NCBI RefSeq assembly: GCF_901538265.1
Contig: NZ_LR593886.1
Location: 9,941,738-10,005,737 of the forward strand
Source: Gemmata massiliana
Lineage (GTDB): Bacteria; Planctomycetota; Planctomycetia; Gemmatales; Gemmataceae
Length of the DNA: 64,000 nucleotides
Direction: 5' to 3'
Positions 1 through 64,000 of this stretch are shown here, in pieces (within the stretch, counting starts at the first letter, position 1; the number at the start of each line of letters is the position of its first letter). The notes beneath the pieces are model-generated. The model was not told the origin of the DNA, did not search any database, and saw only the letters and a program-made list of their open reading frames with translations. The position numbers and the translations under genes were made by a program.

Positions 1-1014
1 TACGTCACCGGCCGCGACGAGATCCAAGCCGAACACAACGGCCGTGACTGCGCTCTTGTAGGTGAAGGTGTATTTCGTGCCCCATCCCTTTGTCGCCGCG
101 GGTGCAGCAAGCGGTGCGGCCGTGGTTTGTGCGGGAGCAGGCGGATCGGCCGCAATAAGAGCGTGAAGACCAAACGCGCCCAGCGCGAGCGCGACGCCGG
201 TTACCCCGGCCGCGAACAGTTTGAACGTGGTGGTGTGCATGGGAACCCCTTGAACCAGGGCGGCCACCGGCGCGGGAATCCCGTCCCCGGCAGTTACCCC
301 GACCGCGACGAGTACCGCGGACCGGAACGTTGACGCGGCCAGTTGCGCTGGCACAGTTGCCAGAGCCGCCGACGCCGGTAACAGCACACCCAACCCCGCC
401 GCCGGAACCGCGACGCCACGACGCGAGAGCCGATCGGCGAGCAGCTTCCGGGCACGCGAGAGCCGGCCCGAGAGCGTCCCTTCGCTCCACCCGAGTAGCC
501 CCGCGGCCTCCGCACGCGACCGCTGTTCGAGATCGCACAAGACGATCGGAGAGCGATACTTGGTGGGAAGCCCCGCGAGCACGTCGTCGATCTTCGCCCG
601 CAACGCGGTCACGTCCGGATCACTCGCATCCGAGGGCACCGGAACGCGAGTGAAATCGACCGCGGCCGACGAAACGAGCTTCCGCGCCCACGCTCGCGCC
701 TTCTTCGCCACGTGAACCGCGACCCCGTACAGCCACGCCCCGACGCGCTCCGGTGGAGACACCGTTGCGGCCCGGGTCGCGAGCACGAGGAACGTCGCTT
801 GGAAGGCGTCGTCCGCGGTGTGAACGTCGGGGTGAAGAACACGCCGACACGTGGCGAGTACCATCGGCCCGTGGCGCCGAACCAGTTCGGCGAACGCGAC
901 CTCATCGCGGGCTTCCGCGAACCGGCGCACGAGTTCGCCGTCGTCCGCGTTCACTTCGGCGGAAGCGATCGTGACCGGAGCGGCTCGGAACCAAGCTCGC
1001 AGGCGTGCGGACAT
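1..1014 (-). CDS. ECF RNA polymerase sigma factor with membrane segment and start of a WD40-like region (3' end cut by window edge)
   Basis: The frame is open from an ATG at 1014 to the window edge (338 codons, no stop), so the C-terminus is missing. Residues about 35-110 form sigma-70 region 2 (core motif DDAFQATFLV at 68-77), and 150-195 form region 4, including LPTKYRSPIVLC and an HTH with EGTLSGRLSRARK. A hydrophobic segment at about 265-288 is followed by a Pro/Ala linker, and the last residues (AVTAVVFGLDLVAAGDV) look like the first blade of a WD40 propeller. Sigma factors with such C-terminal extensions are known in planctomycetes. The architecture suggests a membrane-tethered, signal-responsive sigma factor without a separate anti-sigma gene, but no anti-sigma neighbour can be excluded to the left. 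Sigma identity is firm; WD40 is inferred from one partial blade. Confidence 0.85.
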   Translation of the reverse strand, partial: MSARLRAWFRAAPVTIASAEVNADDGELVRRFAEARDEVAFAELVRRHGPMVLATCRRVLHPDVHTADDAFQATFLVLATRAATVSPPERVGAWLYGVAVHVAKKARAWARKLVSSAAVDFTRVPVPSDASDPDVTALRAKIDDVLAGLPTKYRSPIVLCDLEQRSRAEAAGLLGWSEGTLSGRLSRARKLLADRLSRRGVAVPAAGLGVLLPASAALATVPAQLAASTFRSAVLVAVGVTAGDGIPAPVAALVQGVPMHTTTFKLFAAGVTGVALALGAFGLHALIAADPPAPAQTTAAPLAAPAATKGWGTKYTFTYKSAVTAVVFGLDLVAAGDV

Positions 1015-1567
1015 GAGCGGAACCCTCCGCCCTCGCGTCGCGAGAGCATTCATGCAGGGTAGGGAGTGTGTTACCGCCTCCCTTTCCCTCAAGGGGCCTT
1101 AGCGCGTACACGATTTTCCCAAATTTGCGAAAACAAAGCCAACCGCAAGAATTCCGTACCGCAGAGCCTCACACGGCCCACTCGGAAAATACCGATCGAA
1201 AATCCAGTTGTAAAATTTAGTCCACTAGTTTATATTATTGATTGTGACGGATAGTCGGCGGCTCCACTGGAGGTCGAGAAAACGTGCTTCGGAGGGTGTC
1301 GATGTTGGTGATTGTTAGCCAAATGCCGCCCCATCACCGTGGGTGTTTCGACCATACAATGCAGTTGATCTGCTTGAAATTCCGGCAAATTGATGTCGTC
1401 GCCGCGGAGTACAGCCCTCGAACCGGCCCGAATTGTTAGCAAATGTTAGTGTGGTGACCGTGCGGGAGGCCGACCGAAATTTCCGAGCAAAAACGCCCTC
1501 ACGTCAAAATGCCGATCGGTCGCGAGCGTATTCCCGGTGTACCTCGCGGCTCCATTCAGGAAAAACG
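1015..1567. other. Intergenic region between divergent genes
   Basis: About 550 bases separate the sigma factor from the ABC operon, and this stretch is clearly AT-richer than its flanks from about 1120 to 1260. No open frame here has convincing protein character. It holds a short direct repeat, GTTAGCAAATGTTAG at 1435-1449, with a close relative at 15673-15687 on the other strand. Promoters for both flanking genes should lie here, but I cannot place -35/-10 boxes with confidence. Confidence 0.4.
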
Positions 1568-2473
1568 ATGCTCTTTCGATTGAGCAACGTCACCAAAACA
1601 TACGGCCCCGTCACGGCCCTGCGCGGGCTGACGGTCGAGGCCGCTCCCGGCGCGGTGGGACTGCTCGGTCCCAACGGGGCGGGCAAAACCACCCTCATCC
1701 GAACGCTCCTGGGCCTCATCAACGTCGATTCCGGCGGCGGTGACGTCCTCGGACTGGACATCCACACCCAGCGCCTGGACATCCGCCAGCGGGTCGGGTT
1801 CATGCCCGAGGACGAGTGCCTGTTCCCGGCCGTGCCCGGCGTCGGGTTCGTGTCCTACGCCGGTGAGTTGTGCGGAATGGCACCCGCCGACGCGATGCAA
1901 CGGGCACACGAAGTTCTCAACTACATCGGACTCGACGAAGCCCGTTATCGCCCGGTCGAATCGTACTCCACCGGCATGAAGCAGCGGCTCAAACTCGCGG
2001 CCGCCATCGTTCACGACCCGAAGCTGCTCATACTCGACGAACCTACCAACGGCATGGACCCGGCCGGCCGACAGGAAATGATCGAGCTGGCCCGCGACCT
2101 CTCGCACGGCAAAGGGATGAGCCTCATCTTTTCGAGCCATCTGCTGCCAGATGTCGAAGCCGTGTGCGATCACGTCGTCGTAATGGGACGCGGGGCGCTT
2201 CTGGCCCAGGGCAACATTCAGGAAATGAAGCAGGCGCACCCGCGGTCTTTTGATGTACGTGTGAAGGGCGATCGGGACGTATTCCTGGCGCGTCTGCGTG
2301 CCGCGGGCGGCGACGCCAAACCCTACGAAGACGCTCTGCGTGTCGAGCTACCCGAAGGGCAAACGACGGACCTGATCTGGCGGATCGCGGCGGAAACGGG
2401 CGAACAAATTCGCCACCTGCGCCCGCACCGCAGCTCGCTCGAAGACGTGTTCCTTGAAGCGGTCGGAGGGTAA
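1568..2473 (+). CDS. ABC-2 type exporter ATP-binding protein
   Basis: A 301-residue ABC ATPase. Walker A GPNGAGKTT lies near residues 34-42, the Q-loop region carries MPEDE, the signature is the YSTGMKQR variant of LSGGQ, Walker B is LLILDEPT, and the H-loop is SSH. The ATG at 1568 was chosen because AGGAAA sits just upstream; the longer frame from 1433 adds residues unlike the family. The stop lies two bases before the next gene, a permease. This is the first gene of a four-gene ATPase-permease-ATPase-permease operon and energises export or membrane remodelling by its partner. The substrate cannot be read from the sequence. Confidence 0.9.
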   Translation: MLFRLSNVTKTYGPVTALRGLTVEAAPGAVGLLGPNGAGKTTLIRTLLGLINVDSGGGDVLGLDIHTQRLDIRQRVGFMPEDECLFPAVPGVGFVSYAGELCGMAPADAMQRAHEVLNYIGLDEARYRPVESYSTGMKQRLKLAAAIVHDPKLLILDEPTNGMDPAGRQEMIELARDLSHGKGMSLIFSSHLLPDVEAVCDHVVVMGRGALLAQGNIQEMKQAHPRSFDVRVKGDRDVFLARLRAAGGDAKPYEDALRVELPEGQTTDLIWRIAAETGEQIRHLRPHRSSLEDVFLEAVGG

Positions 2474-2475
2474 CG

Positions 2476-3765
2476 ATGCCGATCTTCGACCAGGGTTACC
2501 AACACTGGCAGGGGCAACTCTCGGGGCACGGCTGGCGCTGGCTCGCGGTAGCCCGCCACGGCGTCCGCGCGCAGCTCCAGAACCGGTTCGTCCGACTCCT
2601 GCTTTTCGTCGCGTGGATGCCCGCGCTGGCACTGGTTACGGCCCTCACACTCTGGGGGTTGCTCGAACAACAAGCCGAGTCCGTCATCAGCCTCCTTCAG
2701 AGATTACTCCCGCCGGAAATGGTGGCGCAACCGCGCGACTTCCGGGGCGCGATGTGGACGGTCGCGTATGCCTACTTCTTCAAAGCTGAACTCCTCTGTT
2801 CGCTGTTCCTGGTGCTGCTCGTCGGCCCGAATCTCGTGAGCCGCGACCTCCGGTTCAATGCGCTACCACTGTATCTCTCGCGCCCGCTCCGGCGTGTCGA
2901 TTACTTCCTGGGTAAGCTCGGCGTCATCGGCTTCTTCCTGGCCATGACGGTCGTGATCCCCGCAGTCGGCGCGTACCTGTTGGGCGTGGCCTTCAGTCTC
3001 GACTTGGGCGTCATTCGAGACACACACCGGTTGCTGTGGGCGGGCGTCCTGTACGGGTTGGTCATCACGGTCGCCTCCGGAACGCTGATGCTGGCGCTGT
3101 CGTCGCTGTCGCGGCGCTCGATTTACGTCGGGATTGCCTGGGCCGGAATCATCTTCCTGAGCCACATGCTGAGTTCGGCGCTCGTGGGCATTCAAAACGA
3201 CACCGAGCGGCGCGAAATCGTCCGCAACGACATTGAAGCGTGGGTCAAAGATCACCCACCGCCGACGGGTATCGAGATGCGCGGGCCGTACCCGATTTCG
3301 CGGTCCACCGCGACACGGCGCGCAATCACCCCGGATACGCAGAAACTCCCGGACCTGAGTCCGGAAGAACGTGCGCAGGAGCGGTGGATGCGCGACTGGT
3401 CGGTTGCCATGAGCGACGCCGGCTCACGGGCCGAAAGCGCCCGCGCCGCCCGCAGCTACACCGACTGGCGCCCCACGCTCTCGTTCGCCAACAACCTGGA
3501 TCGTATGGGCGACTGGCTGCTTGAAACGGACGGCGCATGGGAGCTGCTGGGCCGCACGCTCGAGCGCCCGCGGCAAATCGTCGGCCCGCTGGCGAAGGGG
3601 CGCAACGCTCCCGTTCCGAGTGGCCCGCCCAACGACCGACGGTTGGCCGAGCGCATGGTCTGGCAGTTCCCCTGGTACTGGTCGGCCGGTGCGCTGACCG
3701 GCTTGTGCCTGATGTCCGCGTTCGTACTGTCGCGCCGCGTGAAGTCCCTGGACCGGCTCAAATGA
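2476..3765 (+). CDS. ABC-2 type permease with large extracytoplasmic loop
   Basis: A 429-residue membrane protein. Hydrophobic segments lie near residues 38-65, 95-120, 145-180, 190-215, 220-240 and 395-425. Between the fifth and sixth is a hydrophilic stretch of about 150 residues, likely an extracytoplasmic domain as in NosY/ABC-2-like permeases with split membrane bundles. It starts two bases after the ATPase stop and its TGA overlaps the next ATG (ATGA), so the genes are translationally coupled. It is probably the membrane subunit paired with the preceding ATPase. Substrate unknown. Confidence 0.85.
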   Translation: MPIFDQGYQHWQGQLSGHGWRWLAVARHGVRAQLQNRFVRLLLFVAWMPALALVTALTLWGLLEQQAESVISLLQRLLPPEMVAQPRDFRGAMWTVAYAYFFKAELLCSLFLVLLVGPNLVSRDLRFNALPLYLSRPLRRVDYFLGKLGVIGFFLAMTVVIPAVGAYLLGVAFSLDLGVIRDTHRLLWAGVLYGLVITVASGTLMLALSSLSRRSIYVGIAWAGIIFLSHMLSSALVGIQNDTERREIVRNDIEAWVKDHPPPTGIEMRGPYPISRSTATRRAITPDTQKLPDLSPEERAQERWMRDWSVAMSDAGSRAESARAARSYTDWRPTLSFANNLDRMGDWLLETDGAWELLGRTLERPRQIVGPLAKGRNAPVPSGPPNDRRLAERMVWQFPWYWSAGALTGLCLMSAFVLSRRVKSLDRLK

Positions 3766-4688
3766 CCCCGATCATCGAGTTCGACGGCGTTTCCAAGTGG
3801 TACGGGAACGTCATCGGCCTGAACAAGCTGACGCTGCACGTCCCGGCGGGCGTTACGGGCCTGCTCGGTCCTAACGGTGCCGGCAAATCGACGCTGCTGC
3901 AACTGGCTACGGGTCAACTGCGACCGAGCCAGGGCGCCGTCCGCGTCTTCGGCCAAGACGTTTGGGACAACCCGGGGCTGAACCATCTCATCGGCCTGTG
4001 CCCAGAACAAGACGCCTTCTACGAGTGGATGACCGGGCACGACTTCGTCCGCACCTGTGCCCGTCTGAGTGGGATGAGCCGCCGGGACGCGACCAAAGCG
4101 GCGAACCGCGCGATGGAAATGGTCGGGATGACGGAGCACATGTACCGTGGGGTGCGCGGGTACTCGAAGGGGATGCGCCAGCGCACGAAACTGGCCCAAG
4201 CGATGGTCCACAACCCGCGCGTGCTGTTCCTCGATGAACCGCTCACCGGGACCGATCCCGTTGCCCGCCGCGACCTCATCGATGTGGTTCGCGGGCTCGG
4301 CGCGAGCGGGTGCAGCGTGGTGGTCTCGAGCCACGTGCTGCACGAGATCCAGTCTCTTACCCCGCGCATCGTACTCCTGCACCGGGGCCGACTCGTTGCG
4401 CAGGGGCACGTCCGCGAGATCCGCGACCTCATCGACAAGCACCCGCACCGCATCGTGCTGGTGTGCGAACAGTACCGCGCGCTCGCGGCCAAACTAGCGA
4501 CCTGCGCTGACGTGGACGGGATCAAGTTCATCGAACGCGAATCGAGCCTTGTGGTCGAAACGCGACAACCGGACGCCTTCTACGCGCGACTGCCCGAGTT
4601 GGCCGCGACCGGCGGACTGTCACTCCGCGAAGTGTACTCGGAAGACGACAACCTCGAAGCCGTGTTCAAGTACCTGGTGAACCGATGA
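3762..4688 (+). CDS. ABC-2 type exporter ATP-binding protein (second)
   Basis: A 308-residue ABC ATPase starting at the ATG that overlaps the permease stop. Walker A GPNGAGKST, signature YSKGMRQR, Walker B VLFLDEPLTGTDP and the H-loop SSH are intact. The longer frame from 3537 runs inside the upstream permease and is out of family, so it was rejected. It is a paralogue of the ATPase at 1568-2473 but divergent enough to suggest two distinct half-transporters in one operon rather than a recent duplication. It overlaps the next gene by four bases (4685-4688). Confidence 0.9.
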   Translation: MTPIIEFDGVSKWYGNVIGLNKLTLHVPAGVTGLLGPNGAGKSTLLQLATGQLRPSQGAVRVFGQDVWDNPGLNHLIGLCPEQDAFYEWMTGHDFVRTCARLSGMSRRDATKAANRAMEMVGMTEHMYRGVRGYSKGMRQRTKLAQAMVHNPRVLFLDEPLTGTDPVARRDLIDVVRGLGASGCSVVVSSHVLHEIQSLTPRIVLLHRGRLVAQGHVREIRDLIDKHPHRIVLVCEQYRALAAKLATCADVDGIKFIERESSLVVETRQPDAFYARLPELAATGGLSLREVYSEDDNLEAVFKYLVNR

Positions 4689-5536
4689 CCGTAGCGGAAG
4701 TTCGGCCCCCGCGCCGCTCACTGTCAACTGAAGCATCTGCGCTGGTGGCCCTGTTCGATTTGACAGTGCGCCAGCACACGCACGGCCGGCGGTTGCTGGT
4801 TCTCATCCTCTTGTATTTGCTGCCATGTGCGCTGGCGGTACTGCTCCGCTCGCTCCCGCACCCGGCGCCGACCGACGCGCTGGAATTCGCGCTCGTTCTC
4901 ACGCTTCTGCCGCACGGATTGGCCCCACTCACGGCCCTGCTGTACGCGGCCGGCGTGGTGTCGGACGAGGTCGAAGAACAAACGCTGACGTACCTGCTAC
5001 TACGGTCGATCCCGCGCTGGGAACTGTTCCTCACAAAGCTAGTCGCGACGATGTGTGTGACCGCGCTGTTAGTCGCAGTAGCGGTATTGGCCCTTTACAC
5101 ATCGATCTACGCGGGCACGCCCCAATTCTGGAGCGAAGCCCTTCCGCGTGCGGGCGGGGTGATCGCGGTCGCGACACTGGCCCAAGTCGGCTACTGCGTG
5201 CTGTTCGGGTTCCTGGGACTTGTCACGCGACGGGCACTGATTGGGGGGATCGCTTACATCGTGGCAGTCGAGGGCATACTGGCGAACCTCGACTTCGTGG
5301 GGCGCTCACTCACGGTGGTGTACTACGTCCGCACCCTGTCGCTTCGGTGGTTGGACCTGCCCGCTGAGCAGTTGCGCCGGTGCCAGGATGCTTGGGGAAT
5401 GACGGAGCTGGACAAGCTCCCGTCGTCGAGCACGTGTGCGCTGGGGTTACTCGGTTTCGGGGCCGCCGTTTCGTTGGTGTCGGCCCTGTGGTTCGCACGC
5501 AGCGAGTTCCGCGTGAAGACGCCGGGCAGTGATTGA
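4685..5536 (+). CDS. ABC-2 type permease
   Basis: A 283-residue integral membrane protein with about six hydrophobic segments and an ABC-2 family pattern (a cytoplasmic start, then a helix carrying LVLILLYLLPCALAVLL, and a terminal helix before VKTPGSD). It is the last gene of the operon, coupled to the preceding ATPase by an ATGA overlap. It ends 14 bases before the stop of the convergent gene at 5551, with no hairpin terminator visible in the gap. Partner ATPase is probably 3762-4688; substrate unknown. Confidence 0.85.
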   Translation: MTVAEVRPPRRSLSTEASALVALFDLTVRQHTHGRRLLVLILLYLLPCALAVLLRSLPHPAPTDALEFALVLTLLPHGLAPLTALLYAAGVVSDEVEEQTLTYLLLRSIPRWELFLTKLVATMCVTALLVAVAVLALYTSIYAGTPQFWSEALPRAGGVIAVATLAQVGYCVLFGFLGLVTRRALIGGIAYIVAVEGILANLDFVGRSLTVVYYVRTLSLRWLDLPAEQLRRCQDAWGMTELDKLPSSSTCALGLLGFGAAVSLVSALWFARSEFRVKTPGSD

Positions 5537-5550
5537 GGCGCGGATTCCGT

Positions 5551-6561
5551 TCACGACAAGAACGCGAACTGCTCGGCCGCGGGACCGGAGCGGAGCCAAC
5601 CGGCGACCATCGCGGACACGGTGACCTTCTCCGCGCGCCGGAACACCAGACCGCACTCACACGACACTTGCTCGAACGGCCCTTTGTACACAACCGCACA
5701 CGGTCCGGGTGCCGCAGTACCGGCCTTCCAGCCGTGCAAACGAAGCTCGCGGAGTTCGACGCCGTTCACGGTGAAACAGTGGATATCGCCGAGTTTCTCG
5801 TAGAAGAGTCCGCCGAACCCGGCGCGGAGTAACAGGCCGAGGGGTTCCGTTTCTACTGGCACGCGCTGAACCATTGACGCCAGCCCTGGCAGCTTCGGCG
5901 TACCCGGGAACGGCTTATCGCTCACCAATCCGTGGATCGAGAGCTTGCCGCCCGGCCGGAGCACGCGGTGCGCATCAACGAGGAGCTTAGCGAGGCGCTC
6001 GGGCGACACGAGTGCGTTGAACGTGCCTTCGAGCAGAACTTCGTCGAGCGAGTTGTCCTTGTGCGGAATGCGGTCCGGCACCGGGTCCGTGAGACGGTGC
6101 TGCCACACGGCTTGTGCGGGCTGTTCGAGCGGTGTGGGCGGGTCGTCGAACCCGGAGTGGTCGATGTCTTCGTGGAGGGTGTAAATCTCCCACAACGTCC
6201 GGTCCGGGTCCGTCACCCAGAACTTCGTCTGCCGCGAGTAACAGCACTCGACGCCCTCTTGCCGCTGCGTCGCGATCCCGGCCTCTTCGAGCCGGCGCTG
6301 CACGCCGACGAGAGCGGCCGAATCGGGGAACCGAAGACCGATGTGGTTGAGCGCCCCACCGGGTTGCTGCGGACTCGGGTAGAGCGCGAGCACGAGCGGC
6401 GGAACGGCGACGTCGAACTTCGCGTAGTCGTCGAAGTGCTTCGCCGGCGCCGTGCCCAGGAGCGTGCGATAGAACCGCACCGAGCGCGTCAGGTCCGCGA
6501 CGTGCAGCCCCACGTGGAAGCGCGTTGCGGTGGTCGGTGCGGCTTCGATCGTTGCGGACAT
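5551..6561 (-). CDS. ArsI/CadI-type VOC domain fused to ArsM-like methyltransferase C-terminal half (copy 1)
   Basis: A 336-residue two-domain protein. Residues 14-130 are a VOC/glyoxalase-fold domain of the ArsI/CadI kind: putative metal ligands His16, His73 and Glu125 keep the spacing known for ArsI carbon-arsenic lyase, and a vicinal Cys106-Cys107 pair sits where ArsI binds trivalent organoarsenicals. From about 150 onward the sequence resembles the later part of SAM methyltransferases of the ArsM type (HRVLRPGGKL, then VYKGPF near the C-terminus). The glycine-rich SAM-binding motif I that normally precedes it is not present. Start ATG at 6561 was preferred to a GTG further upstream because the VOC fold begins shortly after it. 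Last gene of the operon. Arsenic chemistry is an inference from motifs. Confidence 0.75.
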   Translation of the reverse strand: MSATIEAAPTTATRFHVGLHVADLTRSVRFYRTLLGTAPAKHFDDYAKFDVAVPPLVLALYPSPQQPGGALNHIGLRFPDSAALVGVQRRLEEAGIATQRQEGVECCYSRQTKFWVTDPDRTLWEIYTLHEDIDHSGFDDPPTPLEQPAQAVWQHRLTDPVPDRIPHKDNSLDEVLLEGTFNALVSPERLAKLLVDAHRVLRPGGKLSIHGLVSDKPFPGTPKLPGLASMVQRVPVETEPLGLLLRAGFGGLFYEKLGDIHCFTVNGVELRELRLHGWKAGTAAPGPCAVVYKGPFEQVSCECGLVFRRAEKVTVSAMVAGWLRSGPAAEQFAFLS

Positions 6562-6649
6562 TGGTTGCTCCGTCTTGGGCGCGCGACCGGTGCGAGCCGG
6601 TGCAATTGAGAACGAAGGATAAGAACGGGCCTCGATCTCGTCAACCGAC

Positions 6650-7732
6650 TCAGGTCGGTCGCGTACTCGAGCACCCGGCTCCTGTGTTCGGCTCGAAGAA
6701 CAGGAACTGCTCGGCGATGGGACCGAGTCGGAGCTGCTCCCACAGCGCGACCGGCACACTCACGCGCTTACCGCGCTCGAAGACGTGCCCACCGTCGGCG
6801 GTCGCGCGGGCGAACGGCCCCTTGTAGAGCACCTGTTTCGTCTCGCTCACGTTTTTGGGAGATGCCGGTTTCCACGCGACAAACTTGACCTCTCGTAGTT
6901 CGACGCCGTCGGCAACGAACCACGCTTTTTCGGTGAATTTCACGACTTGCGCGCCCACGAATCCCGCGCGGCGCAGCACGTTGATCGGCTCCGTTTGAGC
7001 CGGAACGTAAGCGACCATTGCGGCCAACCCGGGTAGCTTCGGCTGAGCGCCGGGGAACGGCTTGTCGCCCATCAGTCCGTGCGTGAGGATCTTCCCACCC
7101 GGCTTCAGTACGCGGGCGACTTCTTTCAGCAGGGTCGCGCGCTGGGCGTCGGTCAGTTCGGCGTTAAAAGTCCCGACGAGCCGAACCTCGTCGAGCGAGT
7201 TGTCCTTGTGCGGGATGCGTTCGGGCAAACCGTTGGTGACGAAATGCTCCCACACGGCTTCCGGCTGGGCCTTCGCACCGCTCTCGGCGTCCGCGCGTGC
7301 CGCTTTGCCCTCGAAGCTCTTGCGGACCATTTCCGGGAGCACGTCCTCTTCAACGCGGTAGATTTCCCAGAAGTTGCCGAACGGGTCCGTCACCCACAAC
7401 TTGTTCTGCTTCGCGTAGCCGCACACGGTGCCGTCCTGGGCCTGCGTACAGACGCCGGCCGCTTCGAGTCGTTTGCGGTAGTGCTGGATCGTCTCGTCGG
7501 ACCCGACGCGAAGGCCGATGTGACTGAGGGAGGCCCCGGGACCGGGCGGGTGCGGTGCGAGCGAGAAGATAACGGGCGGGTCTTCGAGTTCAAATTTGGC
7601 GTAGTCGGCGTGGTGCTTTGCGGGCTTCAGGCCGAAGAGGAGCGTGTAGAACTCCACTGCCCGCACGAGGTCGGGCACGTTAAGCGACATGTGAAATTTA
7701 ACCGGCTCTTCGATCACTGTCAGGGACGACAT
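6650..7732 (-). CDS. ArsI/CadI-type VOC domain fused to ArsM-like methyltransferase C-terminal half (copy 2)
   Basis: A 360-residue paralogue of the following gene with the same architecture. Metal ligands correspond to His14, His71 and Glu123, again with ArsI spacing, but the vicinal cysteine pair is reduced to Cys104-Gly105. The C-terminal half carries ARVLKPGGKI and a VLYKGPF motif, without a SAM motif I. The ATG at 7732 overlaps the stop of the MFS gene by one base (TGATG), so it is translationally coupled to that permease. The loss of one cysteine suggests a changed substrate compared with copy 1. A short Ser/Thr/Pro-rich tail follows the domain. Confidence 0.75.
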   Translation of the reverse strand: MSSLTVIEEPVKFHMSLNVPDLVRAVEFYTLLFGLKPAKHHADYAKFELEDPPVIFSLAPHPPGPGASLSHIGLRVGSDETIQHYRKRLEAAGVCTQAQDGTVCGYAKQNKLWVTDPFGNFWEIYRVEEDVLPEMVRKSFEGKAARADAESGAKAQPEAVWEHFVTNGLPERIPHKDNSLDEVRLVGTFNAELTDAQRATLLKEVARVLKPGGKILTHGLMGDKPFPGAQPKLPGLAAMVAYVPAQTEPINVLRRAGFVGAQVVKFTEKAWFVADGVELREVKFVAWKPASPKNVSETKQVLYKGPFARATADGGHVFERGKRVSVPVALWEQLRLGPIAEQFLFFEPNTGAGCSSTRPT

Positions 7733-9018
7733 CACCAAACCTCTTCGGACTCTCGCTCCGGCACTGGTATCAGTCGAGCCGGCGGACGAACCCCCCACGC
7801 GGCTACAGCAAGCACCAGAGCGATCCCGGCAAAACTGTAAAAGAACAGCGCGGTTCCGTTATTCTGTTCACGAACGAAGGAAAGCAGAACCGGTCCGCTC
7901 GCGGACGCGAATACCGACAATACCTGTACCGTTGCCTGAATGCTACCCAAGTGGGCGCGCCCGTAGGTGTGACCGTACACGGCAAAGTAGATGACCGTAA
8001 TGATACCACCCGAAGCGCCGAGTAGTGTAGCGTAAACGGCCGCTCCCACGAGCGTCGTTACCAGCGGGAAGATCAACAGTGACACAGCCAGGATCGCGAC
8101 ACCCGCGCCGAGCAGCTTCCCCAGCGGTCGGTGGCGCGCGAGTGCGCCTGCGATGACATTCGCCGGTAGTCCGCTGACCATCAGCACCCCGAGCACCAAA
8201 CCGTTGGCTTGTTTCCCGTCTAAACCATGTTCCTGCAAGAGCAGTTCGTTGTCGAGTGTCAGTGCGGAAAAGATCAGGTTAAAAACGGTCGCCGCAGACG
8301 TGTACACCCAGAACGAAGGAGTCGCGAGTGCGGCCCAAACTGTCATGGATGCGGCCCCTTGCGTCTCAAGGGCCGGCTCATCGGGAGGCACTCCGCACGA
8401 TTCGGGCGAACTCCGCGCGAACAACAAGCCAAGCGGAACGAGACCCAACAGGAGTGCCAGCCCCACGCCCTCCCAGGCTGCGCGCCAACCGGCCGACTTC
8501 ACACTCGCTTCCACGACGAAGATCGGTGCCACGAACCCGACGGCGAGTAACAGCGTGAACGCGCCCATTGCCGCGCCCGCTCGTCGACGGAACCACTTCC
8601 CCACGAGCGCGATCGCCACAACCGAAAGTGCCCCCTGGCCCAATCCGCGAACCAGTGTGAGCGTGACCACAAGTTCTGCTTCGTCCGCCGCACGACTCAT
8701 GAGGAGCACGCATGCGCCGAGTGCGGCCCCTACGACAGCAAGAACAAGCCGCGTGCCGAATTTATCGATGGCCCGGCCGATCGGAATGACGCATACCGCG
8801 CCAACAACGATGGCCCAGAAATTGATGACGTTGAACCGCAAATCGCTGATACCGAGTTCAGCGCGAAGCGGTTCTTTAATCAGTCCCAAACCGTAAGTGC
8901 GTCCCGGCAACGTGGCCGACATCGCGACGGCCGCGATCCCCACGTTGACCCACCCGTAGTAGAACGGCAGCCCTGCGATCCACGATCGCGTAGCGGGGGA
9001 TGCGACTTCCGAACTCAT
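7732..9018 (-). CDS. MFS transporter
   Basis: A 428-residue major facilitator with about twelve hydrophobic segments. The loop after the second helix carries GRAIDKFGTRLVL, which fits the MFS motif A region (G-x-x-x-D-x-x-G-x-R). It probably exports or imports a small organic anion. It lies 13 bases after the lipoprotein gene and is stop-start coupled to the VOC fusion at 7732, so it probably moves a substrate or product of those enzymes; an organoarsenical or other thiol-reactive compound is a guess. It does not carry features I could assign specifically to ArsJ. Confidence 0.85.
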   Translation of the reverse strand: MSSEVASPATRSWIAGLPFYYGWVNVGIAAVAMSATLPGRTYGLGLIKEPLRAELGISDLRFNVINFWAIVVGAVCVIPIGRAIDKFGTRLVLAVVGAALGACVLLMSRAADEAELVVTLTLVRGLGQGALSVVAIALVGKWFRRRAGAAMGAFTLLLAVGFVAPIFVVEASVKSAGWRAAWEGVGLALLLGLVPLGLLFARSSPESCGVPPDEPALETQGAASMTVWAALATPSFWVYTSAATVFNLIFSALTLDNELLLQEHGLDGKQANGLVLGVLMVSGLPANVIAGALARHRPLGKLLGAGVAILAVSLLIFPLVTTLVGAAVYATLLGASGGIITVIYFAVYGHTYGRAHLGSIQATVQVLSVFASASGPVLLSFVREQNNGTALFFYSFAGIALVLAVAAWGVRPPARLIPVPERESEEVW

Positions 9019-9031
9019 GCGGCTCCACGAG

Positions 9032-9478
9032 TCAAGGCAGCGTGATAACGGGTACTTCCTGGTCCGGCTGTTTGCTCACCGTGAACTTGTGCGGTGACCG
9101 CTCTGGTTTGGCCAGTTTACCGACGAGTTGATCCCCGCCCTCTGGCTCGAACGGTGTTTTCTTCGGCACGGGCCAAGTGATCGTGATGATGTAATCACCC
9201 GCAGGTGCCCCGTCGCCCTCGGCATAAGTGGTGAGCGCGTAATTCCCCTGCTCGTCCGCGCGCGCGATGGGCCGCGCTGGATCTTTGGGATCTGGTGTCA
9301 CCGGATTGAACGTGACCACCGCTCCGACTGCGGGCTTCTTGTTCGCTGCGAACACCTGACCACGAACCTTGTAAACAGACTTGCGCCCGTCCCCACCGCA
9401 CCCCGCAGCGAGAACGGGCAGTGCGAAGGCCAACAGCAAAACGCCCCGCACGCGAGCGGGGCGAAGTCGCGTGAACAT
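9032..9478 (-). CDS. Small lipoprotein with carboxypeptidase-regulatory-like fold
   Basis: 148 residues. A basic N-terminus and hydrophobic stretch end in a lipobox, LAAGC, so it is probably lipid-anchored. The mature part (VRGQVFAANKKPAVGAVVTF, then a segment ending DEQGNYALTTY) has the look of a carboxypeptidase-regulatory-like beta-sandwich, a type commonly found just downstream of DUF1559 genes in planctomycetes. It starts 24 bases after the DUF1559 stop. Probably a periplasmic or surface accessory of that pseudopilin-like protein; exact role unknown. Confidence 0.8.
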   Translation of the reverse strand: MFTRLRPARVRGVLLLAFALPVLAAGCGGDGRKSVYKVRGQVFAANKKPAVGAVVTFNPVTPDPKDPARPIARADEQGNYALTTYAEGDGAPAGDYIITITWPVPKKTPFEPEGGDQLVGKLAKPERSPHKFTVSKQPDQEVPVITLP

Positions 9479-9502
9479 CTTTGGTTCCTGTTGCAGTGCG
9501 AA

Positions 9503-10420
9503 TTAGCTGTTGGGCACCACTTCGCCGTTCCGGGCCGTAATTTGTGCAGCCAGAGCGCGAATATCGACGCTCGCGGTCAGGAATCGCACCGAACCATCGC
9601 ACATCAACACGTTGGCCCCGCCACTGTGGAACGAGTACAAGCCGTAGTCGTTCGAGCAATTGACGCCGCACGTTCCTGGTCCGGTCGTGCCGTCGGAAGA
9701 ACTGCCCCACAGCGACGACCCGCTGCTAGTGGCGTCGGCCCAACCGCCCTCACCGCCATAGAACCCCGTCAGCGTGGTGCCGGTATCCTTCCCGGCGCGG
9801 TAGAGCTTGTTCTTGCCCGCGACTTCGGCCAGGAGAACGGTGTTTGAAGTGCCGTCGGTCACACTGAGGATCGAAGACTTCTTGTCGCGCTGGAGTGGGC
9901 CGCCCAGATCACCCGTCAAACTGAGGTACTGGCCGAGGTACTGACTCACCCCGGCAAGCGGTGTGTAGTCGGCTGCGAACGCTTGCCAACTCGTGGAGGG
10001 GTAACCGGGGTAGTTAAACGTGTACGAGTACGGCCCGGTTCGTTCCGGTACCGACGGGCAGAGGAACATCTTGATCTTGGTGTTCGCGACGGGCTGGTTC
10101 GTGCCGTAGTAGAACGGCATGGCAAAGCTGTACTGGCGGTACAAGTTGTCTTGCTCGATGTACGGGAGCAAGAAGATGCCCCAACCTACCGTTGTGTACG
10201 GGTCTTGGATCATCGACGGCGCAAACGCGGAGTCATTCGCTCCGGCATAAGCGTGATACGCGATCCCGCACTGCTTAAGGTTGTTCTGGCAACTCATGCG
10301 CGCTGCGGCCTCTCGCACCTTCTGCACCGCGGGCAGGAGTAGGCCAATCAAGATCGCAATGATCGCAATCACGACAAGTAACTCGATTAGTGTGAATCCC
10401 TTATTCCGACCGCGAAACAT
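9503..10420 (-). CDS. DUF1559 prepilin-like protein (H-X9-DG type)
   Basis: About 305 residues. The N-terminus is a type IV prepilin/pseudopilin signal, [17 protein letters not shown], followed by [16 protein letters not shown], which is the DUF1559 hallmark. Near the C-terminus, [18 protein letters not shown] fits the H-X9-DG motif. The family is hugely expanded in planctomycetes and its proteins are thought to be exported like pseudopilins. Two ATGs are possible (10432 and 10420); 10420 is preferred because GAGG lies seven bases upstream of it. It heads the operon with the lipoprotein and MFS genes. Confidence 0.88.
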
Positions 10421-10873
10421 GATGTGCCTCATTGGATGAGCGAACCGCGGGAGGGAGGACAGCCAAGTTACCGACGCTGTCAGCGCCCGCGTTCAACACA
10501 ACTGCTACCTCTGCTGGCAACAACCCGCGCAGGACGATGAACCCGTCGCACTCGAACGCAACCCGGTGTGGTTCGCATACCGCGGTCAGAACCGCCACGC
10601 TGCTTGTGCCAGCTCCGTGTAACATAATGAGACAAGGGCACACGTCATGATTATGTGACGCTATAGGCGCGTCAAGTATTCGAGAGCACTGCGTGAGCAA
10701 GCGTAAGAACTCACTCCGTCGAAGTGACGAACTCAACCACCGCCAACGCGCTGCGGCGACCTATTTCGAGTAGCTTGAACGGCCAAAATTAGGGAGGATT
10801 TGTGGAAAGGGATCGGGAGTAAGACGTCTTTACAACTGTACCCCAAATCTCAGTTCTTTTTGGTACCGCCGAG
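10421..10873. other. Intergenic region between divergent genes
   Basis: About 450 bases. An open frame on the minus strand (10401-10736) overlaps the DUF1559 start, has no family character and is not called. No hairpins or recognisable promoter boxes stand out. It should contain promoters for both flanking genes. Confidence 0.35.
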
Positions 10874-12424
10874 ATGAACGCGATCCTTCTTCCAGCGATT
10901 CTGCTTGCTTGCACCGCAGACGACGCTCCGCCCGCGCCAAAACTGCCGCTGGGCAAAGACACGACATACGTCACCGGCCCCCTCGACAAGCACGGGTACA
11001 TCGATTACGAGGCTGCACTCAATGCCGAACTGAGTAAGGGAATTACACCGGAAAAGAACGCCAACGCGCTACTCGCCCTCGCGTTCGGTCCCGCACCCGA
11101 AGGTGGTGACGGCATCCCACTCGATTACTACCGGTGGCTTGATGTTCCCGTTCCACCGAAACAGGGCGATTACTTCGTCAACATCTACGCCTACGTCCAC
11201 AACAAGCTCGGTATCTCTGGTGACCGGCTGGAAGCGGTTTTTGATGCTCAAAGTCGCTTCTCACAGCGCCCGTGGGCGTCGAAAGACTGCCCCCCGCTCG
11301 CCGAGTGGCTGGAAGCCAACCAAAAGCCTCTGGCACTCGCTATCGAAGGCCTAAAGCGACCGGAATACTTCAACCCGCTCGTGTCGCGCCGGAAAGAAGG
11401 CGATCCGAGTAACCTGATCGGCGCGTTACTCCACACCGTCCAGAAGTATCGCGAACTGGCGTCCGCACTCACGGCTCGCGCCATGCTCCGGCTGCAAGAA
11501 AAGAAGTTCGACGAGGCGTGGCAAGATCTGCTCGCGTGTCACCGCTTGGGCCGGTTCGTTACGCGCGGCGGCACGCTGATCGAATCACTCGTCGGCATTG
11601 CCATCGGCCAAATTGCCAGCAACGCAACGGTGACCTACCTCGAACGCGCCGACCTTACGTCCAAACAAGCTATGCAGTGCCAAAAAGACCTACGCGACCT
11701 CCCGCGCGGCACGGCACTGACCGACAAAATTGGCGTTAGCGAGCGCATGATGGGACTCGATGCGCTCCAGTTGATTCGTCGTGGAGGCGCGGGTGGACTA
11801 GCGGGACTCGTGGGGAACGAGGCCCCTCCTATCGCGGACGAGAAGAAGGCGCTCGAAATGATGGACTGGACCGCGGTTATGCAAACGATGAACAAGTGGT
11901 ACGATCGCCTCGGCGCGGCAACGAAAATCAAAGACCGCGCCGCGCGCGACAAGGAATTCAAGAAAATCGCGGAGGAATATCAGGTAACCAAGAAGGATCT
12001 GGCAGACCCGGAGAAGATGAAGAAACTCTTGGACGGTAAGGACGGCGGAAAAGTGGTCGGTAAGGCGCTGGGGGACGTTCTGATGGGTCTACTATCCCCG
12101 GCCCTCGAAAAGGTGCAGTCGGCCCACGACCGTTCACGTCAAGTAGACACCAACCTCCAGATCGCGTTCGCGCTGGCGGCCTACAACAAGGACCACGGGC
12201 GCTACCCGGCCAAGCTCACCGACCTCACGCCCAAGTACCTCGCCAACGTGCCCGATGACGTCTTCGTGGACAAGCCACTGACTTACAAACCAAGCGAGAA
12301 GGGCTACTTGTTCTATAGCGTCGGCGTCAACGGTAAGGACGATGGCGGCAGCGGTTACAGCGACGACCCACCTGGCGACGACCTCCGGGTCAAGATGCCA
12401 CAGCCCGAGTTGAAGAAGAAATAG
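10874..12424 (+). CDS. Exported protein of unknown function with pseudopilin-like C-terminal segment
   Basis: 516 residues. A short hydrophobic N-terminus (ILLPAILLACTADD) looks like a signal or weak lipobox, suggesting export. The body is largely helical and polar with no family I can name. Near the C-terminus, a stretch beginning AAYNKDHGRYPAKLTDLTPK and running to the glycine/aspartate-rich GVNGKDDGGSG resembles the beta region of type II secretion pseudopilins (GspG-like), a combination I know from planctomycete hypothetical proteins. It ends just before a long palindrome that probably terminates transcription. Function unknown. Confidence 0.8.
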   Translation: MNAILLPAILLACTADDAPPAPKLPLGKDTTYVTGPLDKHGYIDYEAALNAELSKGITPEKNANALLALAFGPAPEGGDGIPLDYYRWLDVPVPPKQGDYFVNIYAYVHNKLGISGDRLEAVFDAQSRFSQRPWASKDCPPLAEWLEANQKPLALAIEGLKRPEYFNPLVSRRKEGDPSNLIGALLHTVQKYRELASALTARAMLRLQEKKFDEAWQDLLACHRLGRFVTRGGTLIESLVGIAIGQIASNATVTYLERADLTSKQAMQCQKDLRDLPRGTALTDKIGVSERMMGLDALQLIRRGGAGGLAGLVGNEAPPIADEKKALEMMDWTAVMQTMNKWYDRLGAATKIKDRAARDKEFKKIAEEYQVTKKDLADPEKMKKLLDGKDGGKVVGKALGDVLMGLLSPALEKVQSAHDRSRQVDTNLQIAFALAAYNKDHGRYPAKLTDLTPKYLANVPDDVFVDKPLTYKPSEKGYLFYSVGVNGKDDGGSGYSDDPPGDDLRVKMPQPELKKK

Positions 12425-12451
12425 GCAATTTCCGCACTCTGCTGCCAAAAA

Positions 12452-12509
12452 ATACATACGAATCGGGTCTCCGAGTGACATGTCACTCGGAGACCCGATT
12501 CGTATGTAT
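12452..12509. terminator. 58-base perfect palindrome, probable bidirectional terminator
   Basis: Two 29-base arms (12452-12480 and 12481-12509) are exact reverse complements with no spacer. It lies between the stop of the convergent genes ending at 12424 (+) and 12523 (-). An A-run flanks the left side. Transcripts from either strand would form a very stable hairpin, fitting a shared terminator, although no long U-tract follows. Confidence 0.75.
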
Positions 12510-12522
12510 CATCAACTTGTAC

Positions 12523-14523
12523 TTACACTTCGGTTGCGCTGAGCGGTTCAGGAGTCGCAATCGGAGCGGGGGTGACCGCGGTGTTACCGGCCAAGAGCGA
12601 GTGCCGGTTGATCCCCTTCTCTTCCAGCTTCTTCAGTTTGGTGTGGAGCGTGTCACGACTGATGTTCAGCAGTTTGGCCGCGTGACTCACGTTCCCGTTC
12701 GTCTGCTTCATAGCCCGACAAATAGCCCACGTCTCGATTTCGCTCATGTCCAGGCTCGGCGGCAGGTCCGGAGCCGTAGCGCCGGAAGTCACCGTCGGGG
12801 CCGCAACCAGTTCGGTCGTGCCGGTAAGCGGGATCGCGTCCGCTTCGATCGTGTCGCCTTCACTCATCACCGCGGCGCTCTCGATGGCCGCACGCAGTTG
12901 CCGCACGTTTCCGGGCCACGGGTAAGCCTGGAGCTTGCGCATCGCGGCTGCCGTGAGTTTGAACTTCCGCCGGCACTCGCTGGACACTTTCGCCAAGAAA
13001 AACGCGGCCAGTTCGGGGATGTCTTCCGGGTGCTCGCGCAACGGGGGGACGCGGATCGGGATCACCTTCAGCCGGAACATCAAGTCCTGGCGGAACCGTC
13101 CGGCCTTCACTTCCTTTTCGAGATCACGGTGCGTCGCGGCCACGATCCGCACGTCGGCCTTGATGTCGCCCGTCGCACCTACAGGGCGGAACGCCTTGCC
13201 TTCGATCACGCGGAGCAATTTCGCTTGGCACTCCAGCGAAAGTTCGCCCACTTCGTCGAGGAACAGCGTCCCTTCGTCCGCTTGCTGGAACAGACCGGGG
13301 TGATCGCGATCCGCACCGCTGAACGCCCCCTTCTTGTAACCAAATAGTTCCGCTTCGAGCAGTGTCGGTGCGATGGCCGCACAATTCACCACAACGAGCG
13401 GTCCTTCGGCCCGGCGACTATTCCGGTGCAGTGCCAGCGCTACGAGTTCCTTTCCGGACCCGCTCTCGCCCTGCACGAGCACCGTGAACGGCTGCGGCGC
13501 AGCGCGCAAAATCTGCTGGCGCAAGTGGATAACAGCGTTGCTGCCGCCGATGATGTCGTCGGCCGCGGGCGTGTGAGTACGCAGACGCGAGTTTTCGGCT
13601 TCAAGGGTGCGTCGGGTACGCAGGATTTCCAGCCCGTGAGCCAGGAACCCGGCGACGGCCTCAATGAACCGCACGTCGCGCTCCACGAACGCACGCCCGG
13701 AGCGATACACGTGCAGCGTGGCGAACGGCTCGCCGGACGCCTTGAGTGGGATGCAAATTGCGTCCGCGAAAGAAGATAGCGAATCCGTCGGCGGGTGTGC
13801 GGCGCTGAGGTCCGGGAACAGCCAGATCGTTTTGCCGTTCTTCTGGGCCTGCGCGGTGAGTCGGCGGCTGAGCGGAATGTCGATCGCGGCCGATTCGGGC
13901 ATCACGATCTTGGGACCGGGGTCTTCCGGGTCGAGGCTCAGGTACCCCGCGAGTTTCGCGGCGGTCTGGTTCAGAATCGAGCGCAGGGCGAACCCGATAA
14001 GATCGTGCGGGGTCTTGGTTTCGACCGCGCCGGTCATGAACTTGCACAGCGCGGTGAGTTCGTCTACCCGGAGCTGTTTGGCGGTCTGGTCCGGCGGGAG
14101 GTCGTTCGGTAGGAGCCGGTCGAGCGGGAGTTCGTGGACCTTTGTGGCGTTGTGCGGCCCCTCGTTCACCGTCTTGATGTTTGGCATCGTGGCCGGCGCG
14201 TCTTTGACCGGCTTCGGCGGGCTCTTCGGTTCGAGAACGAACTTGAGCACCACCTCGCCGATCTTAACCCGCTGCCCGTCGCTCAGTTCGACCGCGCCGT
14301 TCACCCGGTGCCCGTCCACGCGGGTGCCGTTCAGCCCGAAATCGCGAACGTGCCAGCGCCCGTCCTCGAAGTAGATCTTCGCGTGGGTCCGACTCGCCAT
14401 CTCGTCGCGTAGCACGACGGTATTATCCCGGCTGCGGCCAAGCGTGACCGGCTGCCCGGACGGGGACAGATCGAGAGTCGGCGGTACGCATTCTCCACCT
14501 TCGAGAGTGAGGCGCGCGCGCAT
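12523..14523 (-). CDS. FHA-GAF-AAA+-Fis sigma54-dependent transcription activator
   Basis: 666 residues. An FHA domain (about 25-98; LGRSRDNTVVLRD, then TRVDGHRV) is followed by a GAF-like domain (about 150-305), an AAA+ sigma54-interaction domain (about 325-560) and a Fis-type HTH (about 600-645; ISRDTLHTKLKKL). Walker A is GESGSGKE at 352-359, Walker B TLFLDEVGE at 419-427. The loop that contacts sigma54 reads GAFSGA at 399-404 instead of the usual GAFTGA. FHA implies activation by a phosphothreonine partner, probably a Ser/Thr kinase, and GAF implies a small ligand; no receiver domain is present. Target promoters are unknown. Confidence 0.93.
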   Translation of the reverse strand: MRARLTLEGGECVPPTLDLSPSGQPVTLGRSRDNTVVLRDEMASRTHAKIYFEDGRWHVRDFGLNGTRVDGHRVNGAVELSDGQRVKIGEVVLKFVLEPKSPPKPVKDAPATMPNIKTVNEGPHNATKVHELPLDRLLPNDLPPDQTAKQLRVDELTALCKFMTGAVETKTPHDLIGFALRSILNQTAAKLAGYLSLDPEDPGPKIVMPESAAIDIPLSRRLTAQAQKNGKTIWLFPDLSAAHPPTDSLSSFADAICIPLKASGEPFATLHVYRSGRAFVERDVRFIEAVAGFLAHGLEILRTRRTLEAENSRLRTHTPAADDIIGGSNAVIHLRQQILRAAPQPFTVLVQGESGSGKELVALALHRNSRRAEGPLVVVNCAAIAPTLLEAELFGYKKGAFSGADRDHPGLFQQADEGTLFLDEVGELSLECQAKLLRVIEGKAFRPVGATGDIKADVRIVAATHRDLEKEVKAGRFRQDLMFRLKVIPIRVPPLREHPEDIPELAAFFLAKVSSECRRKFKLTAAAMRKLQAYPWPGNVRQLRAAIESAAVMSEGDTIEADAIPLTGTTELVAAPTVTSGATAPDLPPSLDMSEIETWAICRAMKQTNGNVSHAAKLLNISRDTLHTKLKKLEEKGINRHSLLAGNTAVTPAPIATPEPLSATEV

Positions 14524-14847
14524 CGTGACTACGCTCCAGCAGAGGGCCGCCGTCGGACGACACCAGAATGGCGAGAAGACGGCTGCGACGGCCCCCAGAA
14601 CAACCGTTCGCTACGGAAAACTTTAGCACGCATTTTGCTTTGCGGAAGCCCCGTCGTGGGGTTCCCGTATCCCGCCCGCAGAACTAAGGTGAACAGCGAA
14701 GGCAAAATACGCACAATAAACCCGAGAACGCGCACAGAATAAACACGAATCGCGAAACCGATTCCGCCCGCCGCGCTGAGAAACACATTCGCACGGCCAA
14801 GAAAGTGCGATTCGTATTTGCCGCTCGCACACCAATTGAGGCTCGAA
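14524..14847. other. Intergenic region upstream of divergent sigma54 activator and leuD
   Basis: About 320 bases with moderate A+T. No gene or strong hairpin is visible. Regulatory sites for both genes are expected here, but no promoter can be placed confidently. Confidence 0.3.
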
Positions 14848-15417
14848 ATGCAAAACCACATCGAAGGCGTCGCATACGTTTTGGGCGACAACATCGACAC
14901 CGACCAGATCATCCCGGCCCAGTACCTGACGTACAACCCGTCGATCGCGGCGGAGTACAAAATGTTCGGGAAGTACGCCCTCAGCGGTGTTCCCGAAGCC
15001 GCTGCGGGGCTGCCCAAGGGTCACGTCCCGTTCCACCCGCCCACCGGTGACGGGTTCGTCTCGCCGTACAAGATCATCATCGGCGGGAAGAACTTCGGCT
15101 GCGGTTCCAGTCGCGAGCACGCCCCGATCGCACTGGCCGCCGCGGGCGTGGTCGCGGTGGTCGCAGAATTCTACGCACGCATCTTCTACCGAAACAGTGT
15201 GAACGGCGGGTATTTGGTCCCGCTCGAAGCGAAAGAGCGGCTCATCGACCGCATCTGCACCGGCGACAAACTCGTCATCGACATCGCCGCGGGCACGCTC
15301 AAGAACGAGACGAGCGACGAAACGTTCTCGCTGCTCCCGCTGGGCGAAGTCGCCCCGATTCTCGAAGCCGGCGGCCTGTTCCCATACGCGAAGAAAGTGG
15401 GAATGTTGGCGAGCTGA
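14848..15417 (+). CDS. leuD: 3-isopropylmalate dehydratase small subunit
   Basis: 189 residues, the usual length for bacterial/archaeal-type small subunits. The swivel-domain motifs GDNIDTDQIIPAQYL (13-27) and FGCGSSREHAPIAL are present. With the large subunit LeuC it isomerises 2-isopropylmalate to 3-isopropylmalate in leucine biosynthesis; homoaconitase-like use cannot be excluded. The ATG at 14848 was chosen over 14818 because GAGG lies eight bases upstream and the fold begins here. No leuC is in the window, so the subunits are encoded apart. A nested hairpin follows. Confidence 0.9.
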   Translation: MQNHIEGVAYVLGDNIDTDQIIPAQYLTYNPSIAAEYKMFGKYALSGVPEAAAGLPKGHVPFHPPTGDGFVSPYKIIIGGKNFGCGSSREHAPIALAAAGVVAVVAEFYARIFYRNSVNGGYLVPLEAKERLIDRICTGDKLVIDIAAGTLKNETSDETFSLLPLGEVAPILEAGGLFPYAKKVGMLAS

Positions 15418-15468
15418 ATCTCGCAAATTGAGTCGAGCCATCTGACTACAGGCGCTCTCACAATTACA

Positions 15469-15509
15469 CGCGACTCGAATTGCGAATCACGTTCGCCATT
15501 CGAGTCGCG
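15469..15509 (+). terminator. Nested hairpin downstream of leuD
   Basis: Twelve-base perfect arms (15469-15480 and 15498-15509) enclose a second small stem (GCGAA/TTCGC). It lies 50 bases after the leuD stop and is followed by CTGTTTC, giving only a weak U-tract. Probable terminator; it could serve either strand. Confidence 0.55.
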
Positions 15510-15917
15510 CTGTTTCAAGCGACCACATCCAGACTATTTAATCTCATTTATCTAACTGCGATAGTTGGCAAATTTGAGCCGGAAATGCTAACACTGACAC
15601 CCATTTCACTCAAAAAATACGAAACCTCGTGGTGCGGAACTCCTTATTTTCCCAGCCCGTCCGTGTTTGAGGCTAACAAATGCTAACCTTCTGGGGAGGG
15701 CCACCGCACACGATCGCGGAGAGCGATTGGTGAGTGAGTAATCGCGTACCCGCTGCCCCTCGCAAGTGCCCAAATACCCCGTCCACATTCTGATGGCAGC
15801 TATACAGGAAATTAACATACGTACATCATATTTGCAATACCAAATCTGTAAGCGGCCACGATGCCGGTGGTTCCGGGCGAACGGCCGATGCCAGGCGGCC
15901 GGTGAGAGTGGAAGCGA
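15510..15917. other. AT-rich intergenic region
   Basis: About 400 bases, AT-rich between 15530 and 15680, with no convincing gene. It holds CTAACAAATGCTAAC at 15673-15687, related to the repeat at 1435-1449. It lies downstream of both leuD and the P450 gene, so no promoter is required here. Confidence 0.35.
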
Positions 15918-17129
15918 TCAGAAGCGGACGGGCAATTTCTCCAGGCCGCGGACCCCGAAGCTGGGGCGCCACGTCAAGGCTTCGCTCGCGATCCCGAGCC
16001 GCAGGTCGGGCAACCGCCGCAACAGCGTCCCGAACGCGATCTCGCCTTCCAGCCGGGCCAGCGGCGCGCCCAAACAGTAATGGACGCCGTGCCCGAACGC
16101 GAGGTGCTTATTGTCCGGCCGGGTGATGTCGAGCGTGTCCGGGGACGGGAATCGGGCCGGATCGCGGTTGGCCGCCGTGATGATGACGAGCACCATCTCC
16201 CCCTTCGGGATGACCACGTCACCCACGCTCACGTCTGCCGCCGCGAACCGGAGGGTGGACGTTTTCACCGGCGAGGTGAACCGCAGCAGTTCCTCGACCG
16301 CGGACGGCATGAGCGTCGGGTCGGCCCGCAGTTTGGCGAGTTGGTCGGGGTGTTGTAACAGTGCCAGCACCCCGCTGCCGATCAGGTTCGCGGTGGTTTC
16401 GTAGCCGGCCACGAGCAGCACATATGCCATCCCCTGCAACTCGTCCTTGCTCAGCTTGTCCCCCGCCTCCTCTGCCTGAACCAGTCCAGTGATCAGATCC
16501 TCCGTCGGCATCCGCCGACGCTCCTCGAACCGGCCCTCCAGGTACTGCGCCAGACCCTCTAACGCCGCGACCGCCGCCGGGGTCGCGGGTTGCGGCGGGA
16601 TCGCGGTAAGGATCGCGTCGGACCACTCGCGGAACTGGTCGCGGTCGGCCACCGGGACGCCGAGCATCTCGGCGATGACGGTGATCGGCAACGGGAAGGC
16701 GTACTCGTCGATCACGTTCATCTCACCGCGGCCGGCGACCGCGTCCAGGAGGGCGTCGGCGATCGCTTGAACGCGCGGCCGCAGTTGCTCGACCATCCGC
16801 GGGGTGAACGCCTTCGACACCAGCCGCCGGAGCCGGGTGTGATCGGGCGCGTCGCGTGAGAGCATGTTGGTGCGGGCGTACCGCGTCGACTGGGGGCGAA
16901 CCGGCATCCGGGCGAGTTGCTCCGGCGAGCAAGCGTTCCGCGGATCTTTGACCATCCGCGGATCGCTGAACACCGCCTCGACGTCGTCGTACCGGGTGAG
17001 CAGCCACACCGTTTGTCCGTCGAGCAGCACGGCCTGTTGGACGGGGACCGTCTGCCGCAATCGGGCGTAGTAGGCGTGCGGATCCGCCACGTATTGTGGG
17101 TCGAACGGGTTGAATAGTGGTAGGGACAT
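15918..17129 (-). CDS. Cytochrome P450 (bacterial class I type)
   Basis: 403 residues, typical of soluble bacterial P450s. The I-helix oxygen-activation motif AGYETT is at 241-246, the K-helix ExxR at 280-283 (ELLR), and the heme loop FGHGVHYCLG carries the thiolate ligand Cys352. The start at 17129 gives the family's normal N-terminus (LFNPFDPQYVADPHAYYARL). It would hydroxylate or epoxidise a small substrate using electrons from a ferredoxin and reductase, neither of which is nearby. It stands alone, so no pathway can be proposed; the overall look is closest to macrolide/terpenoid-type CYP107-like enzymes. Confidence 0.93.
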   Translation of the reverse strand: MSLPLFNPFDPQYVADPHAYYARLRQTVPVQQAVLLDGQTVWLLTRYDDVEAVFSDPRMVKDPRNACSPEQLARMPVRPQSTRYARTNMLSRDAPDHTRLRRLVSKAFTPRMVEQLRPRVQAIADALLDAVAGRGEMNVIDEYAFPLPITVIAEMLGVPVADRDQFREWSDAILTAIPPQPATPAAVAALEGLAQYLEGRFEERRRMPTEDLITGLVQAEEAGDKLSKDELQGMAYVLLVAGYETTANLIGSGVLALLQHPDQLAKLRADPTLMPSAVEELLRFTSPVKTSTLRFAAADVSVGDVVIPKGEMVLVIITAANRDPARFPSPDTLDITRPDNKHLAFGHGVHYCLGAPLARLEGEIAFGTLLRRLPDLRLGIASEALTWRPSFGVRGLEKLPVRF

Positions 17130-17344
17130 ACCGCCGTCTCCGCCCCCAATTGACAGCGTGCCGAACCAATGATGATGCGAACTGGCCTAACACGCAGGAT
17201 ACCGGCCCCGGCTCGCTCCCCGCAACTCCTTTCCCCAACCACTCTGCGGCTCGTTGCTCACCGTTCGAGCGCCCGTTTTGAATCCGTTGATCCGGTTCGG
17301 TAAGCTGAAGCGCAGAGCAAAAGTGTTCTCGCGAGGCGCCCGAA

Positions 17345-17803
17345 ATGACCCGCACCGACCGCGACCATTTGCGCGTCCTGTCGATCTGCCATTATGTGCT
17401 CGCCGGGCTGTGTTTTGTCGCCGGGTGCTTCCCGATCATTCACCTCGTCGTCGGGATCATGATCGTCAATAACGAGTTCGGTCCGCCGCCCCAACAAGCA
17501 AACGCCCCCGGTCCTCCGCCGGAAATATTTGGGTGGCTGTTCATTGGCGTCGCCGCGACCATGATTGCCTCCTTTTGGGCGCTGGCCGTGGGGTTGATCG
17601 TGGCCGGGCGCTGCCTGAGCCGGCGAAAGTCGCGCACGTTTTGCATGGTCATGGCCGGTGCCGCGTGCCTGTTTCAGCCACTCGGTACGGCACTAGGGGT
17701 GTTTACCTTTATCGTCCTTGCTAGGCCGAGTGTGCGCGAGGCGTTTGAGCCGGCTCGTGAAGCACCGGAGCCGAACGAATTCGACCGGTACCATTCCGAG
17801 TAA
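17345..17803 (+). CDS. Small integral membrane protein of unknown function
   Basis: 152 residues with hydrophobic segments near 15-42, 62-90 and 98-125, separated by a proline-rich loop (GPPPQQANAPGPPPE). The C-terminal tail is charged and cytoplasmic in the likely topology. It resembles small membrane proteins often annotated as hypothetical in planctomycetes. It is divergent from the P450 gene with about 215 bases between. No function is proposed. Confidence 0.65.
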   Translation: MTRTDRDHLRVLSICHYVLAGLCFVAGCFPIIHLVVGIMIVNNEFGPPPQQANAPGPPPEIFGWLFIGVAATMIASFWALAVGLIVAGRCLSRRKSRTFCMVMAGAACLFQPLGTALGVFTFIVLARPSVREAFEPAREAPEPNEFDRYHSE

Positions 17804-17856
17804 TCGATGCGGTACTGTCGTGAGGCACTGGTCGTGAATTTCGCTCACAGGCCGCC

Positions 17857-18501
17857 TCACGTGAGGGGGACACCCATCGCGGCCAATTCGCGGCTCACCA
17901 TGTCCGAGTCCGCCTTCGGGTTGATCGCTCGAACTGTGGCTTCGTCGATCCGACACGACCCGTAGACTGCTTCGACGGGACCAGAAGGGACGTCCTTCCG
18001 ACTGTAATGCTCGCGTGCCCAACTCAAGTACGCGCCGGCGTCCAGGAAGATGTGATCGAGTAGGGTAGCGGACCACTCACCCTCGTCCGGCTCTTGAACT
18101 TCACCTCGCCACCAGCACTTGTCAGTTCGCCCCCGCCAGATGCAAAACGTCGTTTCCTCTCGGCGAAACTCAGGTTCCGCCAAGTGGGCCAGTAGTTCCC
18201 TGGGAGCTTCGTCGAGGACACCCGGCCACGCCCGGAATTCGTCCCGAACGTGTGGACTCATCGGAGACTCGTGGTCGAACCCCTTGATGAGGCACCCGTG
18301 CCGAGCATCCAGCAAACAGAGGAGCTCGTCCCCGGACCCGTGATCGAGCACCCCCACGTCCACCCCCACCAACCGTTCAGGTATGAACGTGTGGTAGCGC
18401 AAAGCAGGGTTTCGGCACAGCACCGTGTCCAAGATGCTCGACGCCAGCAGCCCCCAACGTAGGTCTTCGGGATGAGCCGTGAAGCCGGTATACGGGACCA
18501 T
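17857..18501 (-). CDS. Conserved-looking cytoplasmic protein of unknown function
   Basis: About 214 residues, acidic, rich in Trp, Glu and Asp, with no signal peptide or membrane segment. It has the appearance of a soluble globular protein of a conserved hypothetical family (segments CLIKGFDHESPMSPH and FCIWRGRTDKCWWRG), which I cannot name. A GTG at 18531 is also possible; the ATG at 18501 is preferred because AAAGG lies upstream. It stands between unrelated genes; function unknown. Confidence 0.6.
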   Translation of the reverse strand: MVPYTGFTAHPEDLRWGLLASSILDTVLCRNPALRYHTFIPERLVGVDVGVLDHGSGDELLCLLDARHGCLIKGFDHESPMSPHVRDEFRAWPGVLDEAPRELLAHLAEPEFRREETTFCIWRGRTDKCWWRGEVQEPDEGEWSATLLDHIFLDAGAYLSWAREHYSRKDVPSGPVEAVYGSCRIDEATVRAINPKADSDMVSRELAAMGVPLT

Positions 18502-18573
18502 ACCTATGCCTTTACTCTGTCCCCGGATCACGACGTGTCTAAACCAAGGCCGGCGACGGAAAGCAAATCGCCC

Positions 18574-19425
18574 TCACTGCCACCGAACTGTGAGCTTCCC
18601 CTCTTCACGGGCACGGCGTTCCAGGCGCCGCAAGCTCCAGCGCGCGACGAAGAAGAACACGACCGCGAGCGAACCCAACACACTCAGTTCGGTCCACACA
18701 TCGAACAGACCGTTCACGCGGAAAAGCACCTGGCGCATGGCGTCCATGCCGAGTGTGAGCGGGATCGCGCTCGCGACGACGGCCACTGCGCGCGGCAACA
18801 CGGACACCGGGAAGTTCGTGCCGCTCATGAGATAAATCGGTTCCTGCAACAGCGCGATGAGGTGCCACGCCTCGCGCCCCCACATCAAGAACACGGACGC
18901 GAACAGCATCCCCAGTCCGTACAGCGCGGCGAGCGTGACAACGAACCCCAGCGCGAGCAGCCACCAACTGGAGGGGTTAATTGGCACATCGAACAGCAGC
19001 ACGCCCGCGACCGTGATCGCGGTGGCGCGAATAATCGTCGTGGTCATCCCGCCGAGCGCCATGCCGGTGAGAATCGCGACCATCGGGGCCGGCGACATCA
19101 CGTACAGTTCGAGGTTCCCGGAGTCGCGTTCCCAGTAGAGTTGCGCGCCCATGCCCCACAACACGTTCAGCCAGAACGTCGTCATCGCGGCGCCGAGCAC
19201 GAGGAACCCGGTGTACGCTTGCGGCGCCTCCATCGCGCGGTACGCATACGCGAACGCGGACACCGCCAGCACCGGCAGCACCGTTTCCTGAATCATCCAG
19301 GAGTTGCTACGGTACAGCCACGCCAACCGCGGATAGGTTCGCGCTTGAACCGCTTGAAGGAAGAGTTTGGCTGACACCGCGAATCCTCTTTCCGCTTTCG
19401 ATGACCACTCCCGACTCTCTTTCAC
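18574..19425 (-). CDS. ABC-2 type permease (drug/polysaccharide export type)
   Basis: 283 residues with about six hydrophobic segments and the ABC-2 core pattern (YWERDSGNLELYVMSPAPM after the second helix, and a loop MSGTNFPVSVLPRAV before the fifth). It starts four bases after the stop of the ATPase gene, so they form a two-gene exporter. Substrate unknown; such pairs serve antibiotics, glycolipids or polysaccharides. Confidence 0.87.
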   Translation of the reverse strand: MKESREWSSKAERGFAVSAKLFLQAVQARTYPRLAWLYRSNSWMIQETVLPVLAVSAFAYAYRAMEAPQAYTGFLVLGAAMTTFWLNVLWGMGAQLYWERDSGNLELYVMSPAPMVAILTGMALGGMTTTIIRATAITVAGVLLFDVPINPSSWWLLALGFVVTLAALYGLGMLFASVFLMWGREAWHLIALLQEPIYLMSGTNFPVSVLPRAVAVVASAIPLTLGMDAMRQVLFRVNGLFDVWTELSVLGSLAVVFFFVARWSLRRLERRAREEGKLTVRWQ

Positions 19426-19429
19426 CCGC

Positions 19430-20470
19430 TCAGCCCTTCGGCCCTTCGTCTTCCGTCAATCCGTGGCCGACCAACTCGATGAACACGTCTTCGAGCGTCG
19501 GTTCAACTTTCTTCATGGTGAGGATGCGCCCCCCGCCGGTCACAAGCGACTGCACCACCGCACCGATGGCCGGCTCCTCGATCAGCGACACCTTGAGTTC
19601 CACCGTCGTGGGCGTGGTGGTCGTGGTCACCTGGTGAACGTCGGGGAGCTTATCGACTCCATCCCATCCCCGATGCCCCGGGGCGAGGCTCAGTTCGTAA
19701 ATGGGGTACTTCTGCACCTGGCGCTTGAGGTTGGCCGGCGTGTCGCACGCGAGCACCTTCCCTCGATCGATGATCGCGAGCCGATCGCAGAGTTCCTCCG
19801 CCTCGGCCATGTAGTGCGTAGTGAGTAGCAGCGTGCGGTCCGGGCGCTCCTTCATCCAATCTTTAACAAAAGTGCGAATTGCCCGCGCGCTCGTCACATC
19901 AAGGCCGAGCGTCGGTTCGTCGAGGAACAGGATCTTGGGATCGGTGATGAACCCGCGGCAGAAGTTCATCTTCTGTCGCTGACCGGTCGAGAGGTGGCTG
20001 ATGCGACTCGTCGCCTTCTCGGTCAGCCCGACGACGCCGAGCATCTTGTCGATGCGCTCCTGCGCAACGGCCGTCGGCACGCCGTAGATGCGTGCGAAGA
20101 GCCATAGATTCTCGCGCACGTTCAGGATGCCGTACCCGCTCGACTCGCCCCCGGACACCATGTTGATGCGCGGGCGGATCTGGTGCGCTTCGGTGACCAC
20201 GTCCAAGCCGTCCACGCGCGCGGAACCGGACGTGGGGGCGAGGAGGGTCGTAAGGATCTTGATGAGGGTCGTTTTCCCGGCCCCGTTCGGCCCGAGCAGC
20301 CCGAACAACTCGCCCGAGCGGACCTCGAGCGACACTTGGTCGAGCGCGACGAAATCGCGCGCCTCGGCCTCGTCGGGTTTTGGTTTGGACCACCAGCGCC
20401 GCTTGCGGGGCTTGCGGTACGTGCGGGTCAGACCTTCGGTGCGGATCGCCAGGGGTTCCATGAACCGCAT
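19430..20470 (-). CDS. ABC-2 type exporter ATP-binding protein
   Basis: 346 residues. Walker A GPNGAGKTT, signature HLSTGQRQKMNF, Walker B ILFLDEPTLGLD and the H-loop TTHYMAEAEELCDR identify a DrrA-like exporter ATPase with a C-terminal extension (about 245-346). A lysine/arginine-rich insertion between the first strand and the D-VALDQVSLEV segment (KPRKRRWWSKPKPDEAEA) is unusual. Start 20470 is used; an ATG at 20461 is equally possible. First gene of the exporter pair with the permease at 18574-19425. Confidence 0.9.
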   Translation of the reverse strand: MRFMEPLAIRTEGLTRTYRKPRKRRWWSKPKPDEAEARDFVALDQVSLEVRSGELFGLLGPNGAGKTTLIKILTTLLAPTSGSARVDGLDVVTEAHQIRPRINMVSGGESSGYGILNVRENLWLFARIYGVPTAVAQERIDKMLGVVGLTEKATSRISHLSTGQRQKMNFCRGFITDPKILFLDEPTLGLDVTSARAIRTFVKDWMKERPDRTLLLTTHYMAEAEELCDRLAIIDRGKVLACDTPANLKRQVQKYPIYELSLAPGHRGWDGVDKLPDVHQVTTTTTPTTVELKVSLIEEPAIGAVVQSLVTGGGRILTMKKVEPTLEDVFIELVGHGLTEDEGPKG

Positions 20471-20747
20471 TCTACGCGCACGGGCACCGGTCAGGGAGCG
20501 GTGGTAATCCGGGTAACTTTCCCCAATACGGGCAAGACGGGCGGTCGATCGGGCCGCGTGCGCCCCAATTCGCGCTCGGAACGGGGAACATCTGTAAGGA
20601 GAGCTTCACACCCACCGTAATGCGTGACTAAACTTCTCCGTCCACCGGCGAAAGTGTATTGACCGCCCATCGCGTCGCCGGTAAATACGCCCAGAATCTA
20701 ACGTTCGGCTTCCCCCGTTCCGAACCTCGTATCCGTCAGGTGACCTG

Positions 20748-23144
20748 ATGCTCCGACGCGCGTACTCGCCCGCGCTTCAGGTAGAGCTAATGGAAGACCG
20801 GCTGAACCCAGCCGGTTCTGTTATTCCCGCCGGAGAGTTCAATTGGACCCAGTACAGCCCAACGGGTGAACTGGGACAGTTGCTCTGGAACGGCGGTAAT
20901 CTCGTTTACCAGTCCCGCGTCGCGGGCACCTGGTCGGCCCAAACCGTTGCGGCGTCCGGTTCGTTCACTGCCGCCGAGTACAACTCGCCCGAGGCCGTGG
21001 AGCGCGCGTCGCAGACGGCGCAGCTCGTGTTCACGACCGACGGCACCCCGCACGCATTTTTCCTCGAGAAATCGTGGAACGGCGCGGTGGGCAAGTACCA
21101 GACGCAGATCCAGCACTACGCGCGCACGTCCGCCGGGTGGCAGAAGATCGAAACGATCACCCCGAACTGGCAGAGCCAGTGGGGGCCAAATAACCTCGTC
21201 GCGGAAGCCGGGGCGAACAACTCGATCCACCTAATCTTCACCGAAACCAACGCCGCGGCGACGGGCGTTGGGAATTTCGGGACCGGCACGCTGATGTACG
21301 CCACCAATGCGGGTGGCTCGTGGGGCTTCGCCAAGATCGCGGACACGGCCGACCTGAGCCAGGACGTGTGGTTCACCGGGGGCCGGTGGACCCCGCGGTT
21401 CCTGTCGCTGGCGGTCGATTCGACGAACCACGCACACGTCACATACACGCCGCAGTTTTACATCGCGGGCGCGTTCTCGACGGTGAACAGCACACTGATG
21501 TACGCCACCAACCGGAGCGGCACCTGGGCGTCGCAAACGGTGATGGCACCGCAGGATAGTACCGCCGACGCCGGTTTGGGTGCGAGCGTCGCGGTGGGAC
21601 CGGGCGACAAAATCGCGATCGCGAGCTACTACGTGGACCGGTACGCTACCGGCTCCCCGCAAAGCTCGAAGCTGATGTACCACACGCTCACCGCGAACGG
21701 GTGGACGCACGCCACGGTCACCAGCACACCCGACGGATACGTTGCGGGTGACGGCGCGCGGTTCACCGGGTTCGCGCCGCAACTCTACTTCGACGCCGCG
21801 GGGCGCGCGAACATCGTCTTCTCCGACGAAGCCGGCGAACACCTTCCGGTGAGCTACGCGAACGAGTTCGCGGGCCAAATTCGGCTCGCGACGCTCAACG
21901 GCTCGACGTGGTCGCTTTCGACGGTGTTCCGCCAAACCGACCCGATTCACAACCAGCTCTTTTTCCCGGTCGCGGCTACGTACAAGGGCCAAACGACGTT
22001 CGCCGGATTGCAAGCCACGAGCACGGTCGACGGGAACAAGAACCCGATTCGCACCGATTTCGCGGTGGTCAATGTAAACACCCCTTACGGCTCCGCTGCG
22101 CCTCCCGTATCGAACGTTCCACCAGTCGTCTCTCCACCCGTGGTGTCCCTGCCGGTCGCACAGCCCGTGTCGTCGGGAACCGCAGCCGTCACGGGGTGGG
22201 CGGTCGCGACCAATGCCGGCACAACGACGACGCAGGTACTCGTGTACCGGCCAGACGGCAGTGTGGCGATGACGGTGAAGCCGTTCGGCGACGGGTACCG
22301 CGGCGGGGTACGTATCGCGCGAGCAGATATCAACGGTGATGGCGTCGCGGACCTCATTACCGCCAGTGGTGCGGGGATTGGTGCGCGCGTCCGCGTGTGG
22401 GACGGCGCGACCGCGGCCATGATCGCGGACTTCGACCCGTTCCCAGGGTACCAGGGCGGGCTATGGGTCACGGCTGGCGACCTGAATGCGGACGGCGTGC
22501 CCGACATCGCGATCGGTACCGATCTGGGGAACGTGCCCCACGTCAAGGTGTTTAGCGGGCGCGGGTTCGGCGAACTGGCGAGCTTCTACGCCTACGCGCC
22601 CGGGTTCCTGGGTGGCGTCCGGGTCGCGATGGGCGACCTGAACCGCGACGGGTACGCGGATCTCGTTACCGGCGCCGGGTATGGGGCCGGACCGCACGTG
22701 GCTGTGTTCGACGGCCGGAGCCTCGCGCTCGGTCAGGGGCCGCGGAAGCTGGTGAACGATTTTTACATGTACTCGCCCACGATGACCGCCGGGCTGAACC
22801 TCACGGTGGGCGACGTGGACGGAGACGGGTTCGCGGACATCATCGCCGGTCCAGGCGGTGGCCCCGCGCACCTGCGCATCATCAGCGGTCAGGCGCTCAC
22901 GAGCGGTCAGGGAGAAATCGACTTGGTCAGCACCATCGCCTGGACCGGTGACACGAGCGGGCTGCGCGTGACCGCAGTGGACGCGGACGGCGACGGGCGC
23001 CTCGACGTGATGCTCACCCCGGGTAACTCGACCAACGGGCGCATCGGTCTGGTCACGTCGGCGAACCTGCTCCCGCCGAACCCGACCGGGGTCCAGTGGA
23101 TCGACACGTTCCCCGGCCTCACCACCAGCGTGTTCGTCGGCTGA
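20748..23144 (+). CDS. FG-GAP/VCBS repeat surface protein with planctomycete LEDR-type N-terminus
   Basis: 798 residues. Residues 12-22 (VELMEDRLNPA) match the LExLEDRxxPA motif at the N-terminus of many exported planctomycete proteins. The N-terminal 440 residues look like a beta-propeller with repeated segments (LMYATN, SGTWASQTV). A proline/valine linker follows, and the last 300 residues contain at least five calcium-type D-x-[DN]-x-D-G loops (DINGDGVAD, DLNADGVPD, DLNRDGYAD, DVDGDGFAD, DADGDGRLD) of FG-GAP repeats. Probably a secreted or cell-surface structural or adhesive protein. AGGTGA precedes the ATG. A strong terminator follows. Confidence 0.88.
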   Translation: MLRRAYSPALQVELMEDRLNPAGSVIPAGEFNWTQYSPTGELGQLLWNGGNLVYQSRVAGTWSAQTVAASGSFTAAEYNSPEAVERASQTAQLVFTTDGTPHAFFLEKSWNGAVGKYQTQIQHYARTSAGWQKIETITPNWQSQWGPNNLVAEAGANNSIHLIFTETNAAATGVGNFGTGTLMYATNAGGSWGFAKIADTADLSQDVWFTGGRWTPRFLSLAVDSTNHAHVTYTPQFYIAGAFSTVNSTLMYATNRSGTWASQTVMAPQDSTADAGLGASVAVGPGDKIAIASYYVDRYATGSPQSSKLMYHTLTANGWTHATVTSTPDGYVAGDGARFTGFAPQLYFDAAGRANIVFSDEAGEHLPVSYANEFAGQIRLATLNGSTWSLSTVFRQTDPIHNQLFFPVAATYKGQTTFAGLQATSTVDGNKNPIRTDFAVVNVNTPYGSAAPPVSNVPPVVSPPVVSLPVAQPVSSGTAAVTGWAVATNAGTTTTQVLVYRPDGSVAMTVKPFGDGYRGGVRIARADINGDGVADLITASGAGIGARVRVWDGATAAMIADFDPFPGYQGGLWVTAGDLNADGVPDIAIGTDLGNVPHVKVFSGRGFGELASFYAYAPGFLGGVRVAMGDLNRDGYADLVTGAGYGAGPHVAVFDGRSLALGQGPRKLVNDFYMYSPTMTAGLNLTVGDVDGDGFADIIAGPGGGPAHLRIISGQALTSGQGEIDLVSTIAWTGDTSGLRVTAVDADGDGRLDVMLTPGNSTNGRIGLVTSANLLPPNPTGVQWIDTFPGLTTSVFVG

Positions 23145-23175
23145 GTAAGTTGTCAAAGACCGGATATTTTGGGGC

Positions 23176-23206
23176 GCCCCCGCTCGTCCTGAGCGGGGGC
23201 TTTTTT
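23176..23206 (+). terminator. Rho-independent terminator
   Basis: A ten-base GC-rich perfect stem (23176-23185 and 23191-23200) with a five-base loop is followed directly by TTTTTT. It lies 31 bases after the FG-GAP protein stop. Confidence 0.92.
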
Positions 23207-23265
23207 GCGCCCCTCCGCGCGGGTACCATGTGCGAATCTGCCACTCACCTGTTGAGTTCTCGCAC

Positions 23266-26200
23266 ATGATCTCGCACGTCCGCCGCCTCCGTGTGGCTCT
23301 TGCGCTGATTGCCTTCGGCTCCTTGACTCTTGTGTTGGGTACTGTCGGCTCGCCCCGTTCACGAGCCGACACGAAGCCCGAACACCCTATCCCGGAACCG
23401 TACAAGCAATCCCCTCCGAGTCACTTCGAGTGCCGCTGGGCCGATGCTCCCATCACCCTGGACGGCGTCGCGGACGAAAGCGCCTGGAAACACGCACAGG
23501 CGATCAATGCATTTCACGTACCGTGGCTCGGCGACAAGGCCCGCGTGTCTCGCACCGCGACCACGGCGAAGCTCCTCTGGGACCGCGAGTACCTGTACTT
23601 CCACGCCGAGATGGAGGACTCCGATCTCTTCGCAGACATCACAGACCACGATGGCGATTTGTGGAAGAACGACGTGTTCGAGATCTTCTTGCGCCCGGAT
23701 TCCGAGAAGTCCGGCTACTACGAGTTTCAGGTGAGTGCTGCGGGCACCAAATTCGATGCCTTTTACCCAAAGTACGCCCCCAACTCGCTCGCAAAGCAAT
23801 CGAAGATCGGCGCGTTCCGGATGGAATCGAAGGTGAAGCTGAACGGCACCCTGAACAAGCGCGACGACACGGACAAAGGGTGGAGCGTCGAGGGGCGCAT
23901 CCCGTGGAGCGACTTCCTGCGCACGGGCGGGCGGCCGGTGGCGGGCGAGAAGTGGAAGCTGAACCTGTGCCGGTTCGACTACAACGCGAACTGGAAGGAT
24001 GCGGAACTGTCGTGCGTTGCGCCAATCGCGAAGAAGAAAATTCCACCGTTCTTCCATCAAAGTGAGGACTACGCGACGCTCGCGTTCGTCGGCCCGGACG
24101 CGACCACCGCGAAGCCGTTCGGCATCGACAAGCGCGAACCGCTCACCACCTCCACCGTCGCCGGCTTCCCCGATCCCCCGCCGCCGTTCGTCGCGGTCCG
24201 CGCCCTCGACAAGTACCGCCCAGAGTTCCCGATTCGTGCTGAGCCGATCCCGGGCACTCGCGACCTGCTCGTCATCACGCAACCGCAACCCTACGGGGCG
24301 ACACAGATGTGGCGCGCCGCGTATGCCGCCGGTACCACTACCAAGGACGCGGTGAAGCAATTGGACACGCCGAACGGCGGAACCGCCTACGATATCGCGT
24401 TCCACCCGAAGTTCGCGGAGAACCAGTTCGTGTACATCGGCTGGAACGGGGCGACGCCCGGGCGTAAGGGGAAGTGGAGCACGATCACGCGCTACACGAT
24501 GAGCAAGACCGCGCCACACGATCTCGACCCCAAGAGCGCGAAGACCATCATCGAATGGGAGTCCGACGGCCACAACGGGTGCGCAGTGTGTTTCGGGAGC
24601 GACGGCTCGATGTTCGTCACCAGTGGCGACGGTACCTCGGATTCGGACACGAATCTCACGGGTCAGCGCACGGACCTGTTGCTCGCGAAGGTGCTTCGCA
24701 TCGACGTCGATGTGCCCGCCGACGGCAAGGCGTACAGCATTCCGAAGGACAATCCGTTTGTGGGTCAGAAAGATTTCGCCCCCGAGACGTGGGCCTACGG
24801 GTTGCGCAACCCGTGGCGCATCACCTTCGACGCGAAGACGAAACAGCTCTGGGTCGGTCAAAACGGCCAGGATTTGTGGGAACAAGCGTACCTGGTGCGG
24901 CGGGGGGAGAACTACGGGTGGAGCGTGGTAGAAGGTAACCACCCGTTCTACCCGAACCGTAAAGCCGGCCCGACGCCGATCAGCAAACCCACGGTCGAGC
25001 ACCACCACTCGGAAGCCCGCTCACTCACGGGCGGGGTGGTGTACCACGGTGCCAAGCACCCGGACCTGCAAGGCGCGTACATTTACGGCGACTACAGTAC
25101 CGGGCACATCTGGGCCGTGAAGCACACCGGGACGAAGATCGAGTGGCACAAAAAGATCGCGATCACCACGCTGAAGATCACGAGCTTCGCGCTCGATCCC
25201 GACGGCGAACTCCTGATCTGCCACCACTCCGCTCCCGGCGACGGTGGGGTGTACACGCTCGCCCCTAACACGGCCAAGCACGCGGGCACGTTCCCCAAGA
25301 AGCTGAGCGACAGCGGGCTGTTCGACTCGGTGAAGGACCACCGGATGAAACCGGGCGTGATCCCGTACTCGGTCAACGCCCCGTTCTGGTCCGACGGTGC
25401 CCACAAGGAGCGCTTCCTGGCGGTGCCCGAGGGGACGATCCAGTTCAAGCGCAGCGGCGGGTGGGACATGCCCGATAAAACCGTGCTCGTGAAGAGTTTC
25501 GCGCTCGAACAAAATGAGGGCGATCCCAATAGCCGAAAGTGGATCGAAACGCGGTTCATGACGAAGCAGGACGGCGAGTGGTACGGCTACTCCTACGTGT
25601 GGAACGAGGCCGGGACCGACGCCACGCTCGTCGACTCTGCGGGCCTCGATCGCACGTTTACGATAACTACGGCGGCGGGTAAGCGCCAACAGGCGTGGCA
25701 CTACCCGAGCCGGGCCGAGTGCATGGTGTGCCACAGCCGCGCCGCGAACTACGTGTTGGGGCTGTGCGAAGTGCAAATGAACAAGGACCACACCTACCCG
25801 AACGGGCGCACGGACAACCAGCTCCGCGTGCTCGAACGACTCGGACTATTGAACGTGGCGTGGGCAGGCGAGGTGGAGGGAGCGGTCAAAGATGCCACGG
25901 ACCGGCAGCAACCGGATCAGCGCGAGCCAAAACCAACAGGCATGCTGCCATTCGCCCCCGCGGGGCTCAAAAAGCTCGCTGACCCTTACGACAAGACACA
26001 AGACCTGACCGCCCGCGCGAAAGCGTGGTTGCACACGAACTGCGCGACCTGCCACGTCGAAGCCGGCGGCGGGAACGCCCAAATGCAACTCGACTTCCCG
26101 ACCGAGTGGAGCAAAATGCGGCTCATCGGCACGAACCCAGTTCACCAGACATTCGATTTGAAGGACGCGAAACTTATCGCTCCAGGCTCCCCCGAAAAGA

Positions 26201-26331
26201 GCGTGGTGATCCACCGTATCGGCCAACGCGGGCCGAACTCGGGGCAGATGCCCCCACTATCAACGACCCGCGTGGACGTGCTCGGGGTGGAGCTGATGAC
26301 CGAGTGGTGTAAGAGCCTGAAGAAGCCATAA
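23266..26331 (+). CDS. Exported CBM9-like/PQQ-dependent glucose-sorbosone dehydrogenase-like/cytochrome c fusion
   Basis: 1021 residues from ATG 23266, which starts a signal peptide (ALALIAFGSLTLVLG). Residues about 40-265 resemble a carbohydrate-binding CBM9/DOMON-like sandwich, and about 280-600 resemble the glucose/sorbosone dehydrogenase beta-propeller (GGTAYDIAFHPKF, then AYGLRNPWRI). The last 350 residues carry two c-type heme attachment sites, CMVCH at 819 and CATCH at 926. This predicts a periplasmic quinoprotein that oxidises a sugar and passes electrons to its own heme domain, with a glycan-binding module in front. PQQ dependence is a family inference. An upstream ATG at 23230 has no signal peptide and was rejected. 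Confidence 0.82.
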   Translation: MISHVRRLRVALALIAFGSLTLVLGTVGSPRSRADTKPEHPIPEPYKQSPPSHFECRWADAPITLDGVADESAWKHAQAINAFHVPWLGDKARVSRTATTAKLLWDREYLYFHAEMEDSDLFADITDHDGDLWKNDVFEIFLRPDSEKSGYYEFQVSAAGTKFDAFYPKYAPNSLAKQSKIGAFRMESKVKLNGTLNKRDDTDKGWSVEGRIPWSDFLRTGGRPVAGEKWKLNLCRFDYNANWKDAELSCVAPIAKKKIPPFFHQSEDYATLAFVGPDATTAKPFGIDKREPLTTSTVAGFPDPPPPFVAVRALDKYRPEFPIRAEPIPGTRDLLVITQPQPYGATQMWRAAYAAGTTTKDAVKQLDTPNGGTAYDIAFHPKFAENQFVYIGWNGATPGRKGKWSTITRYTMSKTAPHDLDPKSAKTIIEWESDGHNGCAVCFGSDGSMFVTSGDGTSDSDTNLTGQRTDLLLAKVLRIDVDVPADGKAYSIPKDNPFVGQKDFAPETWAYGLRNPWRITFDAKTKQLWVGQNGQDLWEQAYLVRRGENYGWSVVEGNHPFYPNRKAGPTPISKPTVEHHHSEARSLTGGVVYHGAKHPDLQGAYIYGDYSTGHIWAVKHTGTKIEWHKKIAITTLKITSFALDPDGELLICHHSAPGDGGVYTLAPNTAKHAGTFPKKLSDSGLFDSVKDHRMKPGVIPYSVNAPFWSDGAHKERFLAVPEGTIQFKRSGGWDMPDKTVLVKSFALEQNEGDPNSRKWIETRFMTKQDGEWYGYSYVWNEAGTDATLVDSAGLDRTFTITTAAGKRQQAWHYPSRAECMVCHSRAANYVLGLCEVQMNKDHTYPNGRTDNQLRVLERLGLLNVAWAGEVEGAVKDATDRQQPDQREPKPTGMLPFAPAGLKKLADPYDKTQDLTARAKAWLHTNCATCHVEAGGGNAQMQLDFPTEWSKMRLIGTNPVHQTFDLKDAKLIAPGSPEKSVVIHRIGQRGPNSGQMPPLSTTRVDVLGVELMTEWCKSLKKP

Positions 26332-26346
26332 GTGTGTTGATCTCGT

Positions 26347-26390
26347 GTCGCAAGAGGTTGGTGGTAGCATTCCCGCCGGCCTCTTGTGAC
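26347..26390. terminator. Hairpin between convergent genes
   Basis: Arms 26347-26357 and 26380-26390 pair over eleven bases with one G-U-type mismatch. It sits between the stops of the dehydrogenase fusion and the LRR lipoprotein. No U-tract is evident, so it is a weak candidate. Confidence 0.4.
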
Positions 26391-26434
26391 AAGAAATCAG
26401 AGCCGAACCTATCTGCCAACACAGCAACCTCGGA

Positions 26435-27883
26435 TCACCCCGCGTCAATTTTGACCCCAGGCCGCGCGAACGTCCCGGCCTCAATCACCCCGCGTTTCGT
26501 CACTTTTGTGTCGCGTGCGTACAGGAACTTCAGCCCCGCACCCCGCGCCGCGTCTTTCAGCCCAGCGTCGGTAAGTGGTGTCTCGTTGAACGATGCGATC
26601 TCCAGTTCCGGTAACGTGCCCACGAGTTTCGCGGCGCCGTCGCCGGCCTTCGTTCCAGAGAGATCGAGGTTCGTCAACTTTTTCAGTGCCCCGAGTGCAG
26701 TCAGCCCGACATCCGTGACCGGACACGCGGTCAGCGAGAGGTTCGTCAGGGCAGTAAACCGCGTGAGGTGAGCGCCGCCCGCGTCATTGAATTTGGTGCC
26801 GTTGAGGTTCAGCTTTCGCAGAACCGACGGCTGCGCGAACTTCGCGAACGCGGTACCAGTAACGGCCGTCTTCTCCAGGTTCAGTACTCGCAGAGTGCGC
26901 ACAGCGCCGAGCGCCGCGACACCGAGGTCGGTAGCCTTCGTTTCTTCGAGGTGCAGCTCCTTGAGGGCGGGCAGCTTCCCGATGGCGCCCAGCCCGACAT
27001 CTCCGACAGCGGTCTGACTCAGATTCAGATCCACCAGTTTCTTCGCACGATCGAAGTATTTGGCACCGGCATCGGTCACTTTCGTCGCGCGAATGTCCAG
27101 AGTTTCCAGTGCGGGCAACCCGACCGTTGCTTCAAGGCCCGTGTCGTCGAAATGTGAGTTCGGTGCCTCGATGAATCGGAGTTTCGCCCACCCCGGCGCG
27201 GCGAACGCAGTCCCGGTCACCGGTGTCGAATACAAACTGATACTGACCAGTTCCGGCACCCCACTCAGTTCGCGCAAGCCCGTATCGGTAATTCGGGAAG
27301 AGTTAAAGGCGACCTCTTCGAGTTTCCTGCACCGTCCGATGGGCTTACACGCCGCGTCCGTAAGCGGGCACTCCACGAACGCGAGCACTTTCAGTCGCGG
27401 GAGCTTCGCGAGCACACCGAAGTTGGTTCCGCTCACGTTCACACACCGCAGCAAGCTCAAGCGCTCCAGGTATTCGATCCCGTCCAAGTGCTGGACGCTC
27501 TCATCCGTCAGCGCGTCGTTTTCGATACTCAGTTCGATGACGCACTTTAATCCCTTCAGTAAGGGCACTAACACTGCGGCGCTGGTGTCGCGGCCGATGC
27601 CGACGATGTACCCGCCGTTCGCCTGCGGGCCGAATACGCTCGCGCCCTGCTTTTGAAGTTCATCCAGTTTGGCCTTGTCCGCGTCCGTGACCGACACCTG
27701 CTCCGGGAGCGGTACGATCGGAGCAATAGGTTGTTGACCTTTGGGAAGCGCGACAACCGACGGATCGTTCTTCAGTGGAATTGCCGGATGATCTTGCGGA
27801 GAACTGGTACTTTCTTTCGCGCCGCACCCGACGAGCACAACCAAGCCCAGCGCCACGACGGGAAGCGATTGGTCGGCGCGCAT
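26435..27883 (-). CDS. Leucine-rich-repeat lipoprotein
   Basis: 482 residues. The ATG at 27883 begins a lipoprotein signal with lipobox LVGC. From about residue 95 the chain is built of some 15 LRR units of about 24 residues of the planctomycete type (pattern L-x-x-L-x-L-x-x-T-x-V-T-D-x-G-L). It is likely an extracytoplasmic solenoid for protein-protein contact. It lies 88 bases downstream of the WD40 gene on the same strand, and the two may be co-transcribed. Partners unknown. Confidence 0.85.
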   Translation of the reverse strand: MRADQSLPVVALGLVVLVGCGAKESTSSPQDHPAIPLKNDPSVVALPKGQQPIAPIVPLPEQVSVTDADKAKLDELQKQGASVFGPQANGGYIVGIGRDTSAAVLVPLLKGLKCVIELSIENDALTDESVQHLDGIEYLERLSLLRCVNVSGTNFGVLAKLPRLKVLAFVECPLTDAACKPIGRCRKLEEVAFNSSRITDTGLRELSGVPELVSISLYSTPVTGTAFAAPGWAKLRFIEAPNSHFDDTGLEATVGLPALETLDIRATKVTDAGAKYFDRAKKLVDLNLSQTAVGDVGLGAIGKLPALKELHLEETKATDLGVAALGAVRTLRVLNLEKTAVTGTAFAKFAQPSVLRKLNLNGTKFNDAGGAHLTRFTALTNLSLTACPVTDVGLTALGALKKLTNLDLSGTKAGDGAAKLVGTLPELEIASFNETPLTDAGLKDAARGAGLKFLYARDTKVTKRGVIEAGTFARPGVKIDAG

Positions 27884-27971
27884 GGTGTGGGTTCTCGCGT
27901 GGCCGCAGGAGAGCGAGCCGTTATTGAACCACACTTGTTCCGATCGCGGAAGGTTTTGGCCCTTCGCGCCT

Positions 27972-28880
27972 CTACACATCTATGTCCCAGACCACGACCT
28001 TCCCGTCGGTGCCGCCCACCGCGCCCAGCAACCCGTCTGTACTGAACGCGGCCGTGCGGATCTCGCCGACGCCCCACTCGAACATTTTCAGTTCCGCGCC
28101 CGAAGTCGGCTCCCACAACCGCGCGGTGCCGTCCCCGGACGCGGTGAGAAGGGTACGCCCGTCGGCCGACCAGCACGCGGACCACACCAGTTTCGTGTGC
28201 CCGGTGCAAGTAACCTGTGCCCCACCCTCTTGCGATAACGGATAGATCGAAACGAGTTTTCGGTACCCAACGGCGAGCCGTGTGCCGTCCGGAGAAAATT
28301 TGATCGGCCCGTGATGGGTGGAGTGCGTGTGCGGAACCGGGCGGACCAACTTTCCCGTCGCCGGATCCCACAATTCGGCGCGCGCGAGGACATTCGTTGC
28401 TAACAGTGAGCCGTCCGGGGAGAAATCCAAGCACGGCACATTAGCGATCGCAAACTCCACATCCGGCGCTCGCAAAGCTGTAGCAAACGACCGGCCCGAA
28501 TCGTTCCAAACCGATACGCGGCTCGCGGTCCCTGCGGCGAGCCGCGGGTTAGGCCCGCGTCCGAACGCCAGTTCATAGAACCCGTCGCTCCCCTTGCGAT
28601 CTCGGCCAATGAGAATAGCGAGTTCGTTCCAGTTCACCGTATCCCACACGCGAACCGAACCGGACATGCCCACCGCGAGTAACGGTGCGTCGGGCGCGAA
28701 CGCGACCGACTGCGCGTCGCGGTCCCGAACCCCGAGATCGAGTTTGCGGATCAACTCACCGGTGAGCGGGTTCCATAACGATACGGAGCGCGCGCTCCCA
28801 CTTGCAGTAACGAGCGCGGTTCCGTCCGGGCTGAATGCAATCGCCCGAACTTTCCCCTTGTGTGCCTGCCACACGAACAT
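27972..28880 (-). CDS. WD40-repeat beta-propeller protein
   Basis: 302 residues composed of about six WD40 units (FSPDGTALVTASG, then CWSADGRTLLTASGDGTARLW, ending GTDGKVVVWDIDV). There is no signal peptide, so it is probably cytoplasmic. Stand-alone WD40 proteins are common in planctomycetes and act as scaffolds. The frame start at 28880 begins the first blade directly. It precedes the LRR lipoprotein gene on the same strand. Function unknown. Confidence 0.85.
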   Translation of the reverse strand: MFVWQAHKGKVRAIAFSPDGTALVTASGSARSVSLWNPLTGELIRKLDLGVRDRDAQSVAFAPDAPLLAVGMSGSVRVWDTVNWNELAILIGRDRKGSDGFYELAFGRGPNPRLAAGTASRVSVWNDSGRSFATALRAPDVEFAIANVPCLDFSPDGSLLATNVLARAELWDPATGKLVRPVPHTHSTHHGPIKFSPDGTRLAVGYRKLVSIYPLSQEGGAQVTCTGHTKLVWSACWSADGRTLLTASGDGTARLWEPTSGAELKMFEWGVGEIRTAAFSTDGLLGAVGGTDGKVVVWDIDV

Positions 28881-29224
28881 CGCTCACCCTCCGCCGGCTC
28901 AGACAGCCCCGATCGGAAAAGTCAAAACGAAAAGCCCTCTAATCAATTATCGCTGCAAATTCTTCATAGAAGCGGGTATTTCTCGCGCGAACAGTGACGC
29001 CATACCTGAACCCTACAAGCCCAGCGCAAATTAACCGGCCCGGAACTCGCTCTCAAGTGCGAAGCCAAAGTGAGCAGCCCCGATCCGGTTGGGCATCGCG
29101 TGATTCGGCGAGTCCGTTCGCTACCCCCGACCGCGTTCATGTGACCTTCACTCGAACTTCGCCGTCCCCGAATTGGCCCCCCCCTACGTTAACGGCACTT
29201 CACCTGATGTATGGGGGGACCGCC
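28881..29224. other. Intergenic region between divergent genes
   Basis: About 340 bases. Translation of the plus-strand frame from 28994 gives a 77-residue extension of the following gene that has no protein character, so it is treated as non-coding. No hairpin or promoter is convincing; a GGGGGG run just before 29225 is the likely ribosome-binding site. Confidence 0.35.
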
Positions 29225-30139
29225 ATGCGTTGGATTTGTGCTCTGGTTATGGGTTCGTGCGCCGCTTTCGCGAGTGCGGCCGATCAACCCAAAGTCCTGC
29301 TGCCGTACACGAAGCCGACGCTGATTGCCCACCGCGGCGCGTCCGCGGACGCCCCCGAACACACGATCGCCGCCTACGAGCTGGCGCTCAAGCACGGGGC
29401 CGACTTCGTGGAACCGGACCTGCAATTGACCAAAGACGGCGTACTCGTGTGCCTGCACGATACGACCCTGGAACGGACGACGGACGTTGCCAAGGCGTAC
29501 CCGGACCGCGCAAAAGAAGTAAACGGCCGGAAGACGTGGCCGGTGGCCGAGTTCACGTGGGCCGAGATTCAGAAACTCGACGCCGGCTCGTGGAAGGGCG
29601 CCAAATTCGCCGGGGCACGCGTGGTGACGTTCCAACAAATGATCGACACCGTAAAAGGCAAGGCCGGCATCATTCCGGAAACCAAAGCCCCCGAGGTGTA
29701 CGGAAAGCTCGGACTGAATATGGAAAAGGCAGTCATGGAAGTGCTGAAAGCGAACAAGCTCGATACGCCCGGCGCGGACCCGAAGACCCCGGTCATCGTT
29801 CAGTCGTTCAGCGCGGCGAGCCTGAAAGTGTTGCGAAAAGACCACGGGTGCAAACTGCCGCTGGTATACCTCTTGGGGGCCGGCGAAACGTCCAAAGACG
29901 ACCTGAAGCGCGCCAAAGAGTTCGCCGACGGGATCGCGCCGAATAAGGCGCTGGTACTGGCCCGGCCGGGTCTGGTGGCGGACGCACACGAGCTGGGCAT
30001 GAGCGTGACCGTCTGGACGTTCCGCTCGGGTCAGACCGGGAAGTTCAAGTCCGTGCGCGAGGAGATGGCCCACTTCCTGAAGGAACTGAAAGTGGACGCT
30101 GTGTTCACCGACAACCCCGACCAGTTCCCAAAGGAGTAA
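29225..30139 (+). CDS. Exported glycerophosphodiester phosphodiesterase (GlpQ-like)
   Basis: 304 residues. ATG 29225 follows a purine-rich GGGGGG and starts a signal peptide cleaved after about residue 19 (AAFASAA). The GDPD TIM-barrel motifs are present: HRGA at 36-39, catalytic His36 and His78 (LHDTTLERT), and metal ligands Glu63 and Asp65. It hydrolyses glycerophosphodiesters from phospholipid turnover to glycerol-3-phosphate and an alcohol, probably in the periplasm. No Pho-type regulatory site or uptake gene is adjacent. A longer start at 28994 was rejected. Confidence 0.92.
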   Translation: MRWICALVMGSCAAFASAADQPKVLLPYTKPTLIAHRGASADAPEHTIAAYELALKHGADFVEPDLQLTKDGVLVCLHDTTLERTTDVAKAYPDRAKEVNGRKTWPVAEFTWAEIQKLDAGSWKGAKFAGARVVTFQQMIDTVKGKAGIIPETKAPEVYGKLGLNMEKAVMEVLKANKLDTPGADPKTPVIVQSFSAASLKVLRKDHGCKLPLVYLLGAGETSKDDLKRAKEFADGIAPNKALVLARPGLVADAHELGMSVTVWTFRSGQTGKFKSVREEMAHFLKELKVDAVFTDNPDQFPKE

Positions 30140-30179
30140 GGTCAACGCGGGTCTGTGGGTGTGTTGATGTAATCGAGGT

Positions 30180-30230
30180 ACAAACGCGGTGAGCGGTCGG
30201 GCATATTGTCCGACCGCTCACCGCGTTTGT
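30180..30230. terminator. 21-base-arm inverted repeat, bidirectional terminator
   Basis: Perfect 21-base arms (30180-30200 and 30210-30230) with a nine-base AT-rich loop. It lies between the convergent stops of the phosphodiesterase (30139) and the chemoreceptor (30247). The arms begin and end with ACAAA/TTTGT, so each strand has a short T-rich end. Confidence 0.8.
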
Positions 30231-30246
30231 GGGGCCGCAGTGCGAA

Positions 30247-32262
30247 CTAGAACTCGGTGAACCCACCGCTGTCACCGCCGAGCCGGTCGAGTTCGTGACC
30301 GCGCCCGTTCGAGTGCCCGCTGCTCATCGCGCGAGCCACTGCGGGGCGCGGCTTTTTGCTTGCAGCTTTCGCGCGGGGAGCCGGGGCACGTGCGGCTGTG
30401 CGCCCGTCGTTGCCGAGTTGGAACCGCGCGACGAGGTCGCGGAGCTGACCCGCCTGGTCCGTCAGAGCCTGAGCGGTGGCCGAGACTTCTTCGGTTTGTG
30501 AGGCATTTCGTTGGGTGACGGAGTCCATCTGTGAGACGGCCTTGTTGACCTGCTCGATGCCCACGGACTGCTCCTTGCCCGCCGCCGCGATCTCCGTGAT
30601 GATGTCCGTCACGCGCTTCACACTGGTCACGATGTCCCCAAGTGTGGACCCGGACTGGTTCACCAGCTCCGTGCCCGCGTCCACCTTCTTCACCGAGTCC
30701 TCGATCAGGGCCTTGATCTCCTTCGCGGACGTGGCACTGCGCTGTGCGAGGTTTCGGACTTCGGAGGCAACGACGGCGAACCCCCGACCTTGTTCGCCGG
30801 CCCGGGCCGCTTCCACCGCCGCGTTCAGGGCCAACAGGTTCGTCTGGAACGCGATCTCGTCAATGGTCGTGATGATGTCCGCGATCTTCTTCGAGGACTG
30901 GTTGATCTCGCTCATCGCCTCGACCGCGTTGCCCACCACGCGCCCCCCCTTCTCCGCGATGTCACGCGACGTGCTCGCCAACTGGCGCGCCTGTTGCGCA
31001 CTGTCCGAGTTCTGGCGCACCGTCGCCGTGATTTCTTCCAGCGTGCTCGCCGTCTCCTCCAGGCTACTCGCCTGCTCCTGAGCACCCGTCGAGATCTCGT
31101 CGCTGGCGTTAGATAGTTGCGAGGACGCTTCAGCGAGTTGTTCAGAGACTTCGCGCACGCCTTCCAGCGCCGTCCGCACCGAGGCTACAGCCGCGTTCAG
31201 GGCCACAGCCATCTGACCAACGGTATCGTCCCCCAAATCGGGCACTTCCTGGGTGAAGTTCCCCGCGGCCAGCGCGCTCACGGTAGCCGTGATCGTAGCG
31301 ACCTTCTGCTGCAGTTCTGCGGCTTGGGCGCGTTCGAGTTCGGCCTGCGCCCGGTTAGCAGCGGCCTCGCGCTCGACGCGCTCGCGCGTTTCCGTGGCCT
31401 CGCGCTCGACGCGCAAGCGGTCCTTTTCGACCTGGGCGCGTTCGGCTTCCTTGGCGGCCACGAGCGCCGCGATCGCCGTGTTCAGGGCCGCGGCCAGGCG
31501 CCCGACCTCGTCCTGGGAATCGATCTCGGCACGCTTCGACAGATCACCCTTCGCCACACCTTCGAGTATGGCCACCGTCTGCCCGAGTGGTCCGGTGACC
31601 GATGCGGATAAAACCAATCCGAGCCCAACCGCTACGAACACGGTCCCAGCGATGGTGCCCCAGAGCGTGCCCCGGGCGGACGCATACGTGCCGTTGGCTC
31701 GGGTTTCTTCATCTCGGGCGATCTCCTCCTGGACGCCGATGAGATCCTGCAGCACCTCGTTCATCCGGTTGGCCGTCTTCAGCTCCCGGAAAGCCGCGTC
31801 CGCCGCCTTGTCGTACTCGCGCCGGTCGGCCAACCCCATGATCTCCTCGTGGTCGCGTTTCCACTCGGTCAGTGCGGTTTGGAGCTGCTTCCAAATGACC
31901 GCTTCCTTCTCGATCATCGGAAGGGAGCCGTACCCCTTGAGCCCCTCGTTCGTCGACGCCCACCCGATACCCACGTGCTCGCGTGCGGTCCGCGCGCCCT
32001 GTTCGTCGCCCTTCAGACCGTATGCGATCATCGTGCGCTCGCCCCGCTGAATCCGGAGGGCGCCGGTCCGGGCCTTGTCGAGGTTGATAATGCTCGGGAC
32101 GAGGTTGGTGGCGGCGTTCACCTGGTACGTGCGGATCTCACTAAGTGCCCCGAGCGCTTCGTACCCAAGAAACGCACACCCCGACGCGATCAACAGGAAC
32201 CCGGCGATCAATCGGGGGCCGATACGGACCTTCATGAGCACGGCAATAACGGACTGAAGCAT
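30247..32262 (-). CDS. Methyl-accepting chemotaxis protein, HAMP-coiled coil-HAMP type
   Basis: 671 residues. Transmembrane helices near 17-38 and 207-230 flank a helical periplasmic sensor of about 165 residues. A HAMP domain ([16 protein letters not shown], then DSQDEVGRL) is followed by a long Glu/Arg-rich coiled coil (about 285-335) and a second HAMP-like unit. The signalling hub [20 protein letters not shown] and the glutamate-rich methylation helices are intact. The chain ends GGFTEF; the last five residues fit the x-[FYWH]-x-x-[FYWH] C-terminal CheR/CheB docking pentapeptide. Divergent from cheW, closely related to the MCP at 33302. Ligand unknown. Confidence 0.94.
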
Positions 32263-32765
32263 AGTGACCGCCCCGGTGCGTGTAGGGACTCCGGTACCGA
32301 ACCGCGAAGTGCGTCGGCACCAAGAGATCCCAGTGCGAAGGGCAGCGCGCGACCGTATCCAATCGCCTCACTCCCACGCGAGCTCCGTGGGGGTTACCGC
32401 CAAATTTCGCTAGGGTTCTCCCCAGCTCTTATCGTGACTCCTCGGAGAAATTTGCGTTGCCACACTAAAATATTAGAAATACAGTAAAAATCATGCTATC
32501 ATCGGTTCGTAACTAAATGGCGCCTCAAACGTAGTTCACCTCGCTCCTTCATTTTGTTAAAACACGGTCGCCAAACGCTCTAATAAATCAGCGCCTTTTC
32601 GCGTTCTTTTTAACGCAAATTTTCCCAGGGAGTCACGATGATAGGTGAGCGCGTATGCCGGCGTCTCACAGTTGTGACCCGTTAAGGAGCCAGGGCGAAG
32701 GCCCGGGCCGGCAGCGGCGCATTTCCCTCGCATTACAGCACTTATCCTCGTGAGGAGAGGATCTC
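32263..32765. other. AT-rich divergent regulatory region with a 15-codon leader frame
   Basis: About 500 bases between the divergent chemoreceptor and cheW, AT-rich from 32450 to 32630. On the plus strand, GGGAG precedes a short frame of 15 codons (32638-32685), ending TAAGGAG, about 80 bases ahead of cheW. The cheW ribosome-binding site GAGGAGAGGA partly pairs with the CCTC just upstream (32750-32765 area), so it could fold into a small hairpin. These suggest a leader-controlled transcript, but this is speculative. Confidence 0.35.
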
Positions 32766-33251
32766 GTGGGCTCACTCGACTCACACGACAAAACCGAGCT
32801 CGTGGGCCACGGGAGCCAGTTCCTGGCGTTCCGATTGGGCGACGAAGAGTACGGGGTCGAGATCCTGCGCGTGCAGGAGATCAAGGGGTACTCGCGCATC
32901 ACCCCGCTACCCAACACCCCACCCGAGATGAAGGGCGTCATGAACCTTCGCGGGGCCGTGGTCCCGATCATGGACCTGCGTACCCGCCTGGGCATGCGCG
33001 AAGCCGAGTACACCGTGTTCACGGTCATCATCGTCGTCACCGTGGGCACCAAGATCGTGGGCCTGGTCGTGGACGCGGTGTCCGACGTGCTCAACGTGGA
33101 GCCCGACGAGAAGCTCCCGGCCCCGGACCTGGGCGCGGGCGTCGACACCTCGTTCCTCAACGGGATCGCACGCACCGGCGAGCGCCTCGTCTCGCTCCTC
33201 AACATCGACAAACTCGTCGGCAACGCCAACGAACCTTCACTCTCCGTGTAA
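32766..33251 (+). CDS. cheW: Chemotaxis coupling protein CheW
   Basis: 161 residues from a GTG at 32766, chosen because GAGGAGAGGA lies just upstream. The CheW fold is clear: [21 protein letters not shown], a loop [20 protein letters not shown], and DLRTRLG with [12 protein letters not shown]. It couples chemoreceptors to the CheA kinase at the cytoplasmic face of the membrane. It lies 50 bases upstream of a chemoreceptor on the same strand and probably shares its transcript. No cheA, cheR or cheB is in the window. Confidence 0.95.
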
Positions 33252-33301
33252 CTCAACGAGCGCTCTGCAGGGCGCCCAACAACGCTACAGGACCGCGTCC
33301 A

Positions 33302-35314
33302 ATGCCCGAATCGTTGCTTACCGCACTGATGAAATTCCGCATCGGTCCCCGACTCATCGCCGGCTTCCTGGCGCTCGCGGCCGGGGCCGCGTTCCTCGGG
33401 TACACGGCCCTGGGCGCGCTCAGCCAGATCCGCGAGTTCCAGATGAACGCGGCGACCGATCTCGTCCCGGGCCTTGTCAACCTCGACAAGATCCGGGCCG
33501 GCGCCCTCCAATCGCAGCGCGCGGAGCGCGGGCTCGTGCTGTTCGGCCAGGTCGGGGACGAGCCGAACTACCGGTCCGTTCGCGCGAACCTCGATGCCGG
33601 GTTGAAGTCGATCGAGGAGGGACTTAAGGGATACGGCTCGAGCCCGATGACACCTAAAGAGGCGACGAACTGGAAAGACCTCCAAGCCGCATTCGCGGAT
33701 TGGAAGAGGGATCAGGAAGACGTCGTCGCCTGCTCCGAGCGGCGCGAGTTCAAGAAAGCTCAGGACGCGGTCGCGCGCGAACTCAAGACCGCGGCCCGGC
33801 TGAACCAGACGCTGCAGGAACAAATCAAGATCCAAGAAGAAACCGCCAAAGAACAAGAGACCCAGGCCAACAGCACGTATGCGTCGGCGCGATTCACGCT
33901 CTTCACGACCATCGCCGTGTGCGTCGTCGTTTCGATCGGTCTCGGGTTGGTTTTGTCCGCGTCGGTCACCGGCCCACTGGGGAAAACCGTGAGCGTTCTT
34001 GAAGGCGTGGCGAAGGGTGACCTGTCGAAGCGCGCTGAGATCGATTCCCAGGACGAGGTCGGGCGCCTGGCCGCCGCCCTCAACACCGCGATTGCGGCGC
34101 TCGTGGCCGCCAAGGAAGCCGAACACGCCCAGGTTGAAAAAGATCGCCTGCGCGCCGAGCGCGAGGCCGCAGAGGTTCGGGAGCGCGCCGAGCGCGAGGC
34201 CGCAGAAACGCGAAAGCGCGCCGAGCACGAACTGGCCCGCGCCACCGAACTACAGCGCAAAATAGGCTCGGTCACGACCTCGGTAACGGCCCTGGCTGCG
34301 GGCGACTTCACACAAGAGGTTCCGAACCTGGGAACCGACGAAGTCGGCCAGATGGCCTCGGCCCTCAACAAGGCCGTGGTTTCCGTGCGGACGGCCCTCG
34401 AAGGGGTGCGCGAAGTATCCGAGCAACTCGCGGATGCCTCGGGTCAACTGTCCTCGGCGAGCGACGAGATCTCGACAGGCGCGCAGGAGCAAGCGTCGAG
34501 CCTCGAGGAGACGGCGAGCACGCTCGAGGAGATCACGGCGACGGTGCGCCAGAACTCGGACAGCGCGCAACAGGCCCGGCAGTTGGCGAGCACGTCGCGT
34601 GACATTGCGGAGAAGGGGGGCCGCGTGGTGGGCAACGCAGTCGAGGCGATGAGCGAGATCAACCAGTCCTCGAAGAAGATCGCGGACATCATCACGACCA
34701 TTGATGAGATCGCGTTCCAGACGAACCTGTTGGCGCTGAACGCGGCGGTGGAGGCGGCACGGGCCGGGGAGCAGGGGCGCGGGTTCGCGGTCGTCGCGTC
34801 CGAAGTGCGCAACCTCGCCCAGCGCTCCGCGACCGCAGCGAAGGAGATCAAGTCATTGATTGAGGATTCGGTGAAGAAGGTGGACGCGGGCACCGAACTC
34901 GTGAACCAGTCCGGTTCGACGCTGGGTGACATTGTGACCAGTGTGAAGCGGGTGACGGACATCATCACCGAGATCGCGGCCGCGGGTAAGGAGCAGTCCA
35001 CCGGCATCGAGCAGGTCAACAAGGCCGTCTCACAGATGGACTCCGTCACCCAGCGCAACGCCTCACAGACCGAAGAGATGTCCGCGACGGCGCAAACGCT
35101 GACGGACCAGGCAAGTCAACTCCGCGACCTCATCGCGCGGTTCAAACTCAGTGAGCACGGGCACCCTACCCCGCGCACCACACACCGGACCAAAGCCCCG
35201 GCGACCAAACCCCGCCCCGCCGTCGCCAAGGCTCTCAAGAGCGGCCACGCCAACGGCAACGGGCGCAAGCACGAACTCGATCAGCTCGGTGGCGACGGGT
35301 TCACCGAGTTCTAA
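33302..35314 (+). CDS. Methyl-accepting chemotaxis protein, HAMP-coiled coil-HAMP type
   Basis: 670 residues starting at ATG 33302; the frame is open back to 32750 but that part lies in cheW. It is a paralogue of the divergent receptor at 30247: two membrane helices (about 17-40 and 205-230), helical periplasmic sensor, HAMP, a charged coiled coil ([20 protein letters not shown]), a second HAMP and the canonical hub [20 protein letters not shown]. It ends GDGFTEF, again a candidate CheR/CheB docking pentapeptide (GFTEF). AGGA lies about nine bases upstream. The following hairpin terminates the cheW-MCP transcript. Confidence 0.94.
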
Positions 35315-35324
35315 ACGCGCACTC

Positions 35325-35372
35325 GAACGAACGCGACCGGCGGACCAATTGGCCCGCCGGTCGCGTTCGTTC
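35325..35372 (+). terminator. 19-base-arm inverted repeat after the chemoreceptor
   Basis: Arms 35325-35343 and 35354-35372 are perfect complements with a ten-base loop. It starts 11 bases after the chemoreceptor stop. No U-tract follows, but the stem strength and position fit termination. Confidence 0.72.
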
Positions 35373-35450
35373 ATCAACGGACAGATTGTAACACCTCATC
35401 GAAATGATGTGGGACGCACTGTAATTCGATTTCTTATCCCAGAAATGACG

Positions 35451-35476
35451 CAAGCCCTGGAAGGTTCCAGGGCTTG
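35451..35476 (-). terminator. Hairpin downstream of the tRNA-Ala fragment
   Basis: Twelve-base perfect arms (35451-35462 and 35465-35476) with a two-base loop. On the minus strand it begins six bases after the end of the tRNA fragment, where a tRNA terminator would lie. This supports the sequence left of 35482 as the original downstream flank of a tRNA gene. Confidence 0.5.
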
Positions 35477-35481
35477 TTCGA

Positions 35482-35526
35482 GGTGGAGGTGAGGAGAGTT
35501 GAACTCCTGACCTCTTGAATGCCATT
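35482..35526 (-). tRNA. 3' fragment of tRNA-Ala(GGC), probable left attachment site of the integrated element
   Basis: Read on the minus strand: anticodon loop ATGGCAT (anticodon GGC), 3' anticodon stem TCAAG, variable AGGTC, T-arm AGGAG-TTCAACT-CTCCT, acceptor CACCTCC and ACC. The required 5' half (GGAGGTG acceptor, D-arm, CTTGA stem) is missing; identity to a tRNA stops in the anticodon stem, where tyrosine integrases commonly cross over. Since the 3' flank stays with the host in such events, the element lies to the right. The intact tRNA should be at the other end, beyond the window. The function as an att site is an inference. Confidence 0.65.
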
Positions 35527-35804
35527 CTTGATATTACGTACACTATAATTGGCGTAATTCTTTACCGGCAGGCTGTTTACAACAAATCTCGCGTAAAGTT
35601 AAGAAAAAGAGCACAACGGCAAAATGTCAGGCATTTTGGGTATCCCACTCCTGAGATCGGGGTAGTTACCCGCCTCGACGAGCGTTCACTTCTTCGGCTT
35701 CTTGCCGCTCTCTTCCTCCCACGGCGCCGTGGGCACGTCCAGCCCCTTCTTCGCCTCGGTTTGGATCAGACCGAGCAAGTACCAGAGCACCGGCTGACGT
35801 GCCG
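35527..35804. other. AT-rich boundary region inside the presumed left end
   Basis: The stretch to about 35650 is markedly AT-rich and carries several copies of TTTAC/GTAAA, which could be arm-type integrase sites. On the minus strand from about 35797 to 35690, a 33-codon stretch beginning with GTG reads VLWYLLGLIQTEAKKGLDV and then runs on to a lysine-rich end (EEESGKKPKK). This looks like a protein remnant or micro-protein. No complete gene is called. Confidence 0.35.
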
Positions 35805-36035
35805 ATGTCCGAATGCGACTGCCCGAAGTGCCGTCGGTTCGAGGCGCCGACCGACGCCGTGGGCGTGCTGGTCAGGGTCGATGTCTGAGTCGAGTTCGCG
35901 GAGCCATACCACGGGTTCAAGGGTGGCACGGTCATTGCAATCAATCGCGGTATCCACAGCCCGGTCGCCGTCGTAGAGGTATACCCGGGCCAGAAGACCG
36001 ATACGCTCTGCCGCCAGTTACACATTGTCGTCTAA
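35805..36035 (+). pseudogene. Small phage-like gene interrupted by an in-frame TGA
   Basis: ATG at 35805 opens a frame reading MSECDCPKCRRFEAP, then GVLVRVDV, a TGA at 35886-35888, and continues in the same frame with VEFAEPYHGFKGGTVIAI through RGIHSPVAVVEVYPG to TAA at 36033. Both sides have clear protein character, so this is one gene of about 76 codons with a nonsense mutation. The CxCPxC-like start suggests a small metal-binding protein. Readthrough is possible but unproven; decay is the simplest reading. Confidence 0.6.
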
Positions 36036-36172
36036 CCCCGAACGCGGCGGGCGGGACCGGGGTGGTTATTCCCCTCACGACCACCACGGGCGAGCACCCC
36101 AGCTCGACGGCACTACCCGAATGCCGTTCTCCGCCCGCCGTCATTTTCTAACTCCAAGCACACAGGTGCCCA

Positions 36173-36469
36173 ATGTTGTTTCCGATCAAGCATGCCACCT
36201 GGCAACAACTCCGCGTCCTGGCCCGCGCAAAGGGCAAACCCGTCCTCGGGCGCGATATCCGGATCGTGCCGACACGCTTCACGAAGTCGGGCGAGTTCCT
36301 CGACGAACTGATTGAGGCGGGCTTAATCGAACGAGCCGAGGGGAAGCCCATTGCAGGGAACGAACCGGAGCAGTTCCGCGTGCGATACACGCTCACGGAG
36401 AAGGGCCGCCACGCCGCGGAGTACGGCGAGTACGAGCGCGTGCGCCAGCCCCAACAGACTGCCGGCTGA
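36173..36469 (+). CDS. Small winged-helix-like protein
   Basis: 98 residues with the look of a winged-helix DNA-binding fold: SGEFLDELIEAGLIERAEG, followed by FRVRYTLTEKGRHAAEYG, which matches the recognition helix and wing of MarR/phage-type regulators. AGGTG lies just upstream of the ATG. It lies between the tRNA fragment and the chemoreceptor. It could be a regulator of the element, or a phage accessory protein; the family is not certain. Confidence 0.6.
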   Translation: MLFPIKHATWQQLRVLARAKGKPVLGRDIRIVPTRFTKSGEFLDELIEAGLIERAEGKPIAGNEPEQFRVRYTLTEKGRHAAEYGEYERVRQPQQTAG

Positions 36470-36698
36470 CGCAAGATGCGTCCTCGGTTGCCCTTACGAA
36501 GAAAGGCAGCCGGGGACGCTGCTTATCTCATACGAGATCGCGTTGGATGACGCACTCAGATTTTCCAGCCGGTGGGTGCCCGATCTAAATCCAATGGTCA
36601 ATAGGAATTATATTTCTCACGCAGAATCGAGCCAGTAGGCGCTGGGCGTCCTTGCTCAATGTCGATCAATTTGTTGGAACGGAGGAATAATTGGCGGC

Positions 36699-36727
36699 TT
36701 GATCTCAGATTCGTGCTAGAAAATAAT
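36699..36727 (+). promoter_or_regulatory. Candidate sigma70-type promoter of the third chemoreceptor
   Basis: TTGATC at 36699-36704, a 17-base spacer and AATAAT at 36722-36727, about 40 bases before the chemoreceptor ATG. The surrounding 36470-36765 contains no gene and is AT-rich at its right half. Planctomycete promoter consensus is poorly defined, so this is tentative. Confidence 0.4.
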
Positions 36728-36765
36728 GCCCCCCGCCGTGCTGCACACGTTAGGACAGCCTTCCC

Positions 36766-39084
36766 ATGTCGAATCAACTCGCCGATAAGTTCAATAACCT
36801 CGGGGTCGGCACGCGGCTTATTGGTGGGTTTCTTATGCTCGCTGTCGCGTGTGCGGCCGTTGGGCTCTGGGGCCTTCGGTCCATGACCCAAATCAATAGT
36901 GCCTTGGACAATGCTAACGGGAACTTGCTCCCGTCGGTCCGCGCCCTGACCGATCTGCGGGGCAATTTGAGCACCGTCCAGCGCGCCGAGCGCTCGATCC
37001 TCATGGCCACGCGCCGTAAGGACGAGGCCGTGAGGAACCAGGCCACGGGTGCTCAAGAAACCGCGATGGTCAAGGCCCGCGAAGCGGTCAAGCGGTACGA
37101 GGCGCTCCCGATGATCGAGAAGGAGAAGAAGCTCTGGGCCGAGTTCCTGCCGTCTATGGAAGCGTTCCTCCGGGACCACGAGGCGACGATGGGGGCGCTC
37201 AAAGGCGGGGATCTGGAGCGCGCGGAACAAGCGTGCTTCAACTCGGTGCCCAACGCGCTCAAGATGAACGCGCAACTGAACGAGTTGTGCGACCTGCAGG
37301 GCGAGATCGGGGAGGGCGACGCCAAGGACGCCCGGGAGCAATACGCCTCGGCCCGGACGACCATGTTCGTGGTCATCGGGGGGGCGGCGCTCCTGGCCGT
37401 AGGGCTCGGAATCTTCTTCCGAAACCTGATTGTGAACCCGCTGAACGCGACCGTCAAGGTGCTGCAGGCCGTAGCCTCGGGTGATCTGACCCAGAAAGCG
37501 ACGGTGACCTCGACCGACGAATTCGGGCAAATGGGTGCAGCCCTCAACGCCACGGTTCAGGGCATCCACACCGCGCTCCAACAGGACAAAGTGAACTGGG
37601 AAGTGGTCGGCCAGCAGCGCGCACAGAACGCGGACTTCGCGGCCCAAATCGCGGCCATCGGCAAGGCCCAGGCGGTAATCGAGTTCAAGCTGGACGGGAC
37701 CGTCGTGAGCGCCAACGAGAACTTTCAGCGCGCGCTGGGGTACACCCTGCCCGAGATCCAGGGGCGCCATCACAGCATGTTCGTCGAGCCGGCCTACGCA
37801 TCGAGTTCCGAGTACCGCGACTTCTGGAGCCGACTCAACCGCGGAGAGCCTATCGCGGCCGAGTTCAAGCGCATCGGCAAGGGGGGCAAGGAGATCTGGA
37901 TCCAGGCCTCGTACAACCCGATCCCGGATCTCCACGGCAAACCGTTCAAGGTGGTCAAGTACGCGAACGATATCACCGCGACCAAGGACATGGAACTGAA
38001 GGTGAGAGAGGACGCGGCCGCGCTGAAGCAGAAGGTCGCGGCCATCATGACCTCGGTGAGCGCGATAGCGGCCGGTGACTTCACCCAGCAGGCCCCGGAT
38101 CTGGGCACCGATGAGGTGGGGCAGATGGCCGCGGGACTCAACAAGGCCGTGATTTCCGTGCGGACCGCCTTGGAAGGCGTGCGCGAGGTGTCCGAGCAAC
38201 TCGCGGATGCCTCGGGGCAACTGTCCGCGGCCAGCGACGAGATCTCGACGGGTGCTCAAGAGCAAGCATCGAGCCTCGAAGAAACGGCGAGCACTTTGGA
38301 AGAGATCACGGCAACGGTGAAGCAGAACTCCGATAGCGCGCAACAGGCGCGCCAGTTGGCGAGCACGTCGCGGGACATCGCCGAGAAGGGCGGTCAGGTC
38401 GTGGGCAACGCCGTGGACGCGATGAGTGAGATCAATCAGTCGTCGAGGAAGATCGCCGACATCATCACGACAATCGACGAGATCGCGTTCCAGACCAACC
38501 TGCTCGCCCTCAACGCCGCCGTGGAAGCCGCTCGCGCCGGGGAGCAAGGCCGCGGGTTCGCGGTCGTCGCGAGCGAAGTGCGCAATCTCGCTCAACGCTC
38601 CGCCACGTCCGCGAAGGAGATCAAGTCGCTGATCGAGGATTCGGTCAAGAAGGTAGACGCGGGGACCGAACTGGTCAATCAGTCCGGGTCCACGCTGGGT
38701 GACATTGTAACGTCGGTGAAGCGCGTGACGGACATCATCACCGAGATCGCTGCCGCGGGTAAGGAGCAGTCCGTGGGCATCGAGCAGGTAAACAAGGCCG
38801 TATCGCAAATGGACGCCGTGACCCAGAAGAACGCCTCACAGACCGAGGAGATGTCGGCCACGGCTCAAACGCTTACCGATCAGGCGGCCCAGCTCCGCGA
38901 CCTCGTCGCACGGTTCAAGCTCAGCGAATCCGGCCACACGGCCTCGCGCCCTGCGGCCTGGAGCAAAACCCCGGCGACGAAACCTCGACCCGCGGTTGCC
39001 AAAGCGTTGAAGAACGGGCACGCTAACGGGCGCAAACACGAACTCGATCAACTCGGCGGCGACGGCGGGTTCACCGAGTTCTAA
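36766..39084 (+). CDS. PAS-containing methyl-accepting chemotaxis protein, apparently inside the mobile element
   Basis: 772 residues. Two membrane helices (about 19-40 and 200-222) flank a helical periplasmic domain; a HAMP unit follows ([18 protein letters not shown]). Where the other two receptors have a charged coiled coil, this one has a PAS domain (about 300-415; [20 protein letters not shown], ending [13 protein letters not shown]), then a second HAMP, the hub [20 protein letters not shown] and the tail GGFTEF. The PAS suggests sensing of redox state or a cytoplasmic ligand (heme/FAD not predictable). The signalling half is almost the same as in the chromosomal receptors. It lies right of the tRNA fragment, so it may be phage cargo. 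Confidence 0.93.
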
Positions 39085-39096
39085 ATGCCAACACAC

Positions 39097-39143
39097 CAAA
39101 ACAACTCGGCCCGCGGGGAATTCCCGCGGGCCGAGTTGTTTTG
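39097..39143. terminator. 21-base-arm inverted repeat, bidirectional terminator
   Basis: Arms 39097-39117 and 39123-39143 are perfect complements with a five-base loop. The right arm ends GTTGTTTTG, a usable U-rich end for the plus strand; the left begins CAAAAC. It terminates the chemoreceptor (stop 39084) and the phage late genes coming the other way (last stop 39156). Confidence 0.85.
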
Positions 39144-39155
39144 CCTAGTTGTCGC

Positions 39156-39353
39156 TTACTTGCTGGTGTCAACCGCCGACTCCTTCACGTCGCTCGTGAA
39201 GTCCGGCAGGGGCGGGAGCTTCACGCCGAATAAACTGGCAATCGCCGGCCCCCACGTCGCGAGCAGCTTGAGGAGCTTACCGTCCCCGAGCGCGGTGAAT
39301 TGCCGACCGTCGCCACCGGCCACGTTCACCACGTTGAAATGGAAGTTGAGCAT
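39156..39353 (-). CDS. Phage micro-protein, last gene of the late cassette
   Basis: 65 residues, with a hydrophobic central segment (LLKLLATWGPAIASLFGV) and an acidic, polar tail. ATG 39353 overlaps the previous stop (TAATG). It has no known family. Being the last gene of a cassette of tiny proteins downstream of an exported protease, it could be a membrane-active lysis accessory, but this is a guess. Confidence 0.6.
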   Translation of the reverse strand: MLNFHFNVVNVAGGDGRQFTALGDGKLLKLLATWGPAIASLFGVKLPPLPDFTSDVKESAVDTSK

Positions 39354-39574
39354 TACTTGTCCTTTGCGTTGGGATCAGGGGAGGGGAAAACCTGAACCAC
39401 GGGAGTGATCCCATCAACTCCCGAGGTCACCAAGATCACAGGCGGGGGAGGAAGAGGAACTTCCCTCCCGAGCCACCGCTGAGCAAGCGCGGAGGCGATC
39501 GACAGCGCGAGGATCGCAGACGCATACAGAGCCCAGTCCTTCAGTCGTTCGGCGTAGCTCTTTGATTCGGCCAC
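39353..39574 (-). CDS. Phage small membrane protein (holin-like size)
   Basis: 73 residues from a GTG preceded by AGAGG. One hydrophobic helix (WALYASAILALSIASALAQRW) follows a short charged N-terminus; the C-terminal part is proline-rich and probably outside. Size and topology resemble class III holins or pinholins, but no family match is claimed. It overlaps the following gene by one base. Confidence 0.6.
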   Translation of the reverse strand: MAESKSYAERLKDWALYASAILALSIASALAQRWLGREVPLPPPPVILVTSGVDGITPVVQVFPSPDPNAKDK

Positions 39575-39578
39575 GGGG

Positions 39579-39695
39579 TCACCTCTTGCGAAATAGGAGC
39601 TTAACGAGCAGGTACGCTACACCGGGCGCCGCGACCGCAACGCCCGCGAGAAAGCGAGCCGCGTCAACCAGGTCCGGGCCGATGGTAATTGTCAC
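39579..39695 (-). CDS. 38-residue membrane micro-protein
   Basis: A GTG at 39695 with GAGG upstream opens a 38-codon frame: MTITIGPDLVDAARFLAGVA, then a hydrophobic stretch and a basic tail LLFRKR. It fits between the 84-residue and 73-residue genes with a four-base gap to each. The hydrophobic helix and basic end suggest a small membrane protein. Support is from spacing, start signal and protein character. Confidence 0.55.
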   Translation of the reverse strand: MTITIGPDLVDAARFLAGVAVAAPGVAYLLVKLLFRKR

Positions 39696-39699
39696 GGCA

Positions 39700-39954
39700 T
39701 CACCTCATGAGCTTGAACAGCTCGAGTAACCCCACGGTCGAGAGCACCCCGCCACACAGCCCGACCACGAACCACACGTCCGGCCCGCGTGAGCGCTCGC
39801 GCCTCACCACGGCCGAGGGCAGGCACCGGGCCTCGGAACCGGTCGCCACGATCACCGGGAGCGGGTGCCCGCACCCGGCACACGGCCACAACAGGGGCGG
39901 CCAGTCGGAGCGCACGTTGTACTTGTCGCACCGGTGGCACTGGCACCCGATCAC
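39700..39954 (-). CDS. Zinc-ribbon/membrane micro-protein
   Basis: 84 residues. The N-terminus carries paired cysteines (CQCHRC and CAGCGH) typical of a zinc ribbon; the C-terminal half is a hydrophobic helix (VWFVVGLCGGVLSTVGLLEL) ending LFKLMR. It starts 11 bases after the protease stop. A cytoplasmic zinc ribbon on a tail-anchored helix is plausible. Function unknown. The overlapping frame 39692-39946 has composition typical of a shadow and was rejected. Confidence 0.65.
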   Translation of the reverse strand: MIGCQCHRCDKYNVRSDWPPLLWPCAGCGHPLPVIVATGSEARCLPSAVVRRERSRGPDVWFVVGLCGGVLSTVGLLELFKLMR

Positions 39955-39965
39955 GCGCGGCTACC

Positions 39966-41048
39966 TCACTTGAGAACGGTCACCACCGGGCCGCGCGTCG
40001 GCATGTCCACCGGTTCCCAAGCGTTGATCGGGCCAATGCCCGCTTCTGGGATCTCAATCGGGGTCCACAGCTCGGTCGTTTGGGCCGGGCGGTACTTGCG
40101 GGCAACGTCGGCCGCGCAACCCCACACGCGAGCCTTTTGCCCCTTGGCCGTCGTGCAGCACACACAGCTAATCAGCTCGCCCGTGTCGTCGCGGAAGATG
40201 CCGCCCCCGCTGTCGCCGCTCGAGACGGACAACGACATTTGGAGCTGACCGTTCGAGTCCTGCGCGAACGTGATCTCGCCGTCCTCGCGGTTCCCGGGGT
40301 TGTCCACCCCGTAACCCTTGTGCCAAATCTTGGTCCCGACCGCAGGGTTACTCGCCGCGATCTCGGCGAACGGCAGGTCCGCGAGCGTTGCGTCCTCGGT
40401 CGTGAGCCACGCGCAGTCCGGCGTCTCGTAGATGCTCCCCACCTTCACCGCGAGCTTTCGGCCATCGGGCAACACCATTGAGCCCTTCGCCCCGACGCCC
40501 ATGTGGGTGACACAGTGCGCCGCGGTGAGCACGTCCCATTTCCCGTCAGCTCTGCGCGGCCCGATCACCGTGGCCGTGCAACCCGCGTTGCCGAATTGGA
40601 TCTTGCCCAGCGCGCCAGCCGGGTTCGCCTTGGGCTTCACCGGCGGTTGTGGGGTCGGGGGCACGATCGGGGGCGCCTTGTCGCAACACGATTCGATCTC
40701 CACCGACATCGCTTGCTCATCCACCGAAATCGCACCGTCGGCCCCGGTGGTGATGACTAGCGCCTCGATCTGGTAGGTACCGGGCGGGGCCGCGAACTCG
40801 AGAATGCCGCGCGGGGTCGTCGCGCGCTGCACGTCCTGGCTCGGGTACACGCGCCAGATGATCCCGGCCTTGGCGTCCACGCCCGTCGCCTTCACGCGCA
40901 CGAGCTGGTACGGCTTGTATTTCGTCGTCCCCTCGAGCGCGAGCTTTTGCGGGAGCGGCTCGGGAACGAGCATCCGGTCCGGGGCGGCCGACACGACGGG
41001 CACCGCGAGGAGCAGCGCCAGGAGCACGAACAGGCGAACGCGGAACAT
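39966..41048 (-). CDS. Exported trypsin-like serine protease in the phage late region
   Basis: 360 residues from ATG 41048. A signal peptide (LFVLLALLLAVPVVSAA) is followed by a beta-sandwich-like N-terminal segment (35-115), a proline linker (127-142) and a chymotrypsin-fold domain. The triad is His178 (TAAHC), Asp211 (DCAW) and Ser280 (SSGDSGGG). Paired cysteines suggest disulfides outside the cytoplasm. It sits between phage tail genes and four micro-proteins, in its own transcription unit (see 41088-41173). In a phage late region it could act in host envelope breakdown, virion processing or release. Longer starts upstream lack a signal peptide. The protease call is firm; the phage role is inferred. 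Confidence 0.87.
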   Translation of the reverse strand: MFRVRLFVLLALLLAVPVVSAAPDRMLVPEPLPQKLALEGTTKYKPYQLVRVKATGVDAKAGIIWRVYPSQDVQRATTPRGILEFAAPPGTYQIEALVITTGADGAISVDEQAMSVEIESCCDKAPPIVPPTPQPPVKPKANPAGALGKIQFGNAGCTATVIGPRRADGKWDVLTAAHCVTHMGVGAKGSMVLPDGRKLAVKVGSIYETPDCAWLTTEDATLADLPFAEIAASNPAVGTKIWHKGYGVDNPGNREDGEITFAQDSNGQLQMSLSVSSGDSGGGIFRDDTGELISCVCCTTAKGQKARVWGCAADVARKYRPAQTTELWTPIEIPEAGIGPINAWEPVDMPTRGPVVTVLK

Positions 41049-41087
41049 GTGGGTTGGTCCCTTGAGGGAAGGCGATCGTAGCGTGCC

Positions 41088-41117
41088 GCAATAGGAAGTA
41101 CCGATCATAGTAATCAA
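41088..41117 (-). promoter_or_regulatory. Candidate promoter of the protease cassette
   Basis: On the minus strand, TTGATT (41112-41117) and TATTGC (41088-41093) are 18 bases apart, in an AT-rich island unlike the surrounding phage DNA. It lies 40 bases upstream of the protease ATG. Weak boxes, so tentative. Confidence 0.3.
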
Positions 41118-41147
41118 TTTCGATCGTAAAAACCTATTGCAATGCGC

Positions 41148-41173
41148 AAAAAAAATAGGAGCCGACTATCGGC
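41148..41173 (-). terminator. Candidate intrinsic terminator before the protease gene
   Basis: On the minus strand, a five-base stem GCCGA/TCGGC with three-base loop (41161-41173) is followed after four to five bases by eight T (41148-41155). It lies just after the gene ending at 41180. It would end the tail operon and let the protease cassette be controlled on its own. Confidence 0.5.
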
Positions 41174-41179
41174 CGGATG

Positions 41180-41404
41180 TTAAGCCGTGCCGAGGGGCAC
41201 GTGCGGGGACGTGTCGTGAACGTGAACGCTCACGTCCCAACCGCTCGCGGCGCTGTCGGTCCGGCGCTTGATCTGGTCCCGGCACGCCTGCCACTTCACC
41301 TGAAGTTCGCGCGTGGTCCGGAGCGCCCGGCGCAGCTCGGCCGTGAGCCGGTCGTATTCCTCGAGCAGCTCCGCGCCGCTCTTGATCGGGACGGGTGACG
41401 TCAT
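41180..41404 (-). CDS. Phage small coiled-coil protein
   Basis: 74 residues, mostly one amphipathic helix (ELLEEYDRLTAELRRALR, then TRELQVKWQACRDQIKRR). No known family. It is the last gene of the tail operon before a terminator-like hairpin. A virion accessory or chaperone is possible; function unknown. Confidence 0.6.
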   Translation of the reverse strand: MTSPVPIKSGAELLEEYDRLTAELRRALRTTRELQVKWQACRDQIKRRTDSAASGWDVSVHVHDTSPHVPLGTA

Positions 41405-41430
41405 CGTTGCCCCTTCGCAGTTCCGGAGTG

Positions 41431-41742
41431 TTAGTTCGCCCCGCGCACCATCGCGCGGTAGCTTACCGCCCGCTCGTCCCCCAAGTTCCCGGGCGCGGCG
41501 AACGTGATCGTCGCCACGTACACGGCCCCGATCGTGAGCCCGGCCAGGTCTGCCGCCGGGATCTGTGCCCGGTACAGACCGGGCTTACCCGACACGAACG
41601 GCATGGGGCCGCTCGACACGACCGCGCCCCCGGACAGCGCCAGGGAGTAGGAGCAGGTACCGTCGTTGATGAAGGCGCCGGCCTGGGTGCGCGCGTCGGC
41701 GTACTCGAGCAGGTGCGGGCAGTTGCGGTAGATCGGCTCCAT
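41431..41742 (-). CDS. Phage structural/accessory protein, beta-rich
   Basis: 103 residues, rich in small residues and beta-type patterns (SLALSGGAVVSSGPMPFV, then IGAVYVATITF), resembling small Ig-like virion or tail proteins. It starts four bases after the preceding stop. Not assigned to a named family. Confidence 0.65.
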   Translation of the reverse strand: MEPIYRNCPHLLEYADARTQAGAFINDGTCSYSLALSGGAVVSSGPMPFVSGKPGLYRAQIPAADLAGLTIGAVYVATITFAAPGNLGDERAVSYRAMVRGAN

Positions 41743-41746
41743 GTGC

Positions 41747-41926
41747 TCACATCGGGGTCAGGCGGACGGATGCGGTTACGGCGGGCACGGTACGCACCGT
41801 GGCCGAAACTGCGGGGGCGAGGCGCACGGACGCGAACACGGGCGCTTTGGGCGTCGGGGCCGGACCAGCTCCACCGCCGCCGAGCCCGAACAGATTGAGG
41901 ATCGCATTGAGCCAGCTGCCGACCAT
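41747..41926 (-). CDS. 59-residue phage protein with amphipathic N-terminus and valine/alanine repeats
   Basis: A 60-codon frame with GGAGGG just before ATG 41926. The N-terminus (MVGSWLNAILNLFGLGGGG) is an amphipathic or membrane-active helix with a glycine hinge; the rest contains a repeated pattern ASVRLAPAVSATV / ASVRLTPM. It lies 10 bases after the preceding stop and four before the next start. The small size and amphipathic start could fit a lysis or virion peptide. Function unknown. Confidence 0.6.
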   Translation of the reverse strand: MVGSWLNAILNLFGLGGGGAGPAPTPKAPVFASVRLAPAVSATVRTVPAVTASVRLTPM

Positions 41927-41936
41927 CGCGCCCTCC

Positions 41937-43079
41937 TCACTTGTAGAGCACGTTCCCCATTACATCGTTCACCGGGAGCGCGGTCGCGTCGTTGTCGGCC
42001 ACGCCCGCGGTGACCCGGATGCCGATCCCGGTACCGAACGTGATGCCCGGGGGAATCGTGTCCACGAACCCGCCCACGGCCGTGTTCCCGGGCACCATGC
42101 ACCGGTAGTTCGGCGTGTCGCTCGTGCCCGGCGTGGTCGTCTGGTTGTACAGCCGCACGTACACCGGGGCGGCCCCCTTGTTGAAAAACCTCAACCCGTA
42201 CACCTGGCCCGCGCTCGCCTTCACAACGGCCGCCTGAACCGCCGCGGTCGAGAGGAACGAATACGGGGTGGTTCCCCCGGACGTCCCCGCGATCGCCTGC
42301 GCCGGGACCACGTCGTCGGTCGCGATCGTGACGCGCTGGGTGCCCGCGGTCCGAGCGCCCGTGCCCATCGCGATCGCCTGGCCCCCGAGCTGCGCCAGGT
42401 TCGTGACCGTGGCGCACGTGGTCAGCGTGGTGACCGTGCCCACGGTCGTTACGGTCGCGAGCGTCTGGGCCGCGGCAATGGTGACCGCCGGGAGCGTGAG
42501 CACGTCCACGTCGCCGATGTTGTTCGTTCCCGCGGGCAGGGCCGCGGACAGCGAGACCGTCCACGCGCCCGACTGCGTAACTGCGTGCGTCGGGACCGCG
42601 GCGAGCGACACGGGCACGGCCGAGGCGCGGAGCTGGGTATCGGTGAGCGGGCCGGACACGGGCACGGTTCCGGAAATGCCCACGGTCCAGACGCCCGATT
42701 GCGTGGCCGCAATGGTCCCGTCCACCGTGATTGAGCCGCCCCCGTCGCCGATCGTGACCGTCCCGACCACCGCCAGCGTGCCCGCCAAACGCGAATCGAT
42801 CGAGGCGAGAGCGGTGATGGCCGTGGCCTGGTTCGCGGCCGTGGCCGCTCCCGCCGCGAGCGGGATCGTGGTGAGCGACACGGCCCACGTCGCCCCGAGC
42901 TGCTGATGGACCGGGAGCCCGTGCTCCTCGTCCACCGGGGTGTACGGGCCGTTCAGTTCCCCGAACGCGACCGCCCCGAACGGCATGATCCGCGTGGCGC
43001 TGTCCGTGTCCGTGAACGAGTCCGTGGCCAGCGTCGCGCCGCCCGAACCCGGGTTCAAGGTGAGTCCGTCGAACGCCAT
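41937..43079 (-). CDS. Phage virion/tail protein with repeated threonine-rich beta segments
   Basis: 380 residues, very rich in Ala, Thr, Val and Gly, with repeated units of the form TQSGVWTVGISGTVPV and TQSGAWTVSLSAALPAG, and a C-terminal domain from about 265 (YGLRFFNKGAAPVYVRLYNQ). Such repeats followed by a jelly-roll-like domain are typical of tail fibre or head decoration proteins. It starts three bases after the beta-helix gene. Host-contacting fibre is the best guess. Confidence 0.75.
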   Translation of the reverse strand: MAFDGLTLNPGSGGATLATDSFTDTDSATRIMPFGAVAFGELNGPYTPVDEEHGLPVHQQLGATWAVSLTTIPLAAGAATAANQATAITALASIDSRLAGTLAVVGTVTIGDGGGSITVDGTIAATQSGVWTVGISGTVPVSGPLTDTQLRASAVPVSLAAVPTHAVTQSGAWTVSLSAALPAGTNNIGDVDVLTLPAVTIAAAQTLATVTTVGTVTTLTTCATVTNLAQLGGQAIAMGTGARTAGTQRVTIATDDVVPAQAIAGTSGGTTPYSFLSTAAVQAAVVKASAGQVYGLRFFNKGAAPVYVRLYNQTTTPGTSDTPNYRCMVPGNTAVGGFVDTIPPGITFGTGIGIRVTAGVADNDATALPVNDVMGNVLYK

Positions 43080-43082
43080 GTC

Positions 43083-44450
43083 TTAGGCTCCAATGATGTA
43101 CCCGCCGGACGAGCCGCCCGCCGGCGGTTGAGGTTCGACCGCACCCGGGGACCGGTACGAGCGCCACGCGACGTTCTCGAACCGGCTCCCGAGGCCCGCC
43201 AGGTACGCGAGCGCGGTCTTCTTGAGCGTCGGGTCGGTTGCCCCGTTCGTGAACGGGTCGGCCGATTCTTGGATGTAGTGGGTATCGACGAGGTCGCCGC
43301 TCGGCAGGTGCCCGAGCGTGGCCCCGTAACTCGCGTTGTTGCTGATCGTGAGCAACTGAGTGAACCCGCTGACGGGCTCGATGTCGTACTTGGCCGCGCC
43401 GCTGAACACGTTGTTGACGACGTACCCCATCGCACCCGGAGTGGTCCCCCAACGGACGATCGAGTCGCTGAACGGGCCGACGAACGAGTTCCCGAACAGG
43501 TACAGGACCGCCGTGGATGCGTTGATCGCGCGCGTGGACTGGTTGATACACACGCACGAGTTCATGATGATCGACGCACCGGAGGTCGTTACCGCGTTCT
43601 GCCCCCCGTCGAACACGCACCCGTGGAACTGCACGGCCGATGTCGCCGTCAGAACCTGCGTGGCCCCGCTCCAACACTTGAAGTAGCTGTTAAGCACGTG
43701 CATCGTGGCCCCGTTGCCACCGCACGTGAACGCGGACGCCCCGGCCTGTGTGTTCTGCGCCTCGGAGCGAATCCGGTCCGCAATGCCGTTGGTGCCCGAC
43801 CAGTTCCAGACGGCCGAGCTGGACCCGGTGTTCATGACCGAGAGGTTCGAGACCCGGTAGCACGTCCCGGAGATCGTGAACCCGGCCGCCGCGAACGTGA
43901 GCACCGGGGGCGCGGTCGTGTAGTCGTTCTCCAGGTCGCCGGGGGTCGCGTTGTACCCGCGAATCCAGATCGGGGCGGACACGTTCCCCGCGTGCGCGAA
44001 CGTCTTCGCCGCCGATGCGTTCGCGTAGGTCGCGGCCTTCACGTTGATGAGGAGCGGGACCGCGTTCGTGGACGACGCCCCGAACATGCTGCCCGCGGTC
44101 GCGATCGTGAAGTCGGCCCACGCCCCGCCGATCTTGCACGTGCGCCCGCTCGCCCCGGTCACCGGCGCGATCCCCACGCGCCCGGTCGCGGTCACGTCGA
44201 TGTAGGTTCCCCCCGGGTCCACGGCCGTGATCTGGTTGAGCGACGTGAACCCCGTGGCCCCGTCGAGCATGATCGCCGCGAAGTCCCCGACCGCGACACC
44301 ACTAAACGGGGTTCCGCTCGCCGCGGTGAACCGGTTCGTGGACGTGTCCCACGCCCCGTTCGTGGTCGTCACGGACGCGGTGTTGCTCGTCGTGGTCCCG
44401 GAGTTCGTGTTGTCCCCGGCCGGCTGCATGTAGAAGTTGTACCACGCCAT
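43083..44450 (-). CDS. Phage parallel beta-helix (tailspike-like) protein
   Basis: 455 residues with the repetitive short-strand pattern of right-handed beta-helix proteins (VLNSYFKCWSGATQ, FHGCVFDGGQNAV, IIMNSCVCINQSTRAI, YLFGNSFVGPF). It lacks a signal peptide, as virion proteins do. Tailspikes of this fold bind or cleave surface polysaccharide. No catalytic residues can be assigned by eye. Located with the fibre-like gene 41937-43079 at the distal end of the tail module. Confidence 0.75.
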   Translation of the reverse strand: MAWYNFYMQPAGDNTNSGTTTSNTASVTTTNGAWDTSTNRFTAASGTPFSGVAVGDFAAIMLDGATGFTSLNQITAVDPGGTYIDVTATGRVGIAPVTGASGRTCKIGGAWADFTIATAGSMFGASSTNAVPLLINVKAATYANASAAKTFAHAGNVSAPIWIRGYNATPGDLENDYTTAPPVLTFAAAGFTISGTCYRVSNLSVMNTGSSSAVWNWSGTNGIADRIRSEAQNTQAGASAFTCGGNGATMHVLNSYFKCWSGATQVLTATSAVQFHGCVFDGGQNAVTTSGASIIMNSCVCINQSTRAINASTAVLYLFGNSFVGPFSDSIVRWGTTPGAMGYVVNNVFSGAAKYDIEPVSGFTQLLTISNNASYGATLGHLPSGDLVDTHYIQESADPFTNGATDPTLKKTALAYLAGLGSRFENVAWRSYRSPGAVEPQPPAGGSSGGYIIGA

Positions 44451-44491
44451 TTCCCGCCCCCGTGAGGTTCACGCCACGCGCCCGGACCGGT

Positions 44492-44824
44492 TCAGCCCCC
44501 GATGCTGGGCAGGGTGATGAGCGGGGCCGGGCGCACGCACGGCTTGGCCACCTGCTGCGCGTTCGGGTTGCTCGCCCCGCCCGGGGCCAGGGCCACCAGG
44601 ATCGACATGACCGCGTTCACGTCCTGGCCGGTCAGGGCCGCGACGCCCTCGCCCTCGCGGTTGTCCTTGACCACGTCCGTGGTGTTCGGGATGAGCACGT
44701 TGAGCCCCCCGAACCACTGGTTCTTCATGGCCTCGGCGAAGATCACCACGGAGCGCAACAGCTCGCTCCCCTGGCGCACGTAGTTGGTGAACGCAACGGC
44801 CCGCGGGTCGATAATGTCCGCCAT
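44492..44824 (-). CDS. Phage protein of unknown function
   Basis: 110 residues: an N-terminal helical part (VRQGSELLRSVVIFAEAMKN) and a C-terminus rich in Pro and Ala. No recognised family. The start ATG 44824 follows a GGGGG run. It lies between glycosyltransferase and tailspike genes in the same orientation. A virion accessory is likely from position only. Confidence 0.65.
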   Translation of the reverse strand: MADIIDPRAVAFTNYVRQGSELLRSVVIFAEAMKNQWFGGLNVLIPNTTDVVKDNREGEGVAALTGQDVNAVMSILVALAPGGASNPNAQQVAKPCVRPAPLITLPSIGG

Positions 44825-44868
44825 AACTCCCCCTGTGTAAGCACCGCGCAGCAAACGCGCGGTGTGTC

Positions 44869-45462
44869 CTACGCGAACGGTCGAACTCGACAGATCACGT
44901 CCTCGCACCAGACCGGACCGGCCGGGTACTGCGCGCACGTGGTCGCCGCGAAGTCGCAGTCCCCGACGTACCGCATCCCGTACCGCCCGAGCTTCTCCGG
45001 GTCGTTGGGAAAGACCAGGCACGGCGTCCCGAGGTTCCCGCTCGTCAGCACCGGGTGCTCGGGGCGCCAGATGAGCGGGGCCGTCGGGTGCCCGCTCATG
45101 CGGAAGATGTGGGGCCGGTCCGGGTTCATCCGGAGCCGCGCCCGCACGCGCGCGATCGCGCCCGGGGTGTATTCGTCGTCGTCGTCCAGCGCCATCACGT
45201 GCGTACCCGACGCCCGGCGCGCGTCGAGCACCCAATTCCGCGCGTGGTGCCCCCACATGCCCCGCGCGCCCGGGTTCTCGAGGTACCGGCCCGGGAGCCC
45301 CATCTGTGCGAACAGCTCGGCCGCGACCGGGTGCGGCCCGTCCCCGACCACGAGCACCTCGTCGCCCGGTTCCCACAACTGGCCCCGGAGCGAACGGAGC
45401 GTCCGGGCGAGCGTCGGGCGAGCCACGGTCGCGATCACCAGCGAGAGCCGAATGTCACCCAT
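44869..45462 (-). CDS. Phage-encoded family 2 glycosyltransferase
   Basis: 197 residues with a GT-A fold start (SLVIATVARPTLARTLRSL), a nucleotide-binding segment (VLVVGDGPHP) and a DXD-type motif MALDDDDEY that would bind the metal and nucleotide-sugar. It overlaps the preceding glycosyltransferase-like gene by eight bases. A cytoplasmic enzyme that could glycosylate virion proteins or modify host surface sugars. Acceptor and donor unknown. Confidence 0.82.
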   Translation of the reverse strand: MGDIRLSLVIATVARPTLARTLRSLRGQLWEPGDEVLVVGDGPHPVAAELFAQMGLPGRYLENPGARGMWGHHARNWVLDARRASGTHVMALDDDDEYTPGAIARVRARLRMNPDRPHIFRMSGHPTAPLIWRPEHPVLTSGNLGTPCLVFPNDPEKLGRYGMRYVGDCDFAATTCAQYPAGPVWCEDVICRVRPFA

Positions 45463-46531
45463 GCTTGTACAGCCCCGCTTTGAAATCCCGCTCCCAGCCC
45501 TCGCACGTGAAATCGTCCGGGAGCGCCACCCCGAAGCGCGCCGCGAACGCCCGGTAGTCGTCCACCGTGCTGGAGTGGTGCCACAGGAACGCGCCGGATT
45601 GCTCGCGCGCCATCGGCACCAGCTCCCACGGCCAGTACGCCCCGCCCAGGTGCTCGCGGATCAGCTCCGCGATCAGCGTTTCCGCGTCGTACCCGGCCGC
45701 CCGCTCGAAGTAGAACGGGCGCGGCTTATAGAACTCCAGTGCGCTCGGCTCGGTCCACTCCTTCACGCGCATGAGCACGATCTCGGAGCGGATCGGCCAG
45801 CGCGGGTGATCGCACTTCCGGGCCGCCGTCGCCAAGTCCGCCAGGTCGAGCGCGCGGGCCGCGTCTTGGAGCCAGTGCGGGGCCGTCGGGATGAACCGTT
45901 GCGACAGCTTGCACACGTACTCGAGCCCGCGCGCCTTACCCCACGTGGCCCCCTTCCAGAACGCGGCAATGTCGCCCCCGCCGTGCCCGATGCGCTCCGG
46001 GTTCGTGCTCAGCTCCACACCCGGGTACCGGCCACAGATGCGCTCCAGGTCCGCGTGTATCCGCGGGTCGTCGTTGGAGATCAGCACCGGGACCGGGCCG
46101 CACGTCTCGCGCACGGCCCGGATCTGTACCTCGGCGAGTGCGGCCCACTTGTACACGCCCACCACGATTCCGCACGCGGGATCTCCGGCGCGGGGAATAT
46201 TCGTTGGAATAATTGCGGCCGCTTTTGCCCGCGGCGCGTCCGGGTGATGGTCGCACGTGGCGCACGTCCACAGCCCGGACTTCTCGTTCCCGCGCGTGCA
46301 GCGCCCGTCGTCGTTACCCTCGTGGTCGCAGAAGTACGTGCGCCGCGCCTCGTTCGGCCCGGTGCACGTGCTACACTCGGCCACCAGATCGCCCTGGAAC
46401 GGGCACGGGGCGCGGAGCACGGGTAGCGCGACCCGTTGGAGCTCGGTGGGGTGCGGGGCCGGGCCGATCATGGGCACGCCCGCGGCCTTCCGGTCCGCGG
46501 TGCGCTGCTTGTAGTGGGCTACCCTTCCCAT
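45455..46531 (-). CDS. Phage glycosyltransferase-like protein with N-terminal cysteine cluster
   Basis: 358 residues. Seven cysteines at about 43, 53, 56, 68, 78, 90 and 93 with nearby histidines form a zinc or Fe-S type cluster (CSTC, CDHEG, CATCDHH). From about 115 a GT-A-like domain follows (GIVVGVYKWAALAEVQIRAV, then LISNDDP as a possible DD motif). I recall similar cysteine clusters ahead of glycosyltransferases in planctomycete phage-like loci, but this could not be checked. ATG 46531 was chosen to place the cluster early; it overlaps the upstream gene by 13 bases. Substrate unknown. Confidence 0.68.
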   Translation of the reverse strand: MGRVAHYKQRTADRKAAGVPMIGPAPHPTELQRVALPVLRAPCPFQGDLVAECSTCTGPNEARRTYFCDHEGNDDGRCTRGNEKSGLWTCATCDHHPDAPRAKAAAIIPTNIPRAGDPACGIVVGVYKWAALAEVQIRAVRETCGPVPVLISNDDPRIHADLERICGRYPGVELSTNPERIGHGGGDIAAFWKGATWGKARGLEYVCKLSQRFIPTAPHWLQDAARALDLADLATAARKCDHPRWPIRSEIVLMRVKEWTEPSALEFYKPRPFYFERAAGYDAETLIAELIREHLGGAYWPWELVPMAREQSGAFLWHHSSTVDDYRAFAARFGVALPDDFTCEGWERDFKAGLYKHG

Positions 46532-48168
46532 TCGAGTTGCCCCCGCACGTGGAACCATCCGAAATCACCGGCCGCGTTTCTCAGCCGGTTGCGCGTCAGT
46601 GTCGCATCGCAGTAATCGACCCCGCCGATCGAGTACACGCCCTGTGCGCTCGGGCCGCCCGGGATCTGAACGAACGTGACGCACGACGAGTAGTTGAGTT
46701 CAACCGCTCCCGTGTACCCGCCGAACGATGCCGACGGGTTCTTCCACGTGCCCGAACCGGAATCGTAGTCCAGGTAAACCCACTTGCCGACGTCGGCCAG
46801 GTACGCGCCCGAGCTGCCCGTGATGAACTCGATCGCGATCCGGTCCTGAACCTTCATTGAGGTGATGCCGCCGCACGGGGTGATCGTGTGCGTGCCGTTG
46901 TCCGGGCACCCGGGCGTTGCCACCTTTCGCAACCGGAACTGAATGCTGACGGGTATCGTGAGTGCGGCCCCGAAGTTGATTTTGACCGTCCCGCCGGTCG
47001 GGAGTGAAATGCACCGGTGCCCGCTAACGGCACCCGTGTCTTTGTCGCCACCAAACACGCCCGGGCCGTAGGCGGGCGGATAAAAGTCTTCGGTGCAATT
47101 GGTGTACACGACGCCCATATTCGCGCCGTATTCCGGGTTCGAGTCGCAAGCGGCTTCGAGGACATACGGCGGGTCCGTCAATTGCTGAATCAGTGCGAGA
47201 CCGGCTCCCCCGGCCGGCGCGGAGAAGTTGTACCACACCCCTTCTTCCAGGTCGCTGCGCGTGGTCGAGCAGTCGCCGCCGACGGCGGTCCCGGCACAGT
47301 GCGACACGGCGACGTTTTCGGTCTGCCACGGGCCGCTCACGACCTCGATCTCGTCGTCGTTGCACGCTTCATTGAGGTCCATGAACACCGCGGTCGGGGC
47401 ATCTGTCGTCCCCGCGTCCCGGATGCAGTACCACCCGGCCGGGCACCCGACGCACACTTGAATCTTGTACACGCGGTCGCAGATGTCGTCGGACACGTCG
47501 TCATCGGGGAACAGTTCCTCGCGGACGAAGCCGAACGTGATGCACGGACAGCACCCGCACTCCTTCTTCCCGATCAAGGTTGTCCCGGACGGGAGAACCG
47601 TGTCGAGGTACATTTCTTCCTTGTCCCAATTGAACCGGATGTGGTACGTCACACCGTTGATCGCGATCGAGTCGAACATCGCGCCGGCCGGCCCGCCGTC
47701 GAGCGCGATCGTGAAATAGTCCCCGTTCTTGATCGTGCGGGTCCAGTTCGTCCCGCAGCAATCACCGGAATCACCGCCGCTGCCACTGCCCGCCCCGTCC
47801 CCTTTGGCCGCGAACGCGCGCGGGCGCCGCTTGCTGTCGCTCTCGACCTCGCCCGTCAGGAGCGCGCTGTACACGCGCCCCGCGGTCGGCTTCACGGACG
47901 CACCGTTGGCCCCCAGGAGCGTGAGCAGGCACTCGGCTCGCTCCGTTACGGCGGCAACGGCATTCGATGCCAGGGGTAGGATCTTGGCCGGGTAGCACTG
48001 GGCGCGCACCGCGTCGCCGCCGACCGGGGTCGCGCTCGTGCAACGGACGAGCACCCACGGGGCCGGCGCGGGGCGCGGCGGGCCGGCGCGCAGTGTGGCC
48101 ACGGCGCCCTGGTTCCCCAGGAGCCGCATGAGCCGGTCGCGCGTCTGTTGCCCGAGCAGATATTCCAC
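46519..48168 (-). CDS. Large cysteine-rich phage tail-region protein
   Basis: 549 residues from a GTG. More than 20 cysteines are spread through the chain, with clusters CGCCPC and CVGCPAGWYC, and an SGSGGDSGDCC linker. Beta-rich segments and lack of a signal peptide fit a virion protein of the tail tip, but disulfides would only form after release. Metal binding is possible. It lies directly after the tape-measure/tail-tip genes. No family recognised. Confidence 0.72.
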   Translation of the reverse strand: MEYLLGQQTRDRLMRLLGNQGAVATLRAGPPRPAPAPWVLVRCTSATPVGGDAVRAQCYPAKILPLASNAVAAVTERAECLLTLLGANGASVKPTAGRVYSALLTGEVESDSKRRPRAFAAKGDGAGSGSGGDSGDCCGTNWTRTIKNGDYFTIALDGGPAGAMFDSIAINGVTYHIRFNWDKEEMYLDTVLPSGTTLIGKKECGCCPCITFGFVREELFPDDDVSDDICDRVYKIQVCVGCPAGWYCIRDAGTTDAPTAVFMDLNEACNDDEIEVVSGPWQTENVAVSHCAGTAVGGDCSTTRSDLEEGVWYNFSAPAGGAGLALIQQLTDPPYVLEAACDSNPEYGANMGVVYTNCTEDFYPPAYGPGVFGGDKDTGAVSGHRCISLPTGGTVKINFGAALTIPVSIQFRLRKVATPGCPDNGTHTITPCGGITSMKVQDRIAIEFITGSSGAYLADVGKWVYLDYDSGSGTWKNPSASFGGYTGAVELNYSSCVTFVQIPGGPSAQGVYSIGGVDYCDATLTRNRLRNAAGDFGWFHVRGQLEWEG

Positions 48169-48175
48169 GGCGCCC

Positions 48176-49510
48176 TCAGAACGGCAGGAGGGTGTTGAAG
48201 TCCACGATGTTGGTTTGGCGCGGCACCCCGCGCAGGAACACGGGCGGTTTACCCCCGGGCAGCAGCGCCCCGTGGCCGTCCAGGAGCTGCGGTTGCGTGA
48301 ACGCCTGCCCGCTCTCGTCCTTGAAGGGCTCGCCCTTCAAAAACACGCTCCCGGTGAACGGGTCTTCGGCGTACCAGAACCGCCCGTAAGCCGCGTCGAG
48401 GATGCGCTTGTCCCACGTGTCCTTGTTCAGCGCGATGGTGTACGTCGCCTCGACGAACGCGACCCCGTTCTCGTACTTGTTGGCCGTTTCGAGGCTGATG
48501 ACTTCCGCGCACCGGGGCGGGATGCCGCGCCAGGTGATCGCGTTCACCGCGTTGTACATCGTCACCAGATACTCCAGGCTGATCGACGGCAGGGGTACCG
48601 TGACCTGGAGAACGGGCTTACTCACCTCGGTCATCACGGGCGGATCGAACGGGAACCCGCCGCTCGACGCGACCCCCTCATACGCCCGGTCCTCGGGCCG
48701 GCCGAGGTAGTCCGCGAGCCCCTTGTAGTACCCCCACGCGGCCGCGGCCCCGACCCACCCCCATTCGGCGGACCCGTCGAGGATGCCCGTCGTGTTGTTC
48801 CCGCTCGGGCCGTTCGCCCCGCAGGTGCCCGCCTTCGTACACTTGTAAACCTTCGCGTCCTTGAGCCGGTACGCCCCGAGCGCGACCGCGCTGAACGCGG
48901 CCCATGCGGTCGGGGTGTCGGCGATCCCGATCCCGGTTCCGGCCGGGCCGCCGCCCGATCCCGCGCTCACGCACACCCCGGCCCCGGTCATCACGTACAC
49001 GTTGCCGCCGTTCGAGGCGATCTCGCCGGGCGTGTACACCGTGTTCGCGGCCCACGGTGCCACGGCGGGGGTCAAGATCTCCCCGTTGGCGTCCACCGGG
49101 CGCCACTCGTTCACCACCTCGTTCGAGTCCTGGCCCGTGATGCGCCACTGTGCGGGGCGCAAGAGCGGGTTCTCGGGGAACGAGGCCGGATCGCCCGGGG
49201 TGAGCGTGCTCCCGTCCACCGGGTTCACCGACTGCGCCATTTCGGGGCGCGAGTCGTAAGAGACGGTCACGTACCACAGGTACGGCGAGTCGTCGCTCTG
49301 CTCGGGCTCGAGGGACACGACGACCGCGACCGCGTCGGTCGGGTACGACGCGCCCAGCCCCGGCAGCCCGGGCGCGTTGCCGACCACCTGGACGCCGTCG
49401 TGCGGGTCGTCGGTGATGACCTCGTACCGGCTCGTGTACGTGCGGTGCTTGTCCAGGGTGTCCTGGCCCCCGCGCCCGGTGAACAGTAGCTCGCACGACA
49501 GTACCGCCAT
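48176..49510 (-). CDS. Phage tail-tip (distal tail/hub region) protein
   Basis: 444 residues. ATG 49510 overlaps the tape-measure stop (TGATG). Position directly after the tape measure is that of distal tail and hub proteins of siphoviruses. A central segment (VYTPGEIASNGGNVYVMTGA) resembles a small carbohydrate-binding or immunoglobulin-like insertion, and the C-terminal part carries LEYLVTMYNAVN and YTIALNKDTWDKR. The assignment is from gene order; no catalytic motif is seen. Confidence 0.75.
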   Translation of the reverse strand: MAVLSCELLFTGRGGQDTLDKHRTYTSRYEVITDDPHDGVQVVGNAPGLPGLGASYPTDAVAVVVSLEPEQSDDSPYLWYVTVSYDSRPEMAQSVNPVDGSTLTPGDPASFPENPLLRPAQWRITGQDSNEVVNEWRPVDANGEILTPAVAPWAANTVYTPGEIASNGGNVYVMTGAGVCVSAGSGGGPAGTGIGIADTPTAWAAFSAVALGAYRLKDAKVYKCTKAGTCGANGPSGNNTTGILDGSAEWGWVGAAAAWGYYKGLADYLGRPEDRAYEGVASSGGFPFDPPVMTEVSKPVLQVTVPLPSISLEYLVTMYNAVNAITWRGIPPRCAEVISLETANKYENGVAFVEATYTIALNKDTWDKRILDAAYGRFWYAEDPFTGSVFLKGEPFKDESGQAFTQPQLLDGHGALLPGGKPPVFLRGVPRQTNIVDFNTLLPF

Positions 49511-51369
49511 CACGTCCTCCCGATCTTGCTGAGCCGGTCCGCCATCCGCTTCTGCTGGTCGAGGGACTTCTCCGCGACCTTCTTCGTTTCCTTGGCCACG
49601 TCGAGGTGCTTCTTCGCCGTGTCCTCGGGTCCGTACAGCGCGCGCATCTGGTTCTTGAGGACGAGCGAGTACGCTTCCTTCGTCCCCTTCTCGAGCGCCT
49701 CGCTCAGCTTCCAGGACGAGGGCGTTTCGTCCTCGCCCCCGAGCGCGCCCCCTTCCGGCCCGCCGAAGTCGCCCCCGAGCCGCCCCTGGCGCCCACGGCC
49801 CCACGGCATCTGCAAGGCGTTGACCCAGCGGTTGAACTGCTTAACGGTCGCGTCGCCCGTCTTCACCATCTGCTTGCCCCAAGCGCCGATGTCCTTTCCG
49901 ACGTCCTTGGCCATCTTGTCCCACTGTTCCGCGAACTTCTCGAGGCCCTTGAGTGACTCGTTCATGATCCCGAACTTCGCGGCGACCCCGACCATGCCCT
50001 TCACGACGAACAGGTACTGGCTCCCGAGTTTCCCGAGGTACTCGATCACCTTCCCGATGCCGATCGCGAGGAACCCGGCCCCGACCCGGAGCGTGTCCCA
50101 GGCGGCCGCGCCCGCGGTCCCGATGGTCCGGAACGCCTTCACGATGAAGGTCTCGGCCTTGGCCCAATCCCCGGTCAGTCCGACCACCCCCTTGCCCCAA
50201 TCGGACACGGCCGTGACCGCGTCCGCGATCCAGTCCACGATCTTCTCGACCGCCGGCACGACGAGCGAAACGATCCCGTCCCACGCGGCCCCGGCGAGCC
50301 ACTTGGTCGTTTCCCACGCGCGGTCCAACCAGTCGAAGATCGGCCGCACCCGGGGCTGTATGCGCTCCCACAATCGGGAGGAGAAGGCCGTGATCCCCTC
50401 GAGCGTGGTGCGCATCCCGCGCCACACGCGATCGGCCCCCGCGGAGATCAGGTCGAGCACGGGCTGCACGGCCCTCAGCGCGGACGTGCCGAAGTCGGCG
50501 AGCATTTCGAGCCCCGGGGCCGCGGCCACCGCGAGCCCGCGCCAGAGCTTGTTCCCGAGCGTCTCGAGGCGCTTGAACGCCCCACTCGCGGCCGTCGCCT
50601 TCTCCATTTCCGCGGTCGTCACCGCGAGCGAATCGGCCATCTGGCGCAGCTCGCTCGGGGCCTTCCCCAAGAGCGGCAACAGGTACTTACCGCCGTCCTC
50701 GCCGAACGCCTGCATCAACAACCGCGTGCGCTGCAACGGGTCTTGGACCTTGCCGAGCGCGTCGAAGATCTGGAAGAACTGCTCGTCGGCCCGGAGCTTG
50801 ATGAACTCCTCCGCGTTCAGGCCGAGCCCCTGGAACGCGAGGGAGGCTTGCTCGGTCCCCCGGGCCGCGTCGGTCCCCAACTTCCCCATCGTGACGAGGC
50901 TTTCCAGGAACTCGCGCGTGTCCTCGCCGACCGATTTCGCGACCCCCGCCATGCCCGTGAACTGCTCGGACGTGAGCCCGAGGGCCTTCGCCATCGCGCC
51001 CTGTTTGCTCGTGTCGGAGAGCGTATCAACGATGCTCCCGAGCAGCTCCTTGGCCTTGCCCGCGGCCGTACCCAGCGCCGAACCGATCGCGCCCCCGATG
51101 GCCGCACCGATCGGGCCGCCGATCGCGGTCCCGAGCGTGGCGCCCATCCCCGCGAGCGCGCCGTTACTGGCCCCGTTGAGCCCGGCGATTTGACCCGTGA
51201 GCCCCTTGGCCCCGGTCGAGACGAACTTGCCGGACGCATCCCGCATCCGCCCGTTGGCGTCCCGGCTCCACTTGTCCATGTCCTTGCTCGCCTTCGCGAG
51301 CCCGGCCGTGAGCCCGTCCGCGTTCGTGGTCAGGATCGCGGACCCGGAAGCGATCGCGTTGTATGCCAC
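49510..51369 (-). CDS. Phage tail tape measure protein
   Basis: 619 residues from a GTG at 51369 with GGAGG five bases upstream; the longer frame overlaps the chaperone gene. Typical tape-measure composition: N-terminal helices, a glycine-rich hydrophobic region (GATLGTAIGGPIGAAIGGAI) likely for membrane insertion, and further hydrophobic blocks near 370-470. At about 1.5 Å per residue it predicts a tail of about 90 nm. It follows the tail chaperones, as in lambda-like phages. Four bases of spacing could not be more compact without overlap at the other end. Confidence 0.9.
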   Translation of the reverse strand: MAYNAIASGSAILTTNADGLTAGLAKASKDMDKWSRDANGRMRDASGKFVSTGAKGLTGQIAGLNGASNGALAGMGATLGTAIGGPIGAAIGGAIGSALGTAAGKAKELLGSIVDTLSDTSKQGAMAKALGLTSEQFTGMAGVAKSVGEDTREFLESLVTMGKLGTDAARGTEQASLAFQGLGLNAEEFIKLRADEQFFQIFDALGKVQDPLQRTRLLMQAFGEDGGKYLLPLLGKAPSELRQMADSLAVTTAEMEKATAASGAFKRLETLGNKLWRGLAVAAAPGLEMLADFGTSALRAVQPVLDLISAGADRVWRGMRTTLEGITAFSSRLWERIQPRVRPIFDWLDRAWETTKWLAGAAWDGIVSLVVPAVEKIVDWIADAVTAVSDWGKGVVGLTGDWAKAETFIVKAFRTIGTAGAAAWDTLRVGAGFLAIGIGKVIEYLGKLGSQYLFVVKGMVGVAAKFGIMNESLKGLEKFAEQWDKMAKDVGKDIGAWGKQMVKTGDATVKQFNRWVNALQMPWGRGRQGRLGGDFGGPEGGALGGEDETPSSWKLSEALEKGTKEAYSLVLKNQMRALYGPEDTAKKHLDVAKETKKVAEKSLDQQKRMADRLSKIGRT

Positions 51370-51370
51370 G

Positions 51371-51769
51371 TTACCTCCGGGGGTTGAGAACTTTGGGCGC
51401 CGGCCCCGGACCGTCCGGGGCGGGGGGAAGTTGCTTCGGCTTCCGGTCCGGGCGCGGGATGTACCGCACCTTCGCACCGGGCAGGGCCGCCAGTTGCGCG
51501 GCGAGCGTCTTCATGCTGACGCGCTGGGGGCCGAAGCGCGGGATCAGGTGTTTCGGTTCGACCTTCGACCCCATCGCCCGCGCCGTCGCGACGCCCGCGA
51601 GCACGGTACCGGCCTCGAGCCGGTCCACCGGGAACCCGTGCCGGTCCCGGTACGCCTTCCAGAACGCGAACTCCGCGGCCGACATCGCGAGCACGTCCGC
51701 GAGCGACTTGTGCAGGGCGAGGCACAGGGCGCCGACGAACGCTAACTCGGCGTCGTCGGCGACGGCCCC
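51371..51769 (-). CDS. Tail assembly chaperone T-like extension, expressed by -1 frameshift
   Basis: The frame is open from the TGA at 51779 down to a TAA at 51371. It has no good independent start upstream of the chaperone stop (a GTG at 51694 is the first), but it overlaps the G-like gene, whose sequence contains GGGAAAG at 51769-51775. A -1 shift there fuses 108 residues of G with 132 residues here (GAVADDAELAFVGALCLALH, then FAFWKAYRDRHGFPV). This is the standard GT organisation of siphophage tails; the fusion protein helps to load the tail tube around the tape measure. Confidence 0.75.
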   Translation of the reverse strand, partial: GAVADDAELAFVGALCLALHKSLADVLAMSAAEFAFWKAYRDRHGFPVDRLEAGTVLAGVATARAMGSKVEPKHLIPRFGPQRVSMKTLAAQLAALPGAKVRYIPRPDRKPKQLPPAPDGPGPAPKVLNPRR

Positions 51770-52092
51770 TTTCCCGGCTCACCGGCCCCCTGACCGTCGA
51801 TCCCGTTGCGCCGGGCGATCTCCTGCGCGAGCGCGTCCACGAGCCCGACGCCGAATTGGTTCAGGTCCGCGGGTTCGAGGATCGGCGAACCGCTTTCGTC
51901 GCACACGGCGAACAGAACCAACCGCGCCTGAAGCGCGAGCCCGCTGCCCGGCTCTTGGGCGTGCTCGCGGCCCCACGCGAACAGCTCGGAGCGCTCCCCG
52001 AACGAGAGCGGCCGGAGCAGGAGCGTGAGCCCGTCGAACTCGAACGGCACCGGCTTCCCCCGGGCGCCCTTCAACACATCGTCCTTCGTCAT
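51742..52092 (-). CDS. Tail assembly chaperone, G-like
   Basis: 116 residues, acidic helical protein (FEFDGLTLLLRPLSFGERSE, then LFAVCDESGSPILEPADLNQ) just upstream of the tape measure, the position and size of gpG-like chaperones. It contains a lambda-type slippery heptamer near its 3' end; normal termination gives this protein and a minority frameshift yields the GT fusion. Short gap after the tail tube gene. Confidence 0.8.
   Translation of the reverse strand: MTKDDVLKGARGKPVPFEFDGLTLLLRPLSFGERSELFAWGREHAQEPGSGLALQARLVLFAVCDESGSPILEPADLNQFGVGLVDALAQEIARRNGIDGQGAGEPGKGPSPTTPS
51769..51775 (-). promoter_or_regulatory. Programmed -1 ribosomal frameshift site GGGAAAG
   Basis: On the minus strand the zero frame reads G GGA AAG, exactly an X XXY YYZ slippery heptamer, and the same heptamer that phage lambda uses between G and T. 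The downstream -1 frame stays open for 132 codons. The zero-frame stop is nine codons further on. No pseudoknot was sought. Confidence 0.8.
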
Positions 52093-52129
52093 GATCGCCC
52101 CTGTGTGTGTGGTTCCGGACCGGGGCGGG

Positions 52130-52555
52130 CTACGCCCCGGCCACGGTGACCATCGTCTCGAACTCGGTGATCTTGTCGGCCTCGAGCGGGTCCGTCTTGT
52201 TGGCCGTGATGATGCCCGGGACGGTGATCTCGGTATCGCCGTCGTCGTCCGGGATCGTGATCCGGAAGTTGTTCGTCTGGCGCGCCGAGCGGATCACTTC
52301 CAGGCGTGCGAACTGCGCGTGGGTGAACTGCTGCTTGATGCTGAACTCGCCCCCGTCCTTCAGCGCCGCGATCTTCTTGATGACCGCTTGGGGCAGGTCC
52401 AGGCGCTTGCTCTCGACGATCCCGGTCGTTTGGCTCGGGACGCCCAACGAGGTAATCATGGGCACCTCGACGTAGCTCCCGGACGCGGACCCGTTGCCCG
52501 CGTCGTCGATCTCGCACGTGCCCCCGAAGCCGATTGATTCGTCGCCGACTGCCAT
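52130..52555 (-). CDS. Phage tail tube protein (major tail protein)
   Basis: 141 residues, beta-rich, with the order and size of a siphophage tail tube monomer (ESKRLDLPQAVIKKIAALKD, then NFRITIPDDDGDTEITVPG). It starts 10 bases after the DUF3168-like gene and precedes the chaperones. Position gives the assignment. Confidence 0.75.
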   Translation of the reverse strand: MAVGDESIGFGGTCEIDDAGNGSASGSYVEVPMITSLGVPSQTTGIVESKRLDLPQAVIKKIAALKDGGEFSIKQQFTHAQFARLEVIRSARQTNNFRITIPDDDGDTEITVPGIITANKTDPLEADKITEFETMVTVAGA

Positions 52556-52565
52556 AGTTGAGCCC

Positions 52566-52997
52566 TCACGCTGGCGGTTTGAACCACAACCGAAACGTTT
52601 GCCCGCTCACCTGCCGGGGCTGGGCGTCGTCGGTCACCAGCTCGTCCCCGTCGCCCTGGGTGAAGCACCCCTGAACCCCGTTGGCCCGGTCGCGCCACGG
52701 CGTGACCCCGGCCGCCTTGTTCCCGCACAGCGCCGTTACGACGGCGCTCAAGATCGCGTCGGCCTCGGCCTGGGTGTCCGCGTAGCACTCGACCCGCACG
52801 TCGTGCGGTTGGAGCGCCGATCGCGCGCCGAGGGTCGTCACGTCCGCCCCGCCGGTGCGGAAGTACACGACGTAAGCCCCGGGCGCGTCCTGGGTCGGCT
52901 TCGACGGGTACACCTTCGTACCCACCAGCGCCCCGACCGCGTCGTCGGTGAGTAGCCGTTGGGCGATCGCCTCGCCCCAGTTCGCCGGTACCGCCAC
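52566..52997 (-). CDS. Phage tail terminator/completion protein (DUF3168-like)
   Basis: 143 residues from a GTG after GGGGG. Features of DUF3168-like proteins: IAQRLLTDDAVGALVGTKVY, then PGAYVVYFRTGG and HDVRVECYADTQAEADAI. Such proteins close the tail end that joins the head. It lies between the small membrane-tail gene and the tail tube gene. Confidence 0.72.
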   Translation of the reverse strand: MAVPANWGEAIAQRLLTDDAVGALVGTKVYPSKPTQDAPGAYVVYFRTGGADVTTLGARSALQPHDVRVECYADTQAEADAILSAVVTALCGNKAAGVTPWRDRANGVQGCFTQGDGDELVTDDAQPRQVSGQTFRLWFKPPA

Positions 52998-53013
52998 GTT
53001 ACCCCCGGAACAT

Positions 53014-53355
53014 CTAGCGCCACGCGGGCCACGAGTACGCGAGCGCCGCCAGTGCGAGCGTCAGCCCGAAGAGCGCCACCGCGCACCCGTCGTTGCCTTC
53101 CGGCGGCCGAACCGCCGGCGCCGCGACCGGTTCGGCCGGGCCGTCGATCTTGACGAGCCGCAACGGGGCCGGGCGATCTTCCCAGAGGATGAGCGGGGAC
53201 TCTTTGAGCGTCGCCGCGAGAGTAACCAGCCCCACCCGGCCCGTATCGGTGTCGCAGTAAACGACGTCTTCGATCTCGACGCCGTTCGCGTCGAACACAC
53301 GGGACGGCCAGACGTCTTTGATCGTGTCCTCGTTACGGCAGTCGTATACCGGCAT
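53014..53355 (-). CDS. Phage small protein with C-terminal membrane segment
   Basis: 113 residues from ATG 53355, which overlaps the previous stop (TGATG). The N-terminal 75 residues are soluble (MPVYDCRNEDTIKDVWPSRV, then TLKESPLILWEDRP) and the last 20 form a hydrophobic helix (LFGLTLALAALAYSWPAW). A membrane-anchored protein among head-tail genes is unusual. The longer frame in another start is a shadow. Function unknown. Confidence 0.65.
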   Translation of the reverse strand: MPVYDCRNEDTIKDVWPSRVFDANGVEIEDVVYCDTDTGRVGLVTLAATLKESPLILWEDRPAPLRLVKIDGPAEPVAAPAVRPPEGNDGCAVALFGLTLALAALAYSWPAWR

Positions 53356-53954
53356 CACGTGCCCCCGAGCTTCGACCGGATCTTCGCGCCCTGGCGGTCG
53401 ATTTCCTTTTGGGTCGCGATCCCCATCGCCTTCAGCGCCGCGGCCCCGGCCGGTCCCTTGACCGTTTCCCACGCGCGCTTGCGGTACGGGTTCTTCTTCG
53501 CCCCCGGGTGCTTGCCCGTGGTCTGCCCGGTCCGCACGATCGCCTTGCGGCGCTTCGTCGCGTCGCGCCCGAGGGACTCGCCCTTGCCGAGCGCGTGGGG
53601 CCGGGTGCCGAGCTGAACCAGGTGGTCGTAAAACGCGGGCACCACGCGCTGGGCCTTCTTGCGGCCCCGAACCACCACCATTTTGTCGATCTTCTTCTTG
53701 GCCCCTTGCACCGCGAAACTGGCCGTCGTGCCCTGTTTGGTGCCCTTCGCGGCCCGAACCCCTTGGGCCTGTTTCAGCGCGCCCGAACCCGGTCGCTTCG
53801 GTGCCGCGCTCCGGGCCGCGTTCTTCAAGAGCTTCCCCGCGGCCTTGGCTCCCGCGAGTGTGATCCCGCGCTGCCGGGCCGTGCTGATAACGGCCTCGAT
53901 CCCGCTCAGATCGACCTTCACCCGCACCTGGGGGCCGATCGGCTTCTTGCTCAT
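53355..53954 (-). CDS. Phage HK97 gp10-like tail-completion protein
   Basis: 199 residues. The start (ATG 53954) overlaps the preceding stop (ATGA). It begins VRVKVDLSGIEAVISTARQR, then is lysine/arginine-rich with LKNAARSAAPKRPGSGALKQ; the LKNAA(R/K)xxAP pattern is characteristic of HK97 gp10-like proteins, which join neck to tail. A basic insertion and tail are longer than usual. Confidence 0.78.
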   Translation of the reverse strand: MSKKPIGPQVRVKVDLSGIEAVISTARQRGITLAGAKAAGKLLKNAARSAAPKRPGSGALKQAQGVRAAKGTKQGTTASFAVQGAKKKIDKMVVVRGRKKAQRVVPAFYDHLVQLGTRPHALGKGESLGRDATKRRKAIVRTGQTTGKHPGAKKNPYRKRAWETVKGPAGAAALKAMGIATQKEIDRQGAKIRSKLGGT

Positions 53955-54307
53955 TGCGGCACGCCCTGGGTGACCCGCTCTACGGTGACGACCGTCTCGC
54001 CCTTCTCCCGGGCCACGCCGACGACCGCGAACACCTCGCCGGTGATCTTCTTCCGGATGCGGTCGGACGCCGTGACCGCGATCGACCGGCCCTTGATCCG
54101 GAGCTTCAGCCCGCCGGTTGATTGGCGGATGCCCTGCGCGATGTCCTCGCCCGAGGTGATCGCGTCCCGGGCCGCGAAATACTCGTTGGTGCCCGGGGCC
54201 GGGTCGGGCCACGATTCGGGCTCCGCGCCGTTCGGCCCCTGCGTACCGAGCACGCGGGGGAGAACGACGATGCGCAGGTCGAACTGCCCGGCCCGTGAGC
54301 GCGCCAT
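53951..54307 (-). CDS. Phage head closure protein (head-tail adaptor)
   Basis: 118 residues (FDLRIVVLPRV, then TNEYFAARDAI and SDRIRKKITGEVFAVVGV), with the small beta-barrel pattern of SPP1 gp16-like head-completion proteins. ATG 54307 overlaps the preceding stop (TAATG). Located between connector genes and the gp10-like gene, as expected. Confidence 0.75.
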   Translation of the reverse strand: MARSRAGQFDLRIVVLPRVLGTQGPNGAEPESWPDPAPGTNEYFAARDAITSGEDIAQGIRQSTGGLKLRIKGRSIAVTASDRIRKKITGEVFAVVGVAREKGETVVTVERVTQGVPQ

Positions 54308-54807
54308 TACGTCCCCGCGACGATCTGGTAATTGAGGGCCTGGGTGCCGGTCCCGGTCAGGTCGAACACCTTGACCGTGCTCGACACCGCGGTGCCCGCG
54401 GCCGCCAGGTTGAACAGCACCTTCTGCCCCGGTTGGAGCACGTGCGAGAACGCGGCGCCGAGCCCCGTGTACCCGTTCGCGGCCCCCTTCGCGATCGTGA
54501 TCGGGTTCGCGTTGGTCGCGGGGTTCTCGAACAGGATCGCCCGGGGCTTGAGCCCGTCGAGGCTCACCGCCGCGCCGTTGATCCCGACGAGTGCCGTCAG
54601 GTCGAGTGACCCGGCCCCGGCCGTCAGCGCCTTCGAGCCGTTCGCGTGGGCCGTGACGTTGGGGGTGCCGGACCCGGTGAGACCGACCTCGCTGCTCAGC
54701 TTGTTGAACGTGAGGCTGTTCTTCGAGCTGTCGAGGAACGCCGCGTTCGCGGGCGGAACCTCGACCACGTCCAACTTGATCCCGACCGTCGCGCGCGTGA
54801 CGCTCAT
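54307..54807 (-). CDS. Phage structural protein of unknown function (decoration-like)
   Basis: 166 residues, Thr/Gly/Ala-rich, beta-type (VTAHANGSKALTAGAGSLDL, then LDGLKPRAILFENPATNANP). It is coupled to the connector gene by an ATGA overlap. A head decoration or tail accessory role would fit composition and position. No family is recognised. Confidence 0.68.
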   Translation of the reverse strand: MSVTRATVGIKLDVVEVPPANAAFLDSSKNSLTFNKLSSEVGLTGSGTPNVTAHANGSKALTAGAGSLDLTALVGINGAAVSLDGLKPRAILFENPATNANPITIAKGAANGYTGLGAAFSHVLQPGQKVLFNLAAAGTAVSSTVKVFDLTGTGTQALNYQIVAGT

Positions 54808-55394
54808 GAGTACGCTCCGTTCCAGAGTAAATCGAGCTGTGCCTTGGCCGCCGGCGGAAGCGCCTTCGCGTTACCCGCGTCGCCCCGGTTCTCGTCCCAA
54901 TTCCCGATCGCGAGCAACATCGCGACCGTCACGCCCGCCGGGACGTTTTGGAGCGGGGCGCCCGCGGTGAACTCGATCGTGACCGGCGCGACCTTGCCGC
55001 GCTTCAGCTCGGGCCAGTACCCATCCGGGGCCGGGCACACGAGGGGCGGGCTGTGGTCGAGCCAGGTCTGATAGTCCCCGGCGTCGAACGTCCGCTCGGT
55101 ACCGGCCGCGTCGAAGTACCGGAGCGCGTCCACCGACGCGACCGGCTCGACCGGGAGCCGGATCGCCCCCGCGATGTCGCTCGTGCATTCCGTCGGCCAG
55201 GCCGGGAGGGTGAGCCGCACCGTCTGGGTGACCCAGCGCTTGCCCGTGTACTGCTCCGACAGCTCTCGGGCCGCCCGGATCCACCCCGTAATGAGGTCGT
55301 CTTCCTCGTCGTGATCGATCCGCAGGTGCGCCTTGGCCCGTGCCAGGGACACGGGTTCGACGGCCGGCGGGGTGATCGTGACGAGTCCGAACAC
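54804..55394 (-). CDS. Phage head-tail connector (gp6-like)
   Basis: 196 residues from a GTG. VSLARAKAHLRIDHDEEDDL followed by ARELSEQYTGKRWV is the classic gp6-like connector start (LeuxxxKxHLR, then xxxExxTGRxl). Forms the ring under the portal. Seven bases after the preceding gene's stop. Confidence 0.88.
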   Translation of the reverse strand: MFGLVTITPPAVEPVSLARAKAHLRIDHDEEDDLITGWIRAARELSEQYTGKRWVTQTVRLTLPAWPTECTSDIAGAIRLPVEPVASVDALRYFDAAGTERTFDAGDYQTWLDHSPPLVCPAPDGYWPELKRGKVAPVTIEFTAGAPLQNVPAGVTVAMLLAIGNWDENRGDAGNAKALPPAAKAQLDLLWNGAYS

Positions 55395-55400
55395 AGTGCC

Positions 55401-55637
55401 TCACTGCTTCGCGGGCTTCGGCGCCTTTGCGGGCTTCGGCTTCGCGGGTTTGGCCGCGGTCGGCTGGGGCGCGGGCGGCGCGACGTTCGCTACCGTCTCC
55501 CGGATCACGGCGGGCGCCGCGTCGAGCGGTTCCGCGATCCCCTTCGCGATCAGCTCGAGCGCCAGGTGCTCCCACGGGGGAACCCATACGGCCCCTGGGG
55601 GCATCCCCCGGTGGGGCTGTCTCAGTCGCACTTGCAC
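55401..55637 (-). CDS. Phage small protein with Lys/Pro/Ala repeat tail
   Basis: 78 residues from a GTG. The first half is soluble (WVPPWEHLALELIAKGIAEP) and the last third consists of KPAKPKPAKAPKPAK-type repeats, as in nucleic-acid-binding or flexible linkers. Just upstream of the connector gene. Function unknown. Confidence 0.62.
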   Translation of the reverse strand: MQVRLRQPHRGMPPGAVWVPPWEHLALELIAKGIAEPLDAAPAVIRETVANVAPPAPQPTAAKPAKPKPAKAPKPAKQ

Positions 55638-55673
55638 GGCAAACCCTCTCGTACCAACCGGCCGGGCGCCGGT

Positions 55674-56141
55674 TTAGCTGATGATCGGGGCGCGCATCAG
55701 TTGCGCGACGCCCTTGTCCGCGGCCGAGGTCGGGGCGCTGTCCCCTTCGTGCAGGTTCGCCCACGCGACCGCGAACGTGCCCGTGGCCCCGTTCCCGCCC
55801 GTGAGAAACAGGTCCAGGTACCGCTTGCGCCCCTTGAGGTCGATCTCGAACTTGAACATCGTGTTGTCGCTGGTCGCGCTCGGGAGCGTGCTCGCGGCCC
55901 CGGTGTCGTTCGGGTCGGTCCCGACCCGGGTGCCCACGACGTCCACGGCCCCGGACATGCCCGGGTCGTCGGACTCCTGCACCTTCAGGAGCGTGGACCC
56001 GATGTCCATCGCCCCGAACGCCACGAAGATCTCGAGGTAACTGAACCCGAGCGTGTCGATGGTCGCCGTGGCGAACGCGGCGTTGTTCACGATCGCCGCG
56101 GGCGGCGTCACGAGCACGGTCTTGTACTTGGTCGGCTTCAC
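55674..56141 (-). CDS. Phage structural protein of unknown function
   Basis: 155 residues from a GTG. Beta-rich (YLEIFVAFGAMDIGSTLLKV, then FKFEIDLKGRKRYLDLFLTG), without signal or membrane segment. It lies immediately after the capsid gene and the tRNA-like gene, where decoration proteins are often found; it could be one. No family assignment. Confidence 0.68.
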   Translation of the reverse strand: MKPTKYKTVLVTPPAAIVNNAAFATATIDTLGFSYLEIFVAFGAMDIGSTLLKVQESDDPGMSGAVDVVGTRVGTDPNDTGAASTLPSATSDNTMFKFEIDLKGRKRYLDLFLTGGNGATGTFAVAWANLHEGDSAPTSAADKGVAQLMRAPIIS

Positions 56142-56167
56142 GGGAGCGCCTCGCGTTTAAGGGTGAG

Positions 56168-56234
56168 TCCGAAGCCGTGGAGTCGAACCACGCGGTTCCG
56201 GGGCATGAACCCGGACCGGCCCGCGCCGCCTCGG
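56168..56234 (-). tRNA. tRNA-Met-like gene (CAT) with a degenerate D-arm
   Basis: Minus strand, 67 bases: acceptor CCGAGGC/GCTTCGG (one G-U), anticodon stem CCGGG/CCCGG with loop TTCATGC (anticodon CAT, T at 33), variable AACCG, T-arm CGTGG-TTCGACT-CCACG with the canonical TTCGANT. Only 13 bases separate acceptor and anticodon stems instead of about 19, leaving at most a three-base D-stem. No CCA is encoded. It lies in the 120-base gap between the capsid gene and the next gene. It may be tRNA-Met or tRNA-Ile2 (lysidine-modified CAT), or a decaying gene. Confidence 0.68.
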
Positions 56235-56264
56235 AAAGTGGGGGCCGGAGCCCCCGGAGCGGCG

Positions 56265-57662
56265 TTACGCCGCGAGCTGCAGCCCGACCACCGGACCGGT
56301 GTTGGCGGTGTTGCGCGGGTCCGTGACCGTGTGGTTGTTGATCGCGACGCGCTGGGTGCCGAGGATCGTCATCAGCCCCTTGGTGAAGTCGTCGTTCTCG
56401 AACCCGACTTCCACGGTCCGGCCCCGGCGGTTCCCGAGCTTCGAGCTGAGGCGCAGGTCACCGAAGATGGCCCCGATCTGGGTCGCGGTCGGGGCCGCGG
56501 CCATCACGTTGACCCAGGTAACCGGGTACCCGAGGAGCATCATTTCCCCGCCCCGCGCGACGTCGCTCGGGAGCGCCCCGCCCGCGGCGAGTTGCAGGCG
56601 CTGGACCGCGTTCGCCCAGAACGCCTTGTGCATGAACCAGCGCGGTTGGGCGCTCGGGTAGTTCGGGTACTTCGCGACCACCGCGTTGAAGTCGTCGAGC
56701 GTGAGCGTGGCCACCGTGTTGCGCCCGACCCCCGCTTGCGCGCGGGCCGCGGCCGACGCCAAGATCTTCGTGACGAGGCCGACGATCCCGCCGTATGCTG
56801 CCGTGCCGTCCCCGTTGAACCCGGCCGCGTCCTCGGCGTAAGCGAACGCTTCCGCCAGGCACATCGCGACCTTGTCGCCCAGGTCGATCACGGAGTCCTC
56901 GTCGAGAACCCGGGTCATCTTGTTCATCGCCTTGAGTTCCTTGGCGATGAGCGCGATCAGGTCCCACGCCGGATCGGTCGAGCCGGGCTTGTTGCCCTCC
57001 ACGGTCCAGTACGCGGTCATGCTCCCGGTCCACCGGGGCGAGTCCTTGGTGCCGCTCGACATGGGCACGTTCTCGGCGAACTGGCGGAACACGCCGTACA
57101 CGAGCGCCAGCTCCTGCACCGCGTAGTCCAGTTCGTTCGGGACGAAGTACCCGGCGCCCTTGTTGTCGAACGTGTTGAGCACGGCCGAGGGGCCGGTATC
57201 GAGTGCCCCGCGCCGGATCTCGACCCCGTTCGCGGCGCACCACTTCTGCGCCTCTTCGCTCCCGTACAGCGTGGCCGCGGCCCACATCCCCGCGCGCTCG
57301 GCCCGTTCCACCGCATCGGCACCCTTGAACGCGCGCAGCGGGCCGTGGTTCCGGGGGCGTGCGGCGGGGCGGTTCGGGTTGGTTGAGGCCGGGCCGCCCG
57401 CGTCGGGACGGAACCGGGCGTGCCCCGCGGCGTTCAAGCGGGTCGCGTCGGCCGCGATCCGGGCCGCGGACTCGGCGCGTTCCAGACGGGTGATTTCGGC
57501 CTGTTCCGCCGCGACCGCGGTCTTGTACGAGTCGTTGGCCGCGGTCCAACTCGCTTCCCACTCGGGCGTGGAAACGAAGTCGGCGGCCTGCGCTTCGTTC
57601 GCCAGGCGGGTGACGTCGGCGCCGGCCTTTTCACGAGCGGCGCGCAGTTCGGCGAGGGTCAT
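56265..57662 (-). CDS. Phage major capsid protein, HK97 fold
   Basis: 465 residues. An N-terminal helical region (to about 130: LAELRAAREKAGADVTRLAN, with a Pro-rich linker) is a delta/scaffold-like domain to be removed by the S49 protease; the mature part includes DTGPSAVLNTFDNKGAGYFV, FRQFAENVPMSSGTKDSPRW, LDDFNAVVAKYPNYP and GAIFGDLRLSSKLGNRRG. The latter patterns, with NxNxHxV near the end, are typical of HK97-type capsids. Gene order behind portal and protease supports it strongly. Confidence 0.9.
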   Translation of the reverse strand: MTLAELRAAREKAGADVTRLANEAQAADFVSTPEWEASWTAANDSYKTAVAAEQAEITRLERAESAARIAADATRLNAAGHARFRPDAGGPASTNPNRPAARPRNHGPLRAFKGADAVERAERAGMWAAATLYGSEEAQKWCAANGVEIRRGALDTGPSAVLNTFDNKGAGYFVPNELDYAVQELALVYGVFRQFAENVPMSSGTKDSPRWTGSMTAYWTVEGNKPGSTDPAWDLIALIAKELKAMNKMTRVLDEDSVIDLGDKVAMCLAEAFAYAEDAAGFNGDGTAAYGGIVGLVTKILASAAARAQAGVGRNTVATLTLDDFNAVVAKYPNYPSAQPRWFMHKAFWANAVQRLQLAAGGALPSDVARGGEMMLLGYPVTWVNVMAAAPTATQIGAIFGDLRLSSKLGNRRGRTVEVGFENDDFTKGLMTILGTQRVAINNHTVTDPRNTANTGPVVGLQLAA

Positions 57663-57843
57663 CGGCGGTCCCCAATGTGGTCGGGACCGGGCCGGAAATA
57701 GACAAACCGGCGGCCCCGACAGCGGTTAGCTGTTCACGAGGTCGCCGGTTAAACGGCGGGTAGATTGGTGCGAGCGCGAGCCCGCGTGAGTTAGTAGTAT
57801 CGCTTCGACCTATGGAAATGTCAATGACGATCGGCGAAAATTA

Positions 57844-58080
57844 TTACTTCGAGACGACCCGCGTCTTGATCCGGACGCTGAATTCGGGGAACGGTTGCCG
57901 ATTTTCAGAGGCGTCGCCGTCGATCAGAAACCATTCGTGCTCAATAACCTCGACTACTACGTCGGAATAGTCACTGGTGTAATTCTTGTGCACGTGGATA
58001 CGCGTACCAACGGGTGGAAGGTAACTCGGCTCCACGACCTGGTTGTGCTTACCAACCTCCAAAATCACTTGTCCCTTCAT
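57844..58080 (-). CDS. Probable moron gene between protease and capsid
   Basis: 78 residues from ATG 58080, preceded by AAAGG with seven-base spacing; an upstream start adds out-of-family residues. It is a small beta-rich protein (VILEVGKHNQVVEPSYLPPV, then VVEVIEHEWFLIDGDAS). Its DNA is roughly half G+C by eye, against about two thirds in the genes on each side, and it is set off by 94 and 180 bases of non-coding DNA. A perfect TTGACA lies upstream (58163-58168, minus strand) but no matching -10 is evident. Composition and isolation mark it as an acquired moron. Function unknown. Confidence 0.6.
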   Translation of the reverse strand: MKGQVILEVGKHNQVVEPSYLPPVGTRIHVHKNYTSDYSDVVVEVIEHEWFLIDGDASENRQPFPEFSVRIKTRVVSK

Positions 58081-58174
58081 TATTGTGCCTTTCAAAACAG
58101 CACTATACACGGCAGCCTTCGGTACAGCCCGGCTCAGGTAGAACTAAGTCTATCCGATTTTCTGTCAATGCAGG

Positions 58175-59092
58175 TCAAGCCGTAGGCAACCCGTTCGCCA
58201 CCAGGTCCGCCGCGACCTTGCGCCGCGTCTTGGCGGTACGGGTCGCGTTGATCTCGTTCACCACCTGCTCGAGCGTAGCCACGCGGTCCGCCATTTTCAG
58301 CTCGACAGCCTCGGCCGCCAACCGCATCCGCCCTTGTCCGAAGTCGCGCTCGACCCGATCGGCCTTCACCCCGCGCCCCTTCGCCACCGCCGCGAGAAAC
58401 ATGCCGTAATACTCGTTCACCACGCGCTGCATCTCGTCGCGCGCTTCGGGCGAAAGCGGGTACTCGGCCGCGCCCTCGGCCTTGTACGTGCCCGCGGTGA
58501 CGTAGGTCGTTTTGTACCCGAGCTTCTCGTCGAACGCGGATACGTCGGTGTGCGCCCACACCACGCCCACACTCCCCACCTGTCCGGCCGGGGTGACCGC
58601 GATCGTGTGGGCCTGGGTCGCGATCCAGTACGCCGCGGACGCCGCCACGTGGTTCGCGACCGCGTAAATGGGCTTCTGCTTCCGCGCCGCGAGGATCTTT
58701 GCCGCGACTTCCGGCATGCCGAACACCGAACCACCCGGGCTGTCGATGTCGAGCACGATCGCCTCGGCCTGGGGATCGGCTGCGGCTTGCTCGACGGCGC
58801 GCCCGATGCCCTCGGCGCTCGCGCCCCCGGACCACGACGCGAACACGCTCGGGCGCGGGGTGATGGTCCCGTGAACCGGGATGATCGCCGCGGCGCCTTG
58901 CAACTTGTACGGCTTCTTGTCCTGGCTCGACGGCTCGAAATCGCCGTCATCGAACGCGACCGGCTCGACGGGCTGCGTGCCGCCCGCGACCCGGCGCCAC
59001 AACACGGCCTCGATCTCTTGGAGCTTCGAGGGGAGGATGGCCCACGGTGAGCCGTAGAACGCGGCGAGCACGTGCGGATAGCTACGCTTCAT
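58175..59092 (-). CDS. Phage S49-family head maturation protease
   Basis: 305 residues. The ClpP/SppA fold is clear (AIVLDIDSPGGSVFGM, then PIYAVANHVAASAAYWIATQ). The expected Ser-Lys dyad is Ser152 (AASAAYW) and Lys204 (GTYKAEG), 52 residues apart as in SppA-type enzymes. It would clip the capsid N-terminal domain during prohead maturation. It overlaps the portal gene by 11 bases. No scaffold fusion is evident at the C-terminus. Confidence 0.92.
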   Translation of the reverse strand: MKRSYPHVLAAFYGSPWAILPSKLQEIEAVLWRRVAGGTQPVEPVAFDDGDFEPSSQDKKPYKLQGAAAIIPVHGTITPRPSVFASWSGGASAEGIGRAVEQAAADPQAEAIVLDIDSPGGSVFGMPEVAAKILAARKQKPIYAVANHVAASAAYWIATQAHTIAVTPAGQVGSVGVVWAHTDVSAFDEKLGYKTTYVTAGTYKAEGAAEYPLSPEARDEMQRVVNEYYGMFLAAVAKGRGVKADRVERDFGQGRMRLAAEAVELKMADRVATLEQVVNEINATRTAKTRRKVAADLVANGLPTA

Positions 59093-60779
59093 TGGGTGAC
59101 TCCAAGAGGATGTGCGCGAGGTCTTTCGGCAAACGGACTTCCTGGTCCGCGACCAGGGCCGCGACGGACGCCGCGAGGGTTTTCGGTGTGGCTTCGTTGC
59201 TCACGGTCGCGTACTCGGCCGCGATCGTCTCGAACAGCCAGTCGGCGCCCTGGCCCTTGAGCGATTTCCCGTTGCCGTTCGCGGCCGTGGCCGTCTCCTC
59301 GGCTGCGAGCAGTTCGGCCCGGAATATGGCCGCGTGCTGCGCTCGCAGGCCGTCGAGGAACGCCATGAACTTACCCGCGTCCTTCGCGGCCCGGTTCGCG
59401 TGGAACGCCACACGCTTCACGAGCTTCTTCGCGCTGGTCTTGAGCGCGGTTGCGGCCGCCGCCCGGACCGCCGGGTCCGGCTTCGGCGTGCGTGCGTTCG
59501 CGCTCCCCTCGGGCCGTCCCGGGCCGGGATCGGCGTTGTCGTTGGGGCTGTTACGGTTCCCGCCCTGGCCCATGTTGAGCGGGATCAGCAGTTTGTCCGC
59601 GTCGTCCTCGTCGGACGGCGGGAGGTCGAGTTGCTTGCGGGCCTCGTTCTGGGTCATGAACGGCTTGCCCGCGGTCGCGACCCGGAGCGTCTCGAACTTC
59701 TCTTTGATCGCGGGCCGGAGCAGCGCCTCGCGGTTCGCCTTCACCTCGTACCCCTGCGCGCGTTCCGGGGCGCTCAGGAGCTTCGCGCTCGCTTCGTCCT
59801 CGAGCACGTTCAAATAGAAGTCGAGCCCGTCCGCGACGAACGCGGTATCTTCCTGCTCCTGGCTCGCGTAGTTGCGCCCGCCGGCGCCGAGCTTCGAGGC
59901 GGGCACCCCGGTGAAGTTCGCGATTGCGGTGAGCGACATTTGCGCCGCGCCCGCGGCGCCGAGCTGTTCCGCGTTGAGCGACACCGCTTTCGCCTTGAGC
60001 CCCCGGTCGAGGATCGCGGTGCGGCCCGCGTTGTCCAGCCCGACGTGCATGCGCTCCCAATCGTCCCGGAGCCGGGTCTTCACCTTGTCGTCGATCGCCT
60101 GATCGGTCTCCAGCAGCATCGCCGGGCGCCCGCTGTTCTTGTTGAGCGACGATTCCAGTTTGCGCTGGCCGAGCGCGAGCCCGATTTCCTGAGCCGCCTT
60201 CGCCCACACCGGGTACCCGACCAGGCCGTCGAACCCGAACCCCTTGAAGTGCAATACCTCTTCGGGGCGCAACCGGATGCCCTCGCCCTCGCTCTCGAAC
60301 GGGTAGACGACGTACCACAACTGGCCGTTCCGCCGACACGGGTACGTGCGGTCCGGGTCCATCGGGATCAGTTCCGTAATCATCCCGCTCTCGCGCCAGA
60401 TCGCCGCATAAGCATTGCCGCGCGAGGGAACGTGCCCGGCCATCTGCAGCCAGAACTGGAACGCGGTCTGCTCGGCGTTCGCGCGCTCGTGAACGAGGCG
60501 GTACACCGCGTGGTCACGCGCCCGTTCCTTCCCCTCACCCGCGTCCGATTCGGTGCGCCGGTACAGGTGCTTGGGAACGGCCGCGACCTTCTGCGCGATG
60601 AGCGAGATGGCCCGGTACCAGGCGTGGTACGCGAGCGCGGCCTCGCCCGAGGACGGGTCCGCGTCCTCGGCGAGCGACACGAGACCGGCCCTCACGAACG
60701 GTTGCCACCAACCGTTCGCGGCCGAGCCCGCGCTCGCGCGGGGGCTATTCCGATGCGGTCCCGTGGTTCCCGGGTTCAT
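59082..60779 (-). CDS. Phage portal protein (HK97 family)
   Basis: 565 residues. Portal patterns include YRAISLIAQKVAAVPKHLYR, DHAVYRLVHERANAEQTAFQ, GNAYAAIWRESG, and FKGFGFDGLVGYPVWAKAAQ. The C-terminal 150 residues are a charged, helical tail, longer than the HK97 minimum. The ATG at 60779 was preferred over an upstream TTG; it overlaps the small membrane gene by 35 bases. Forms the dodecameric DNA channel of the head. Confidence 0.9.
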   Translation of the reverse strand: MNPGTTGPHRNSPRASAGSAANGWWQPFVRAGLVSLAEDADPSSGEAALAYHAWYRAISLIAQKVAAVPKHLYRRTESDAGEGKERARDHAVYRLVHERANAEQTAFQFWLQMAGHVPSRGNAYAAIWRESGMITELIPMDPDRTYPCRRNGQLWYVVYPFESEGEGIRLRPEEVLHFKGFGFDGLVGYPVWAKAAQEIGLALGQRKLESSLNKNSGRPAMLLETDQAIDDKVKTRLRDDWERMHVGLDNAGRTAILDRGLKAKAVSLNAEQLGAAGAAQMSLTAIANFTGVPASKLGAGGRNYASQEQEDTAFVADGLDFYLNVLEDEASAKLLSAPERAQGYEVKANREALLRPAIKEKFETLRVATAGKPFMTQNEARKQLDLPPSDEDDADKLLIPLNMGQGGNRNSPNDNADPGPGRPEGSANARTPKPDPAVRAAAATALKTSAKKLVKRVAFHANRAAKDAGKFMAFLDGLRAQHAAIFRAELLAAEETATAANGNGKSLKGQGADWLFETIAAEYATVSNEATPKTLAASVAALVADQEVRLPKDLAHILLESPNEA

Positions 60780-60954
60780 CCGCGCCCGGAGGAGTCGGTT
60801 CAGCAGCAAGGGTGCGCTCCCGGAGGTAGTAGGTGCCGAGCAACAAGAGCCCGCAGACGATCAGGGATATGGGCCAGTACATCGCGGCCAGGCCGCCGAG
60901 CACGAGCGCCACGCCGAGCACCGCGAGCAGATCCCACAAGTCGATTACGAGCAC
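60745..60954 (-). CDS. Small phage membrane protein between terminase and portal
   Basis: 69 residues from a GTG. Two hydrophobic helices (LAVLGVALVLGGLAAMY and ISLIVCGLLLLGTYY) precede a polar, Glu/Pro-rich tail. It lies nine bases after the terminase gene. Membrane micro-proteins among packaging genes are unusual; a holin, superinfection exclusion or assembly role is possible. Function unknown. Confidence 0.65.
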   Translation of the reverse strand: MLVIDLWDLLAVLGVALVLGGLAAMYWPISLIVCGLLLLGTYYLRERTLAAEPTPPGADEPGNHGTASE

Positions 60955-60963
60955 GGTCGAACC

Positions 60964-62646
60964 TCAAATGAAGGTCACGGTCGGGGCACTGGTGCCCGGG
61001 TTCTCGATCACCCCGACCATCGCGTCGAGGGCCGCGGCCACGCCGTCGATGTTCTTCGCCGAGTTCGGGTCCGGCTTCTTCGGCGCGATGTTGTTGTTGC
61101 GGTCCCGGATCACCTCGCAGTGCCCGATCTGCCAGTCCATCACGAGGTTCCCGGGGTGCTGAATGCTCCCGGCCCGCAACCGGCGCTCGAACTCGCACGC
61201 CAGGCCGGTCATTGTCATGATGTTCTGGCGCACCTCTTTGCGGTCCCCGACGACACCGGGAACGGACGCCGTGCCGAGGGATTCGCCCTCGTGCAGCGCC
61301 TGCGTCAGCTCGTTCGCGTAGTGCTCGTCGTAATAGAGGCACGTCACGTCGAGCTGGTTCCCGGTGATCGCGGCCCGGAGGTCCGCTTTCACCCGGGAAT
61401 AGTCCATCGTCCCGCCCGGGGTCAGGTTCAGGTGCCCCTCGGCGGCCCACGTCTCGAACGGGAACAGGTGCGCGCGCTCGCGGGCCGTCTGCTCCGGGAG
61501 CCAGAACACGGGCCAGAGGCGCAGGCACTCGTCCCCGTCCTCGGGCCACGGGAACAGGAACACGGCCGCGTTCATGTCCAGCTTGCGCGCCGCGTCGAAC
61601 CCGAGGTAGCACGAGCGCCCGGCCAGGTCCGCGAGCGTGTACCGCCGGGCGCCGCGCTCCCACGCGCGTTGGTCGAGCCACCGGGACACGGACCCGACCC
61701 AGATGTTGAGGCGCTCCTGCATGAAGATCGCGACCTTGCGCGGCTCGCTCTTGGAGCGCTCCCAGTCGGCCCGGTACTCGCTCGGTTTAATGAGCGTGCC
61801 CCACGCCGGGTTCGCGAGCTTCCCGTACTCGTCGAGGTTCTCGTCGATCTCGGTCGCGGTCGCCTTCTGGGGGGCCGCGTACTCGACGTGCAAGTAGTGC
61901 GGGTCGTTGACCCGGCCCTCGTTGACCTCGCGCCCGCGCTTGCACCGGCCGAACCCGGCCGACGAGGGATCGGTACCGGCCGTTGAGAACGACGTCTGAA
62001 GCGGCTCCTTCCGGGAGATCCCGGCGCGCCCGACCGCTTCCATCATCTGCAAATTGACGACGTGCATTTCGTCGATCGTGACCGACCCGTTGTACCCGTG
62101 CTTGGAATCGGCCCCGCGCTTGTTGTCCCCGGTCACCACCTGGAGCACGGACTTGCTCGGGAGGTGCGAGATCTGGAGGGACGTCATGTTGATCTTGCAG
62201 TCCTCGTCGAGCGCGGGCGACATCTGCACCATGTTGATCGCGTGCGTCTGGGCGATCTTCGCCTGCGTCCCGTCGTGGGCCATCATGTACACCTTCTGGC
62301 CCGGCTCGTTGTCGCCGCACAGGAGGTACAGGTTGTACGCCGCGGCGAGGGGCGACTTCCCGTTCTTCTTCGCCGCCCACAACCCCGCGTGCGTGAACCG
62401 CCGAATCCACTGATCCCATTCGTCGGACCAGCGCACCCACGAGAACAGCCGCATCAGGAACTCGCGCTGCGCGGGGTACAGCTCGAGCGGTTCGCCCGCC
62501 CGATCGCCCTCGTACAGACAGCAGTTCTCCTCAATCCAGCCGCACACGAACTCGCCGCGCTCCCCGTCGAAGCGCATCCCGGCCTTGGCCGCGCGTTCGT
62601 CGGCAACCGTGCGAATCCAGTTCTTCGTGTCGCGGTCGATCGTCAT
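60964..62646 (-). CDS. Phage terminase large subunit
   Basis: 560 residues. The packaging ATPase has the Walker A-like AKKNGKS at 92-98 and Walker B VTIDEMH at 189-195 with catalytic Glu193. The C-terminal nuclease part carries acidic residues typical of TerL (LGFDAARKLDMNA, CLYYDEHYANEL, NIDGVAAALDAMVG). ATG 62646 overlaps the previous stop (TAATG). A longer frame to 62808 is out of family. With the HNH protein nearby, cos-type packaging is suggested. Confidence 0.93.
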   Translation of the reverse strand: MTIDRDTKNWIRTVADERAAKAGMRFDGERGEFVCGWIEENCCLYEGDRAGEPLELYPAQREFLMRLFSWVRWSDEWDQWIRRFTHAGLWAAKKNGKSPLAAAYNLYLLCGDNEPGQKVYMMAHDGTQAKIAQTHAINMVQMSPALDEDCKINMTSLQISHLPSKSVLQVVTGDNKRGADSKHGYNGSVTIDEMHVVNLQMMEAVGRAGISRKEPLQTSFSTAGTDPSSAGFGRCKRGREVNEGRVNDPHYLHVEYAAPQKATATEIDENLDEYGKLANPAWGTLIKPSEYRADWERSKSEPRKVAIFMQERLNIWVGSVSRWLDQRAWERGARRYTLADLAGRSCYLGFDAARKLDMNAAVFLFPWPEDGDECLRLWPVFWLPEQTARERAHLFPFETWAAEGHLNLTPGGTMDYSRVKADLRAAITGNQLDVTCLYYDEHYANELTQALHEGESLGTASVPGVVGDRKEVRQNIMTMTGLACEFERRLRAGSIQHPGNLVMDWQIGHCEVIRDRNNNIAPKKPDPNSAKNIDGVAAALDAMVGVIENPGTSAPTVTFI

Positions 62647-62834
62647 TACTTCCCCTCGCGCGGGCGCATCACGTCGTAAGGCACCTTCTCGAAACAGAGC
62701 ACCGAGCGGACGTGTACCGCCGCCTCGGTGTCTGTCGCCCACGGGTGCCGAAACGCGAACACGGTGCCCGCGATGACCGCGTAGAGGAACGCGACCGCGG
62801 GAACACACGACACGATTTGTTTCACCCGGCGCAT
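62646..62834 (-). CDS. Small phage membrane protein between terminase subunits
   Basis: 62 residues with one hydrophobic helix (VSCVPAVAFLYAVIAGTVFAF) and a polar tail. Its ATG overlaps the TerS stop (TGATG) and its stop overlaps the TerL start (TAATG), so it is translated in series with both. Unusual location for a membrane protein; function unknown. Confidence 0.65.
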   Translation of the reverse strand: MRRVKQIVSCVPAVAFLYAVIAGTVFAFRHPWATDTEAAVHVRSVLCFEKVPYDVMRPREGK

Positions 62835-63307
62835 CACTTCTTTCCCTTCTTCGGCGGCCCGGCCTTGTCGAGCGCCGTCTTCGGCCGGGTCGCGACCTTC
62901 GCTTTCGCCGGTCCGGTCGCCTCGACGTGCAACTGCGCCCGGTCCGCGGGCGTCAGCCCGAATCGCTTCGCCAACCGGTCGAACGTCGCCGCGGCCGTGC
63001 TCGCCGCGTTCATCAGCCGGCCGTATTCGAGCGTGCCCGGCTTGGCCTTATCGAGCACCTCACCGACGCGCTGAATCCGCGCCCACCAACGGCACAGCTC
63101 GGCGAGCTGCTCGGCGTCCCGGTCCCGAACGATCCCCGCGAGGACAGCAACGACCCGATCCCAACACTGACTCGCCGGCCCCTTGAGATCGGCCGGTTTC
63201 GTGGGCAGTGCGACTGCTCCCGAGTCGTCGGGCTTCGTCCCGTGACGATCGGCGCGATACGTCCCGTCGAGCACATGCTTCTCGATCGGCTTCCGGTGTC
63301 GTCCCAT
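62834..63307 (-). CDS. Phage terminase small subunit, P27 family
   Basis: 157 residues. The start MGRHRKPIEKHVLDGTYRAD matches the P27 family's N-terminal signature (MGRxRKPxxxHxLxGTxRxD); a longer frame upstream adds residues without family resemblance. It would recognise the packaging site and recruit the large subunit. Between HNH and TerL as in cos phages. Confidence 0.88.
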   Translation of the reverse strand: MGRHRKPIEKHVLDGTYRADRHGTKPDDSGAVALPTKPADLKGPASQCWDRVVAVLAGIVRDRDAEQLAELCRWWARIQRVGEVLDKAKPGTLEYGRLMNAASTAAATFDRLAKRFGLTPADRAQLHVEATGPAKAKVATRPKTALDKAGPPKKGKK

Positions 63308-63453
63308 ATTCCCGAGCACCTCATTCGGGCCACCGCCCGGCACCGTCCCGGACGAAAAATGCCTCAGAATTTCGCCACGAAATATGCGAAGGGGGCCATG
63401 CGGTACTTTCGCCTCTGGGGGATGTCGGCAAACCCCCTACCCTCTGGCAAGTG

Positions 63454-63780
63454 TCAGGGCGACGCCCCTCGGTTCTTGGCGTGCCGGTCACGCGCGGACC
63501 GTGAGTTGTGGCACGACGTGCAGAGCGAACGGAAGTTCGTTTCGTCGTAACCACGCGGTCCCAGCGGGCCGAGGCCGTCGATGTGGTCCACACACGTTGC
63601 GGCCTCGATCCGCCCGCGCTCGGCGCACAGCACACACGTCGGGTGTTGCTGCAAGTACAGCTTGGACACCTTTGACCATCGAGCGGTGTACCCACGTTCG
63701 TGCCGAGTGCCCCGGGCCGCACTGGTGGGGCGCGGCTGGGGCTTCGGGTTGGGGCGGTACTGCTTGGGTCGGCTTGGCAT
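63454..63780 (-). CDS. Phage HNH endonuclease
   Basis: 108 residues. The zinc-bound HNH motif is visible: CVLCAERG, then CVDHIDGLGP, then NFRSLCTSCHNSRSARDRHA, with two pairs of Cys and the catalytic His in VDHIDG. HNH proteins next to terminase genes assist cos cleavage and packaging in many HK97-like phages. First gene of the late module in this window; 146 bases separate it from TerS. An AT-rich TAGAAT-like box precedes it. Confidence 0.9.
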   Translation of the reverse strand: MPSRPKQYRPNPKPQPRPTSAARGTRHERGYTARWSKVSKLYLQQHPTCVLCAERGRIEAATCVDHIDGLGPLGPRGYDETNFRSLCTSCHNSRSARDRHAKNRGASP

Positions 63781-64000
63781 TGCCGAATTCTACACAATAG
63801 GTTGTGACGATTCGATATCAGAAATCGATCGCTAAAGCCAATTGATCGGGAACGGACGTGCTTGGACCGGTTCCGGGCGGTAGAATGTGCGCGTTCTCGT
63901 GGTTGGTTTAGCTCGTCGCTCTGCGACAGGCTGATGTTGCGTCAGCCGAGCACATTCCACCACACTCGTCGCGAGGAACGCTGTTCCAGCACCGCTTACG
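63781..64000. other. Non-coding right end of the window
   Basis: About 220 bases. No gene is seen. Hairpin GGCTGA-TGTTGCG-TCAGCC lies near 63930-63950 and is not a tRNA (no T-arm, wrong base at 33). The late promoter of the phage may lie in the AT-rich stretch just after 63780. Confidence 0.3.

What the first reader, a model, noticed from the sequence alone, without database searches (positions are those of the whole stretch)
35482..39143. tRNA-Ala scar places a chemoreceptor inside a prophage
The minus-strand tRNA-Ala(GGC) 3' fragment (anticodon loop to ACC) followed by a hairpin on its left is a host tRNA 3' end; its 5' side on the right is foreign. So the integrated element begins at 35.5 kb and would include the PAS chemoreceptor at 36766-39084, whose signalling half is nearly the same as the two chromosomal receptors. 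A phage that carries a chemoreceptor able to feed into the host chemotaxis array would be very unusual.
Basis: partly seen in the sequence, partly recalled or inferred. Interest (0 to 1): 0.75.

Follow-up and report, generated by a model that had tools for sequence, protein, structure and literature searches.

The report
Chemoreceptor carried by a Gemmata prophage
A virus lying dormant in the chromosome of a Gemmata bacterium carries, in a swappable cargo slot near one of its ends, an intact gene for the kind of sensor that steers bacterial swimming, so the virus may add a steering sensor to its host, which has yet to be tested.

Summary
A 63-bp exact repeat (window 35465-35527) recurs 42.85 kb to the right, inside an intact tRNA-Ala(GGC) beyond the window, next to a tyrosine integrase. 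Between the repeats lies an HK97-type tailed prophage. A relative, Gemmata sp. IIL30, has the empty site. The chemoreceptor (36766-39084, 772 aa) is inside: a sister prophage with a 98% identical integrase has matching phage DNA on both sides of it, but a different 2.4-kb cassette between. Another related prophage has leucine-rich-repeat genes at that end. So it is a moron in a variable cargo slot. The gene is intact and followed by a strong hairpin; its branch omega (about 0.20) resembles that of its chromosomal paralogue. Its signalling tip is identical to 11 of 12 chromosomal receptors compared. No closer copy than 87% (sensor half) was found in this genome, so it is not a recent local copy. 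Most likely it is lysogenic-conversion cargo adding a receptor to the host array; that function is inferred, not shown. It is rare but not unique: in 3 of 6 receptor-bearing IMG/VR loci examined, phage hallmark genes lie on both sides, and one paper mentions a comparable case in one sentence.

The parts
35465..35527 (-). attL: 63-bp core (terminator side plus tRNA-Ala(GGC) 3' end, anticodon loop to acceptor), left end of the prophage
   Evidence: exact copy at 78318-78380 (off-window), overlapping the intact tRNA-Ala
36173..36469 (+). small phage gene (98 aa) on the outer side of the receptor
   Evidence: 93% aa to the sister prophage G117; DNA 36172-36488 matches G117 258-573 at 86%; not found in the IIL30 prophage; no Pfam or PHROG hit
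36489..39161 (+). cargo slot: 2.67-kb cassette absent from the sister prophage, which has a different 2.41-kb cassette at 574-2986
36699..36727 (+). possible sigma-70-like promoter of the receptor (TTGATC-17-AATAAT), in a stretch that also aligns with the 1.10-Mb chromosomal paralogue
   Evidence: 2 sites found, 1.0 with sd 1.0 expected: weak; shared DNA starts at 36697
36766..39084 (+). chemoreceptor (MCP), 772 aa: TM - 4-helix-bundle - TM - HAMP - PAS - MCPsignal, C-terminus GFTEF
39097..39143 (.). hairpin between the receptor and the convergent phage genes (21-bp stem, -43.7 kcal/mol), terminator-like
   Evidence: shuffles mean -17.4, z -9.2, 0 of 200 as low; not listed by the consensus scan
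39156..39353 (-). small phage gene on the inner side of the receptor
   Evidence: 73% aa in G117, 57% in the IIL30 prophage
39966..41048 (-). phage trypsin-like peptidase gene, conserved in the sister prophages
   Evidence: PF13365; 88-93% aa
49510..51369 (-). tail tape measure protein
   Evidence: PHROG 9483, 1.6e-20
51371..55394 (-). tail and connector genes (tail protein, assembly chaperone, major tail protein, tail terminator, neck, head-tail adaptor)
56265..57662 (-). major capsid protein
   Evidence: PHROG 10, 4.7e-39
58175..59092 (-). head maturation protease
   Evidence: PHROG 53, 1.1e-87
59082..60809 (-). portal protein
   Evidence: PHROG 12, 8.5e-90
60964..62646 (-). terminase large subunit
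   Evidence: PHROG 9, 7.2e-103
62834..63307 (-). terminase small subunit
   Evidence: PHROG 83, 3.5e-18
30247..32262 (-). host chromosomal chemoreceptor 1 (outside the prophage)
   Evidence: similar receptors at the same locus in G012
32766..33251 (+). host cheW (outside the prophage)
   Evidence: PF01584, 3.4e-37
33302..35314 (+). host chromosomal chemoreceptor 2 (outside the prophage)
   Evidence: similar receptors at the same locus in G012

Best explanation
A temperate siphovirus of Gemmata, integrated by a tyrosine integrase into the 3' end of tRNA-Ala(GGC), carries a complete chemoreceptor gene as a moron in a variable cargo slot between attL and the late genes. SHOWN: element borders, empty site in a relative, phage genes, receptor position, other genes in the slot of sister phages, intact reading frame, low dN/dS. 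INFERRED: the receptor is transcribed in the lysogen, inserts into the membrane, and joins the host CheA/CheW arrays through its near-identical signalling hairpin. It adds a sensory input from an extracellular four-helix-bundle domain and a cytoplasmic PAS domain. This is lysogenic conversion: the phage gains if its host navigates or competes better. The gene belongs to a Gemmata chromosomal receptor family but is not a recent copy from this strain.
For: 63-bp exact att repeats 42,853 bp apart, one overlapping an intact tRNA-Ala. Tyrosine integrase beside it (PF00589, 3.3e-12; PHROG 1). HK97-type head and tail gene set. Empty site in Gemmata sp. IIL30. Sister prophage G117, integrase 98% identical, matches 36172-36488 and 39162-39588 on the two sides of the receptor and carries a DUF1559/N-methylation pseudopilin-like gene and others between. 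The IIL30 sister prophage has LRR genes at that end, inside its own 44-bp repeats. Selection: dN 0.067, dS 0.617 to the nearest paralogue; polarised branch omega 0.197 (56 nonsynonymous, 94 synonymous) against 0.211 (35, 55) for that paralogue. Signalling core without gaps in 31 of 31 receptors; tip 42 of 42 residues identical to 11 of 12 own chromosomal receptors and 41 of 42 to the twelfth. Four methylation-motif matches. C-terminal F-x-[DE]-F ending in 30 of 31 receptors, this one included. The host has CheA-type (4 matches), CheR (7) and flagellin (2) genes.
Against: No expression, induction or behavioural data. Part of the phage-branch divergence may predate capture, so selection inside the phage is not proved. 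The promoter match is within chance. The host already has dozens of receptors (33 matches to the sensor half), so one more may matter little. No close orthologue in another phage was found: a whole-protein scan of IMG/VR gave none, and the sister phages lack it. The best full-length hit outside this genome among the 120 listed is 83%; that list is not exhaustive, since the 88% paralogue of this very genome is not in it. The outer small phage gene is not found in the IIL30 prophage, so the slot's outer border is defined by one sister phage only.
Confidence: 0.75

Rival explanations
1. Neutral passenger: the receptor was picked up by illegitimate recombination in the slot and is tolerated because it fits the packaging limit, with no benefit to phage or host.
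For: The sister phage carries an unrelated cassette of similar length in the slot (2.41 kb against 2.67 kb). The host is already rich in receptors.
Against: Intact 772-aa frame, strong hairpin after the gene, branch omega 0.197 much like the chromosomal paralogue, no sign of decay.
Confidence: 0.2
2. The receptor is a host gene and the true phage end lies at about 39.15 kb; the scar belongs to another, older element.
For: The cassette's base composition is host-like (62% G+C against 68% in the late genes). Other host receptors lie just outside attL. The relative G012 also has an integrase remnant at this tRNA.
Against: DNA conserved in the sister prophage lies outside the receptor (36172-36488, 86%). 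No 14-mer of the core lies between 35.53 kb and the right end. The gene's sensor half groups with the 1.10-Mb copy; the two flanking receptors have no PAS and resemble it closely only in the signalling half.
Confidence: 0.03
3. Gene-conversion reservoir: the phage copy mainly exchanges sequence with host receptors and diversifies the host repertoire.
For: Signalling halves within one genome are very alike, and the signalling tree is mostly unresolved and places the phage copy elsewhere than the sensor tree does, as repeated exchange would give.
Against: Strong conservation alone also gives an unresolved tree, and the bootstrap of that tree had not settled; no conversion tract was looked for or demonstrated.
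Confidence: 0.05

Closest known systems
Prophage morons / lysogenic-conversion genes (general class, recalled)
   Same: Host-like gene near one end, opposite strand to the late genes, hairpin after the gene, different genes there in sister phages
   Different: Cargo is a whole transmembrane chemoreceptor rather than a toxin, surface modifier or defence gene
[quoted passage not shown]
   Same: A prophage reported to carry chemotaxis genes, read as a benefit to the host
   Different: One sentence on a single-cell genome; no att sites, empty site or cargo slot given in the section read; different bacterium
Receptor-bearing IMG/VR contigs L101, L110, L099
   Same: Receptor gene lies between phage hallmark genes
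   Different: Different phages; signalling domains 52-56% identical
Chromosomal 4HB-HAMP-PAS receptors of Gemmata (for example the copy at C1:1.10 Mb)
   Same: Aligned over the whole length, 88.5% aa identity, same kind of C-terminus
   Different: On the chromosome outside this prophage; its own surroundings were not examined for mobile elements
Aer aerotaxis receptors and MmoS (FAD-PAS; cofactor recalled)
   Same: Closest solved PAS domains by sequence (3ewk, 8dik, 31cj)
   Different: The tryptophan in the GEPWSG segment of Aer and in the same column of MmoS is isoleucine here

Membership tests
Integrated temperate tailed phage (prophage) | Direct repeats at both ends, one restoring the target tRNA | tested here: met
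   63-bp exact repeat; intact tRNA-Ala at the right end
Integrated temperate tailed phage (prophage) | Integrase next to an attachment site | tested here: met
   PF00589 and PHROG 1 protein at 76861-78183 (window numbering), 134 bases from the core
Integrated temperate tailed phage (prophage) | Packaging, head and tail gene set | tested here: met
Integrated temperate tailed phage (prophage) | Empty site in a relative | tested here: met
   Gemmata sp. IIL30, L040
Integrated temperate tailed phage (prophage) | Excision and infectious particles | not testable with these tools
   needs induction and sequencing
Methyl-accepting chemotaxis protein | MCPsignal domain with conserved hairpin tip | tested here: met
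   PF00015 1.4e-55; tip identical to 11 of 12 own chromosomal receptors compared
Methyl-accepting chemotaxis protein | Two transmembrane helices around a sensor domain, then HAMP | tested here: met
   19-residue windows of high hydropathy starting at residues 12-22 and 194-208; 4HB_MCP_1 11-193 and HAMP 217-268
Methyl-accepting chemotaxis protein | Methylation sites | tested here: met
   four matches to the methylation motif (motif recalled)
Methyl-accepting chemotaxis protein | Incorporation into CheA/CheW arrays | not testable with these tools
   inferred from sequence only
Prophage moron | Present in one phage, absent at the same position in close relatives | tested here: met
   different cassette in G117; LRR genes at that end of the IIL30 prophage
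Prophage moron | Own promoter and terminator | tested here: inconclusive
   strong hairpin; promoter match within chance
Prophage moron | Expression in the lysogen | not testable with these tools
   needs RNA data
Aer-type FAD aerotaxis receptor | Flavin-associated tryptophan of the PAS domain (role recalled) | tested here: not met
   isoleucine in the aligned column; no tryptophan there in 18 of 18 chromosomal PAS receptors that matched the scanned motif; the 1.10-Mb copy and 11 others did not match it

The most novel reading that the evidence does not exclude
Gemmata phages of this family use an exchangeable slot next to attL to re-equip the lysogen's outward-facing functions (a steering receptor here, a pseudopilin-like protein and LRR proteins in relatives). 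The chemoreceptor actively redirects the lysogen's swimming in the phage's interest, for example towards conditions that favour growth or new hosts.
Probability: 0.2. Interest if true: 0.8.

Novelty: new variant of a known kind. Interest (0 to 1): 0.52.

Why it matters
Lysogenic conversion is known for toxins, surface changes and defence (recalled). A phage that supplies a chemoreceptor would let a virus change where its host swims. This case has exact borders, an empty site in a relative and sister phages with other genes in the slot. It therefore allows a direct test of whether a phage gene rewires bacterial navigation, in a planctomycete whose genome has flagellin, CheA-type and CheR genes.

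Tried and rejected
Recent duplication of the flanking host receptors: rejected; only the signalling halves are closely alike, the flanking receptors lack the PAS domain, and the sensor half groups with the copy at 1.10 Mb. Recent capture from this strain: rejected; the nearest copy in this genome is 87% in the sensor half, with dS 0.617 overall, slightly above four sister pairs between this genome and IIL30 (0.334, 0.558, 0.560, 0.572). I first compared with one pair only (0.33), which overstated the contrast: the divergence is of the between-species order, not clearly older. Phage end at 39.15 kb: rejected by the sister phage. FliA-like promoter scan upstream of the receptors (consensus recalled): best matches 7-10 of 16 everywhere, uninformative. 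Whole-protein scan of IMG/VR: four pattern matches, no relative; the receptor search in the three sister records was negative (the tool warns that this alone proves nothing), as was tblastn. INPHARED: 20 records matched. By label and length, the 14 filed under Salmonella or Escherichia look like host contigs or short pieces; 6 are 'Bacteriophage sp.' from human faeces, of which I fetched three (marked UNVERIFIED, no annotation) without scanning their flanks for phage genes. Of 21 receptor loci put into, one (L076) yielded no row because no ORF passed the filter.

Papers: ten searches, judged from listings except seven papers looked into: passages in PMC6558430, PMC12649213, PMC5567305, PMC10232697, PMC9769780 and PMC3203893, and passages plus section 16 of PMC6581674. 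Of these, only PMC6581674 reports chemotaxis genes on a prophage. PMC10232697 cites a filamentous phage that enhances host motility and chemotaxis (Yu 2015); PMC9769780 reports an inovirus that lowers host chemotaxis genes; PMC3203893 notes a weak likeness of a tape measure protein to MCPs. PMC4817708 (Yu 2015) is not held and was not read. I cannot say that phage-borne receptors are undescribed beyond these searches.
Full report
OBSERVATION. The window is C1:9941738-10005737 of a 10,135,216-bp single-contig genome. Coordinates above 64,000 below continue the window numbering. The tRNA-Ala 3' fragment at 35482-35527 is part of a 63-bp exact repeat (35465-35527 and 78318-78380). The right copy overlaps an intact tRNA-Ala(GGC), minus strand, 78335-78409 (L005:6073-6147). 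A 33-mer of the fragment with up to 3 mismatches has 2 matches in the whole genome and 0 for the reversed control. No 14-mer of the core, on either strand, occurs elsewhere in 1-92262. The core-to-core distance is 42,853 bp.

THE ELEMENT. A tyrosine integrase gene (76861-78183, minus) ends 134 bases before the right core (PF00589; PHROG integrase). The late genes run from about 63.3 to 49.5 kb on the minus strand: small and large terminase, portal, protease, major capsid, adaptor, neck, tail terminator, major tail protein, assembly chaperone, tape measure. On the early side, of 10 proteins scanned two had a PHROG family with a function label: the integrase and a protein at 73209-74270 (AAA_24 in Pfam; weak Sak4-like match). 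The gene list comes from a simple ORF/codon-usage script, not a published gene finder, and not every listed gene was scanned.

EMPTY SITE. Genome G009 is Gemmata sp. IIL30, by matching contig length and position (G009:C2 and scaffold HG799463.1). In it the right-flank gene (LPG synthase-like), the intact tRNA-Ala and the left flank are contiguous. Window 35358-35527 aligns with L040:6713-6553 at 81%, and the right flank from 78298 aligns at 93%. IIL30 lacks the receptor1-cheW-receptor2 block (about 30282-35357) but keeps what looks by eye like the last codons of a receptor there.

THE RECEPTOR IS INSIDE THE PHAGE. The sister prophage G117 (IMGVR_UViG_2671180531_000013, 43,615 bp, integrase 98% aa) matches 36172-36488 at 258-573 (86%) and 39162-39588 at 2987-3407 (87%), with different DNA between. 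There it has a 194-aa exported-looking protein, a DUF1559/N-methylation (pseudopilin-like) protein and a 149-aa exported-looking protein; only the second has a Pfam hit. The IIL30 sister prophage (G009:C1; apparently the same phage as IMGVR_UViG_2600255093_000004, with the same alignment figures over most of the shared part) has two LRR proteins left of the matching point, inside 44-bp direct repeats that resemble a tRNA 3' end, 43.5 kb apart. No tRNA was called at either repeat. The small outer gene (36173-36469) is not found in the IIL30 prophage, so the outer border of the slot rests on G117 alone. The receptor is not found in G117, G118, G119 or the IIL30 prophage.

THE RECEPTOR. 772 aa: 4HB_MCP_1, HAMP, PAS, MCPsignal, two hydrophobic stretches, four methylation-motif matches, ending GFTEF. 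An F-x-[DE]-F ending is present in 30 of 31 family members collected; the exception is one reading of an IIL30 gene. That such an ending can tether CheR is recalled, not tested. The signalling core aligns without gaps in 31 of 31 receptors; the 42-residue tip is identical to 11 of 12 own chromosomal receptors and differs at one residue from the twelfth. These 12 are the ones I had fetched; the genome has at least 33 matches to the sensor half. The host has 4 CheA-type, 7 CheR and 2 flagellin matches. The nearest solved PAS domains are MmoS (listed as 'Sensor protein'; the name is recalled) and Aer, but the tryptophan of GEPWSG is isoleucine here, so an FAD cofactor is not claimed.

ORIGIN AND SELECTION. 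In the sensor tree (21 rows) the phage copy is sister to the chromosomal copy at 1.10 Mb (support 99/98); the signalling tree (31 rows) is mostly unresolved and its bootstrap had not settled. Identity to that copy is 88.5% aa and 85.0% nt, dN 0.067, dS 0.617. Four sister pairs between this genome and IIL30 have dS 0.334, 0.558, 0.560 and 0.572. So the phage copy differs from the nearest gene in this strain about as much as receptors of different Gemmata species differ: a donor in another Gemmata, or a long stay in the phage, fits; a recent local copy does not. Polarised with two outgroups, the phage branch has 56 nonsynonymous and 94 synonymous changes (omega about 0.20) and the chromosomal branch 35 and 55 (0.21). 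Part of the phage branch may predate capture. The cassette is 62.0% G+C against 68.2% in the late genes, but the early phage region (62.5%) and the host (62.5-62.9%) are similar to it, so composition alone says little. A 21-bp hairpin (-43.7 kcal/mol; shuffles mean -17.4, 0 of 200 as low) follows the gene; the promoter match is weak.

HOW RARE. With a signalling-domain alignment, 293 IMG/VR stretches matched a pattern and 207 encode a relative; 79 loci were kept, among 2.9 million contigs by the tool's description. I scanned chosen flanking genes in 6 of the 79 (L098, L099, L101, L104, L106, L110), picked from the best-scoring ones. Phage hallmark genes flank the receptor on both sides in 3 of 6 (L101: capsid | minor head, portal, terminase; L110: tail fibre | capsid, portal, terminase; L099: portal, terminase | replication initiation), and on one side in 2 (L104, where the contig ends in the receptor and one neighbour was scanned; L106). 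In L098, where two proteins were scanned, there was none. The other 73 were not examined. So phage-borne receptor genes recur in other phages. PHROG 8572 matches the signalling domain of this receptor and of that in L101 and carries no function label. In print I found one sentence about a prophage with two energy-chemotaxis genes (PMC6581674, section 16), citing work on a Pseudoalteromonas phage that I could not read.

VERDICT. The best account is a moron in an exchangeable slot that supplies the lysogen with an additional chemoreceptor. Placement is close to certain; expression, array entry and benefit are inferred.

Noticed in passing
L041:4742-4906 (G012): Remnant of a related integrase N-terminus beside the same tRNA-Ala in another Gemmata: the site seems to be reused.
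   Followed up: partly
L040:6480-6960 (Gemmata sp. IIL30): The host receptor1-cheW-receptor2 block is missing at the empty site, with a receptor C-terminus-like remnant left.
   Followed up: partly
L063:8926 and L065:12438: The IIL30 sister prophage lies between two 44-bp tRNA 3'-end-like repeats, but no intact tRNA was called at either end; a second element may adjoin.
   Followed up: partly
L066:574-2986: The sister prophage slot holds a DUF1559/N-methylation pseudopilin-like gene (PF07596, PF07963).
   Followed up: partly
window 39966-41048 and 44869-45462: Trypsin-like peptidase and family 2 glycosyltransferase genes in the phage late region, conserved in sister prophages.
   Followed up: no
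window 57844-58080: Small predicted gene of low G+C (0.52) between capsid and protease genes, without a match in the sister prophages.
   Followed up: no
L005:2690-2776 (inside the prophage): ARAGORN calls a tRNA of unknown type with a four-base anticodon; Rfam does not support it, so it is probably a false call.
   Followed up: no
L098-L176: 207 IMG/VR stretches encode MCP signalling domains; 3 of 6 loci examined lie between phage hallmark genes. A systematic survey is worthwhile.
   Followed up: partly
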